DNA from: Hemileia vastatrix
Taxonomy: Eukaryota; Basidiomycota; Pucciniomycetes; Pucciniales; Zaghouaniaceae
Length of the DNA: 64,000 nucleotides
Direction of reading: 5' to 3'
NCBI GenBank assembly: GCA_030280995.1
Contig: JASXTE010000017.1
Span: 5,965,001-6,029,000 of the forward strand
Shown in pieces: positions 1 through 64,000 of the stretch. Each line of letters opens with the position of its first letter. Positions within the stretch are counted from its first letter, which is position 1. The notes below the pieces were generated by a model that saw only the letters and a program-made list of their open reading frames with translations, made no database searches and was not told the origin of the DNA. The position numbers were made by a program, and so were the translations under genes.

Positions 1-3000
1 ATCCCAATCAAACATACTCAAACCTCTTGCGCCCCTACTTTTCTTCCTTATCATTCAAACATGCCAAAAATGCACCCAGAAGCGGCAAACCCTCTTACCA
101 AATACAAAGGAAAGGATTGAGGGGTTGTTATAGATGATATCCTTGCTCAGGTCAAACATACACCCAAATTAAAAGTGGACAGATCAAACTGGCAAACTTG
201 GTACAAGAGCATATCCTTGTTCATGCAACACAAAGTACAATCCACTAAATATACCACCAATACTGATGCTGTATCCAATCCAACATCCATTTTTGAAGAT
301 GAACTTTGCTGGCATATTGTTTACTTCACTATCAAAGAAAAATTGCAAGCATTTATTGACATTGGCACAACATGCTATTATGCATATCAAGTTTTATCAT
401 TGAAATTTGAGACATCAGCACATACCGCCCATATCTCTTTGTTTAATGAATTATTTAATATTAGGAATTCACCATTCACAGATGCTTTATTGCATGCTGA
501 TTCCATAAAAAAAATTCTTGATGTGTTGCAGCATTCAGGTTTTGTCCTAGGTTACAATGAACTAGGAGCAATGCTTTTGCAACAACTCTTACCACCATCC
601 TCCTCCAATATTTCCACAGAACTTAATAGGCATTTTAAATTACAAAAAGATGTAAAGCAACCAATTTTTTGATTACATGATCACTGCCCTACAAAATACT
701 GTTAAGAATTCTATGCTTCCATCAAAACTAGTCTTCACTGCAATGGAAAGCACAATTAATGATGATGATGTCTCTGCACTGGCTTTCAAGAAGGGGAAAA
801 TGGAAATTTATAGGCCTGGAAGCAATCCCCCTGACTATTCCTCTAGGCTGTGCAGATCCACAGAGCATTTTTGGAAAAACATGTCCTTATAATGGTGATG
901 GTTCAGCCTTCAATTGCAAAGTGTGGTCCAGGAGAGAAGCAAAACTCCAGCAGTCAAAAAATGTCTTAAACAACATTTGCAGAGCTATTCCAGACCAAAA
1001 AGGAAAAAAATCTTCCTCAAAAGTTTGTTTAAATGAAATCAACTCATCTGCGCTCAATGTTTTAACTACTTCCTTGAACGAGCTTGACCTTGGTAGTGAT
1101 GAATGGCTGCAAATTTTGGATGCAGAAGGAGGAAAAGGGATTTTTGACACAGGAGAAACTCATAATGTTACAGGAGAAGTACGTCTCCTCTCTAACTTTC
1201 AAAAGTAACAGACACCAATCTCAGTAAAGACAGCTACTGACCTCACTGCTGCTTTTATCACGGGATATGGCAATATTCTAATCAAAGGGTGCCAAGAAGA
1301 ACTGATAACAATTAAACATGTTTTCTTTTGTGATAAAGCAAATTCCACACCTATCTCTCCTTTTGATCTTCTCCAACATGATTTTACTCTTACTTTAAAT
1401 GACAGTCATGATTTTGTAGTTTTAACATAATTCAAAAATTTTATTCATAGCTCTGTTGTCTACTTCTTATCGCAAATGGACTATAGATCTAGTATATCCA
1501 TGTACACTAGAATTTGACTCCTTTGAAATCAATTATTTTAACTCTTTTTTCATCTGCTTCCTTACCCGCCCCATTGGTTCCTATACCTAACTCACCAATT
1601 CCTTATCCCACAGCATTGCCAAACTCAATTATGGATTGGAATAGGCGTTTAGGTAATACAAGCACAAGGGTTTTGCAAAGAATTGCAAAACTTGGTCTTT
1701 TTCATGGTGCACACTCCTACGTCTGGTCTATTAGGCTACCTTGCGATATTTGTGCAGCTTCAAAGAGTAAACATCATAACACATGTATCACTGCAAAACA
1801 AAGTAACGGTATGAAGGATCTCATTGTGTTGGATTTAGTTGGGCCCATGGTAGATTTCACAACCAATGGTGAAATATATGTAGCTACTTTTAGAGAAGCT
1901 TTTTCAACATATGGTGAGGTATTTATCTTAAAGAAAAAGTCAGATGTCCTTGATGCTTTCATTAATTTAAAAAAACCATATGGAAAATATCACAAATTGC
2001 CATTTAAAAATACTGAAAACAGACAACAGAAAGGAATATATGAACAAGCAATTTTCTGAATTCTTGTCCGCCAATGGCATCTTACATGAACATTTGATGC
2101 CTTACCACCGTGAACAAAATGGTATGGCAGAGAGGTTTAATGAAACCATTGGTGAGATAGCAAGGACAATTTTATTAGCATTTAAATTGCCTCCAACTTT
2201 CTGGACCTTAGCTTATTGCTGGGCTTCATACATACTTGATAGACTACCTAATGTATGAATCACTGACAGTACTCTTTTTCAGACTATCTATAATAGAATA
2301 GCTGATTTGGCACCTATCAGGATTTTTGGTCAATGGGCATACATTCACATCCCAACTGAAAAGAGGACAAGAATGGAACCTCGGGCTATGCATTGCAGAG
2401 TGGTTGGTTTTCTAGATGGAGGTAAGGGGTGGATATTCTGGCATCTGGAAACAAATTCTTTTGTTCAATCAGAAATGGCAAAATTCATTCCTGAAAGTGG
2501 AAAAACCAACAACAAATCCCTCACAACATCATGTGATACTCAAACTGCCTCAAAGGGAGATTTATCTTTTATCATGAATACACTTTGTTTTGGAAATTTT
2601 TCAGCAGAAAAAACCATATCAGCTCAAGATCATTTAGCTGAATATATTGAGAATAATTCTTTGGATCTCTCAGATAGATTGCCAAGAATGTACAACCAAG
2701 ACATGAAAAAGCCTTGATGCTCCCATGTGGAAAAAGGCTTGTAACGACAAACTCACCAACATGTCATCTATGAATGTATGGAACCTTGTTCCCTTGACAC
2801 CCAATAAATCAATCACAGGAGCCAGATGGGTTTTTAGTTTGAAAAGAGATCAATTTGGTGAAGTTAAGAAACACAAAGCAAGATACCTTGCACAAGGTTT
2901 TAAACAACTTGAGGGAGTTGATTTCAATGCTAAATTTGTGCCCACTGCAACTTTTGCCTCGTTACACCTCATTCTCACATTAGCCACAACATAAAACTGG

Positions 3001-4212
3001 CCTGTTCAAACGTTTTACATCACTGCCGCATATTTTCACAGAAATATTGATGAAGAGATTTACATCAGACCACCTGAAGGTTTAGAACTAGAGAACGATA
3101 ACTAGGTATGTAAACTCAATAAAGCTCTTTATGGCACTAAGCAAACAGCAAGGTGCTGGTGGAAACACCTCAGCAGTATTCTCTCATCCATAGGTTACAA
3201 GTCCAGTCATCAAGATGCTAGTGTCTATGTTATGGCAAAAAAGGAGTTACAGGTCTCTTATGGATTCATGTTGAAAATGGAGTTGTGGTAGGTAGCAATC
3301 ATGAAGTTTTAAAATCTCTTCAGAAGGATATATGGGAGACAAATTAAATGTTAAATGGTCTGATGGCATATCTTCAATAGTTGGTCTTGCTATTTCATGT
3401 TGTGATAAAGGTTTTTAACCATCCATCAACCTGCATTGATATCTAAGATTCTTAAGGAGCACAATCCAACTGGCCTCATGTCACATTTTCCTCTTCTGGC
3501 AAATTTGTCTCTGGATTCACTTCAACAAAAAAATAACACAATATTTGAACCAATTAAGCTCCTTTCTATCATAGGTTCTCTCTCGTATCTTGTAGCAGGA
3601 TCTAGGCCTGATTTGGCATATCCTGTCAACTTCCTGGCACATCATGAATAAAGACCAGGTAAAGCTGAATGGGATGCGTTTCATCACCTCCTAAAATACC
3701 TAAAATTTACGAAAAATATGAAATTTAACCTTTTTCCAACCTGCAGTGAAATGCCATCCACTAAGGTATACTGTGATGCAACGTGGGGTGGTGAGTTTTC
3801 AAGAGCCACAGGTGGCCACATTCTGATGGTGAATGGATGTCTTATCTTATGGAAATCAAAAAGGCAGTCTAGAGTGGCAACAGAATCACTACATTCAGAA
3901 CTCATGGAAATGTCTAATGCAACCAGACAGGCGCTGTGGATGCATAATCTATTACACAAGGTTGATCTGTGCCACAAACCGACTAGATTGCTATGTGATA
4001 ACAAAGGAGTGATTGTTGCGGCAACAGATAATCCATAAGATAAACAATGTTGCCATGTAGACAGAGATTTTTACTTTGTCAATGAGCAAGTAAACCGCAA
4101 AGAAATTTTGATTGAATGGGTATCTTCAAAAGATCAGATAGCTGATTTGCTGACAAAAAACTTAGGTCCTAATGTGTGGAAAGAAAAACGTTCTTTACTG
4201 GGTGTATATTAA
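1..4212 (+). pseudogene. Ty1/Copia gag-pol polyprotein, decayed, 5' end outside window
   Basis: This is a Copia-type polyprotein read in order gag, protease, integrase, RT, RNase H, which is the Copia order. The gag-like part spans about 124-1208. A protease motif FDTGETHNVTG lies near 1140-1175. The GAG-pre-integrase zinc finger near 1635-1770 reads W-N-R-R-L-G-N, so both expected His residues are Asn. The integrase core covers about 1820-2258, with the D of TDNRKEY and the E of NGMAERFNETI. RT starts near 2725 (ARWVFSLKRD), but its catalytic V-D-D reads V-E-N near 3270. RNase H covers about 3760-4200 (YCDATWGG, ESLHSELMEM). The frame ends with a TAA at 4210. Stops and frameshifts occur near 670, 1208, 2059, 2258, 2717, 2994 and 3651. 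It is clearly dead; only the exact subfamily is uncertain. Confidence 0.9.
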
Positions 4213-4327
4213 AAAAAAAATAAAAATAAATTCCAGTCCATTATTCTAATTTATTTTCTTGTTATTTTCTTTTTCTTTTTCATAGCACTTATATCTACAG
4301 TAGTGGGGAAATAACTAAGAGGAGGGG

Positions 4328-4518
4328 TGTTATGGATAGGATAACTTATTTTAAGTGATTATGCAATATGTACATAGAATTTAGTATATAAACTATGGTG
4401 CAGCCAACACGTACAACTCTGGTTAACTCTGGAAGAAGCTCTGACACTGCTACCATAGATAAGTAATCTAATAATACTAAGTTCACTCCAGAAGAAGCGC
4501 TGACACTGCTACCATAGT
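4328..4518 (+). repeat. Candidate Copia 3' LTR with internal 34-bp duplication
   Basis: A purine tract (about 4316-4327, aagaggaggg) sits 115 bp after the Copia stop codon and is followed by TGTTATGGATAGG, the usual layout of a polypurine tract and LTR start. Inside, a segment of about 34 bp (4425-4458) recurs at 4484-4517 with few changes; both end in ctgctaccatag. The right boundary is a guess because the 5' LTR is outside the window and no target duplication can be read. Confidence 0.5.
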
Positions 4519-4559
4519 TGGTATTGCTTGACGTATATCGGTGATATTTTTTTTTTAGT

Positions 4560-5341
4560 TGATAGTATTTTTAAATATTACTCTTCATTGTTTTCCAAAC
4601 ATTTTTCAATTGGATTTAGGTCAGGCAATTGTGTTAGCCAGGTCATCTTGAAAAGAATTATAACAGATTAGAAATCTTGAGATAGCTTTGAGGTGTGCAT
4701 TGGAACATTATCTTCTATAAGGAAAAGGCAATTGCAAGGGTCAACTTTGGCAAGCCATGGAAGGAATGAGTCAAAGTAGACATTGTCTATGAAGGGCTTT
4801 AAAGTTTGTTAGTTGGATGGTTCCATGTGAAATTTTTTCGCTTCTCTGATGCCCAGACCAAAACTTGAGTTGATAGCTTACCAACTTCAAAGTTGCATTC
4901 ATCAGTCCATATAACTATCTTTCAATCTTCAATTGACAAGTGTGACATGTTGACCAGAAAAATGAAGTTGTCTTTCTTCATGAAAGGGATTGAGGTGAGG
5001 TTTTTTTTGATGACAACACATTTATTAAAACTAAGGTCATGAGTATGGAGGCAAACAGTTTGGCATCAAATTTTGAAGGTAAGACTGTCAGTCATCTCAT
5101 TCAAGGTCTTCTTTATGATTTCTAGTGAGGCTAATCATGATTTGATGCATGTCTCTTGGGACTGGTCATGATATGGGTGGCCAGGTTTTTCTAATGTTTT
5201 TAGTCTTCCCTTACTGCAGTATGTGGCAATAATTTGACACACAGTGGTTGGGTGGGACATTAAAATGGGCTGATGCTTGGGCTGTTCAGGAGCCTGAGGC
5301 TGCCATGCCTGCGATAAGTCCACACTCACCAGTTGTGAGTT
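4560..5341 (-). pseudogene. Tc1/mariner transposase relic
   Basis: Read on the minus strand from about 5341, an N-terminal helix-turn-helix remnant (HPTTVCQIIATYCSKGRL) is followed by catalytic blocks typical of Tc1 DDE transposases. These are W-T-D-E-C-N-F near 4890 (first Asp), IEDNVPMHTSK near 4695 (second Asp) and LPDLNPIE near 4620 (Glu). The coding frame is broken by stops and shifts throughout, so no full-length protein exists. The usual length for the family is about 340 residues and the relic covers roughly that span. I could not identify clear terminal inverted repeats. Confidence 0.8.
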
Positions 5342-5646
5342 ACTTCTTTGTGGAGTGACATGTCATGATAGGCACTTAAAAAGGTGCAAAAAAATAAGGG
5401 ATGATTTTTTATGGTAAATAATAAAGAAAAAAACAATGAGAAATAAATGAAAAAAATAAAAAAACTTGTTTAATGATAAAGTGAGACACAAAGAACCAAG
5501 GAACAAAGTTTGGAGGTGGCATCAGTAATGATGGTGGTTGACAATAAAGATGAAAAATTACAAAAATGAGGAATATGCATAAAAAGTGGCCAGAACATCT
5601 GTCCCCCCCCACTGTACAGTGGGAGGCCATTTATTTTTGTCACTTT
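5342..5646. other. AT-rich spacer, no gene recognised
   Basis: The stretch between the Tc1 relic and the MITE contains A-rich runs and a short C8 tract near 5601-5610. I see no coding or RNA signature. Confidence 0.5.
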
Positions 5647-5866
5647 CACCAGAAAAAAAAACATGGGCACCTGATAGCAGGTGCCAATCCCTATCTTTCA
5701 CCTAACTCAATTTCAGCTCAGCTGTAATTCTTCTGGAAAGACTGCACACTGAACAATGAGCACACAAGCTCACGCAATATCAAATCAAATTTACTATTAA
5801 ATCTAAGCTGAATATATGGATAGGCACCTACTAGAAGTGTTCCACTTAATTTTTGTTTTTTTGGTG
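5647..5866. mobile_element. MITE copy 1 (220 bp, TIRs, 3-bp TSD TTT)
   Basis: The ends are inverted repeats of roughly 45 bp, starting CACCAGAAAAA and containing GCAGGTGCCAATCCCT-like sequence; the right end reads ...TTTTTTTGGTG. TTT flanks both ends (5644-5646 and 5867-5869). The same element recurs at 57256-57467. It has no coding capacity. A 3-bp target duplication fits PIF/Harbinger-mobilised MITEs, which is inference. Confidence 0.8.
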
Positions 5867-5869
5867 TTT

Positions 5870-5878
5870 GATCCATCA

Positions 5879-5910
<32 letters not shown>

Positions 5911-6128
5911 GTTTTTTTCACTCTATTTTTCTTTTCTTCTCTGTTCACTAACTTTCCTCCTTTTTTTAATTCAAGATTTTATTTTCTTGCTCTTTCCCTG
6001 TCTTTGAATCCCTAGCTAAATTCCACTTTTTTTTTTTTTTTTTTTTTTTTAATATTTTTTTAATAATTTTTATTTTGGTGAAATTTCATATCCATTTGAT
6101 ACTCAAATTTTTTTTTATTATCATATTT

Positions 6129-6175
<47 letters not shown>

Positions 6176-6185
6176 CAACTGTGTG
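5870..6185. repeat. Microsatellite cluster: (ATT)n, poly-T, (AT)n
   Basis: An ATT trinucleotide run lies at about 5877-5910, a T run at about 6028-6050 and an AT dinucleotide run at about 6142-6172. No gene is visible. Confidence 0.8.
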
Positions 6186-6189
6186 CTCA

Positions 6190-6981
6190 AATGATCAAAA
6201 AAAAGTCTCAGAGAAAGAACTGTGACTACCTCTTTCAGAAGGTGACTTTTTGGTCTAGAAGAAGTTTCAATGGTCCAACAGCAGTGATAGGTGTAGGAAG
6301 ACTCAAGATTTCAAAATGTGTACATATTTATTTCTTTATAAGATATTACTCAAATAAAAGGTAAAAAGATTTATTATTAATATTTTCAAACCTTATAAAT
6401 ATGTAGATGTAAATAATAAGATAATAAATAGTAGTAATAGGTTGATTTGTTGTATAGAAAATATAATTGTAAGAGTAAGTAAGAATGGGATGAAAGAAAA
6501 TAGCCAGATTGAGAGGCGTAATATAGGCAAAAAGGAGAGAACTACAGAGCCACCATTCTTTATACATGAGTATGAGAGAAAGAAAAATTTCACAGATAGA
6601 AATTTCCAATAATTGAAGTTGTTCTATAAAGAATGTACTCATATACAATCTTTATCTGTATATGTCAATTTTATTTATAAATTATTTGATGTTATTTTAA
6701 GTTTCTGTAAATGTCAAAGTAAAATTGATAATATTTGATTTTAATGTGTAGTATTTTTATAGTTAAGTTTACCTTTCAGCTGTCATGAGGATTCTGTCAA
6801 GGAATAAAAAATAAGAAACATTAAATTTAAATAATTACTTGATTTTACTTATTTTAATTAGTTAAATTATTATAAGTAAATTACAAGGTAAGTATAATTA
6901 ATAAAATAAGAAATAAAGGCATAACACTATCCTAGTAAATACTTAATTATTTACTGGGTAAGTCTAGTAGCCTGGCTGACA
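6190..6981 (-). mobile_element. Remnant LTR of an outer Gypsy element (G), left edge undefined
   Basis: The sequence ends at 6981 in cctggctgaca, the same terminus as the LTRs of elements C and F. Near 6260 it carries ctagaagaag...tcaatggtcc, resembling an internal block of the A-type LTR. Element F is inserted 5 bp beyond this terminus, and the matching polypurine-like sequence appears on the far side of F at 45519. The left boundary cannot be set, so this is a partial LTR at best. Confidence 0.4.
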
Positions 6982-6986
6982 ACCTC

Positions 6987-8211
6987 TGTCGGCCAGTCGT
7001 CTAGAAGAAGGAAAGAAAGGGGGAAGAAAAAGAGGAGGAAAAGAAAATAGGAAAGAAGGGTTTATAGAAAGTAGAAAAAATAAGGTAATAAAATAATTGG
7101 ATTTATTTAAAGAGAGGCAACAACGAGTTACTTGAGGGATGACACAAAAATGAGGTTTTATTAAATGACAATATTATTTAAAGTAAGGGTTCTTTTCTTT
7201 GCGCGGAAAACACTATTATTACTATCAGACTTAAAGCAACCTGTAATTAGTTATATAAAATTTTAAATTAGAATTTTAATACTAATAAAAATAATATAAA
7301 CGTAATATATTAAAAATATGTTCAAGTTTTGATTGTGTAGTAAGTGATGATGATAAATGAGATAACACAAGGCCTTTTATAGGCAAAGGGACCAATGAGG
7401 CACTATCACTGAGTATATACAAAATAATAATAGGATGAAACAAAAAGATAAAAGAAAATAATTGAAACATAACAATGGAGAGAAAAAGATGAAACAAGTA
7501 ATTAAAATCCCAATTAAGAACACAATTTTCACGCAACCATTTCCCAAATCATTTAAGTAATATAGTGAGTAATTAAACAATCTCTGAGACATGAGAACCA
7601 TGTAAAAAAGAAATCCAATCAAGTATAACAATATTTTTTATAGATTTTTTAAGTGAAGCAAATGGAATGTTTTGACACAACAAAATATTGTAATCAATTT
7701 TTGTATTAGTCTGTAGAAAATTAATAAATTGTTTTAACTATGTAATAACTAGTTGAAACAAGTAATTAATTTTTCTACTGAACCATATTTAGAATTTTAA
7801 ATTAATTATAATTATTATAATGCATTTAATATTCAACACAAATAAGGGTCAAAAAACACCGTCAATAATTATGGATAATTTTGAATATGAAAAGGGTTAA
7901 TTTATATATTTAAATTTAAAAATTAATGTAATTACAATATAAGATAATTTAATAAGATATAATTATATTATCAACATGTAATTAATTAATTATTCATTAA
8001 ATACACATAACACCTCTTTTATATGGAATATATATATTATTTTAATGTATACTTAATTTATATGATAATAAAATTAGTATAAAATTTATTTTAATTATAA
8101 AATAATATTTTATTATAATTTATTATGTAATATAAATTAATATATACACATAATCTGCAATTATTATGTCATTTATTAACTCCAATATAATTGTATGTTT
8201 ATTACTTGGCT
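6987..8211 (-). repeat. Element F 3' LTR, main part
   Basis: It begins TGTCGGCCAGTCGTCTAGAA on the plus strand and matches the right-hand copy starting at 42785, apart from a small deletion near 43159 in the latter. It is interrupted at 8211 by element A and resumes at 17832-17857. Confidence 0.9.
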
Positions 8212-9713
8212 TGTCAGGCTAAGATCAAGTACAAGGACGTGAAATAGCTTGAAAAGTCTTTGTCTAGAAGATTTAAATGGTCCTATATGAATACTGTAAT
8301 ATAAATCCAACAAATAATAAAATATAAATCAGAATAAAGGTCTCAGTAATATAATTCTCACTAATTTTATATGTGGCTTACAATCTTTTTAGTTGGTAGA
8401 AAAATAGATTATAATAATTCAGATACTACTCAAAAGTCTTATAAAAGTACTAGTTGAAGTGTATTGTAATTGATTTGGTTATATGGTGTAAATTGTAATG
8501 ATAAGGAATGTAGAAACAAGAACCAAAAACCTCCTCCTTTTATACACACTGAGCTCCCCAATAAATCCCTTGATATACCATCCAATACACAGTTAAAGAC
8601 GCCTCAAATCCACTAATAGACCTGCACATCAACATCCCTAGTGATCCATGACATAATTAGACAGGTAACAACCGCCAAAATCCTGTAATAATAAGGGAAA
8701 TCCATCAAAATTAAAGAAAAAGACAAAAAGAGAGTATATGCGTATAAAACAATAATATAAAAGACTAAAGGAGACTTTTTAAGGTTAATAATAGCTTAAG
8801 AAGAAGGGGGATTTACTGTAGAAATGGAGGGGCTAATCCTGACATTATACTACGTGAAATTCCCATCCAAAAATAACCAAAATTGACTGAGAAACCACCA
8901 AAAAACCTAAAACAGAGCGTGAGATGTGGGGTAACTACATGCAGTCCTTGGCAGGCGCTTGCACGGGTAAATCCTTGACTAAAATTAGGCGAATTTTAAG
9001 CGTGGTGATGAAATAAGATGCCAAGAATGAGGTTATTAATGAAATTAGTGCATATAAACAAGGTCAATGCACTATTAATTAAGCTAGGACACTAAATAAG
9101 CGCCTGTCGCCTATTTTAGTGTGTTTCCCCACAGTGGGCCTAGAATGTGGGGTAATTATAGTGTGAAAAAAACTAACTTTGCTAAAAATGAAGCTATTCA
9201 CATGGGAAAAAAGCAGGCAGTATGTGGCCAGTACACAGAAGCCATTTCTGGCATAAAAAACACCAAATTTTAAAAGTGTTATTTTTATACATTTAAATAG
9301 CCAAATCAATAGTCCTAAATGAGCCAAATTGATCTGTTGAAGCGCATTTTTGATATTCTCAAATTTATAGCGCATATAGTCAACTTTAAAGTGAAATAAA
9401 GCGCATTTCTTGTTTTTTGCGTAAAACAATGAATATAACAGCTTTAAGTGTACTTAAAAATTATGTAGCCTTATACTTAAGGTTCTTAAGATTACCATAA
9501 CATATCACAACTTAATATTAAGTACATAAGACCTATAAAAGGTGGATATATGCGTGTATATAAGGTGTTATAATGGCCTTTTTTGTGTATTATCATAATT
9601 TTACTTATGTATACTGTTTGTGTACTCTCATTTATTGTTCCCATGTATAGTTCATGTGTTTAACTTAACTTATAAGCAATTTTTACTCAGTCCTGGGGAT
9701 ATACAGGCTGACA
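8212..9713 (-). repeat. Element A 3' LTR
   Basis: The copy runs from TGTCAGGCTAAG to CAGGCTGACA on the plus strand. It matches 16332-17831 almost throughout and the solo LTR at 43989-45489 in reverse orientation. Confidence 0.95.
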
Positions 9714-9892
9714 CTTGCCCACCCAAAAAAAACAATAAAAAAATGATAAGTTATACATTTTATTTATTTATTTGTAATTTTCAGGTATTCAGATTAAATC
9801 TGTAGCATTAAAGATTGTACTCTAAAGAAATAAAACATAATAAAATATTATGAGTACTGGTTTTCTAACCCCTCAGCTGGTTGGACAGAAAT
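9714..9892 (-). other. Element A 3' untranslated end with polypurine-like tract
   Basis: On the minus strand the bases just before the 3' LTR read GGGTGGGCAAG after a T-rich run (9714-9734 region). The equivalent place in B and F reads GGGGTGAGGGAG or close to it. This is the expected position of the plus-strand primer. Confidence 0.6.
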
Positions 9893-12800
9893 TTATTTCT
9901 GTTTAAATTTTTTAAGAAGGGTGGATAAATTAGAAATTTCTTTTTCAGGTATCCATTTATCAAATTCATATGATTTCCCTTTAAATTTCAGTAAATACTC
10001 AGTTCCTTTTTCTTTAGTAAGGATTCTTTTCTTGAGTATTTTTTCAATCTCTGCTTTTTCCACAATTTCTTCAGGTTGCTTTTTAGGCCTTCCCCTTCTT
10101 TTTGGAAGTAAGTCAGGATCATTTGCATGGTAACGTTTCAATAATGAGATAGGAAAACTGGATGTTTCCTATCATATGGAGCATATAATATGACTTACAC
10201 TGCATTATTACCAACCATTTTATTTACTACAAAAGGTCCTACAAAGGGATCCTTTAATTTAACATTACCTTGTAAGTTAAAATGTAGTGTTGATATGAGG
10301 ACTTAATCTCCCTTTTTGAATTCAAATTCTTTATGATATTTGTCCCACCTTTTCTTTTTATATTCAAATGCTTTTTGTATGCATTCTTCTGCATGCTTTC
10401 TACAAATTCGTTGCATATGAATAAAGGATTTAGTACCAGGGTGTATATCTAACCTTGGTAATTTATTTAAATGATTTACTGGGGTATTTGGTATGTATCC
10501 CAGCCAGAGTTCAAATTGTTTCTTCTCTGTGACAGAATGAGTTGTGCTGTTATAAGCAAATTCAAGGCCAGGAATTAATGTTACCCAGTCATGTGTGAAT
10601 TTCTCATTGTCTTTGTATTCTAATCCAAAGGCACAATATCTTCTGATCATGTCTTCTAGAGTTTGTATCATTCTTTTAGCCAGCCCATCAGTTTGTGGAT
10701 GGTGTGCTGTGGATAATTTCAATTGACAACCTGATACTTCCATCAAAGATGTCCAGAACTCTGAAGTAAATTTAGGATCTCTGTCAGAGATTATGGCTTT
10801 GGGGAACCCAGCAGTATTCATCATCTGAGTCCACCATAATAATGCCAAGTCTTTTGCAGATAACTCTTTATGGGTAGGGATAATCTTACACATTTTTGTT
10901 AATCTATCCACAATTACCCAGCAAGAATTGAAACTTTCTTTTCCTGCTAATGGCAATCCAGTTACAAAATCCATGTTTATAATCTCCCATGGAGCTTTTG
11001 GCTGCTCTATTTGTTGTAACAACCCAGCTCTCTTACCAGTTAATCTTTTAGATTTCTGACAAGAGCCACATGTTTCAATGTATTTTTGTATATCTTCTTT
11101 CATGTTTATCCACCAGGCTGTATTTTTAACTCTGGTTAATGTTTTGTTGAAGTCAAAATGACCAGCTAAGATGTCATCATGACAAGTACTTAACATTAAC
11201 TCTTTCATAGAAGGTGGTATTACTATAACATTACTTAACTTTTTTCTGTAATATATATATCCATCTTCAATTGATAATTTACCTTTTTCCAATGCATTTT
11301 TATACTTTGGAGGCAAGGTTTTAATTAATGCACTCATGGAGGCATTTGTTGGATCATTAAGAATGGTAGATAGTTTAGACAAATCTTTATCAGATGAATA
11401 ATTTTCTAATATATTTTGCATAAATTCTTCTTCCAAATCCACTATATAAATCCCAAATGTATGTATAACCTCATTTTCAGGTACATAAGCTGGGTTTTCA
11501 GCATCATTTGGCAACGGAATTCTAGATAATAAATCCACATTAGAATGCAATGTTCCTGCTCTGTGAGTGATTGTCATTTTTCCTCTGTACTCTTGTACAG
11601 CTAGTTGCCATCTAAACATGTGCCTATTAGGTGTTTTCATGTTTAGAAATGATTTTACTGCACTGCAATCTGTTATAAGTTCAAACTTCTGGTCTTCCAG
11701 ATAGTAATGAAGCTTCTCCAAAGCCCAAACCACGGCTAAACATTCTAACTGTGTGGCACCATACCTTAATTCAGTTTTTCTTAAGGTTCTGGATATATAA
11801 CAGATAACTACTTCAGATAATTTTCCATTTATTATCTGTTTCTGCTGTAAAGCAGCACCCAAACCTATGAAACTAGCATCAGTGTACAAGATAAAAGGTA
11901 GGGTGAAATCTGGCAGTCCTAATATTGGAGCTGACATTAAACATTCCTTTAATTTATTAAAGGCGTGTTGTCTTTCATTATTCCAAATGAAAGCCTCATT
12001 TTTCCTGATTAATGTTGTCAAAGGAGCTGCAATAGATTGGTAATTTTTTATATATTGTCTATAATATCCACACATACCTAAAAAACTTTGAATTTCTTTT
12101 ACATTCTTAGGTATACCAATGTTTTTTATTGCTGCCACCTTATTCTGGTCAACACAAATTTGTAATCCAGATACAAAATGTCCAAGTACTTTCAAAGATT
12201 GGAATCCAAATTTACATTTCTTTAATGCAATTTTCATATTAATTCCATCCATTCTTTGAAAGACTCTTTTCAGGTGATTTATATGTTCATCATATGTTTT
12301 TGAAAACACTATGATGTCATCAATATAGACCAAAAGCCATCCTTCAACCATTTCCTGATGAAAAACACTATCCATCAATTTTTGGAAGACTGAAGGCAAA
12401 TTCTTTGGGCCAAATGGCATTCTCACATACTTATATATGCCCATATGTGTGGATATTAATAAGTAATTTTGAGAATTTCTTTCCATAGGAATCTGGTGGT
12501 AACCTTTGTTTCCATCCAGACAGGAAATATATTTTGCTCCTTGTAAAGTAGCATGGATAGAAGCTATCCTTGGTAGAGGGTAAATATCATCTACTGTGTA
12601 TGTATTCAGAGCTCTATAATCACCGCATAATCTTGCCTTATCTTTTTCATAAGAGATCAATACTGGTGAAATGACACAATACTTAGGTGTTGTGTCCACT
12701 TTTTCAACAATACCCATTTCCAACAACATTTTTATATTGTCTTCAATATCTTTCCTTTTTGCAGGAGATGCTGGGTAAGGTTTCTTTTTTAGGCTGCCAG

Positions 12801-15151
12801 GAATATTATCCAAATCACAGCTTAGAGAGATTTTCTTCTCATGGTCTTTGACCAATCCTAGTTCATTTGAACCATGAGCAAATGCCATAGGATATGATTT
12901 AATCAATCTCAAAATATTTTCTTCTTCAATTTTTGAGAGTTGAGGAGTGAAAGAGGCCTTTTGGATTTCATTTTCCAATTCAACCACTTCATTGGTGGTT
13001 CTTCCACCTTGCAGTTGTTCTTCTCTAGGAGAAATGGCATACACTGAATTTTCAGAACATATCTTGAATTTTCTCTTGCCATTCACTCCTATGGTGAAAC
13101 AACTGTTTGCAGGATCTAGTTTAATTTCAAATTTTGTCAATAAATCATTGCCAATAATAAACCAATCACTACAATTATTATTATCCATTACTACAAATTC
13201 ACAAACTGCTCTTACATATCCATTATTATATTTAAAGAATACAGCAGTTTTGTATTTGCCAATTGGATTTAATATTGAACCAAAACCCCTCCAGTTCTTT
13301 GTCTGAACAGGTTCTAGTTTTTCCTTATACTTACTTTCAAGTTTCATTAATGTATTAATAGAAACTACACTACCTGCAGCCCCAGTGTCAAGAATGGCAT
13401 TCATTTCTCTTCCACATATAATAACAGGTGCTCTGATAGGTGTTATTTTGTAAGTATCATGAGATACATCTTTAATTATTTCAGCTTCTTCAATGGAAGT
13501 TAAAGATGTATCTGTATGAGGTATAATATCATTCAGGAACATTATATCCTGTTCTAATACAAATATCTCATTTTCATCATCACTGTAAGATATTTTACTT
13601 TTACAATCCTCACTGGATTCCACATTTTCATCTTCATGATTACTTGGTTCAGAATTCTGGGAGGTTTCAATAACATTTATTCTCTTCTTACACGTGTGAC
13701 CCTTAACCCAAGGTTCATTACATTTATAACAAGTGTTATTCTCTTGTCTTTTAGGGACAAGGGGAGCTGTAGGTTTTTTCTTCTCCACTGGTAATTTACT
13801 TGTAGTAGGTTTTAACACTTCAACACTTTGTCTGTAATTAATATACTTGGTTTCATATTTGTGGTTTAATAATATTTCATTACATATATTAATGAACCCA
13901 GAGGTATCTCTGATGGTTTCAGTTCTAGCTACAATAATGTCTCTAACTGATATAGGTAACTTGTATATTATCTTTTCTTTCCACTCTTCATAATCCATTT
14001 TTGGATCCATGGCTTTCATGATTTTTATTAAATTCATTAAAAATACCATAGGTTATCTCCAGCATTTGGATTATATCTGGCCTTTTCATACAATCTTTGA
14101 TGAGTGATTCTAAATTTTGGGCCACCAAATTGCCTTTCAATTAGTGCCTTCCATTCATTCCAGGAGTAGTTAATTCCCTCACTCAATACAGATTCAAACC
14201 ATAATAAGGCCACATCTGTAAATAAAGATATTAACTTTGAAGTAATTTCTTCATCAGGTAATTTGTATGAAAATTTTAAGTTATCAATTCTTTGTATGAA
14301 TTGTTGCCAATCAGATTTTGAATCTCTGTCAAAAGATGGGTACTGATCTAACTTAGGCCAGTTCTTTTGGCTAGTTTTTGCTTCCCTAACCTGAGGAATA
14401 TTGAGTAATTCACTTACTTTAGAAAGATGATCATGTATTTCATCTTTCACTGACTTATTATTCTCAGAGCCCATGATACTATGTTCATGTTCCATCATTG
14501 GTGTTTCATTTGCATGTTTCATAAAAACAGGTACTCTTGCTACATAAGAAGTGTTATCTTTTATTCTTTCAGTATTTTTCAACATGTTTTCTACTTCTAT
14601 TTCCACTCTTTGTAACCTATCCTGTATTACTGGTACATGAGTTAGGGTGTCATTTACATTTGAAAAAGATAATTTAACACGTCCCTCAATGGTAGCCATA
14701 ATATTCTTAGAGTGTTCTAACTTATTTTCTAAATTTCTAATCTCAGATTTTAAGCCCTTATTCTCATTGATTAATTCATTATTTAAATTTTCAATAATTT
14801 TTAATCTATTGGCTGTTGCACTCAATGATTGTGTTAGCTGTAATAATACCTTTTCTGTATTATTGTTTGACTCTTTTGAGAACTCTTCCAATTTTTCAAT
14901 TCTCAATAATAATTTACTTATTATCTTTGATTCCATTGGATTTTCTTTTAAAAAATATTCTATTTTTTCTGTGTCCAACTCAGAAGACTCATCATTTGAT
15001 TCCAATTTAATATTAATAGCATTATCCTGGTGATCAATAAAACTATCTACATTGTCTTTGTGCAAAGACAAGTTTAACATATTTTTTTCAAATGAATAAT
15101 CTTTTAAATCATTATCAATTATATCCAATATTTCCTTATCAATCTCATAAC

Positions 15152-15220
15152 CTATAATTAATTCATTGTTAGGTTGATGCAATTGATCATAAGAAGTTGG
15201 ATGACTCAGCAAGGTCTTAC
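15152..15220 (-). other. Intron-like segment in element A gag (69 nt)
   Basis: On the minus strand the segment begins GTAAGA and ends TTATAG. It holds CCTAAC, a perfect fungal branch-point match, ending about 18 nt before its end. It lies at the position equivalent to intron-like segments in B, C, E and F. Its length is a multiple of three, so removal keeps the Gag frame. Splicing itself is not shown. Confidence 0.45.
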
Positions 15221-15655
15221 CCCATTTCCCCTGCCTCTCCTTGGCTTTCCCCTGTAAGAGTGACTGCTGGATCCTTGTTGAGGAGGATTGTTGTAATTTT
15301 GGGCGTACCAATCCCATTTCCATTTGCTTACTGTAATTTTTTGGTCCTCCTCTTGTGCTGGAGGTGTTGCTATGGAATTGTTGGGTGCCACTGTTGGTGG
15401 TTGAGTCTTTATGTCCACTAGAGCTTGGTTGACTTCTATGAAACCTTGAGCTGCTTTCTTTTCCAGATTGTTGATCTGGTCCACTATTTTGTTGACTCTC
15501 ATTGTCAATGTGTTCAGTAGGGTGGATAGGGAGTGAACTTGTTCTTGTAATGTATTTTATGACTTTTTTATTGAAACCTGCTTTAAAAGCTTTTCCCTTT
15601 CCTCCAGAGACATTGGCGGAGTGTTGTTGATTATGGGAGAGTCCTGGCCCTCCAT
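15206..15655 (-). pseudogene. Overlapping +1-frame ORF of element A, one in-frame stop
   Basis: It starts at ATG 15655 (MEGQDSP), 88 nt after the Gag-Pol ATG and in the +1 frame. It shows the conserved blocks MSLEEREKLLK, SIKKS, LQEQVHSL, GFIEVNQALVDIK and VSKWKWDWY, then a basic RGKPRRGRG tail. One TAA at 15557-15559 interrupts it where B has a sense codon. From the LQ(E/D)Q block to NQA(L/M) the A and B products align over 48 residues without a gap. The function is unknown. A coiled coil plus basic tail could suit RNA binding or assembly, which is inference. Confidence 0.75.
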
Positions 15656-15743
15656 TTGAATGTCCTGTAACAGGTCTTTCAGCTCTAGGTCTTAAGTTAT
15701 AAGGTTTTGCCTTATTACTTACAATGTCATTGTTGTCACACAT

Positions 15744-16331
15744 TTTCACGTGGAATTTAAAGAATAGAAAGTTTAGATATGAAAACTTCAAAAAGGAGTT
15801 TTATCAGAATTTATCAATACCACTGAAGACAATTTTATTGCTTACTTATTGGTATGAAGTGAATCTTTAAGTGCCAAAAGTCAAATATGCTTTTTATGTG
15901 GTCACTTGATTTAACTGGTCTACAATATGTAGCCGTGTTTTTATATTTAAAAGAAAACAACTGTCAGTAAGATTCTCTCTAAATATTTAATGAATATTAC
16001 AAACCAATAAAAAGAAAAGATTAAGAGTCCTGTTAAAAGAAAACAATTAATCAGTTTAATTGGTTTATTATCTGCAAAGATCACAAATTTAATTGGTCTA
16101 TTGACAGACTCCCACTAATAACAATTTTATGTTAAATTAGTGGTAAAATTTTTGATTCAATATCACAATTTTATTATATAACAGGGCTTCTTTTTCTGAA
16201 ATCACTATATAAGTGACCCCAACCTGTTGTAATTATCCAAATATTTCTATAGGGATATTATTTATGTGCACCTTATTTTGAAATTTTTACTTACTGGATT
16301 ATAACAGAATTCTTGAGGAAAGGCCCACAAT
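15744..16331 (-). other. Element A 5' leader with primer-binding-like site
   Basis: The first internal bases after the 5' LTR (16317-16331, minus strand) read ATTGTGGGCCTTTCC. The CCTTTCC block at the same distance from the LTR recurs in C, E and F, and as TCTTTCC in B. The rest is AT-rich leader with no ORF of note. Confidence 0.6.
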
Positions 16332-17831
16332 TGTCAGGCTAAGATCAAGTACAAGGACGTGAAATAGCTTGAAAAGTCTTTGTCTAGAAGATTTAAATGG
16401 TCCTATATGAATACTGTAATATAAATCCAACAAATAATAAAATATAATTCAGAATAAAGGTCTCAGTAATATAATTCTCACTAATTTTATATGTGGCTTA
16501 CAATCTTTTTAGTTGGTAGAAAAATAGATTATAATAATTCAGATACTACTCAAAAGTCTTATAAAAGTACTAGTTGAAGTGTATTGTAATTGATTTGGTT
16601 ATATGGTGTAGTGTAATGATAAGGAAGGTAGAAACAAGACCCAAAAACCTCCTCCTTTTATACACACTGAGTTCTCCAATAAATCCCTTGATATACCATC
16701 CAATGCACAGTTAAAGACGCCACAAATCCACTGATAGAACTGCCCATCAACATCCCTAGTGATCCATGACATAATTAGACAGGTAACAACCGCCAAAATC
16801 CTGTAATAATAAGGGAAATCCATCAAAATTAAAGAAAAAGACAAAAAGAGAGTATATGCGTATAAAACAATAATATAAAAGACTAAAGGAGACTTTTTAA
16901 GGTCAATAATAGCTTAAGAATAAAAGGGATTTACTGTAGAAATGGAGGGGCTAATCCTGACATTATACTACGTGAAACTCCCATCCAAAAATAACCAAAA
17001 TTGACTGAGAAACCACCAAAAAACTTAAAACAGAGCGTGAGATGTGGGGTAACTACATGCAGTCCTTGGCAGGCGCTTGCACGCGTATATCCTTGACTAA
17101 AATTAGGCGAATTTTAAGCGTGGTGATGAAATAAGATGCCAAGAATGAGGTTATTAATGAAATTAGTGCATATAAACAAGGTCAATGCACTATTAATTAA
17201 GCTAGGACACTAAATAAGCGCCTGTCGCCTATTTTAGTGTGTTTCCCCACAGTGGGCGTAGAATGTGGGGTAATTATAGTGTGAAAAATCTAACTTTGCT
17301 AAAAATGAAGCTATTCACACGCAAAAAAAGCAGGCAGTATGTAGCCAGTACACAGAAGCCATTTCTGGCATAAAAAACACCAAATTTGAAAAGTGTTATT
17401 TTTATGCTTTTAAATAGACAAATCAATAGTCCTAATTGATCTCAATTGATCGTTCAAGGCGCATTTTTGATATTCTCAATTTTATAGCGCATATAGTCAA
17501 CTTTTAAGTGAAATAAAGCGAATTTCATGTTTTTTGCGTAAAACAATGAATATAACAGCTTTAAGTGTACTTAAAAATTATGTAGCCTTATACTTAAGGT
17601 TCTTAAGATTACCATAACATATTACAACTTAATATTAAGTACATAAGACCTATAAAAAGGTGGATATATGCGTGTATATAAGGTGTTATAATGGCATTTT
17701 TTGTGTATTATCATAATTTTACTTATGTATACTGTTTGTGTACTCTCATTTATTGTTCCCATGTATAGTACATGTGTTTAACTTAACTTATAAGCACTTT
17801 TTACTCAGTCCTGGGGATATACAGGCTGACA
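16332..17831 (-). repeat. Element A 5' LTR
   Basis: The 1,500-bp partner of 8212-9713. As element A lies on the minus strand, this copy would carry its promoter and transcription start. Confidence 0.95.
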
Positions 17832-17857
17832 TGGCTCCTGGGACAGCCTGGCTGACA
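17832..17857 (-). repeat. Terminal 26 bp of the element F 3' LTR
   Basis: The sequence resumes after element A (TGGCT is the duplicated target) and ends in GGGACAGCCTGGCTGACA, identical to the end of the right F LTR at 45501-45518. A polypurine-like tract follows at 17858-17869. Confidence 0.9.
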
Positions 17858-17892
17858 CTCCCTCACTCCAAAAAAAAACAATAAAAAAAATG

Positions 17893-18310
17893 CTATGATT
17901 TTTTCTTTTTGTACATTTTTAATAGAGTAGGAAGGTTTGAAATTTCTTTACCAGGTATCCATGCATCATATTCAGATGACTTATTTTTAAATCTCAATTA
18001 ATACTCAGTACCTCTTTCAGAAGTGATAATTCTATCATTGAGAATTTTATCAATTTCTGAAGTTTCTGTGACTTCCTGAGGGTTTTTCTTAGGTCTACCT
18101 CTTTATTTTGGAAATAAGTCACTGTTGGAAGTATAAGGTTTTAACAGGGAAATGGGGAAAACAGGATGTTTACTATCATATGGAGAGTATAACACAACTT
18201 CAACTGCATTATCTCCAATCATTTTTTTCACAACAAAAGGACCCACAAAAGGATCTTTTAATTTGTTGTTACCCTGTAAACTGAAGTGGAAAGTAGATAT
18301 CAACAATTCA
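17893..18310 (-). pseudogene. Element F integrase C-terminus and chromodomain fragment
   Basis: On the minus strand this encodes the GPY/F-type integrase tail (DPFVGPFVVKKMIGDNAVEV), then KHPVFPISLLKPY, then a chromodomain-like end closing at a TAG (17893-17895). It is the 3' end of F gag-pol. Element B separates it from the rest, which resumes at 27163. An extra stop replaces an expected codon near 17998 and another near 18100. Confidence 0.9.
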
Positions 18311-19488
18311 TGTCAGTATAGTCTAGTATGTAAGTATGATATAATAGTGTTGTTTTATGGTCCAACTACTTATTTATAAATGATTTAGTGATTAAACCTC
18401 AGGGGAAGACTAATAGAATAGTTATACTCAAATAAAACTCACAATACTTGGATTTAAATGCGTGCTAGTGGTGGAAAATAGAAGAATAAAATATAGTTAT
18501 AGCTTTTTATAAAGATAATATCAATTTATAAGGGCTTTATAATATATTTCTGATTGCTAATAATTGTATTATAGTGTTTGTTTGAAGTGTAGTAATTGAA
18601 TGATGATAATAAACCGTCAAAATCCCTCCTTACTTATACCCAAATCCACTGGAGTGCACAGACCTTCAATCCAGATGATGTCACTGCTATCCCCGGCAAT
18701 TACAGCACTGTGAGGGCCCATCACCTCCCCATGGCGTCCACTTCAAGCAGTTTCAACACCCAGACCTCCAGTAAGGACCCTCCATCACTATTAATAATAA
18801 CACAGAGTCATACCATAAATAGAAAACCCAGATAAAAGCGGATACCATAAAGAAACAGGTAAAATAAATGATCAAAAAGAGATTTAATGAAACTAAAAGC
18901 ATATAAAGGAAACAAATAAAATGTCCAAGCCCCCAATAACATCCCCAAGCATCCACATTAACCCAAAAACATCTTTCCAACCCATAAATCCGTGAATAAC
19001 CATCCAAGGAAGTAATTTTAGTTGTCCAAACTGGGTGTATGCGCCTGATATAGGTGTCTATGCTTCTGTAGGGGTTTTGAGTCCACTGATTTCGTCCATA
19101 TGACCTAAAATAAGCAGAAAAACAAAGGTTATAGGCTATTAAGGGGCTAAAACCCACTTATATACCTAAATATACATAATATACTGCATATTTCACTGAA
19201 TATGAGATTTATGTATACATATAAGCTTATGTATGTCAATAATTACTTCATATCACTTAAGATAAGTATATTATGACTCCATTAACACCTTAATAAGTAT
19301 TATTAGGCCATGGATAAGCTATTTAAACTATTATAAATTATATAATAGAATAATAATTATATATATATATAATAAAATAATATATATTATTATTTTAACC
19401 TTATTTTTAAGATATAAGCTTAATCTAGTTAAGGTTATCTTATTTTAAGCATAAGAAATACTCAGTCCTAAGGATATTTAGGCTGACA
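18311..19488 (-). repeat. Element B 3' LTR
   Basis: It runs from TGTCAGTATAGTCTAG to TTAGGCTGACA on the plus strand and is the same length as its partner at 25985-27162. A related but diverged solo copy lies at 58488-59932. Confidence 0.95.
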
Positions 19489-19605
19489 CTCCCTCACCCC
19501 AAAAAAAACAATAAAAAAAAATGTTAAGACATTTTAATTAATCTTAAGGAATGAAATAATAAAATAAAAAATAATTTTTATAATACATATACTGAATGAA
19601 CAGTA
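19489..19605 (-). other. Element B 3' untranslated end with polypurine-like tract
   Basis: On the minus strand GGGGTGAGGGAG abuts the LTR (19489-19500) after a T-rich run. This is the expected plus-strand primer position. Confidence 0.65.
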
Positions 19606-22600
19606 TTATTTAGATTTAAATTTTTTCAAGAGATTTTTAAGATCAGAGATTTCATTTTCTGGAATCCACTGGTCATATTCACTTGATTTATTTTTAAATC
19701 TTAATAGATACTCAACTCCCTTTTCTTTTGTAAGGTGTCTCTTTTTAAGTATCTTTTCAATTTCTGCTTTTTCCACTATTTCTTCAGGTTGCTGTTTATG
19801 CCTTCCTGATCTTCTTGGAAAGAGAGCAGTATCATTAGAATGATATGGTTTTAAAAGAGAAATAGGAAATACTGGATGTTTTCTATCATAAGGTGCATAT
19901 AGAATAACCTCAACAGCATTATTACCAACCATCTTTTTAACTACAAATGGTCCAATGAATGGATCCTTCAATTTAACATTACCATTTAAATTGAAATGTA
20001 GCGTTGAAATAAGGACTTCATCACCCTCTTTGAACATTTGTTCTTTATGGGCTTTATCCCATCTTTTCTTTTCATACTCAAAAGCCTTATTTATACATTC
20101 TTGAGCATGTTTTCTGCATAATTCCTGCATCTGAAGAAAAGATTTAGTACCTGGATGAATATCCAATCTAGGTAACTTATTAAGAGTTTTAGCAGGGGTA
20201 TTAGGTACATAACCCAACCATAACTCAAATGGCTTTTTGCCAGTGACAGAATGTACTGTACTATTATATGCAAATTCTAAACCTGGGATAAGGGTTACCC
20301 AATCATGCGTGAATTTGTCATTGTCTTTAAAATTAAGACCAAAAGCACAGTATCTTCTTATCATATCTTCTAAGGTTTGTATCATTCTTTCTGCTAGCCC
20401 ATCAGTTTGTGGATGGTGTGCTGTAGAAAGTTTTAATTGACACCCTGAAACATCCATAAGTGACTTCCAGAACTCAGAAGTAAATTTAGGATCTCTGTCA
20501 GAAACTATTGCTTTGGGGAAACCTGCTGTATTTAACATTTGTGTCCACCATAAAAAAGCTAAGTCCTTTGCAGAAACCTCTTTGTGGGTAGGAATAAATT
20601 TACACATCTTTGTAAATCTATCTACAATTACCCAGCAGGAGTTATAACTTTTATGCCCTGCTATTGGCAAACCTGTTACAAAGTCCATGTTAATGATTTC
20701 CCATGGAGCTTTTGGTTGCTCAATTTGTTGTAATAAACCAGCTCTTTTTCCTGTTAATCTTTTAGATTTTTGACAAGAATCACATGTTTCAACATATTTC
20801 TGAACATCCTCAGACATGTTAATCCACCAAGCTGTGTTTTTTACTCTGGTTAATGTTTTATGGTAGTCAAAATGACCTGCTAATATATCATCATGACATA
20901 TACTTAACATTAACTCCTTCATTGAAGGGGGAATTACAATTACATTACTTAATTTTTTCCTGTAATATATAAAACCATCCTCAATGGAAAATTTTCCTTT
21001 CTCTAATTACTCTTTATACTTATTTGGTAATATTTTTATTAAAACATTCATTGAAGCATTAGATGGATCATTTAATATTGTAGTTAATTTACTTAAGTCA
21101 GGATCTGAATTATAATTATCAAGAATTGATTGCATAAATTCATCCTCAAGATCTACAATATAAATGCCATAAATGTTAATAATCTCTGATTCAGGAACAT
21201 AAGCAGGATTATCATCATTATTAGGCAGAGGTACTCTAGATAACAGATCTACATTAGAGTGCAAGGTTCCTGCTCTATGTGTAATAGTCATCCGTCCTCT
21301 GTATTCTTGTACAGCTAATTGCCATCTAAACATGTGTCTATTAGGAGTTTTCATGTTTAAGAGTGACTTAACTGCACTACAGTCAGTTATTAACTCAAAT
21401 TTTTGGTCTTCAAGGTAATAATGTAGCTTCCCAAGAGCCCATATGACTGCCAAAAATTCAAGTTGAGTAGTACCATATTTCAATTCACTACTTCTTAGAG
21501 TACATGAAATATAGCAAATTACTACTTCTGACATTTTACCTTCAATAAGTTGTTTTTGATGCAAAGCAGCACCCAGTCCAATAAAACTTGCATCTGTATA
21601 TAATACAAAAGGTAATTGGAAATCTGGTAATCCCAAGATAGGAGCTGTCATTAAACATTCTTTCAACTTATTAAAAGCTTATTGTCTTTCATTATTCCAA
21701 ATGAAAGCTTCTGATTTCTTTATCAGTGTGGTCAGTGGTGCAGCAATTGATTGGTAGTTTTTTATATATTGTCTATAATAACCACACATTCCAAGAAAAG
21801 ATTGTACATCCTTCACATTTTGAGGAATGCCAATATTCTTTATTGCAGCCACTTTATTTTGGTCTACACATATTTGTAAGCCAGATACAATATGACCAAG
21901 CACTTTTAAAGATTCAAACCCAAATTTACATTTTTTCAATGCAAGGGTCATTTTTATTTCATCCATTTTCTGAAATACTTTCCTTAAATGGATTAAGTGT
22001 TCATCAAAATTTTTAGAGAACACTATGATGTCATCAATGTATACCATTAACCATCCCTCAATCATTTCATTATGGAATGTTATATCCATTAACTTTTGAA
22101 ATACTGATGGAGCATTCTTTGGTCCAAATGGCATTCTGACATACTTATAAATTCCCATGTGTGTTGTTATCAACAAAAAGTTCTGTGAATTCTTTTCAAC
22201 AGGAATTTGATGGTACCCTTTATTTCCATCTAGGTAACTTATATTTTTAGCACCTTTATGGGTAGCATGTATAGAGGCAATCCTTGGCAAGGGATAAATA
22301 TCATCTACTGTAAATGTATTTAATGCTCTATAATCACCGCACAGTCTTGCTTTATCTTGTTCATAAGAAATCAACACTGGTGATATTACACAATATTTTG
22401 GTGTAATTTCAACCTTCTCAAGAATGTTCATTTTTAATAACATCTTAATATTATCCTCTATGTCTTTCCTCTTCATTGGTGAAGCAGGGTATGGTTTCTT
22501 TTTAAGACTAGCAGGAATATTATCCATATCACAGGTTAAACTAATTTTCATTTCATGATCTTTTACAAGGCCAAGTTCATTTGTACCATGTGCAAAAGCC

Positions 22601-24878
22601 ATTGGAAAAGCTTTAATTAATTCCAAAATATTATCTTTCTCATTTTTACTTATCTGAGTGCCAAATGATGCTTTTGAAATTTCTGTTTCCAGAAGTTCCA
22701 ACTCATTGGATTCTCTTCCTTTAGACGGGGAATTTGTTACTGACTCAATGTGTAAGACAGTGTTAAAAGAATTTATTTTAAATTTCCTTTTACCATTCAT
22801 GCCAATTGTAAAATTGTTATTAGCAGGGTCTAATTTTACACCAAATTTAGTCAGAATATCATTTCCAATGATAAAACAGTTACTACAATTTGTATTATCC
22901 ATTACTACAAAGTCACAAGTTACCCTTACATAACCATATTGGTGTTTAAAGAAAACAGCAGCTTTGTATTTACCAATGGGGTGTAGTACTGATCCAAAAC
23001 CTCTCCAATTTTTATTCTGAAGTGATTCAAGCTTAAACTTATATTCACTATCAATTTTCTGTAATGTATTAGTGGAAACAACTGAACCAGCAGCTCCTGT
23101 GTCCAATACTATATTAACATTTTCACCAGAAATGATAGCTGGAACCGTGATAGGTGTCATTCTAAAGTTATCAGCTTGTATATCCTTAATGATTTCAGCA
23201 TCCTCAAAATTCATTAAAGATTCATTTGAGTCCATATTTAATATTGGATTTTCAAAGATGGACAAATCATCTTCCAACATACAGACTTCATTTTCATCAC
23301 TATATGAGATATTGCTGTCATAATCACTTGATTCTTTACTTTTTTCAGTTTCAGTTTCAGATTCACTTTGATTTTCAACAATATTTATGTTTTTCTCACA
23401 TTTGTGACCTTTGACCCAAGGTTTGTTACACTTATAACAAGTATTTGTTTCATACTTTTTAGGTACTACAGGTGCAGTAGGTTTTTTCTGCTTCTCCTGA
23501 AGTGTTTTTGAATTCTGAGTTTTTACAGGTTCAACATTTTGCTTATAAGTGGAATACCTTGATTCATACTTATGGTTTAATAATATTTCATTGCAAATAT
23601 TAATAAAGTCAGAATATTCAGTAACATTTAATGTTCTAGCTACAACAATGTCTCTGACAGATATAGGTAATTTGTATATTATCTTATCTTTCCATAAGTT
23701 AAAATCCATATGAGGCTCAATGGCTTTTAATATTTTGTTTAAATTCATTAAAAATACCATAGGTTTGTCACCATTCAACGGATTATACCTAGTCTTCTCA
23801 TACAGTCTTTGCTGAGTAAGCCTGAATTTAGAACCTCCAAATTGTTTTTCAATAAGTTGTTTCCATTCAGCCCAAGAGTAGTCTCTACCCTCACTTAAGA
23901 CAGCTTCAAACCATAATAAAGCAACATCCTTAAATAAAGAAATTAATTTTGATGTTATTTCTTCATCTGGTAACTTATATGAGAATTTCAAGTTGTCAAT
24001 TCTTTGAATAAAATGTTGCCAATCAGAGCTGGCTTCCCCATCATAAGTTGGGTACTGATCTATCTTAGGCCAGTTCTTCTGATTGGATTTTATCTCACTA
24101 ATCTTAGGTAAATTCAACAACTCATTCACTTTTGATAAATGGTCTTGTATTTCTTCCTGCACGGATTTGTGACTTATATTTTCAGATTTGACACTACCAC
24201 CAGATGGTTTTAATTGTGGTGGTACAGGGAAGGAATGAGATTCACTTTTGCCAATGAAAGGATTATTATTATATTGATTATACTTATGATTATCCTGGTT
24301 CATCAGTAGATTGGCAGTTTCAATCTCAACTTTAGTTAATCTTTGTAGCAGCTCAGAGACACTTTGATTTGTCTGTGCAAAAGATAACTTTGTTCTTGAT
24401 TCAGTCTTTAATAAATGTGTTTCATATAATTTTTCTAACTCACAAAATTTGTTTGAAAGGTCATTATATTTATTACTCAATGAATCATATTTAAGAGTTA
24501 GAGACAAATGTTCTTTCTCTAATTCTTTATTACGTGTTGCTAATTGAGAAATGTTCAATGTTAAGGATGAAATTGTATCACTAGTGAGCTTAACTGTCTG
24601 TTCCTCACAATCAGTTATTCTATTCCACAATGCTGAAACAATTCTATGGACAGTTGGATTATTGTTAAAATATTCCATGTCCTCATTTTCAATTCTCTCA
24701 CTCTCCTGTGAACTTCTCATCTCACTAGTAGGTGGTTGCAACTGAGGATTAACTGTATTATCATTGTATATAGTACTTTTATTATGGACAAAAGACAAGT
24801 CAGGTGTATCTACTCTAAAACCTAAATTTCTTAAATCCTCCTCTATTTTTTGTACAGATTTAACATCAATAGAATTAC

Positions 24879-24930
24879 CTATATTGTAATTATCAGTATT
24901 ATGTCTAATCTGAGAGGGTAAGTTACTTAC
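24879..24930 (-). other. Intron-like segment in element B gag (52 nt)
   Basis: The minus strand reads GTAAGT at the start, ACTGATAAT about 15 nt before the end, and ATATAG at the end. GTAATTCTATTGA follows. The 52-nt length is 1 mod 3, so removal would shift Gag out of frame within about a dozen codons. The overlapping ORF's stop lies inside the donor, and exon 2 recreates a TAA there. Confidence 0.45.
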
Positions 24931-25388
24931 CAAGGGATGGTTGCCAGTCCTGATTTTTGGCGCTTTTTTCCCTTGTAAGGGTGAGCTGAGGAAGTCAGAT
25001 GAGGGGGTGGATCCCTGTTGCAACTGTGGCTTGTCCACTGTTGGTGAAACCAGTCCCATTTCCATTTGTCTACCAGGATTTTCTCCTGGGAGTGAGTGGA
25101 CTCTCCTTGGGTAGGGGGTTGCTGATTTGATTGACTGGGCTGGCCTCCCTTTAATTCTGCCATTGCCTGATTCATCTGCTGAAATCCTACCTTGCAATTG
25201 TTTTGCAACTGCTCTACTTCTTTGAACATGAGAGATTTTGATTCCTCCAACTTCAGAACCTGTTTGGCCAGGTGGGACAGTTGATCCTGAAGAGGAGGAG
25301 ACGTCTTTTTGATAGTTATCTTTTTTAAGAGGGCGTCCTTTTCCTCTATACTCATGCTTTCTGGCTGGGGGTACTGTTGTCCCTCCAT
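24927..25388 (-). CDS. Overlapping +1-frame ORF of element B, 153 aa
   Basis: It starts at ATG 25388 in a strong context (ACCATGG), 85 nt after the Gag-Pol ATG. Blocks: MEGQQYPQPES; MSIEEKDALLKKITIKK (residues 12-28); coiled-coil-like LQDQLSHLAKQVLKLEESKS and following (33-62); GFQQMNQAMAELK (68-80); Gln/Pro/Ser-rich linker (81-100); ILVDKWKWDW (104-113); PYKGKKRQKSG basic tail (137-147); end TIPW. Its stop TAA overlaps a GTAAGT donor. It matches element A better in this frame than in the Gag frame. The ATG at 25448 is open upstream, but its leading segment is not conserved. I do not recognise the family; a role in RNA or capsid assembly is a guess. Confidence 0.75.
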   Translation of the reverse strand: MEGQQYPQPESMSIEEKDALLKKITIKKTSPPLQDQLSHLAKQVLKLEESKSLMFKEVEQLQNNCKVGFQQMNQAMAELKGGQPSQSNQQPPTQGESTHSQEKILVDKWKWDWFHQQWTSHSCNRDPPPHLTSSAHPYKGKKRQKSGLATIPW

Positions 25389-25473
25389 GGTGATGTCCTG
25401 GAAAGTTTTTGTTAGCTTTAGACCTGGTATTATAAGCAGGCTGTTCACTTACACTATCCTGGGGAGCACTCAT

Positions 25474-25984
25474 ATTGTTCAGAATAACAATATTTTATGT
25501 CTAAAAAAGGAAAAAACTCTATGGAATTAGTAGACAAAAGATATTAGTAATTATATTACTAATAAAAAAGCAATGGAGCTTACCCTGAATTTATATCTTT
25601 ATTTATTTAAATAAAATATAAGAAAAATTCGAAAAAATCTGTTAAAAATATAATAATAAGTTTAACTAGACCTCTATAAGGGTGAATAACTAGCTTACCA
25701 AGCTTTAGCCAAATACCAATTTAATTGGGTGTTATATTGGTGTCCAAATACCAAGTGAAATTGGGTTTATATTGGGTACAGTTACTACTGTAAATATCTA
25801 ATTTTTATGATAAAAAATTAGTACAATTATTATAAGGGTTCTTTTCCGCAATCAATGAGTTATGATGACCCACTAATATGCAGCAGACCCAAATATTTGG
25901 TTAATTTTGAGTTGTACTAAGGTAAAAATCACGTCCCAAGGCTTATACTAAATAATAAGTAAAATATAAGGAAAGACCCCCAAT
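25474..25984 (-). other. Element B 5' leader with primer-binding-like site
   Basis: On the minus strand 25970-25984 reads ATTGGGGGTCTTTCC directly after the LTR. From its third base it starts TGGGGG, as expected for pairing to a tRNA CCA end. The remainder is AT-rich and I see no gene in it. Confidence 0.6.
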
Positions 25985-27162
25985 TGTCAGTATAGTCTAG
26001 TATGTAAGTATGATATAATAGTGTTATTTTATGGTCCAACTACTTATTTATAAATGATTTAGTGATTAAACCTCAGGGGAAGACTAATAGAATAGTTATA
26101 CTCAAATAAAACTCACAATACTTGGATTTAAATGCGTGCTAGTGGTGGAAAATAGAAGAATAAAATATAGTTATAGCTTTTTATAAAGATAATATCAATT
26201 TATAAGGGCTTTATAATATATTTCTGATTTCTAATAATTGTATTATAGTATTTTTTTGAAGTGTAGTAATTGAATGATGATAATAAACCGTCAAAATCCC
26301 TCCTTACTTATACCCAAATCCACTGGAGTGCACAGACCTTCAATCCAGATGATGTCACTGCTATCCCCGGCAATTACAGCACTGTGAGGGCCCATCACCT
26401 CCCCATGGCGTCCACTTCAAGCAGTTTCAACACTCAGACCTCCAGTAAGGACCCTCCATCACTATTAATAATAACACAGAGTCATACCATAAATAGAAAA
26501 CCCAGATAAAAGCGGATACCATAAAGAAACAGGTAAAATAAATGATCAAAAAGAGATTTAATGAAACTAAAAGAATATAAAGGAAACAAATAAAATGTCC
26601 AAGCCCCCAATAACATCCCCAAGCATCCACATTAACCCAAAAACATCTTTCCAACCCATAAATCCGTGAATAACCATCCAAGGAAGTAATTTTAGTTGTC
26701 CAAACTGGGTGTATGCGCCTGATATAGGTGTCTATGCTTCTGTAGGGGTTGTGAGTCCACTGATTTCGTCCATATGACCTAAAATAAGCAGAAAAACAAA
26801 GGTTATAGGCTATTAAGGGGCTAAAACCCACTTATATACCTAAATATACATAATATACTGCATATTTCACTGAATATGAGATTTATGTATACATATAAGC
26901 TTATGTATGTCAATAATTACTTCATATCACTTAAGATAAGTATATTATGACTCCATTAACACCTTAATAAGTATTATTAGGCCATGGATAAGCTATTTAA
27001 ACTATTATAAATTATATAATAGAATAATAATTATATATATATATAATAAAATAATATATATTATTATTTTAACCTTATTTTTAAGATATAAGCTTAATCT
27101 AGTTAAGGTTATCTTATTTTAAGCATAAGAAATACTCAGTCCTAAGGATATTTAGGCTGACA
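25985..27162 (-). repeat. Element B 5' LTR
   Basis: The 1,178-bp partner of 18311-19488, with about seven substitutions between them by eye. Confidence 0.95.
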
Positions 27163-27211
27163 ATTCATCACCCTCTTTAAATGTGTGTTCTTTATGAGAT
27201 TTATCCCATCT
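27163..27211 (-). pseudogene. Element F integrase sliver between B and C
   Basis: These 49 bp encode RWDKSHKEHTFKEGD on the minus strand, the integrase stretch just before the GPY/F module. They carry the B target copy (ATTCA) at the left and the C target copy (CATCT, 27207-27211) at the right. This shows that B and C entered the same gene 44 bp apart. Confidence 0.9.
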
Positions 27212-28353
27212 TGTCGGCCGGTCGTCTAGAAGAAGGAGAAAAATAGAAGAAGGAATGAGAGGAGGAGAAGGAGGAAAGGAGTATGGGTAATAAAAAAAAT
27301 AAAATTTAATAAAATTATTTAATTTATTGAGAGAAAAACAACGATAAGTGAGCTGGGAGGTGACAACAACTTGGTATTATTAATATCAATATTATATAAG
27401 TAAGAGTTCTGCGTGGCAACCAAAATAATTACTATCAGACTTAAAGCAACCTTTAAATTGTTATATAAAATTTTAATTAGAATTTTATTACTAATAAAAA
27501 GAATATAAACGTAATATAAAAATTGTATTTAAATTGTTGAGTGTATAATAAGTGATAAGGCTACAGGGGATTATCCAAGGCCCTTTTATAGGCAATGGGT
27601 CCTCTGAAGCGCTACTATATCAGTAAATACAATGATTAGAAAGGAATAAAACAAATATATCAAAAAGAGTAAATGAAACATAACAATATAGAGAAAAACA
27701 TGAAACAATTAATTAAAAGCCCAATTAAGAATCCAATTTCCCCGCCATTAATCCCCAAATCAGTAAGTGACAATAGTAAATAACTAAACAAGAGTGGAAA
27801 CATAGGAACTATGAGAAATATAATTCCCAACAGATGGTACATCCTGATTAGAGGACATTTTAAGTGAAACAAAAAATAATTTGACGCAACAAAACAATCA
27901 ATTAATCTCAATTTAGTTCAAATTAATTTATTTGTTTTTTCTAACACAATTAAGGGTCAAAAGAAGCGTCCTTAATAATTGTTTAGTGTCATATGAGAGG
28001 TATTAGTTAATATATAAATTTAAGTAATTAATTTAAATATATTATAAATCAAATTTACACTTGTAATTATAATATATGTTTTTTAATTAATTAAATATAA
28101 ATTTATAATTATTAAATATATAAAAATGCGCCATTATTTGTAGAATATATTATATTATGCTCAATTTAATTGTATATAAAAATATATATAACCAATAAAT
28201 TTAATGTAACATTTGTATATAATAAAATTCTTATATAATTTCATTATGTAATAAAATATTAAGTTATATTCATTAAATACAAGTTTTACCCACTCTTTAA
28301 GGTTTTATAATTTATATATCATTTACTGGACTCCTGGAATAGCCTGGCTGACA
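27212..28353 (-). repeat. Element C 3' LTR
   Basis: It runs from TGTCGGCCGGTCGTCTAGAA to GCCTGGCTGACA on the plus strand and is near-identical to 35252-36394. Confidence 0.95.
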
Positions 28354-28385
28354 CTCCCTCACTCTAAAAAAACAATAAAAAAATG
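28354..28385 (-). other. Element C polypurine-like tract
   Basis: On the minus strand AGAGTGAGGGAG directly precedes the LTR after TTGTTTTTTT. It has the same layout as in B, E and F. Confidence 0.65.
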
Positions 28386-31300
28386 CTAAGATTTTTTCTT
28401 TTTGTATTTTTTCAACAGAGCAGGCAGATTTGAAATTTCTTTGCCAGGTATCCATGCATCATGTTCAGATGATTTGTTCTTATATCTCAATAAATATTCA
28501 GTACCTCTTTCAGAAGTGATAATTCTATCATTGAGAATTTTATCAATTTCTGCTGTTTCTGTGACTTCCTGAGGGTTCTTCTTAGGTCTTCCTCTTCTTT
28601 TTGGAAATAAGTCACTGTTGGAAGTATAAGGTTTAAGCAAAGAAATGGGAAAGACAGGATGTTTCCTATCATATGGAGAATACAATACAACTTCTACTGC
28701 ATTATCACCAACCATTCTTTTAACAACAAATGGTCCTACAAAAGGATCTTTTAATTTGTGGTTACCTTGTAAATTGAAATGGACAGTAGAGATCAACACT
28801 TCATCACCCTTGTTAAATGTGTATTCCTTATGGGATTTATCCCATCTTTTCTTTTCATATTCAAATGCTTTATCAATACAACTCTGAGCATGTTTTCTGC
28901 ATAGCTGTTGCATTTGCATAAAAGATTTTACACCAGGATGTAGTTCCAACTTAGGTAATTTATTATTGAGAATCTGAGCAGGAGTGTTTGGGACATAACC
29001 TAACCAAAGCTCAAAAGGCTTTTTCTCAGTGACAGAATGAACAGTGCTATTATATGCAAATTCAAGACCAGGCAAAAGAGTGACCCAATCATGAGTAAAT
29101 CTGTCATTATCTTTATATTCTAAACCAAAGGCACAATACCTTCTAATCATATCTTCCAGAGTTTGAATCATTCTTTCAGCTAGACCATCAGTCTGAGGAT
29201 GGTGAGCTGTAGACAATTTTAACTCACAGCCACAAATATCCATCAAAGAGGTCCAAAACTCAGAAGTGAATTTTGGATCCCTATCAGAGATAATGGCTTT
29301 TGGAAAACCAATAATATTAAACATGTAAGACCACCATAAGAAAGCTAATTCTTTGGTGGATACATCTTTGTGGGTTGGAATAAATTTGCACATTTTTGTG
29401 AATCTATCAACTATTACCCAACAAGAGTTAAAGCTGTCTTTACCTGCAACAGGAAGACCAGTGACAAAATCCATATTAATGATTTGCCAGGGAGCACTAG
29501 GTGCTTCAATATGTTGTAATAACCCTGCTCTCTTGCCTGTTAACTTTTTAGATTTTTGGCAGGAATCACAAGATTCAACATATAATTTTGTGTCTTCAGA
29601 CATATTAGCCCACCATGCAGTGTTTTTGATTCTAATCAATGTTTTTTCAAGATCAAAATGACCAGCTAATATGTCATCATGACAAAGTTTTAGGATAGTT
29701 TCTTTCATTGAAGGAGGAATAACAATTACATTGGTAAGCTTCCTTCTATAATAAATATAACCATCTTCAATAGAAAACTTTCCTTTATTTAAAGCATTTT
29801 GGTATTTTGCAGGAAGAGTTTTTATTAATGCTTGAATTGAAGCATTCTTAGGATCATTCAAAATAGTAACTAATTTATTTAAGTCAGAATCTTTATCATA
29901 TGAATCCAGTATTAACTGTAATAACTCTTCTTCCATATCAACTATAAATATACCATGTATATGAACAGTGTCATCCTCAGGTACATAAGCAGGATTGGAG
30001 TCATTATTTGGCAGAGGCAATCTGGAGAGCATATCAACATTAGAGTGAACATTTCCAGCTCTGTGGATAATAGTCATCCTTCCTCTGTATTCCTGAACAG
30101 CAAGTTGCCACCTGAACATATGTCTGTTAGGTGTTTTGAGGTTTAAGAGAGATTTCACAGCACTACAGTCAGTTACCAACTCAAATTTTTGGTCATCCAA
30201 GTAGTAATGAAGTTTCTCAAGAGCCCAAACAACTGCTAAGCACTCCAATTGAGTGGCACCATATTTCAATTCACTATTTCTTAAGGTTCTTGAAATATAA
30301 CAAATTACAACCTCTGAGGATTTATCATTAATAATTTGCTTTTGGTGAAGGGCAGCACCCAGACCCATAAAGCTAGCATCTGTATAAAGTACAAATGGCT
30401 TGTTAAAATCTGGGAGAGCCAATATAGGGGCTGTCATTAAGCAATTTTTTAATGTATTAAAAGCTTTCTGACAGTCATCATTCCAGAGAAAAGCAACATC
30501 TTTTCTGGTTAGTTTTGTAAGAGGCAAGGCTATGACCTGATAATTTTTAATATATTGTCTATAATAGCCACACATACCTAAAAAACTTTGGATTTCTCTT
30601 ACAGAAGTTGGTGCTTTCACATTTTGAGTGGCAGCAACTTTATTATGGTCTACACAAATTTGTAAGCCTGACACAACATGGCCAAGGACTTTCAAAGATT
30701 GAAAACCAAATTTACACTTTTTTAAAGATAAGGTCATATTGATCTCATCCATTTTTTGGAAAACTCTATTTAAATGAATCATATGTTCATCAAAAGTTTT
30801 AGAAAAAACAATAATATCATCAATATAAACCATGAGCCAACCTTCAATAATTTCTTGATGGAAAGTGTTATCCATGACTTTCTGGAAAACTGAAGGAGCA
30901 TTTTTAGGGCCAAATGGCATCCTAACATACTTATATATTCCCATATGAGTAGCAATAAGCAAAAAATTTTGAGAATTTTTCTCAACTGGAACTTGATGAT
31001 AACCTTTATTACCATCCAGACAACTAATAAATTTTGCACCTTGCAAGGTAGCATGTATTGAATTAATTCTGGGTAAAGGATAAATATCATCAACAGTATA
31101 AGTATTTAAAGCTCTGTAATCTCCACATAATCTAGCTTTATCTTTTTCATAAGAAATTAAGACTGGGGAGATGACACAATATTTGGGGGTGACATCCACT
31201 TTTTCAATGATATTCATTTTCAATAATGTTTCAATATTATCTTCAATATCTTTTCTTTTTGATGGAGAAGCAGGATATGGTTTTTTCTTAAGGGAAGGAG

Positions 31301-34300
31301 GAATATCACTCAAATTACAGGATAAGGTAATTTTCATCTCTTCCTGAACAATTCCCAAGACATGAGAACCATGAGCAAAAGCCATAGGGAAAGAGGTAAT
31401 AGAGGCAACAATAAAATCCTTTTGTTCATTAGTTAAATGATCACCAAAAGAAGCGGTATTTATTTCATGTAATAAATCATCCATTTCAGTTGTTGTTCTA
31501 CCTTTACATTGGGTGAGTGAGTTACAAGATTTCAACAAATGCCCAGAAGGTTTAGGAGAAGAAATTTTGAATTTTCTTTTCCCATTCATTCCTAATGTAA
31601 AGCAATTATTTGCTGGGTCCAGTTTCACACCAAACATTGTTAAAATATCATTTCCCATAATAAACCAATTGCTCAAATTATCATTTTTCATGACAACAAA
31701 CTCACAAATAGCTCTGACAAAACCACCATTATATTTGAAGAATACAGAGGTTTTGTATTTGCCAATAGGAAATAAGGTAGAACCATACCCTCTCCATTTT
31801 TCAGAAGTTATAGGCAATAATTTACTCAAATAATCCTTATCCACTGAAGCCAAAGCTTTTTCAGATACTACACTTCCTCCAGCACCAGAATCAAGAACTA
31901 CATCAACATTTTTACCATTAATGATAACAGGTGCCTTTAAAGGGGATATAGGAATAGAATTGTTAGTAATATCTTTAATTATCTCAGCATTTTCTACTGA
32001 AGATAAATTCAATACACAATCTTCAGATATATTATTTAAATAATGGACATCATGTTCCAACATTAAAACATCTTTAACAGATTCATTGTCATAGGAGATA
32101 TTACTTTCACAGTCACTGGAAGAATTATTGACATCAAGTTCAACTTCATCAGTGTCTTCATTTTGTTCAACAAGATGGATTTTCTTGTCACAAACATGAC
32201 CCTTCTGCCACGGTTTGTTACATTTATAACAAGTATTTGTTGCATATTTTTTAGGTGCAACTGGGGCAGAGGGTTTACCAGATTTTTCTGGGAGCTTTAT
32301 AGAAGGTTTATTCTGATCATTATAAGATTTACTAAGGTAATTCTTTGGTTCATATCTATGGTTGAGTAGTACTTCATTACAGATATTAATGAAAGAAGAA
32401 TTTTCCCTTACATGCTCAGTTCTAGCAACAATCAAATCCCTAAGAGAATTTGGTAATTTATACAAGATTTTATCTCTCCAAATATCATAATCCATCTTTG
32501 GATCAATTGCTCTAAGGATTTTAGTTATTTTCATCAGAAAAACAATGGGCTTTTCAACAGAGGAGGATACATATCTAGTATTCTCATACAGTCTTTGCTG
32601 AGCTAACCTGAATTTTGAACCACCAAACTGATTCTCAATCAAGGATTTCCAATCATTCCATGTATAATGATTGTTATCTAAGAGGACAGATTCATACCAC
32701 ATCAAGGCTACATTGGAAAATAAAGAAATTAGCTTAGAAACAATTTCCTCATCAGGTAGTTTATAAGATCTCTTTAAATTATCAATTCTTTGGATAAAGT
32801 GTTGCCAATCAGAGGAAGAATCACCATCAAAGGTAGGATATTGGTCTAACTTAGGCCAATTTTTCTGACTACTGGGATGGTCCACTTTTTGGTTTGAATT
32901 ATTTATTAGTAATAATTCCTGAAGTTTAGCCAGGTGTTCAGAAATTTCATTATTTACAGAAACAGCTGGTGCATGACCATCACAAGATTTTTTGCTAGTA
33001 GCAAAAGATTTTACAGACTCATTGTCAGTTTGTTTAATGGTTGAAATATGAGGAAGAAAGGATGAACTTTGTTCAGGTTTTTTCCCTTTATTTTTATGCA
33101 GTTTACTGGCAGAAATCTCATTTAATTCATTATTGATGGTTAAGGTTGAGAACTTTTCCTGTAGGTCAGACACATAGTTTCTTATTCTTGGAATTTCAGA
33201 CATCTGGTCATTCACTTTTGCAAGAGATAGAACATTTCTGTCCTCAGAAACTGAGTGTTTTGTACTTAGTGCATGGAAGTCATTTTTTAGTTTCTTCAAC
33301 TCATTTTGTAGAGATTTTATTTCATTTTTGAATGAATAATTTTCCTCAATAAGGGGTTTCAATTCACTCAATGTCTTATGCAGACTGATATTTCTATCTG
33401 AGATAGCTCTATGGTCACTTCTTATTTGTTTTTGTTGACTAAGAACAATATTCAAGGTTTCTTTGATTTTTAAATAAGCTGTATCTTGTACAGAAGAACT
33501 CACTCTACATTGCAAGTGTAAATTATTTAATCTATCATTTTCATGGATTAACACATCTCTCACATGTTTGTCTTTCACAATATTAAAATCAAGGGTATCT
33601 TTCAAAATTTCCTCAGAAGTTTTTTCAATTAAGTTATAGATTTCAGGGGGAACAGAATCATTTTTAATTGCAAGAGAAGGATTAATTAAAGATGTAGAAG
33701 TTAAATGTAAAGGTTCATCAAATGACAATTTGCTAATTACATCAATAGGGCTACTAGTTACAGGAAGCTGTCTTTTAACAGGTTTAACTGTTCTTTCACC
33801 ATGTTCAATAATATTACCTGCAGAAGAAGATTTATTAGAAAACATACCCAAGTGACTATCAACCAAATTACTTACAATGGCAGAGGAGGAAACTTCCCCT
33901 GGGACTGGGTTTGGGATTGTGCTTGGGCCTTCTTTCTCCTGCTTTGTTGGTAGAGATGAGGAGGTGGATGGAAATTGGGTGTTCTGGATGGGCCAGGCTG
34001 ATGATGAGGAGGGTGTTGCACATTCTGTTGGTAGTGACTCATTAGATAATCCCATTTCCATTGCTCTACTTCCATAGTATTTGGATTTTGGATGGTTGAG
34101 CTGGGTGGCTGTGAAGGTTGAGCCTGAAATTGAAGCTGATTGGGAGGCAATTGAGGAGGGGCCTGGGCCTGAATCTGGTTCCTGAGTTCTTGGACCTGAT
34201 CCCACAATGTGTCTACCTTTGCTTTGTACGTCATATTTTCTGTCTTCAACTCTTTTATATGACTGGAGAGGTTGCTGATTTGTTGTGGCAGAGGAAGCTT

Positions 34301-34553
34301 TTTTATTTTGAAGCCTTTTGGAAGACCTTCTTGAGGCACTAGAGGCTTTACTTCCTTCTGTGGTACTGGGGGAAGGGGGTTTGGTTTGTTTGCATTTCCT
34401 GTCATTTCCACATCCTGCAGTATGAGAATTCTTTGTGTTAGCATAAGATTTTTTATGACCAACTTTAGAAGAACTTACCGTGTCAGCATCATAGTCAATT
34501 TCTATCTCATCCACTTGCATGTTATCCATTTTTTCTGTCAAATTGTTGGACAT
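28386..34553 (-). CDS. Element C Gag-Pol fusion polyprotein, 2,055 aa, intact
   Basis: One frame from ATG 34553 to a stop at 28386 encodes a complete chromovirus polyprotein. A Ser/Lys-rich disordered N-terminus spans 1-260 and coiled coils about 300-470. The capsid-like part (SDWQHFIQRIDNLKRSYKLP) spans about 560-735. The zinc knuckle has C775, C778, H786 and C788. Protease D888 sits in LDSGAGG. RT carries Y-I-D-D at 1243-1246. RNase H has D1392, E1437 and D1462. The integrase zinc finger has H1625, H1632, C1662 and C1665, and its DDE triad is D1695, D1757 and E1793. The GPY/F module lies at 1937-1976 and the chromodomain at 2001-2052. All catalytic residues expected are present. There is no gag/pol stop or frameshift. 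About 550 residues before the capsid is far longer than a usual Ty3 Gag. Confidence 0.97.
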   Translation of the reverse strand: MSNNLTEKMDNMQVDEIEIDYDADTVSSSKVGHKKSYANTKNSHTAGCGNDRKCKQTKPPSPSTTEGSKASSASRRSSKRLQNKKASSATTNQQPLQSYKRVEDRKYDVQSKGRHIVGSGPRTQEPDSGPGPSSIASQSASISGSTFTATQLNHPKSKYYGSRAMEMGLSNESLPTECATPSSSSAWPIQNTQFPSTSSSLPTKQEKEGPSTIPNPVPGEVSSSAIVSNLVDSHLGMFSNKSSSAGNIIEHGERTVKPVKRQLPVTSSPIDVISKLSFDEPLHLTSTSLINPSLAIKNDSVPPEIYNLIEKTSEEILKDTLDFNIVKDKHVRDVLIHENDRLNNLHLQCRVSSSVQDTAYLKIKETLNIVLSQQKQIRSDHRAISDRNISLHKTLSELKPLIEENYSFKNEIKSLQNELKKLKNDFHALSTKHSVSEDRNVLSLAKVNDQMSEIPRIRNYVSDLQEKFSTLTINNELNEISASKLHKNKGKKPEQSSSFLPHISTIKQTDNESVKSFATSKKSCDGHAPAVSVNNEISEHLAKLQELLLINNSNQKVDHPSSQKNWPKLDQYPTFDGDSSSDWQHFIQRIDNLKRSYKLPDEEIVSKLISLFSNVALMWYESVLLDNNHYTWNDWKSLIENQFGGSKFRLAQQRLYENTRYVSSSVEKPIVFLMKITKILRAIDPKMDYDIWRDKILYKLPNSLRDLIVARTEHVRENSSFINICNEVLLNHRYEPKNYLSKSYNDQNKPSIKLPEKSGKPSAPVAPKKYATNTCYKCNKPWQKGHVCDKKIHLVEQNEDTDEVELDVNNSSSDCESNISYDNESVKDVLMLEHDVHYLNNISEDCVLNLSSVENAEIIKDITNNSIPISPLKAPVIINGKNVDVVLDSGAGGSVVSEKALASVDKDYLSKLLPITSEKWRGYGSTLFPIGKYKTSVFFKYNGGFVRAICEFVVMKNDNLSNWFIMGNDILTMFGVKLDPANNCFTLGMNGKRKFKISSPKPSGHLLKSCNSLTQCKGRTTTEMDDLLHEINTASFGDHLTNEQKDFIVASITSFPMAFAHGSHVLGIVQEEMKITLSCNLSDIPPSLKKKPYPASPSKRKDIEDNIETLLKMNIIEKVDVTPKYCVISPVLISYEKDKARLCGDYRALNTYTVDDIYPLPRINSIHATLQGAKFISCLDGNKGYHQVPVEKNSQNFLLIATHMGIYKYVRMPFGPKNAPSVFQKVMDNTFHQEIIEGWLMVYIDDIIVFSKTFDEHMIHLNRVFQKMDEINMTLSLKKCKFGFQSLKVLGHVVSGLQICVDHNKVAATQNVKAPTSVREIQSFLGMCGYYRQYIKNYQVIALPLTKLTRKDVAFLWNDDCQKAFNTLKNCLMTAPILALPDFNKPFVLYTDASFMGLGAALHQKQIINDKSSEVVICYISRTLRNSELKYGATQLECLAVVWALEKLHYYLDDQKFELVTDCSAVKSLLNLKTPNRHMFRWQLAVQEYRGRMTIIHRAGNVHSNVDMLSRLPLPNNDSNPAYVPEDDTVHIHGIFIVDMEEELLQLILDSYDKDSDLNKLVTILNDPKNASIQALIKTLPAKYQNALNKGKFSIEDGYIYYRRKLTNVIVIPPSMKETILKLCHDDILAGHFDLEKTLIRIKNTAWWANMSEDTKLYVESCDSCQKSKKLTGKRAGLLQHIEAPSAPWQIINMDFVTGLPVAGKDSFNSCWVIVDRFTKMCKFIPTHKDVSTKELAFLWWSYMFNIIGFPKAIISDRDPKFTSEFWTSLMDICGCELKLSTAHHPQTDGLAERMIQTLEDMIRRYCAFGLEYKDNDRFTHDWVTLLPGLEFAYNSTVHSVTEKKPFELWLGYVPNTPAQILNNKLPKLELHPGVKSFMQMQQLCRKHAQSCIDKAFEYEKKRWDKSHKEYTFNKGDEVLISTVHFNLQGNHKLKDPFVGPFVVKRMVGDNAVEVVLYSPYDRKHPVFPISLLKPYTSNSDLFPKRRGRPKKNPQEVTETAEIDKILNDRIITSERGTEYLLRYKNKSSEHDAWIPGKEISNLPALLKKYKKKKS
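33818..33875 (-). other. Intron-like segment in element C gag (58 nt)
   Basis: The minus strand reads GTAAGT, then TTCTAAT about 20 nt before the end, a pyrimidine run, and CTGCAG. GTAATATTATTGA follows. Size, branch-point match and tract all suit a short fungal intron. Its length is 1 mod 3, so splicing would end Gag-Pol after 18 more codons but leave the overlapping ORF's end unchanged. Confidence 0.5.
33872..34405 (-). CDS. Overlapping +1-frame ORF of element C, 177 aa
   Basis: The start is ATG 34405 (MTGNANKPNP), 148 nt after the Gag-Pol ATG. This ATG is chosen because E and F carry a homologous ATG after the same DVE- or VE-type codons. Residues 1-35 are Pro/Lys-rich. FKIKKLPLPQQISNL (32-46) opens a coiled coil to about 80 (IKELKTENMTYKAKVDTLW). 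A Pro/Gln-rich linker covers 81-112, then MEVEQWKWDY (111-120), His/Pro-rich sequence and SRRKKAQAQS (155-164). It ends GKFPPLPL, and the TAA lies inside a GTAAGT donor. The same plan as the B product, despite low identity, supports a real protein. The function is unknown. Confidence 0.75.
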   Translation of the reverse strand: MTGNANKPNPLPPVPQKEVKPLVPQEGLPKGFKIKKLPLPQQISNLSSHIKELKTENMTYKAKVDTLWDQVQELRNQIQAQAPPQLPPNQLQFQAQPSQPPSSTIQNPNTMEVEQWKWDYLMSHYQQNVQHPPHHQPGPSRTPNFHPPPHLYQQSRRKKAQAQSQTQSQGKFPPLPL

Positions 34554-35251
34554 ACTAGTGGGAAGATTAATATTTTACTTTGTACTTTATAAAAAATAAT
34601 CAAAGTTAGTCAATAATTTGCTCCAAATAATATAAAAAAATTTTTTTAATTAATTAAATTATAGAAAAATTAACTTTCAATATAAAGTAATAATTAAAAA
34701 ATTAATTTTTTTTAAAAAAAATGGATTGCAAGTTTAAATTGGGAATAACAAGTTAGTTAATTCAACCAATTAATTACCAATATTAAATATGGCAATATAT
34801 TGGGACTAAGCACAATGTACTTTTAAGTCAACCAAAAATTAACAATAATTAATAATAAAAAAAAATTAAATTAATAATTCAATTTGTATTAATAATAATG
34901 TCAATTCTTCTAGGACTAAGAGGATTTAACACTCTATAATGGTCAACTAGGAAAAAAAAAATTTTTTTAAAAATTGAACACTTACACTCAGTGAATCAGC
35001 AATTAAGCCACAATCACTGTTATTGCAATAAAAATATAGTAATATGAGTGAGAGGCGCAAAGGTGAACTTACTATAGTGATCGAAAAATCACTTCAAAAT
35101 AGTATAAAAATTAATATTATATAAACCTAATATGTCGAACCCAAGTTCGAAACACAGTCGCGGCAAAAGTTTCGTTTTGCTAGGTGGTCCGTGCGTTTTG
35201 TCGTTCGTCGCCAGGCTTCGATCGTCGTTGTCGTTTGGAAAGGCCCTCAGT
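34554..35251 (-). other. Element C 5' leader with primer-binding-like site and CpG-dense patch
   Basis: The bases after the LTR (35237-35251, minus strand) read ACTGAGGGCCTTTCC. The adjacent 35140-35240 stretch is unusually GC- and CpG-rich for this window (repeated tcgtcg motifs), and then gives way to AT-rich leader. No ORF is supported. Confidence 0.6.
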
Positions 35252-36394
35252 TGTCGGCCGGTCGTCTAGAAGAAGGAGAAAAATAGAAGAAGGAATGAGA
35301 GGAGGAGAAGGAGGAAAGGAGTATGGGTAATAAAAAAAATAAAATTTAATAAAATTATTTAATTTATTGAGAGAAAAACAACGATAAGTGAGCTGGGAGG
35401 TGACAACAACTTGGTATTATTAATATCAATATTATATAAGTAAGAGTTCTGCGCGGCAACCAAAATAATTACTATCAGACTTAAAGCAACCTTTAAATTG
35501 TTATATAAAATTTTAATTAGAATTTTATTACTAATAAAAAGAATATAAACGTAATATAAAAATTGTATTTAAATTGTTGAGTGTATAATAAGTGATAAGG
35601 CTACAGGGGATTATCCAAGGCCCTTTTATAGGCAATGGGTCCTCTGAAGCGCTACTATATCAGTAAATACAATGACTAGAAAGGAATAAAACAAATATAT
35701 CAAAAAGAGTAAATGAAACATAACAATATAGAGAAAAACATGAAACAATTAATTAAAAGCCCAATTAAGAATCCAATTTCCCCGCCATTAATCCCCAAAT
35801 CAGTAAGTGACAATAGTAAATAACTAAACAAGAGTGGAAACATAGGAACTATGAGAAATATAATTCCCAACAGATGGTACATCCTGATTAGAGGACATTT
35901 TAAGTGAAACAAAAAATAATTTGACGCAACAAAACAATCAATTAATCTCAATTTAGTTCAAATTAATTTATTTGTTTTTTTCTAACACAATTAAGGGTCA
36001 AAAGAAGAGTCCTTAATAATTGTTTAGTGTCATATGAGAGGTATTAGTTAATATATAAATTTAAGTAATTAATTTAAATATATTATAAATCAAATTCACA
36101 CTTGTAATTATAATATATGTTTTTTAATTAATTAAATATAAATTTATAATTATTAAATATATAAAAATGCGCCATTATTTGTAGAATATATTATATTATG
36201 CTCAATTTAATTGTATATAAAAATATATATAACCAATAAATTTAATGTAACATTTGTATATAATAAAATTCTTATATAATTTCATTATGTAATAAAATAT
36301 TAAGTTATATTCATTAAATACAAGTTTTACCCACTCTTTAAGGTTTTATAATTTATATATCATTTACTGGACTCCTGGAATAGCCTGGCTGACA
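35252..36394 (-). repeat. Element C 5' LTR
   Basis: The 1,143-bp partner of 27212-28353. A 1-bp T-run difference accounts for the length change. Confidence 0.95.
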
Positions 36395-39300
36395 CATCTC
36401 TTCTTCTCATATTCAAATTCTTTATCAATACAAGTTTGAGTATGTTTTCTGCACAGTTGTTGCATTTGAACAAAAGATTTGACACCAGGGTGTAATTCCA
36501 ATTTAGGCAATTTACTATTGAGTATTTGAGCAGGAGTATGAGGGACATAACCTAGCCAAAGCTCAAAAGGTTTCTTTTGAGTAACAGAGTGAACAGTGCT
36601 ATTATAAGCAAATTCAAGACCAGGTAATAAGGTGACCCAGTCATGAGTAAATCTGTCATTGTCTTTATATTCCAACCCAAAGGCACAATACCTTCTAATC
36701 ATATCCTCTAGAGTTTGAATCATTCTTTCAGCTAGACAATCAGTTTGGGGATGGTGAGCAGTAGATAATTTTAATTCAAAACCACATATATCCATTAGAG
36801 ACATCCAGAATTCAGATGTAAATTTTGGATCTCTTTCAGATATAATGGCTCTAGGGAATCCAACTATATTGAACATATTACACCACCATAAGAAATCCAA
36901 GTCTTTGGTGGAGACATCTTTATGGGTGGGAACAAATTCGCACATTTTAGTAAATCTATCCACTATTACCCAACAAGAATTATAATTTTCTTTACCTGCA
37001 ATAGGAAGACCAGTGACAAAATCCATATTAATGATTTGCCAGGGAGCATCAGGTGCTTCAATTTGCTGTAATAACCCTGCTCTCTTACCAGTAATTCTTT
37101 TGGATTTCTGGCATGAATCACAGGATTTAACATATAATTTTGCATCTTCAGACATATTAGCCCACCAAGCAGTGTTCTTGAGTCTAATTAGTGTCTTCTC
37201 AAGATCAAAATGACCAGCTAATATGTCATCATGACAAAGTTTGAGGATAATTTCTTTCATAGAAGGAGAAATTACAATTACATTAGTAAGCTTTCTTCTA
37301 TAATAAATATATCCATCTTCAATAGAAAACTTTCCCTTAATTAAAGCATTCTAATATTTAGCAGAAAGAGTTTTAATCAATGCCTGAATAGAACCATTAT
37401 TAAGATCATTCAAGATAGTAACTAATTTCTTTAAATCAGAATCCTTATCATATGAATCCAAAATTAATTGTAATAACTCATCCTCCATATCAACTATAAA
37501 TATACCATGGATATTAAAAGTATCATCTTCAGGTACATAAGCAGGATTTGAGTCATTATTTTGCAGAGGAAATCTGGAGAGAATATCAACATTGGAGTGA
37601 ACATTTCCAGCCCTATGGATAATTGTCATCCGTCCTCTGTATTCTTGAACAGCAAGTTGCCACCTGAACATATGTCTGTTAGGTGTTTTCAGGTTTAAGA
37701 AGGACTTTACAGCACTACAGTCAGTTACCAATTCAAACCTTTGGTCATATAGATAGTAATGAAGTTTCTCAAGAACCCAAACAACTGCTAAGCACTCTAA
37801 TTGAGTGGCACCATATTTCAATTCACTATTTCTCAAGGTTCTTGAAATATAACAAATTACAACCTCTGAGGATTTATCATTTATAATTTGTTTCTGTTGA
37901 AGGGCAGCACCCAGACCAACAAAGCTAGCATCTGTGTATAGGACAAAAGGTTTGTTGAAATCTGGGAGAGCCAATATAGGGGCTGTCATTAAGCAACTTT
38001 TTAATGTATCAAAAGCTTTTTGACAGACATTATTCCAGACAAAGGCAACATCTTTTCTGGTCAGTTTTGTAAGACGCAAGGCTATGACCTGATAATTTTT
38101 AATATATTGTCTATAATAGCCACACATACCCAAAAAACTTTGGATTTCTCTTACAGAAGTTGGTGCTTTCACATTTTAAATGGCAGAAACTTTATTTTGG
38201 TCTACACAAATTTGTAAGCCTGACACAACATGGCCAAGGACTTTCAAGGATTGAAAACCAAATTTACACTTTTTTAAGGACAAGGTCATATTGATTTCAT
38301 CTATTTTTTGGAAAACTCTATTTAAGTGAATCATATGTTCATCAAAAGTTTTAGAAAAAACAATAATATCATCAATATAAACCATGAGCCAACCTTCAAT
38401 TATTTCCTGATGGAAAGTGTTATCCATGACTTTTTGGAAAAGTGAAGGTGAATTTTTAGGGCCAAATGGCATTCTAAAATACTTATGTATTCCCATATAA
38501 GTAGCAATAAGCAAAAATTTTTGAGAATTTTTCTCAACTAGAACTTGATGATACCCTTTATTACCATCCAGACAGCTAAAAAATTTTGCACCTTGCAAGG
38601 TAGCATGTATTGAATTAATTCTGTATAAAGGATAGATATCATCAACAGTATAAGTGTTCAATGCTCTGGAATCACCACATAATCTAGCCTTATCTTTTTC
38701 ATAAGAAATCAAGACCGGGGAGATGACACAATATTTGGGGGTGACATCCACTTTCTCAATGATATTCATTTTTAATAATGTGGCAATATTATCTTCAATA
38801 TCCTTTCTTTTTGTTGGAGAAGCAGGATATTGTTTTTTCTTAAGACTAGGAGGGATATCATTCAAGTTACAGGATAAGGTAATTTTCATTTCTTCCTGAA
38901 CAATTCCTAAGACATGAGAACCATGAGCAAAAGCCATATGGAAAGAGATAATTGAGGCAATAATAGAATTTTTTTGTTCACTAGTTAACTGATCACCAAA
39001 AGAAGCAGTATTTATTTTATTTAATAAATCATCCATTTCAATTGTTGTTCTGCCTTTACACTGGATTAGTGAGTTACAAGACTTTAACAGATGTCCAGAA
39101 GGTTTTCTAGAGGAGGAAATTTTGAATTTCCTTTTGCCGTTCAATCCCAAGGTGAAGCAATTATTTGCTGGGTCCAATTTCACACCAAACATGGTTAAAA
39201 TATCATTACCCATAATAAACCAATTTCTTAAATTATCATTTTTCATGACAACAAATTCACAAATAGCTCTGACAAAACCACCATTATATTTGAAGAATAC

Positions 39301-41369
39301 AGAGGTTTTGTATTTGCCAATAAGAAACAAGGTAGAACCATACCCTCTCCATTTTTCAGAAGTCATAGGTAACAGTTTACTCAAATAATCCTTATCTACT
39401 GAAGCTAAGGCTCTTTCAGACACTACACTTCCTCCAGCACCAGAGTCAAGAACTACATCAACATTTTTACCATTAATGATAACAGGTGCTTTCAAGGGGG
39501 ATATGGCTATAGAATGTTAGTAATATCTTTAATTATTTCAGCATTTTCCACTGAAGATAAATCCAATACACATTCTTCAGATATATTATCTAAATAATGG
39601 ACATCCTGTTCTAACATTAAAACATCTTTAACAGAGTCATTGCCATAGGAGATATTACTTTCACAATCACTAGAAGAATTATTGACATCAATTTCAGCTT
39701 CATCAGTGTCTTCATTTTGTTCAACAAGATGAATTTTCTTGTCACAAACATGACCCTTTTGCCATGGTTTGTTACGTTTATATAAGTATTTGTTGCATAT
39801 TTTTTAGGTGCAACTGGGGCAGAGGGTTTACCAGATATTTCTGGGAGCTTTGTAGAAGGTTTATTCTGATCATTATAAGATTTACCAAGGTAATTCTTTG
39901 GTTCATATCTATGGTTGAGTAGTACCTCATTACAGATATTAATGAAAGAAGAATTTTCCCTTACATGCTCAGTTCTAGCCACAATCAAATATCTAAGAGA
40001 ATTTGGTAATTTATACAAGATTTTATCTCTCCAAATATCATAATCCATCTTTGGATCAATTGCTCTTAGGATTTTTGTTACTTTCATAAGAAAAACTATG
40101 GGCTTTTCAACAGAGGAGGATACATATCTAGTATTCTCATACAGTCTTTGCTGAGCCAACCTGAATTTTGAACCACTAAACTGATTCTCAATCAAGGATT
40201 TCCAATCATTCCATGTATAATGATTGTTATCCAAAAAAGACATATTCATACCACATCAAGGCTACATTATAAAATAAATAAATTAGCTTAGAAACAATTT
40301 CCTCATCAGGTAGTTTATAAGAACTCTTTAAATTATCAATTCTTTGGATAAAGTGTTGCCAATCAGAGGAAGAATCACCATCAAAGTTAGGATATTGGTC
40401 CAACTTAGGCCAATTTTTCTAACTACTGGGATGGTTCATTTTTTGGTTTGAATTATTCATCAATAATAATTCCTGGAGTTTGGCCAGGTGTTCAGAAATT
40501 TCATTATTTACAGAAACAGCTGGTGCATGACCATCACAAGATTTTTTGCTAGTAGCAAAAGATTTTACAGACTCATTGTCAGTTTGTTTAATGTTTGAAA
40601 TATGAGGGAGAAAGAGAAGCTCTGCTCAGGTTCTTTTTCTTTATTTTTATGCAGCTTATGGACAGCATTCTCATTCATACCATTATTGATGGTTAAGGTG
40701 GAGAATTTTTCCTGCAGGTCAGACAAATAGTTTCTTATCCATGGAATTTCAGACATCTGGTCATTTACTTTTGCAAGAATAAAACATTTCTGCCCTCAGA
40801 AACTGTGTGTTTGGCACTTAGTGCATGGAAATCATTCTTTAGCTTTTTAAACTCATTTTTTAGAGACTTTATTTCACTTTTTAATGAATAATTTTCTTCA
40901 ATAAGGGGTTTCAATTCACTCAAGGTTTTATGTAGATTGATATTTTTATCTGAGATAGCTCTATGGTCACTCCTTATTTGTTTTTTTTGGCTAAGAACAA
41001 TATTCAAGGTTTCTTTGATTTTAAAATAAGCTGTATCCTGTACAGAAGAACTTACTTTACATTGCAAGTGCAAATTATTTAATCTATCATTCTCATGGAT
41101 TAACACATCTCTCAAATGTTTGTCTTTCACAACATTAAAATCAAGGGTATCTTTTAATATTTCTTCAGAAGTTTTCTCAATTAAGGTATAGACTTCAGGG
41201 GAAACAGAATCATTCTTAATTGCAAGAGTAGGATTAATTAAAGATGTAGAAGTTAAATGTAAAGGTTCATCAAATGATAATTTGCTAATTACATTAATAG
41301 GGCTACTAGTTACAGGAAGCTGTCTTTTAACAGGTTTAACTGTTCTTTCACCATTCTCAATAATATTAC

Positions 41370-41427
41370 CTGCAGAAGAAGTCTTATTAGAAAACATTCC
41401 CAAGTGACTATCAACCAAATTACTTAC
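41370..41427 (-). other. Intron-like segment in element F gag (58 nt)
   Basis: GTAAGT, TTCTAAT and CTTCTTCTGCAG sit at the same spacing as in element C, followed by GTAATATTATTGA. The splice-like signals survive although the host gene is dead. Confidence 0.4.
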
Positions 41428-41957
41428 CATGGCAGAGGAGGAAACTTCCCCTTAGATTGAGTTTGGGATTGTGCTTGGGCCTTCTTTCTCCTGCCTTGTT
41501 GGTAAGGATGAGGAGGAGGATGGAAATTGGGTGTTCTAGATGGGCCAGGCTGATGATGAGGAGGATGTTGCACATTCTGCTGGTAGTGACTCATTTGATA
41601 ATCCCATTTCCATTGCTCTACATCCATAGTACTTTGATTTTGGATGGAGGAGCTGGGGGGCTGTGAAGGTTGAGCCTGAAACTGAGGCTGATTGGGAGGC
41701 AACTGAGGAGGGTCCTGGGCCTGATTTTGGTTCCTGAGTTCCTGAACTTGATCCCACAAGGTGTCTACTTTTGCCTTGTATTTCATGTTTTCTGTCTTCA
41801 GTTCTTTGATGTGACTCTACAGATTGCTGATTTGCTGGGGAAGAGGAAGTTTTATTATTTTGAATCCTTTTGGAAGACCTCCTTGAGGTACTGGAGGTTT
41901 TACTTCCTTCTGTTGTGCTGGGGGAAGGGGGTTTGATTTGTTTACATCTCCTGTCAT
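41424..41957 (-). pseudogene. Overlapping +1-frame ORF of element F, one in-frame stop
   Basis: The start is ATG 41957 (MTGDVNKSNPLPP), 148 nt after the Gag-Pol ATG as in C. One TAG at 41817-41819 falls between ISNL and SHIKELKTENMKYK; otherwise 178 codons run to the stop in the GTAAGT donor. It keeps MDVEQWKWDY and GRRKKAQAQS, ending GKFPPLPW. It is close to the C product, so it adds little independent evidence beyond showing slow decay. Confidence 0.7.
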
Positions 41958-42105
41958 TTCCACATCCTGAATTATGTGAATTTTTCTTGTTAGCATAAGA
42001 TTTTTTATTTTCAACTTTAGAAGAACTCACAGTATCAGCATCATAATCAATTTCAATTTCATCCACTTGCATGTTATCCATTTTCTCAGCCAAATTGTTG
42101 GACAT

Positions 42106-42784
42106 AATAGTGGGAAGATTAATTAATTTCTTTAAAAAAAAAATTAATAATTTTCTCCAAATATTAAAAAAAAAATTTTTTTTGATAATTAAATTGTAAA
42201 AAAAATTTTTTTTTAATATAAAGTAATATTTATAAAAAATAATTAATAAAATGGACTGCAAAGGAAAATTGGGAATAAACAATAAGGTTATTTTCAACCA
42301 ATTAATTAAATTACCAAAATTAAATATGGCAATATGTGGGACTAAGTACAAAGTACAATTTAAGTCAATCAAAATTAAACAAAAATTAATAATAATAAAA
42401 AATTAATTTAATAATTCAATTTTTATTAATAATAATGTTAATATCTTCTAGGACTAAGAGGAATTAAACACTCTATAATGGTCAACTAGGAAAAAAAATT
42501 TAATAAATGAACACTTACACTCAGTGAATCAGCAATTAAGCCACAAACATTGTTATTGCAGTAAAAATATAGTAATCTGAGTGAGAGGTGCAAAGGTTAA
42601 CTTACTATAGTGATTGGAAAATCAATTCAAAATAATAGATAAATTAATTTAATATAAACCTAATAGATCAAACCCAAGTTAGAAACATGGTCGCGGCAAA
42701 AGTTTCTTTTTTGCTGGGTGGTCCATGCGCTATGTTGTTCGTCGCAAGTATTGATCGTCATCGTCGTTTGGAAAGGCTCCCACT
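42106..42784 (-). other. Element F 5' leader with primer-binding-like site
   Basis: The minus strand at 42770-42784 reads AGTGGGAGCCTTTCC next to the LTR. The adjacent CpG-rich patch seen in C is here partly changed to TpG or CpA. The rest is AT-rich without a gene. Confidence 0.6.
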
Positions 42785-43988
42785 TGTCAGCCAGTCGTCT
42801 AGAAGAAGGAAAGAAAGGGGGAAGAAAAAGAGGAGGAAAAGAAAATAGGAAAGAAGGGTTTATAGAAAGTAGAAACAATAAGGTAATAAAATAATTGGAT
42901 TTGTTTAAAGAGAGGCAACGACGAGTTACTTGAAGGATGACACAAAAATGAGGTTTTATTAAATGACAATATTACTTAAAGTAAGGGTTCTTTTCTTTGC
43001 GCAGAAAACACTATTATTACTATCAGAATTAAAGAAACCTGTAATTAGTTATATAAAATTTTAAATTAGAGTTTTAATACTAATAAAAATAATATAAACG
43101 TAATATATTAAAAATATGTTCAAGTTTTGATTGTGTAGTAAGTGATGATGATAAATGATAGGTAAAGGGACCAATGAGGTGCTATCACTGAGTATATACA
43201 AAATAATAATAGGATGAAACAAAAAGATAAAAGAAAATAATTGAAACAACACAATGGAGAGAAAAAGATGAAACAAGTAATTAAAATCCCAATTAAGAAC
43301 ACAATTTTCACGCAACCATTTCCCAAATCATTTAAGTAATATAGTGAGTAATTAAACAATCTCTGAGACATGAGAACCATGTGAAAAAGTAATCCAATCA
43401 AGTATAACAATATTTTTTATAGATTTTTTAAGTGAAGCAAATGGAATGTTTTGACGCAACAAAATATTGTAATCAATTTTTGTATTAGTCTGTAGAAAAT
43501 TAATAAATTGTTTTAACTATGTAATAACTAGTTGAAACAAGTAATTAATTTTTCTACTGAACCAAATTTAGAATTTTAAATTAATTATAATTATTATAAT
43601 GCATTTAATATTCAACACAAATAAGGGTCAAAAAACACCGTCAATAATTATGGATAATTTTGAATATGAAAAGGGTTAATTTATATATTTAAATTTAAAA
43701 ATTAATGTAATTACAATATAAGATAATTTAATAAGATATAATTATATTATCAACATGTAATTAATTAATTATTCATTAAATACACATGACACCTGTTTTA
43801 TATGGAATATATATATTATTTTAATGTATACTTAATTTATATGATAATAAAATTAGTATAAAATTTATTTTAATTATAAAATAATATTTTAATATAATTT
43901 ATTATGTAGTATAAATTTAATATATACACATAATCTGCAATTATTATGTCATTTATTAACTCCAATAAAATTGTATGTTTATTACTTC
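42785..43988 (-). repeat. Element F 5' LTR, main part
   Basis: It begins TGTCAGCCAGTCGTCTAGAA and parallels 6987-8211. It is interrupted at 43988 by a solo A-type LTR, at almost the same point where element A broke the other F LTR. Confidence 0.92.
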
Positions 43989-45489
43989 TGTCAGCCTGTA
44001 TATCTCCAGGACTGAGTAAAAAGTAATTATAAGTTATGTTAAACACATGAACTATACATGGGAATAATAAATAAGAGTACACAAATAGTATACATAAGTA
44101 AAATTATGATAATATATAAAAAATGCCATTATAACACCTTATATACACGCATATATCCACCTTTTATAGGTCTTATGTACTTAATATTAATTTGGAATAT
44201 GTTAGGGTAATCTTAAGAACCTTAAGTATAAGGCTACATAATTTTTAAGTACACTTAAAGCTGTTATATTCATTGTTTTATGCAAAAAACAAGAAATGTG
44301 CTTTATTTCACTTAAAAGTTGACTATATGCGCTATAAAATTGAGAATATCAAAATTGCTCTTTGACAGATCAATTGGGCTCATTTAGAACTATTGATTTG
44401 GCTATTTAAATGCATAAAAATAACACTTTTCAAATTTGGTGTTTTTTATGCCAGAAATGGCTTCTGTGTACTGGCCACATACTGCCTGCTTTTTTCCCAT
44501 GTGAATAGCTTCATTTTTAGCAAAGTTAACTTTTTCACACTATAATTACCCCACATTCTACACCCACTGTGGGGAAACACACTAAAATAGGCGACAGGCG
44601 CTTATTTAGTGTCCTAGCTTAATTAATAATGCATTGACCTTGTTTATATGCACTAATTTCATTAATAACCTCACTCTTGGCACTTTATTTCATCACCACG
44701 CCTAAATTCGCCTAATTTTAGTCAAGGATTTACCCATGCAAGCGCCTGCCAAGAACTGCATGTAGTTACCCCACATCTCACGCTCTTTTTTAAGTTTTTG
44801 GGTGGTTTCTCAGTCAATTTTGGTTATTTTTGAATGGGAATTTCACGTAGTATAATGTCAGGATTAGCCCCATTATTTCTACAGTCAATCCCCCTTATTA
44901 TTAAGCTATTATTAACCTTAAAAAGTCTCCTTTAGTCTTTAATATTATTGTTTTATACGCATATACTCTCTTTTTGTCTTTTTCTTTAATTTTGATGGAT
45001 TTCCCTTATTATTACAGGATTTTGGCGGTTGTTATTCTTCTAATTATGTCATGGGTTACTGGGAATGTTGATGGGCATGTCTATTAGTTGTTTAGAGGCG
45101 TCATTAACTTTGTATTGGGTGGTACATTAAGGGAATCATTGGGGAACTCAGTGTGTATAAAAGGAGGAGGTTTTTGGGTTGTATTTATTCATTCTTTATC
45201 ATTACAATTTAACCAATATAATGAAACCAATTACAATACATATCAATTAGTACTTTTATAAGACTTTTGAATAGTATCTGAATTTATATAATCTATTTTT
45301 CTACCAACTATAAAGATTGTAAGCCATATATAAGAATAGTGAGAATTATATTACTGAGACCTTTATATTTGATTATATTTTACAACTTAGTGGATTAAAT
45401 CTACAGTATTCATATAGGACCATTAAAATCTTCTAGACAACTGACTATTCAAGCTAGTTCACGTCCTTGTACTTGACCTTAGCCTGACA
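43989..45489 (+). mobile_element. Solo LTR of the A family in the F 5' LTR
   Basis: A 1,501-bp copy of the A LTR runs TGTCAGCCTGTATAT to TTAGCCTGACA, opposite in orientation to element A. ACTTC flanks it at 43984-43988 and 45490-45494. No internal element sequence remains, as expected after LTR-LTR recombination. It is more diverged from the two A LTRs than they are from each other. Confidence 0.93.
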
Positions 45490-45518
45490 ACTTCCCTCCT
45501 GGGACAGCCTGGCTGACA
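45490..45518 (-). repeat. Terminal bases of the element F 5' LTR
   Basis: After the second ACTTC copy the sequence ends CCTCCTGGGACAGCCTGGCTGACA like the other F LTR, then ACCTC, the F target duplication. Confidence 0.9.
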
Positions 45519-45605
45519 ACCTCCCACCCCCCTCACCCAAAGTGGGAAGGTCAAAGAGACATACCACATCAACACATTTTCCATATGGGTTATTTTAAGT
45601 AAAGC
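45519..45605 (-). mobile_element. Remnant internal end of outer element G
   Basis: On the minus strand GGGTGAGGGGGGTGGGAGGT lies where a polypurine tract would abut the LTR terminus now at 6970-6981, once F is removed. It fits a Gypsy 3' end into which F inserted. No coding part is recognisable. Confidence 0.4.
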
Positions 45606-47048
45606 CAGACTAAAAAAAAATTAAATTAAAATAAATAAAAATAAAAACTAAAAAAATTAAAATTAACAAAAAATTATAGAACATTATAAAAAATAAAAAA
45701 TAAAAAAATAAAAAAATAAAAAATAAAAAAATAAAAAATGTATAAAATATAATAATATTAAAAAAATATAAAAATATAAAAATAAAATAAAATATAAAAA
45801 TATAACAATATTAATATATATATATAAATATATAAATATGAAAATAATAAAAAATATAATAAAAAATATAAAAATTTAAAAAAAATATAATATATATATA
45901 TATATATATATATAATAAAAATATATAAAAATATATAAAAAATATATAAAAATATAAAAAATAATAATAAAAAAAAATAAAAATAAAAATAAAAAAAATA
46001 AAAAAATAAAAAATAAAAAATAAATAAATAAAATAAAATATAAAATTTAATAGATAAAAAAAATAAATAAATAAATAAATAAAAAAAAAAAAAGATAAAA
46101 AATAAAAAATTATAAAAAATATATGACAAAAAATTAAAAATTAGAAATTACAAAACCAAAAATAAAAATAAAAATAAAATAAAAAATATATAATAAAAAA
46201 GTAAAAAAATTTAAAATTAAAAAATAGAAAATTAGTAAAATTAAAAAATTAAAAAAAAGTAAAAAAAATTAAAATTTAAAATTAAAAAAAAAAAAATGAA
46301 AAATAAAAAAATAAAAGAACAAAATAAAAAATAAAGAAAACAAAAATTTAAAAATTTAAAAATAAAAAAAATAAAAAATAAAAAAATTATGAATAATAAA
46401 TAAAAAAATAATATGTAGAACTAAAGAAACAAAAAAAAAATAATAAAAATAATAAAAATAAAAAAAAATAAAAAATAAAAAAGAATAAAATATAAAAAAA
46501 AATAAAAAATAAAATAATAAATAAATAAATAAACAAAAATAAAAAATAATACATAATAAAATAATAAATAAAAAAGAATAAAAAATTAAAAAGTTAATAA
46601 ATTAAAATAATTAAAAAGTTATAAATACAAAATAAATAATAATTAGAAAAGTATAAAAAATAATAGATAAAAAATAAAAAATAAAAAATAATTAATAAAA
46701 AATAGAAAATAAAAGATAAAAAATTAAAAATTATCAAAAATAAATGAAAAAAATTTAAAAAATAAAAATTATAAAACAAAAAATAAAAATAAAAATAAAT
46801 AATAAAAATAATAAAAAAGTATTAAAATTTAAAATTTAAAAATAAAAAAGTAGTAAAATAAATAAATTAAAAAAAATTAAATTACAAAAGTTAAATTTAA
46901 AATTAAAAATAAAATTAAAAAATTAAATAAATAAAATTAAAAAATTAAAGTAAAAATTAAAAAATTAAAAAAACAAAAATTAAAAAATAAAATAAAATTA
47001 AAATAAAAAAAATTATGAATAATAAATAAAAAAATAATATATAGAACT
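45606..47048. repeat. 1.4-kb A-rich simple-sequence block
   Basis: The plus strand is almost only A and T, dominated by runs such as AAATAAAAAT. It is not a simple single-unit array. A segment at about 46117-46437 recurs in diverged form at about 46725-47048, both ending with attatgaataataaat and (a)tagaact, giving a period near 610-625 bp. ORFs on the minus strand here are only F/Y/L/I runs and are not genes. Element E splits the block. Confidence 0.85.
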
Positions 47049-48320
47049 TGTCAGACAGGATATACCAGGAGCCCAGTAAATGATATGTTAATTTATTGGA
47101 CCTGAAAGAGGGCGTAAATTATGTATTTTTATGTTTATAAATTATTATTTTATTGAATAATAAAATTATATAAGTATCTTATTAAATATAAGTGTTATAT
47201 TAATTTTATTGTTATATAAATTATTTATACATTTAAATTAAGCATGATATATTTTATATTCTATAAATTTTGGCGCATTTTTATGTATTTAATAGTTATA
47301 TATTAATAATTAATTAATTATGAACATATATTATAATTTAAGTGTAAAATTGACTTATAATGTAATTAAATTAATTAATTAAATTTATATATTAAATAAA
47401 ACTTTTCATATATTATTAAACAATAATATTGGGCACTTTTTTGACCCTTAATTGTGTCAGTAAAATTATTAAACAAATTATAACACTTATTTTATAACAT
47501 GGTATTAAAATTCTCACTTTAAATTAGAAATATCATTAAATTAACTATATGTTTCATTTAAACTAATTATTGAATTAATTACATAGTAAAAACAATTAAT
47601 TGAAATTGCTTTATGCTGGATTGAATTGATTACATGGATTTTGGTGTGAAAATAATTCTAATTGTTTTTATTAAACCCTTTACATCTCACAGTAATACCT
47701 GTTTTAGGTTATTTTACTCACTGTTCTCATGTTTCAGACTTACTTGGTTACTAATTATTTTAATTAATTGTTTTGGGAAGTTATGGTGGGAAAATTAGTT
47801 ACTTACTCATGGGTTTTGTTTATTGTCTCATGTTTTTCTCTCAATCTCTATGTTTAGTTCTATTCTTTTATATTCTTGTTTCATTTAAATATTCTTTTGT
47901 AAGTACTCATTTGTGACGCTTCAGAGAATCCTTTGACTATAAAGGCTTTGGATAATCCCTTGTAGCTGCATCATTTATAATATACTCAAACTTGAACATA
48001 CTTTTAATATAAATACATTTATTATCATTTTTATTAGTATTATAAATCTAATTTAAATTTTATATAAATAATTACAGGTTGCAATAGGTCTAATAATAAT
48101 AATAGTGTTTTCCGCACATTGAAAATAACTACTTATTAAATAATTATATTAAAACTTATTAAACCTCACTGTTGTATAAATTCCTTACAGTCTACTCGTT
48201 GCCTCCCTTTTAAAATAATTATAGCACTTGATTATTTTATTTCAATCCCCTTTATATTACATTTTTTCCTCCTCTTCGTTTCTCCTTCTATCTCCTCTTC
48301 TTCTAGACGACCGGCTGATA
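47049..48320 (+). repeat. Element E 5' LTR
   Basis: The 1,272-bp LTR begins TGTCAGACAGGATATACCAG and ends AGACGACCGGCTGATA. It differs from the 3' copy at numerous sites and lacks the insertion found there. Confidence 0.93.
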
Positions 48321-49008
48321 ATAGGGAGCCTTTCCAAAAAATGAAGTTGACTACGATACTTGCAACAAGCGACATAGCGCACGGACCACCCAACCAAGAA
48401 GTAAACTTTTGCCGCAACCGTGTTTCAAACTTGGGTTCAATCATTTAGGTTTATATTAAATTAAATCATATATTATTTTGAAGTGATTTTACAATCACTA
48501 TAGTAAGTTAACCTTTGCACCTCTCACTCATATTATTATATTTTTACTGCAATAACAGTGTTTGTGGCTTAATTGCTGATTCACTGAGTGTAAGTGTTCC
48601 TTATTTTTTTAATTCTTTTCCCAGTTGACCATAATAGAGTAAAACCCTTAGTCCTAGAGGACAATTAAATTTTAATAAATTATTAAATTAATTTTATTAT
48701 TATTTTCTGCTTATTGGTTGACCATAACAGTACTCAGTACTTAGTCCCAATATTGCCAATATATTAATTTTGGTATTAATTATTTTGGTTGACTTATAAA
48801 CCTTTATTGGTTGGTCCCATTTTAATTATTGTTATTTCTTAATAAAAATAATTGTAATTACATTTATTTGTATTACATTTTTTTTAATAAATTGATTTTT
48901 GATAAAATTTTTTTTTTGTTTTGTTAAAAATTCAATAATTTATATTTTATTTTGAAATTAAAAATTTAAATCATTAAAATAATTTAGATTTTTTTTTTCA
49001 CAGTTTAA
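48321..49008 (+). other. Element E 5' leader with primer-binding-like site
   Basis: ATAGGGAGCCTTTCC (48321-48335) directly follows the LTR. A GC-richer patch (about 48340-48430) corresponds to the CpG-dense patch of C. No gene is visible before ATG 49009. Confidence 0.6.
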
Positions 49009-49147
49009 ATGTCAAGTAGTTTGGCTAACAGCAGGGATAGCTTACATGTGGATGAAATTGAAGTGGATGGTGACACTGAATCTGTAGGTTCTTCTAAATT
49101 AACTTACAAAAATTATTCAGCTGATAAAAAACCTTCAGGACGTGGAA

Positions 49148-49654
49148 ATGGAAGGAGAAGTGGCAAACCCCCATCACCAAACACCTCTGAAAGAAGTAAA
49201 ACCTCTAATAAATCATGAAAATCAACTAAAAGGTATAAAAATAAGAAAGATACCACTGACACAACAAGTAAACAACCTGTACAGTCACATCAAAGAACTG
49301 AGAGCAGAAAGTATGAAGTACAAGGCAAGAGTAGACACACTCTGGAAGCAGATGCAGGAATTATTAGATCCCAAACAGGCTCAACCTCCTCATTTCCCAG
49401 CCTCCCAGCCTCAGCCTCAACCTCAGCCAAATAAAGTACCCAGCTCCTTCACGCAAAATCAAAGCACTTTGCTGGTGGAGAAGTGGAAATGGGATTTCTT
49501 GATGAGCCATTACCAACAGAATGTTCAGCAACCAACAGCTCAACACCCTGGCCCATCCAGGACACCAACCTACCATCCATCTCCTCAGTCCCATCCTTAT
49601 CAGGGAGGCAGAAGAAAGAAGGCACAGGGGAAGTTTCCTCCCTTGCCATGGTGA
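49148..49654 (+). CDS. Overlapping +1-frame ORF of element E, 168 aa, still open
   Basis: It starts at ATG 49148 (MEGEVANPHHQTPLKEVKPL), 139 nt after the Gag-Pol ATG in the +1 frame. It keeps KIRKIPLTQQVNNL, a coiled coil (HIKELRAESMKYKARVDTLW), a Pro/Gln linker, LLVEKWKWDF and GGRRKKAQGKFPPLPW. The TGA stop lies inside a GTGAGT donor. The Gag frame over the same DNA has a stop at 49216, yet this frame is unbroken. Translation today is doubtful because the element is decayed. It may be a fossil that happened to escape stops. Confidence 0.7.
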   Translation: MEGEVANPHHQTPLKEVKPLINHENQLKGIKIRKIPLTQQVNNLYSHIKELRAESMKYKARVDTLWKQMQELLDPKQAQPPHFPASQPQPQPQPNKVPSSFTQNQSTLLVEKWKWDFLMSHYQQNVQQPTAQHPGPSRTPTYHPSPQSHPYQGGRRKKAQGKFPPLPW

Positions 49655-49705
49655 GTAATGTGTTTGATAAACATGTTGGTATGTATAATAACAAATCTTC
49701 TTCAG
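49651..49705 (+). other. Intron-like segment in element E gag (55 nt)
   Basis: It reads GTGAGT at the start, ATAATAAC about 14 nt before the end, and CTTCTTCAG at the end. GTAATATTGTGGA follows. The position matches the segments in A, B, C and F, and the length is 1 mod 3. Confidence 0.42.
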
Positions 49706-52700
49706 GTAATATTGTGGATCCTGGTTAAAGAACAGTTAAACCCTTAAAAAGACAACTTTCTTTAATGAGTAGCCCCAATGATGTAATTAGCAAATTATCA
49801 TTTGATGAAACTTTACATTTGACTTCTACTTCTTTAATTAATCCTTCTCTTGCAATTAAAAATGATTCTGTTTCACCTGAAGTCTATACTTTAATTGAGA
49901 AAACTTCTGAAGAAATATTGAAAGATACCCTTGATTTTAATGTTGTGAAAGACAAACATTTAAGAGATGTTTTAATACATGAGAGTGATAGATTAAATAA
50001 TTTTCACTTGCATTGTAAAGTAAGTTCTTCTGTACAAGATACAGCTTATTTTAAAATCAAAGAAACCTTGAATATTGTTCTTAGCCAACAAAAACAAATA
50101 AGGAGTGACCATAAATCTATCTCAGATAAGAATATCAATCTGCAAAAAACCTTAAGTGAATTGAAACCCCTTATTGAGGAAAATTATTCATTAAAAGGTG
50201 AAATTAAATCTCTACAAAATGAGTTTAAAAAGCTAAAAAATGATTTCCATGCACTAAGTGCCAAACACACAGTTTCTGAGGACAGAAATGTTTTATCCCT
50301 TGAAAAATTAAATGACCAGATGTCTGAAATTCCAAAGATAAGAAACTATGTGTCTGACCTACAAGAAAAATTTTCAACCTTAAACATCAATAATTATGGT
50401 ATAAATGAGAATTTTGCCCATAAGCTGCATAAAAACAAGGGAAAAGAAACTGAAAAGAGCTCCTCTTTTCTTCCTCATATTTTAGCCATTAAACAACCTG
50501 ACAATGAGTCTGTAAAATCTTTTGCTACTAGCAAAAAATCTTGTGATGGTCATGTACCAGCTGTTTCTGTAAATAATGAAATTTCTGAACACATGGATAA
50601 ACTTCAGGAATTATTAATGATAAATAATTCAAACCAAAGGATGGACCATCCCAGTAGTCAGAAAAATTGGCCTAAATTGGACCAATATCCTAACTTTGAT
50701 GGTGATTCTTCCTCTGATTGGCAACACTTTATCCAAAGAATTGATAATTTAAAGAGATCTTTTAAACTACCTGATGAGGAATTTGTTTCTAAGCTAATTT
50801 CTTTATTTTCCAATGTAGCCTTGATGTGGTATGAATCTGTTCTATTAGATAACAGCCATTATACATGGAATGATTGGAAATCCTTGATTGAGAATCAGTT
50901 TGATGGTTCAAAATTCAGGTTGGCTCAGCAAAGACTGTATGAGAATACTAGATATGTATCCTCCTCTGTTGAAAAACCCATTGTTTTTTTTATGAAAGTA
51001 ACAAAAATCTTGAGAGCAATTGATCCAAAGATGGATTATGATATTTGGAGAGATAAAATCTTGTATAAATTACCAAATTCTCTTAGAGATTTAATTGTAG
51101 CTAGAACTGAGCATGTGAGGGAACATTCTTCTTTCATTAATATCTGTAATGAGGTACTGCTCAACCATAGATATGAACCAAAGAATTACCTTGGAAAATC
51201 TTATCATGATCAAAATAAACCCTCTACAAAGCCCCCAGAAATATCTGGTAAACCCTCTGCCCCAGTTGCACCTAAAAAATATGCAACAAATACTTGTTAT
51301 AAATGTTACAAATCATGGCAAAAGGGTCATGTTTGTGACAAGAAAATTTATCTTTTTGAACAAAATGAAGACACTGATGAGGCTGAAATTGATATCAATA
51401 ATTCTTCTAGTGACTGTGAAAGTAATATCTCCTATGACAAAGAATCTGTTAAAGATGTTTTAATGTTGGAACAGGATGTCCATTATTTAGATAATATATC
51501 TGAAGAATGTGTATTGGATTTATCTTCAGTGGAAAATGCTGAAATATTTAAAGATATTTCTAACAATTCTATAGCCATATCTCCTTTGAAGGCACCTGTT
51601 ATCATTAATGGTAAAAATTTTGATGTAGTTCTTGACTCTAGTGCTGGAGGAAGTGTAGTGCCTGAAAGAGCCTTAGCTTCAGTAGAAAAGGATTATTTGA
51701 GTAAACTGTTACCTATGACTTCTGAAAAATGGAGAGGGTATGGTTCTACCTTGTGTCTTATTGGCAAATACAAAACCTCTGTATTCTTCAAATATAATGG
51801 TGGTTTTGTCAGAGCTATTTGTGAATTTGTTGTCATGAAAAATGATAATTTAAGAAATTGGTTTATTATGGGTAATGATATTTTAACCATGTTTGGTGTG
51901 AAATTGGACCCATAAAATAATTGCTTCACCTTGGGATTGAATGGTAAAAGAAAATTCAAAATTTCCTCCCCTAGAAAACCTTCTGGGCATCTTTTAAAGT
52001 CTTTTAACTCACTGATCCAGTGTAAAGGTAGACCAACAATTGAAATGGATGATTTATTAAATGAAATAAATACTGCTTCTTTTGGTGATCAGTTAAATAG
52101 TGAACAAAAGGATTCTATAATTGCCTCAATTACCTCCTTTCCAGTGGCTTTTGCTCATGGTTCTCATGTCTTAGGAAGTGTTCAGGAGAAAAGAAAATTA
52201 CCTTATCCTGTAACTTGAATGATATTCCTCCTACCCTTAGGAAAAAACCATATCCTGCTTCTCCAAAAAAAAGAAAGGATATTGAAGATAATATTGCCAC
52301 ATTATTGAAAATTAATATCATTGAGAAAGTGGATGTCACCTCCAAGTATTGTGTCATCTCCCCAGTCTTGATTTCTCATGAAAAGGATAAGGCTAGGTTA
52401 TGTGGAGATTCCAGAGCATTAAACACTTATACTGTTGATAATATTTATCCTTTACCCAGAATTAATTCAATACATGCTACCTTGCAAGGTGCAAATTTTA
52501 TTAGTTGTCTGGATGGTAATAAAGGGTATCATCAGGTTCCAGTTGAGAAAAATTCTCAAATTTTTTTGCTTATTGCTACTTATATGGGAATATATATGTA
52601 TTTTAGAATGCCATTTGGCCCTAAAAATTCACCTTCACTTTTCCAAAAAGTCATTGATAACACTTTCCATCAGGAAATAATTGAAGGATGGCTTATGGTG

Positions 52701-55165
52701 TATATTGATGATATCATAGTTTTTTCTAAAACTTTTGATGAACATATGACTCATTTAAATAGAATTTTTCAAAAAATGGATGAAATCAATATGAACTTGT
52801 CCTTAAAAAAGTGTAAATTTGGCTTTCAATCTTTAAAAGTCCTTGGCCATGTTGTGTCAGTCCTACAAATTTGTGTAGACCACAACAAAGTTGCTGCAAT
52901 TCAAAATGTAAAGGCACCAACTTCTGTAAGAGAAATCCAAAGTTTTTTGGGTATGTGTGGCTATTATAGACAATATATTAAAAATTATCAGGTCATAGCC
53001 TTTCCTCTTACCAAACTAACTACGAAAGATGTTGCATTCATCTGGAATACTGACTGTCAAAAAGCTTTTGATGCATTAAAATGTTGTTTAATGACAGCCT
53101 CTATCTTGGCTCTTCCAGATTTCAACAAACCTTTTGTCCTGTATACAGATGCTAGCTTTGTTGGTCTGGGTGCTACCCTTCACCAGAAACAAATTATTAA
53201 TGATAAATCCTCAGAGGTTGTAATTTGTTATCTTTTAAGAACGTTGAGAAATAGTGAATTGAAATATGGTGCCACTCAATTAGAGTGCTTAGCAGTTGTT
53301 TGGTCTCTTGAGAAGCTTCATTACTACCTGTATGACCAAAATTTTGAATAGATAACTGACTGTAGTGCTGTGAAGTCCCTCTTGAACCTAAAAACACCAA
53401 ATAGACATATGTTTAGGTGGCAGCTTGCTTTTCAAGAGTACTGAGGTAGAATGACAATTATCCATAGGGCTGGAAATGTTTATTCTAATGTTGATATACT
53501 GTCCAGATTGCCTCTTCCAAATAATGACTCCAATCCTGCTTATGTACCTGAAGATGATACTGTTCATATCCATGGTATATTTATAGTTGATATAGAATAA
53601 GAAGAATTATTACAATTAATTCTGGATTCAAATGATAAAGATTCTGATTTAAATAAATTAGTTACTATCTTAAATGATCCTAAGAATTCTTCAATTCAAG
53701 CATTTATTAAAACTCTTCCTTCAAAGTATCGAAATGCTTTGATTAAGGGAAAGTTTTCTATTGAAGATGGTTATATATATTATAGAAGACAGCTTACTAA
53801 TGTAATTGTAATTCTTCCTTCTATGAAAGAAACTATCCTCAAAATTTGTCATGATGACATATTAGCTGGTCATTTTGATCTTGAAAAGACATTAATTAGA
53901 ATCAAAAACACTGCTTGGTGGGCTAATATGTCTGAAGATACAAAATTATATGTTGAATCTTGTGATCCCTGCCAGAAATATAAAAGGTTGACAGGTAAAA
54001 GAGCAGGGTTATTACAACATATTGAAGCACCTGATGCTCCTTGGAAAATAATTAACATGGATTTTGTCACTGGTCTTCCTATAACGGGTAAAGACGTTAT
54101 AACTCTTGTTGAGTAATAGTAGATAGATTCACAAAAATGTGAAAATTTTTCCCACCCACAAAGATGTATCAACAAAAGAATTAGCTTTCTTATGATGGTC
54201 TTACATGTTTAATATTATTGGATTTCCAAAATCCATTATCTCTGATAGAGATCCAAAATTTACTTCGGAGTTTTGGACCTCTGTGATGGATATTTGTGGC
54301 TGTGAGTTAAAGTTGTCTACAGCTCACCATCCTCAGACTGATGGTCTAGCTGAAAGAATGATTCAAACTCTGGAAGATATGATTAGAAGGTATTGTGCCT
54401 TTGGATTAGAATATAAAGACAATGACAGATTTACTCCTGACTGGGTCACTCTATTGCCTGGTCTTGAATTTGCATATAATAGCACTGTTCATTCTGTCAC
54501 TGAAAAAAAGCCTTTTGAGCTTTGGTTAGGTTATTTCCCAAATGCTCCTGCTCAAATTCTCAATAATAAATTATCTAAGTTGGAACTACACCCTGGTGTA
54601 AAATCTTTTATGCAAATGCAACAGCTATGCAGAAAACATGCTCAAAGCTGTATTGATAAAGCATTTGAATATGAAAAGAAGAGATGGGATAAATCCCATA
54701 AAGAATACACATTTAACAAGGGTGATGAAGTGTTGATTTCTACTGTGTGATTCAATCTACAAGGTAACAACAAATTAAAAGATCCTTTTGTAGGACCATT
54801 TTTTGTTAAAAGAATGGTTGGAGATAATTCAGTAGAAGTTGTATTGTATTATCCATATGATAGGAAACATCCTGTTTTTCCCATTTCTTTGCTTAAGCCT
54901 TATACTTCCAACATTGACTTATTTCCGAAAAGAAGGGGAAGACCTAAGAAAAACCATCAGGTAGTCACAGAAACTGGTGAAATTAATAAAATTCTCAATG
55001 ATAGAATTATCACTTCTGAAAGAGGTACTGAATAATTATTGAGATATAAGAACAAATAATCTGAACATGATGCATGGATATCTGGAAAGGAGATTTCAAA
55101 TCTTCCTACTCTGTTAAAGAAGTACAAAAATAAAAAATCTTAGCATTTTTTTTATTGTTTTTTTT

Positions 55166-55177
55166 AGAGTGAGGGAG
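55166..55177 (+). other. Element E polypurine-like tract
   Basis: AGAGTGAGGGAG sits between a T-rich run and TGTCAG of the 3' LTR. Confidence 0.65.
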
Positions 55178-56659
55178 TGTCAGCCAGGCTATACCAGGAG
55201 CACAGTAAATGATATGTTGATTTATTGTACCTGAAAGAGGGCGTAAATTATGCATTTTTATGTATATAAATTAATATTTTATTGCATAATAAAATTATAT
55301 AAGTATCTTATTAAATATAAGTGTTATATTAATTTTATTGTTATATAAATTATTTATACATTTAAATTAAGCATGATATATTTTATATTATATAAATTTT
55401 GGCGCATTTTTATGTATTTAATAATTATAAATTAATAATTAATTAATTATGAACATATATTATAATTATAAGTGTAAAATTGACTTATAATGTAATTAAA
55501 TTTATATATTATATAAAACTTTTCATATATTATTAAACAATAATATTGGGCGCTTTTTTTACCCTTAATTGTGTCAGTAAAATTATTAAATAAATTATAA
55601 CACTTATTTAATAACATGGTATTAAAATTCTCACTTTAAATTAATTATATGTTTATTGTGCCAACACCCAGATCCACAGGTGATCAGTGTTGCCTGTTCC
55701 ACTCTCCGGTAGGAATAAGATTTATTACTAAAAAGTACTAACCTATTGTGCCGACACCCAGATCCATGGGTGATCATTCTTGCCTGTTCCACTCTCTGGT
55801 AGAAATGAGGAACAGGTGAGTGGGTCGCGGCATACTATATACAATACTTGCCGTGTAACCTAAACTAACCTAACTTCCACTATAAAAATTTTTCATTTAA
55901 ACTAATTTTTGATTTAATTACATAGTTAAAACAATTAATTAAAATTGCTTTATACTGGATTGAATTGATTACATGGATTTTGGTGTGAAAATAATTCTAA
56001 TTGTTTTAATTAAACCCTTTACATCTCACTGTAATATCTGTTTTAGGTTATTTTACTCACTGTTCTCATGTTTCAGACTTACTTGGCTACTAATTATTTT
56101 AATTAATTGTTTTGGGAAGTTATTGTGGGAAAATTAGTTACTTACTCATGGGTTTTGTTTATTGTCTCATGCTTTTCTCTCAATCTCTATGTTTAGTTCT
56201 ATTCTTTTATATTCTTGTTTCATTTAAATACTCTTTTGTAAGTACTCTTTTGTGACGCTTCAGAGGGTCCTTTGCCTAAAAAATGCTTTGGATAATTCCC
56301 TGTAGCTGCATCATTTATAATACACTCAAACTTGAACATACTTTAATATAAATACATTTATTATCATTTTTATTATTATTATAATTCTAATTTAAATTTT
56401 ATATAAATAATTACATGTTGCAATAGGTCTAATAACAATAATAGTGTTTTCCGCGCATTGAAAATAACTACTTATTAAATATTTATATTAAAATTTATTA
56501 AACCTCACTGTTGTATAAAGTCCTTACAGTCTACTCGTTGCCTCCCTTTTAAAATAATTATAGCACTTTATTATTTTATTTCAATCCCCTTCATATTACC
56601 TTTTTTCCTCCTTTCCATTTCTCCTTCTTTCTCCTCTTCTTCTGGATGACCGGCTGATA
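55178..56659 (+). repeat. Element E 3' LTR with internal insertion
   Basis: The 1,482-bp copy begins TGTCAGCCAGGCTATACCAG and ends GACCGGCTGATA. The extra length against the 5' LTR is mainly one insertion at about 55655-55890. Confidence 0.92.
55655..55890. repeat. Insertion of about 236 bp in E 3' LTR, with 90-bp direct duplication
   Basis: The segment is absent from the 5' LTR. It starts ATTGTGCCAACACCCAGATC, and a second copy with few changes starts 90 bp later at 55745. It continues with a GC-richer piece (gtgagtgggtcgcggcat) and aacctaaactaacctaactt. I found no coding capacity or certain target duplication. It could be a SINE-like or other short element. Confidence 0.55.
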
Positions 56660-56757
56660 GAACTAAAAAAATAAAAAATAAAAAATAAAAAATAAAAAAT
56701 AAAAAATAAAAAATAAAAAATAAAAAATAAAAAATAAAAAATAAAAAATAAAAAATA
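56660..56757. repeat. TAAAAAA heptamer array
   Basis: After the second GAACT copy, about 13 near-perfect TAAAAAA units run to about 56757. It continues the A-rich block interrupted by element E. Confidence 0.85.
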
Positions 56758-58065
56758 TTAAATATTAAAAGTTAGTGATGCATTCAATGTTACCATGTGT
56801 TTATTTTTATAATCTCTTCTATTAATTTCTTAGTCAAAGCACTAATCAATCACTATTTTATTATTTGCTATACTGAAATAAACCATCATAATGACACTCT
56901 GTTAGACCTGTGCCAAGGTGTTATTGTTTACATCTACTGTATTATATTCTATCTATCACTTCTAATCTGTCTATTTATCCTAAGTTTGGCCTTTTAAGAA
57001 TCACCAAATTACACTGAATTATTAACCAACTAAAACTGATTATTAAATATGAAAGGTAAGACATGCATTCAATTTTACCATGTATTTAGTTTGATATTCT
57101 CTTCTCTTTATTTCTTTCGCAAAACACTAATCAATCACTATTTTTTTACTTGCTATACTGCAATAAAACAACATAATGACACTTTGTTACACTTGTGTCC
57201 AGTTTGGATTTTAATCATTTCCAACTTACACTAAATTAGTATTTAAATAAATCTACACCAGAAAAAAAATGTGAGCACCTGATTGCAAGCGCCAATCCCT
57301 ATCTTTGATTTGATTCAGTTCTAGCTCAGCTGTAATTTGTTGGCTAGACTGTGCACTGAACACTGAGAATTCTAGCTCACATGGCATCAAATCTGAGTTA
57401 TTCTTGAATCACAAGAGGATTGAGGGATTGGCACCTGCTAGTAGGTTCCAGGTGTTTTTTTATGGTGCTAGTTATTAAATATAAAAGGTTAGATCTCTAA
57501 GCATCACCATCTTACATTGAATTAGTAGATAAATAAATCAGATTATTAAATATAAAAGGTTAGCTGTCCATTCAATATTACCATGTTTTTAGTTATATAT
57601 TCTCTTTTATTTATTTCCTTCTCAAAGCAATAATAAATCAAAACTTTATTTTTTTGCTATACTGAAATAAAAAATCATCACAACACTCTGTTACACTTGT
57701 TTCCAGGTTGGCTGTTTAGGCATTGGCAACTTACACTGAATTAGTAACTAACTAAATCTGATTATTAAATATAAAATTTTAGCCGTGCATTCAATGTTAC
57801 CATGTATTTAGCTTTATATTATCTTCTATTTATTTCTTTCTCAAAGCACTAATTAATCACTATTTTGTTGTTTGCTATACTGCAATAAACCATCATCATG
57901 ACACTCTGTTACACTTGTGTCCAGGTATTATTGCATCCATCTAATATATTATATTATATCTATCACATCTAATCTGTTTCTTTATCCTAAGGTTGGCCCT
58001 TTAAGGACCACCAACTTAAACTGAATTAGTAAATAACTAAATCTGATTGTTAAATATAAAAGTCT
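56758..58065. repeat. Tandem repeat, units of about 219 and 283 bp
   Basis: Units begin gattattaaatataaaag at about 57038, 57541, 57760 and 58044, with a first unit from about 56756 and a short partial unit from 57470. Each contains gcattcaatgttaccatg, aagcactaatcaatcac and gacactctgttacact. Longer units carry an extra stretch near atctatcac...taatctg. One unit is interrupted by MITE copy 2. Units differ from each other at many sites, so the array is old. No coding frame is shared. Confidence 0.8.
57256..57467. mobile_element. MITE copy 2 (212 bp, TIRs, 3-bp TSD CTA)
   Basis: It starts CACCAGAAAAAAAATGTGAG and ends GTTTTTTTATGGTG, with CTA at 57253-57255 and 57468-57470. Its ends and middle match copy 1 at 5647-5866. 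It sits inside a tandem-repeat unit. Confidence 0.82.
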
Positions 58066-58373
58066 ATAAATGGTTGTTTTCAGCTTGGTACTTATATTTT
58101 CACTCCAACTTATGTGCCAGTACAGAGAAAATTTTTATTTACCACTAGCTCAATTAAGCACTCTCAGCTCACTGACCCCCTGTCAATCAGCTTTCACCTC
58201 CCCCACTCTCCTCACTCTTTTTTCTTAGAGTCTTATGTTTTAAATTTTTCTTCCCTCACCATTGTTTTTAAATTAAACAATTTTTTAATTTATTTACTTA
58301 TTGCTCTTTTTTCTTCCTTTGTAAGTTATTTGTCTTCATTATCACTTAATTTACAGATTAAAATACTCCTACA
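58066..58373. other. Spacer before the Tc1/IS630-like pseudogene
   Basis: AT- and pyrimidine-rich DNA. An 87-codon ORF here has low-complexity Ser/Leu/Phe composition and I do not support it as a gene. Confidence 0.5.
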
Positions 58374-58487
58374 ATGACATATATTAAATATGATCACCAA
58401 ATTAAAGTAACAGTCATAATGGAAGATTTAAATGGTAAATCTCTGAAGGATATTAATGAGAAGTGTTATTGTCAAGTTCATGAAAAC

Positions 58488-59932
58488 TGTCAGTGTATGC
58501 TACTATCTAAGTATTATTTAATAGTAAATATTAATAGTACTACTAATTTTTGATAAATGATTTAGTGATTAAACCTCAGGGGAAGACTAATAAAATAGTT
58601 ATTCTCAGTATTAACTCACAATATTTTGATTGGTGCACCCTAGTGGCGGAAAATAGGCTTATAAGATATAGTTATAGCTAATATAAAGATAATATCAATT
58701 TATAGGTGCTTTAAAATATATTTTTATATTATAATAATTGTATTATAATGTTAATTTGTGTTTTAGTAGGTGATTTATTGATTTAATGATGTCCAATAAC
58801 CCGTCAAATCCTCCCTTATACCAAAATCCACTAGAGTGCACAGACCTTCAATCCAGATGATGTCACTGCTCTCCCTGGCAATTACAGCACTTTGAGGGCT
58901 CATCACCTCCCCATGGCATCCACTTCAAGAAGTCTTGACACCTAGACCTCCAGTAAGGACCCTCCATCACAATTAATGATATCATAGATCCATACCTTAA
59001 ATAGAGAAAACAGATAAAAGCAGATACCATAAAGAAGCAGGTAAAATAACTCATCCAAAGAGTAAAGAATAAAGCCCAAAGAATATAAAGGAACAAAATC
59101 AACTGTCCAAGCCCCCAATAAAATCCTCTAGCATCAATATTAACCCAGTAATCATATCCCAACCCATAAATCCGTGAAAATCCATCAAAGGTAGCAGATT
59201 AGGTTGTCCTAACTGGATATTTGCACCTGAAAAAGGTGTATATGCTTGTGTAGGCTTTGTGAGTCCATTGAATACATCCATATGACATAAAGTAAGCAGA
59301 AAAATAATGCTTATAGGCTATTTAGAGGTTTAAAACTGCTTATAGACCTATCTATATCTATAAAAGAACTGGTGCCCTAACTTCCTAAAAAATAGCAAAT
59401 TACGCCACTAACCTAACTGACCCCAACTGATTCAACATTGAATACTCAGACTGCGCATTGCTTGATGCAACAGCCACACCAGCAGTTCTCAATTTGCAAC
59501 CACTAATTCTACTAAAAACCTGAGATTGTAAGATATATGTATCTATATATAACTATCATGCAAGGTGCGTGCCAGCTGACCATCTGTGTAGAAGAGTGGT
59601 AGCAGGCTTGTATATACATAATATAACTACATATTTCACTGAATATGAGGTTTATGCAAACATATAAGCTTATGTATCTCTATAATTAATTAATATCACT
59701 TAAGATAAGTATATCATGACTCCATTAGCATCTTAATAAGTATTATGGGCTATTGATAAGCTATTTAAGCTTATATAAGTCATTTAATAGTGCAATAAAT
59801 ATATATATATAAGCATAATAACCATATATATAAGTATAATAACCATAATTTTTACTTATAAGCTTCATGCAATTAAGGTTATCTTATTTTAAGAATAAGA
59901 AATACTCAGTCCTGGGAATACCTAGGCTGACA
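58488..59932 (-). mobile_element. Solo LTR of the B family
   Basis: It runs from TGTCAGTGTATGC to CCTAGGCTGACA and is collinear with the B LTR (shared tgatttagtgattaaacctc and catcacctccccatggc). AAAAC flanks it at 58483-58487 and 59933-59937. It is longer than the 1,178-bp B LTR mainly because of an insertion at about 59352-59610. There is no internal element sequence. Confidence 0.9.
59352..59610. repeat. Insertion of about 259 bp in the solo B-type LTR
   Basis: The B LTR is collinear on both sides, but this stretch is missing from it. The minus strand contains TGGTCAGCTGG near 59575-59590, resembling a Pol III box A. A box-B-like GGTTGCAAATT lies about 90 nt further on, which is too weak and too distant to be convincing. 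SINE origin is possible but unproven. Confidence 0.4.
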
Positions 59933-60451
59933 AAAACTCAGTTTGTCATTGGATTAAACTGTACCAAGAAACTAAGGCTGTCTTAGCTGATCTAACCACT
60001 TATCTAAAACAAGGTTGTCCCTTGGCATTGGAGGAAGAGAATTGTCTTTTCATTCTTAATATAATCTCTCAAGATCCTACTGCTTATCAAGATGAAATCC
60101 TGAGCCGTTTCTTACTTGAATACAATATCAATTTTTAAAATATTCTACAATCAGAAAAGAAATTTTATACCAACATCATATGTCCAAAAAAACAATTTAG
60201 AAATTTAATCCTTGCCAAAAAAAGATGCTTAGGGTAAAATATTTTGAAAATGTTGGTGTGAGTGACCCAGTTAATAATATATTTTTTTTTAGTTTTGACT
60301 GGTGTGTTTGATTTTTTTGGTCCTGATGATGATTGGTCTAAGTATTTTTTTGTCTTTCACAGATGAGTGTGGAATATCTCATGATAGTGTTTCATGTAAT
60401 AGAAGATGGCCAGTGAAAGGTCAACATACAAAAGCACATATCAAATGTTAG

Positions 60452-61264
60452 GGCCACTCACCACTTAAACTTGTTTCCAGAAGTCTCTCTTTCTATTTTA
60501 GTGGTAATTATGGTCCAAGTAAAAGCTGTCAACCATATATTTTTTGAGTTTTTTTTTTTTGAAAATAATTTTAGTATGTTTTTTTATTTGGTTTTTGTTC
60601 CAAATCTGCTCTAATCCTTTATTACAGGGTGTCAGTTCTGCAAAATCTGAACTTAAATTTGACCAAATCCACACTTATCTATGTGCAGATTTGTGAAACA
60701 CACTAGCCCCAACACTGTTGGACTTTAAAAGTGAAATAAGGCACTTATTTCACTCAAATCTGCACTTTCTCAACCAAAAGTGCTGATTTCACCATCAAGT
60801 CCCATCTCACTTATTTTTCAGCATCATCCCACTTATACAAAGCACTCCGCAGCATAGCACTTTATAACTCAAAAATTTTTACAATATTTACATTTTAATA
60901 CCATATAACACAGGCAAAAAATGTTAGTTCAGTTTTGTGACCCTATCCCATTCCTAGATGTATTTTTGTGACAAACCATTGAATGTCACTTTTTGAGCCC
61001 ACATTATTTTTTGCCTTTGGAAGAGGATTAGGGTGGTGTGGTGTGGGTATGCTTGTCAAAGAAGGGAAGAGGAGGTAAAAAAGACGTTTTGGATGAATAC
61101 ATGAAGATGAGAGGACATGAGCCAAGGAGATGCCAATATCAGAAATAAAAAAATAAGGTGGGGCCAAACAAGGTTACTCCAAAAATCAGACCCAGAGTTG
61201 TACCCTGAAACCAAAAACTGAGCTAGACATCTTCTTCAGGGATTTTTCCCCCTGTGTAAGATTC
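60452..61264. other. Spacer between two dead transposases
   Basis: A pair of related motifs (aatctgcac with its neighbours) occurs near 60670-60780 in both orientations, suggesting a small decayed inverted-repeat element. A 74-codon minus-strand ORF (60943-61167) shows no family signature. Nothing else is supported. Confidence 0.4.
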
Positions 61265-62526
61265 ATGCCTTCCTCACTCTCAGATTATGATAAGCTACAT
61301 CAAAAAATGACTTTAATAGTTCTTGATCCCCTCTTGGACTCTGGTTGAAATTCTGATTCTAATATTGAAAAAGATTTTCTTTTTTTATCAAAAATGGACA
61401 GGAAATTTTACCTTCTTCCAAGAAAGCATCAAGTACCTCATACCCCCAAGTACACCATCCAAACACATCTTAATCTATCTGTACCCAGTTTTAGACAGTT
61501 TTTCAGGACTTCTCAGAAATTTTTCCATAAATTGCTTGAGCTTAATCAAGACCACCCCATATTTCACAATAGTTCTAAAAAACCACAAGGTAATCCTTCA
61601 ATAAAATTAGCTATCACAATATAATTTTTGGGTTCCAATGGTAACAGAGCTTCATTTAAAATTTTGAAAAATGTCTTTGATATAGGGTATGGCTCTGTTA
61701 AAGCTTATACAAAACAATGTATCACTGATATCAACTCCTTGGAATCTAAACTTCTCACCTAGCCAACTAAAGAAGAAAAACTTGAATCATCTCAGGTTAT
61801 GCAAGAAGAGGTTTTCTCAGAATGTATTGGTTTTGTTGATGGTACTACTATTCCTTTGAGTCATAAACCTGCTCAAGGTGGAAACAATCACTTTGACCAA
61901 AAAAAGAGGGATTTTATTTATAATTCCATTATTTCTTTTTAATGCTAAAACAAGAAATTATATCTTCTCTATATATAAATACAATTTCCATTCAGCTTAT
62001 ATGTGGCATGAACAGAAAAATTATATCTTTCTTTACTGGCTATCCTGGATCATTTCATAATTGCTACATCTTTCAAAGAATGCAAATCTCAAAAGAACCT
62101 GAGAAATTCTTTGATGAAGATCAGTATCTTCTGGAAAACTCTGCTAATGTGAATTGAAAGTATGTACTTCCTGATTTTTGGGGAGCAGCATCTGAAGACA
62201 ATCAAAATGTCAAGTTCAACACTCATTTTCCCAAGTCAAGAGTCTGTATTGAACATTCTATTAGAATATTGAAAGGTTCTTTTTCCAGTTTAAGGGAATT
62301 GAGAAGTCCTTTTAGAAATAAATCCAAATTGGAGGCAGTTAACAACTGGATTCTGTGCTGCACTATGATTCATAACCTACTCACTGACCTCAAAGATCAA
62401 TGGTTAGATTTTCATGAAGATGAAGAATTTGAAACACCTCCCACTATATCCAACATTTATATTACTCAAACCACAAGCATACATACAAAAATTCTTCCAA
62501 TCACACTTGCACATTGGGAGATTTAG
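61265..62526 (+). pseudogene. PIF/Harbinger transposase (DDE_Tnp_4), inactivated
   Basis: From ATG 61265 the sequence encodes a Harbinger-type transposase. An N-terminal helical part contains FRQFFRTSQKFFHKLLEL. GFVDGTTIPL holds the first catalytic Asp (61838-61840). TGYPGSFHNCYIF has the second Asp changed to Asn (62059-62061). CIEHSIRILKGSFSSLREL holds the Glu (62251-62253), followed by LEAVNNWILCCTMIHNLL. Stops near 61346, 61622, 61760, 61940 and 62156 and at least one frameshift disable it. The length of about 420 codons fits the family. I found no terminal repeats around it and no intact partner Myb-like gene. Confidence 0.85.
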
Positions 62527-63350
62527 AAATTTATTCTTAAATTATTATAAAATTCATTTCATTTTTATCCACTATTACCACCTTCTTTTGATTCACAAAT
62601 CTTAATTCCCACTGGTATAAGCTCCATCATTATGCCAATGATACTCCAACATTTCTCAACACAACACTTTTGATTTTTTTTTTTCATACTCTTCAAATGA
62701 TCAAGTTGCATGTATTATTCTCTTTGTTTTTAATTTTATTTTTGCATATTGACTTTTATTTTGAATTTCCAGTGAAAGTCTCTATTTCCCTGTCTAATTT
62801 GTTTTTGTTCTCCACCTCAACATGAAATCACATATTTTCAGCTATCACATAATTCTTCAGTCATTCTTTTTTTCATTCATCCATCATATCCTTTTCCTCC
62901 TCTCCTCAAATATCCCTTAAAGAATTTGAAGTCTATTCTTTTCTCAACTCATCTCTTCAGTAAGTCATTTTTTTCATTTTTATTTTTATATTTTCTACTT
63001 GTTTTTTTCTTTTTTTATCCCATTTTTCTGGTAAGTGGTTTTGTTTTTCATTTAATAGATAAGATTAATTTTATTTCTCCATCCTACTCTTTATCCCTCC
63101 TTTCCTGGTAATTTCCCCCACTTTCCCCCCTACTTGGCATGGAAATATCCCCTTTTACAACCCTTTCTCCCCTCTTTGGCTGCCTCTGATCCCCTTTCCC
63201 CGTTTTTGGCTACCTTGTTCACCTCTCCTTGCCTACCTCTAACCCTTCTTTCCTCCCTCTTTGGTATCCTCAATCCCCCCTATAACCCCCTCAAATAAAC
63301 CTCAAATAATACCATATAACTGCTTTAAACCACCCCCCCTCTCATTTATA
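62527..63350. other. Pyrimidine-rich intergenic tract
   Basis: The plus strand is strongly T- and C-rich, becoming C-rich (tttcccccc, aatcccccc) after about 63100. Predicted ORFs are low-complexity Phe/Leu/Ser runs. No gene, RNA or element is supported. Confidence 0.6.
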
Positions 63351-63369
63351 ATTAAAATTTTTTTGTTAA

Positions 63370-63508
63370 TGATTGAGGAGAGGGGGTCTTGGGGGGCTCG
63401 GAGGGGGTTTAGAGAGGGTTTTGGAGGGGGGTTTTTTGGAGGTTTGGAGGGGTTTTTTTGGGGGGTTTGGGAGGGTTTTTTTGGGGGATTTTGGGGAGGT
63501 ATTGAGTA
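63370..63508. other. G-rich tract with G-quadruplex potential
   Basis: The plus strand holds many runs of three to six G separated by short A/T stretches (for example gagagggggtcttggggggc). It follows directly after the C-rich tract, so base skew flips within about 40 bp. An ORF across it is Gly/Phe repeats and is rejected as a gene. Confidence 0.7.
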
Positions 63509-64000
63509 GTTATTTAGGACACCAACAAGGGGTAAAAGGGGGTCATTGAGGCAGACATAAAGAATTGATAGATATGTTTTAAAACATCAATTAATCCTTT
63601 ACTTTTTGTTTTTTATTATTATTCCTCAAGTTCGATTGAAGTAATAATCATTCTTAATATTTTTTGTGACAAATTTTTTTGGTTATTTATTTTAAATTAT
63701 GTGAGTTTTTTTTAAATTTTTAAATAAAGTTTTTGAGGTTTTTTTGAACAGTAAAATTTTTTTCAGAAAAAAAAAGTCTGTTTCTTCTTATTCAAGACTT
63801 GCACCTCTATCTTCATCTTTATCTTCTTTATAATCTCCTTTAATATCTACTTCATTTCAATCTTCTTCAAAACCTTCAAACATAAAAAATGATGATTGAT
63901 CTTATCAAAATAATAGAATTTTTAAAAAGAAAATACACTTGAATATTCTATTTAGACACATATCAAACATCAAGTATTGTAAAGCTAAAAATGATAAAAA
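63509..64000. other. AT-rich end of window
   Basis: T-rich and A-rich runs with no recognisable coding, RNA or repeat boundary. Confidence 0.5.

What the first reader, a model, noticed from the sequence alone, without database searches (positions are those of the whole stretch)
24927..25388. A conserved second ORF overprinted in the +1 frame of Gag in Gypsy elements
Seen: elements A, B, C, E and F all carry a +1-frame ORF starting 85-148 nt after the Gag-Pol ATG, about 150-178 codons long. All share IKK-x3-LQxQ-like sequence, a coiled coil, a Pro/Gln linker, W-K-W-D-(W/Y) and a basic tail. In one stretch, A (MSLEEREKLLKQVSIKK) and B (MSIEEKDALLKKITIKK) share 10 of 17 residues, most others being conservative. 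The Gag frame over the same bases shares about 5 of 18. Ser is kept although its codon is TCT in A and AGT in B. From LQ(E/D)Q to NQA(L/M) the products align over 48 residues without a gap. Inference: the overlapping frame is the constrained one, and the disordered Gag N-terminus is tolerating it. I know of no described counterpart.
Basis: partly seen in the sequence, partly recalled or inferred. Interest (0 to 1): 0.88.

Follow-up and report, generated by a model that had tools for sequence, protein, structure and literature searches.

The report
Spliced second gene hidden in Gag
A group of jumping genes, related to ones known from rust fungi, hides a second protein message inside its main gene in another reading frame and reaches it by cutting a short intron out of the RNA, much as complex retroviruses do.

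Summary
The overlapping +1-frame ORF ("X") is real, but it is a spliced exon rather than a separately started ORF. A 55-64-nt intron (3n+1) near the Gag start joins the first 7-25 Gag codons to X; a second intron (52-58 nt) begins at the X stop codon. Genomic copies lacking exactly these introns exist: 7 and 5 places in the B family, 17 and 29 in the C family (11 and 38 distinct places), reversed-pattern controls 0. The eleven B-family insertions fetched are LTR-flanked, nine with 5-bp target duplications, so they are reverse-transcribed spliced RNAs. X is under purifying selection (dNN/dNS 0.13-0.74); Gag residues over the same bases mostly drift, yet that frame is kept open. Best reading: unspliced RNA is genome and Gag-Pol message; spliced RNA makes X, an accessory protein. 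A Rev- or CERV-like role for X is the likeliest function but is inferred. Closest described precedent: CERV of the nematode element Cer1.

The parts
21679..25473 (-). Element B, Gag-Pol ORF from the shared start codon (1264 aa as one ORF; further pol ORFs follow)
   Evidence: RVT_1 1e-24
25453..25473 (-). B exon 1: first 7 codons (MSAPQDS) shared by Gag and X
   Evidence: in-frame fusion read directly in spliced genomic copies
25398..25452 (-). B intron 1, 55 nt: GTAAGT ... GCTAAC ... CCAG; read in frame as Gag when retained
   Evidence: exactly absent in L009-L015
24927..25397 (-).
24879..24930 (-). B intron 2, 52 nt: GTAAGT at the X stop codon ... CTGAT ... ATATAG; after splicing X still reads W then TAA
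   Evidence: exactly absent in L010/L018, L016, L017, L019, L020
25639..25698 (-). B leader intron a, 60 nt (GTAAGC ... AACAG)
   Evidence: Absent in L022 and L024; coordinates checked
25519..25583 (-). B leader intron b, 65 nt (GTAAGC ... CATAG)
   Evidence: Absent in L022 and L025; L024 seems to use an acceptor further downstream; coordinates checked
28386..34553 (-). Element C, intact Gag-Pol ORF, 2055 aa, with chromodomain
34479..34553 (-). C exon 1 (25 codons shared by Gag and X)
34415..34478 (-). C intron 1, 64 nt
   Evidence: exactly absent in 12 of 12 fetched copies out of 17 places
33872..34414 (-). C exon 2 = X (205 aa with exon 1 in spliced copies)
33818..33875 (-). C intron 2, 58 nt
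   Evidence: junction present at 29 places; 58 nt absent in 5 of the 12 intron-1-less copies
41967..42030 (-). E intron 1, 64 nt (GTGAGT donor)
41424..41966 (-). E X exon, one in-frame stop
41370..41427 (-). E intron 2, 58 nt
49084..49138 (+). F intron 1, 55 nt (GTAGGT donor)
49139..49654 (+). F X exon, intact although the Gag frame has stops
49651..49705 (+). F intron 2, 55 nt (GTGAGT ... TTCAG), found by eye
   Evidence: not in the strict scan
15665..15722 (-). A intron 1, 58 nt (GTAAGT ... ACAG); no strict branch-point match
   Evidence: strict signature absent
15206..15664 (-). A X exon, in-frame stop after codon 32 counted from MEG; no GT donor at the place where the others have one

Best explanation
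X is an accessory gene of a group of Ty3/Gypsy chromodomain elements, expressed by alternative splicing. Shown from DNA: two short introns flank the X exon; both have been removed from some RNAs at exactly the predicted sites, because such RNAs were reverse-transcribed and reinserted (B and C families); removal of intron 1 puts the Gag start codon in frame with X (163 aa in B, 205 aa in C); X is under purifying selection; the Gag frame across X is kept open but its residues mostly drift. Inferred: unspliced RNA serves as genome and Gag-Pol message, while spliced RNA makes X; X, with a predicted long helix, a weaker helix around W-K-W-D and a basic tail, is most likely an RNA-linked regulator (about 40%, Rev- or CERV-like) that lets intron-containing genomic RNA escape splicing or leave the nucleus. 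The confidence below is for a spliced, translated accessory protein, not for that role.
For: Scan of both strands for GTRRGT + CTRAY + YAG: 9 hits, 7 of them at X borders in B, C, E and F. All five intron-1 lengths (58, 55, 64, 64, 55) and the four intron-2 lengths (52, 58, 58, 55; F by eye) are 3n+1. Exact spliced junctions in the genome: 7, 5, 17 and 29 places, reversed controls 0. Eleven of eleven fetched B-family insertions have an LTR pair, nine a 5-bp TSD. Copies lacking intron 1 only, intron 2 only, or both all occur. X reads open from the Gag ATG in 5 of 7 B-type and 7 of 12 C-type intron-1-less copies. X dNN/dNS: B-L027 0.13, C-E 0.16, B-L026 0.26, E-F 0.45, C-F 0.46, A-B 0.74, all bootstrap intervals below 1; Gag dNN/dSN 0.39 in C-E and 0.99-1.61 in the other five pairs. 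The excess of differences switches from Gag position 3 downstream to Gag position 1 (= X position 3) inside X (diverged C-type copies). Gag-frame stops given X: 0 in A, B, C against 6.1, 5.1, 7.2 expected.
Against: No RNA or peptide data were available. No X relative found in the protein collection (0 of 989 candidates at E<=1) or viral contigs, and no family above its cut-off (best Pfam bZIP_1 1.3e-4, below cut-off; best PDB sequence Abraxas 0.0025; NCBIfam), so all evidence comes from one genome. Single-copy intron signatures are not rare: mean 6.85 per simulated window; codon shuffles with a signature B 83, C 402, E 223, F 1463 of 5000. A lacks a strict branch point and has a broken X; E has a stop in X. 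In Gag-frame alignments of the far pairs the position switch is absent in A-F and B-E and flat in A-C; close C-type copies show no clear excess (L045 3, 11, 12; L046 2, 7, 4). The second OLGenie ratios (against SS sites) rest on about 3-4 sites and decide nothing. The number of unspliced copies was not obtained. The role of X is inferred from shape and logic; the model is low confidence (mean pLDDT 61.8).
Confidence: 0.86

Rival explanations
1. X is translated from its own internal ATG on the unspliced RNA by leaky scanning.
For: In B the X ATG (ACCATGG) is the next ATG after Gag's, and M-E/T-G is shared by all five copies.
Against: Homology in the X frame continues upstream of that ATG (D-I/V-x-M) to the splice acceptor; A has one and C and E have several intervening ATGs; exact spliced copies exist. 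Minor internal initiation is not excluded.
Confidence: 0.07
2. X is really the N-terminal domain of Gag: both introns are normally removed, X is joined to the rest of Gag, and the Gag frame over X is never translated.
For: Two introns flank X; Gag-frame residues over X are barely conserved in five of six pairs.
Against: With both introns removed X hits TAA at once in B, C, E and F, and intron-1-less copies with or without intron 2 end X at ...IPW or ...FPPLPW. The Gag frame is open in A, B, C against 5-7 expected stops, and one uninterrupted 2055-aa frame runs through X in C. An unrecognised distant acceptor is not excluded.
Confidence: 0.05
3. The +1 ORF is a by-product of Gag composition with no protein function.
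For: ORF length alone is weak under codon shuffles.
Against: Differences fall on X third positions (7, 3, 25 of 156 codons in B-L027; 36, 8, 18 by Gag position in C-E) while downstream Gag shows the normal pattern; X dNN/dNS below 1 in six of six pairs.
Confidence: 0.02
4. X is a structural particle protein (coiled coil plus basic tail that holds nucleic acid and docks on capsid), like the virion-associated proteins of caulimovirids, rather than an RNA export or splicing regulator.
For: Predicted helix 42-83, helix 111-132 and basic tail. The resemblance to such proteins is recalled, not tested.
Against: Expression from spliced RNA is a route used by known regulators (PMC10309623 sections 9 and 15; PMC9769392 abstract); nothing tested here favours docking.
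Confidence: 0.2
5. The introns' main purpose is to switch Gag-Pol off: spliced RNA cannot make Gag-Pol, and loss of intron 2 alone gives a truncated Gag (192 codons in B).
For: Four B-family copies lack intron 2 only and read as 192-codon ORFs (one has ATT in place of ATG); BARE1 splices within gag to make Gag only (PMC3735527 passages).
Against: Does not explain selection on X residues. Could act alongside X.
Confidence: 0.15

Closest known systems
CERV of Cer1 (C. elegans Ty3/Gypsy element), PMC10309623
   Same: Spliced mRNA; protein shares the GAG start and first exons; one exon in a frame different from gag; genomic RNA has no stop between gag and pol and keeps splice sites (abstract and outline, sections 6, 9, 15 and passages read).
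   Different: CERV is 517 aa with five exons, exon 5 back in the polyprotein frame, and a cysteine-rich loop. X is 163-205 aa, almost wholly one out-of-frame exon. The sequences were not compared.
BARE1 gag splicing (Copia, barley), PMC3735527
   Same: Small facultative intron (104 nt) at the end of gag shifts the frame and blocks pol (passages read).
   Different: Product is Gag alone; no second overlapping protein.
Grev of equine infectious anaemia virus, PMC9769392
   Same: First 18 Gag residues joined by splicing to another protein part, a nuclear regulator (abstract and outline read).
   Different: The second part is the end of Rev, not an overprinted gag segment.
Additional ORFs of plant LTR elements, PMC7264820
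   Same: Extra proteins in LTR elements, some from spliced RNA (passages read).
   Different: [quoted passage not shown] the word overlap does not occur in the main text.
Ogre elements (splicing between ORFs; cited within PMC3735527)
   Same: Intron in a Ty3/Gypsy element.
   Different: Known here only from that citation and recall; the primary paper is not held.

Membership tests
Ty3/Gypsy chromodomain element (host of X) | PR-RT-RNaseH-IN order with chromodomain | tested here: met
   Element C: RVT_1, RT_RNaseH, Integrase_H2C2 and Chromo above cut-off, in that order; rve and protease models below their cut-offs
Ty3/Gypsy chromodomain element (host of X) | LTR pair and 5-bp target duplication | tested here: met
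   Direct repeat pairs around A, B, C, F; 11 of 11 fetched insertions have LTR pairs and 9 show TSDs
CERV-type spliced accessory gene | Protein from spliced RNA sharing the Gag start codon | tested here: met
   Met at DNA level: spliced genomic copies with continuous ORF; the RNA and protein themselves were not seen
CERV-type spliced accessory gene | Exon in a frame other than gag | tested here: met
   X is the +1 frame in 5 of 5 window copies
CERV-type spliced accessory gene | Sequence or fold kinship with CERV | not tested
   CERV sequence was not fetched
CERV-type spliced accessory gene | Required for export of unspliced RNA | not testable with these tools
   Needs cells
Rev-like RNA export factor | Basic RNA-binding stretch, multimerising helix, nuclear export signal | tested here: inconclusive
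   Basic tail and long helix present; hydrophobic spacing in the helix fits a heptad as well as an export signal (pattern recalled, no predictor run)
Caulimovirid virion-associated protein | Coiled coil plus capsid-anchoring basic tail | not tested
   Resemblance recalled only

The most novel reading that the evidence does not exclude
A lineage of apparently fungal Ty3/Gypsy elements has evolved complex-retrovirus gene expression on its own: at least four facultative introns, a gag N-terminus reduced to a spacer that double-codes an exon, and a home-made Rev analogue that controls the balance of spliced and genomic RNA. Its trail of reinserted spliced copies is a fossil record of splicing choices.
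Probability: 0.38. Interest if true: 0.9.

Novelty: new variant of a known kind. Interest (0 to 1): 0.8.

Why it matters
LTR retrotransposons are usually drawn as gag-pol only. Here an element that looks like a plain single-ORF Gypsy holds a selected second protein, reached only through an intron that annotation would read as coding Gag. Standard annotation would hide such genes. The elements also test how an intron-containing retroelement keeps its genome unspliced, a question studied mainly in animal retroviruses, and reinserted spliced copies let splice sites be read from DNA without RNA data. If X is Rev-like, regulators of genomic RNA arose separately in nematode, vertebrate-viral and apparently fungal retroelements.

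Tried and rejected
Relatives outside the genome: protein search with an X alignment, 989 candidates, none at E<=1; viral contigs with X, RT (single and alignment), capsid and integrase queries, none confirmed (5 of 8 scans used); genome contigs with the RT alignment, none. Gag-Pol gave two distant proteins whose DNA could not be reached. Pfam, NCBIfam, PDB sequence: weak scores, mostly on the helical part, none above a curated cut-off. No fold search was run, since the model is low confidence. ORF length as proof: rejected. Strict intron signature per copy as proof: rejected; the spliced copies carry the case. Leader introns in C-type copies: candidates by eye in the window leader, but no clean removal in 20 C-type loci (one of them, L041, has a large leader deletion). 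Literature: eight searches, read as listings, showed no spliced gag-overlapping gene in a fungal element; most subscription papers are not held. The count of unspliced B copies and the A-type junction search stayed unanswered; the F-type junction was never sent.

Full report
What was checked. The window holds several minus- and plus-strand copies of one group of Ty3/Gypsy elements with chromodomain. At the given coordinates (minus strand) lies a 153-codon ORF in the +1 frame of Gag. tblastn with the X proteins of B, C, E and F finds five copies: A 15212-15655, B 24930-25388, C 33875-34444, E 41430-41996, F 49112-49651.

Chance. An open +1 frame of this length is not by itself striking: with Gag codons shuffled synonymously, 177 of 20000 shuffles reach B's open stretch, 1304 reach C's, 4053 A's and 6023 E's; F was not run. 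The evidence is in how the copies differ. In the overlap, differences pile up at Gag position 1, which is X position 3: C-E 36, 8, 18 by Gag position over 189 codons; C-F 77, 42, 43 over 178. Downstream Gag shows the ordinary pattern: C-E 15, 8, 31 over 218; C-F 29, 26, 68 over 510. For C-E, C-F, E-F and A-B the switch appears whether copies are aligned in the Gag frame or as plain nucleotides. Of the six far pairs aligned in the Gag frame, A-E, B-C and B-F show it, A-C is flat, and A-F (55, 58, 74) and B-E (66, 50, 68) do not; such alignments are unsure. Genomic copies give the cleanest cases: B against L027 differs at X positions 1, 2, 3 by 7, 3, 25 of 156; against L026 by 15, 9, 39 of about 146. 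Diverged C-type copies behave alike (L032 10, 12, 31; L033 9, 12, 20; L043 10, 17, 34; L048 9, 10, 31; L049 9, 10, 33), while closer ones have few differences and no clear excess (L045 3, 11, 12; L046 2, 7, 4).

Selection by class. A small OLGenie-style count (own code, transition weight 2, codon bootstrap) gives X dNN/dNS of 0.16 (C-E), 0.46 (C-F), 0.45 (E-F), 0.74 (A-B), 0.26 (B-L026), 0.13 (B-L027), all intervals below 1. For Gag, dNN/dSN is 0.39 (0.16-0.81) in C-E and 0.99, 1.13, 1.61, 1.26, 1.15 in the others. The alternative ratios against doubly synonymous sites rest on 3-4 sites and are uninformative. So X residues are kept, and Gag residues over the same bases mostly are not, C-E being the exception. 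The Gag frame is still kept open: shuffling X codons synonymously would give 6.1, 5.1 and 7.2 Gag stops in A, B, C, where none is seen (1, 15 and 0 of 20000 shuffles as low), and 8.9 and 7.8 in E and F, where two each are seen (9 and 25 of 20000). Both frames therefore appear to be in use: one for its residues, one chiefly as an open spacer.

The intron. The X-frame homology runs upstream of the shared ATG as D-(I/V)-x-M-(E/T)-G and begins exactly at a YAG acceptor. Upstream lie a GTAAGT-like donor at a Gag codon boundary and, in B, C and E, a GCTAAC branch site. The intron lengths are 58, 55, 64, 64 and 55 (A, B, C, E, F), all 3n+1, so removal puts the Gag start in frame with X in five of five copies. 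At the other end the X stop codon lies within a second donor in B, C, E and F, and an acceptor follows 52, 58, 58 and 55 nt on, again 3n+1 (F by eye). A scan of both strands for a strict signature finds nine places, seven of them at X borders. A first-order Markov window gives 6.85 on average anywhere, and the chance expectation of donors within 3 nt of the five X stops is 0.0019, against three seen, two of which (C, E) are close relatives. Per copy the signature is not rare under codon shuffling (B 83, C 402, E 223, F 1463 of 5000; absent in A).

Proof from the genome. If these introns are real, RNA that lost them may have been reverse-transcribed. The window's assembly (747.6 Mb) was searched for the joined exon flanks with up to three mismatches; the same letters read backwards served as control. 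B junction 1: 7 places, control 0. B junction 2: 5 places, control 0, one of them the same insertion as a junction-1 hit. C junction 1: 17 places, control 0. C junction 2: 29 places, control 0; 8 of the 29 belong to junction-1 insertions, so 38 places are distinct, and two pairs of insertions lie within 20 kb of each other and may be local duplicates. Alignments show exact loss of 55 nt (7 of 7), 52 nt (5 of 5), 64 nt (12 of 12 fetched of 17) and 58 nt (5 of those 12). Eleven B-type insertions were fetched: all have an LTR pair (98.4-99.9% identical in nine, 94.0 and 96.4% in L026 and L027), and nine show 5-bp target duplications, four as printed and five after moving the LTR edge by one base; L026 and L027 do not. 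They are thus best read as retro-copies of spliced RNA. L022 lacks both coding introns and two more in the leader; L025 lacks leader intron b and intron 1; L024 lacks leader a, intron 1 and leader b with another acceptor. Copies lacking only intron 1, only intron 2 (four B-type, eight C-type fetched), or both all occur, so the two are removed independently. In 5 of 7 B-type and 7 of 12 C-type intron-1-less copies the Gag start codon opens directly into a complete X (163 and 205 aa); in six the frame is broken, and in one (L041) the start codon was not found beside a large leader deletion.

How it most likely works. Shown from DNA: the splice sites, the fused reading frame, the selection. Inferred: unspliced RNA is packaged and also translated as Gag-Pol; the introns' presence in most recent copies (seven of the eight top X matches L001-L008, the window copy among them, keep intron 1) requires an unspliced genome. 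Spliced RNA makes X. AlphaFold2 on five sequences gives a confident helix at 42-83, a weaker helix at 111-132 covering W-K-W-D and disorder elsewhere (mean pLDDT 61.8, pTM 0.26); profile searches give weak, mostly helical matches only. With a basic tail this suits an oligomeric RNA-linked protein. An element that keeps up to four introns in its genome needs a way to spare some RNA from splicing or nuclear retention; a Rev- or CERV-like role fits best (about 0.4), a particle protein about 0.2, and other roles remain.

Comparison. CERV of Cer1 is made from a spliced five-exon mRNA, shares exons with gag, uses exon 4 in a unique frame and is required for export of genomic RNA (PMC10309623; abstract, sections 6, 9, 15 and passages). 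The arrangement is therefore of a known kind, but in an apparently different kind of host, in a compact single-exon form, with clear dual-frame selection. BARE1 (PMC3735527, passages), Grev (PMC9769392, abstract) and plant additional ORFs (PMC7264820, passages) are more distant parallels. Eight literature searches, read as listings, showed no fungal case.

Limits. One genome; no RNA; host unnamed, fungal only by its nearest named relatives; unspliced copy number unknown beyond 18594 first-look candidates for X, of which 150 were scored and all matched without internal stops (those are the best-scoring and so biased to intact X). The A-type and F-type junctions were not tested in the genome.

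Noticed in passing
49009-51915: Element F differs from C far more in the gag 5' part (162 differences over 178 codons) than downstream (123 over 510), as if F were a recombinant of two sub-families.
   Followed up: partly
45607-47048 and 56657-58062: Dense self-similar direct repeats (satellite-like) on both sides of element F.
   Followed up: no
175-4038: Broken plus-strand ORFs that look like a degraded Copia-type pol (family recalled, not tested).
   Followed up: no
19609-20922: Integrase has a 77% identical protein (P0030) in a MAG called uncultured Paraburkholderia, probably eukaryotic DNA binned into a bacterium; it may point to the true host group.
   Followed up: no
L021 1916-7693: This intron-1-less insertion also lacks a clean 1.3-kb block of pol (B element positions 4697-5998); not checked for splice sites.
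   Followed up: no
L024, 5' leader: Leader intron b appears removed with a different acceptor further downstream, so acceptor choice may vary.
   Followed up: partly
L028-L031: Copies lacking only intron 2 carry a 192-codon truncated Gag frame with a shared new tail; possible dominant-negative Gag or plain by-product.
   Followed up: partly
C leader 34554-35250; F leader 48311-49008: GTAAGT...AACAG and GTAAGTG...CTAG/CCAG stretches shared by C and F look like leader introns, but no fetched C-type copy shows clean loss.
   Followed up: partly
25053-25064: Gag MEMG and X WKWD are encoded by the same bases and both are kept, a spot where both frames may matter.
   Followed up: partly
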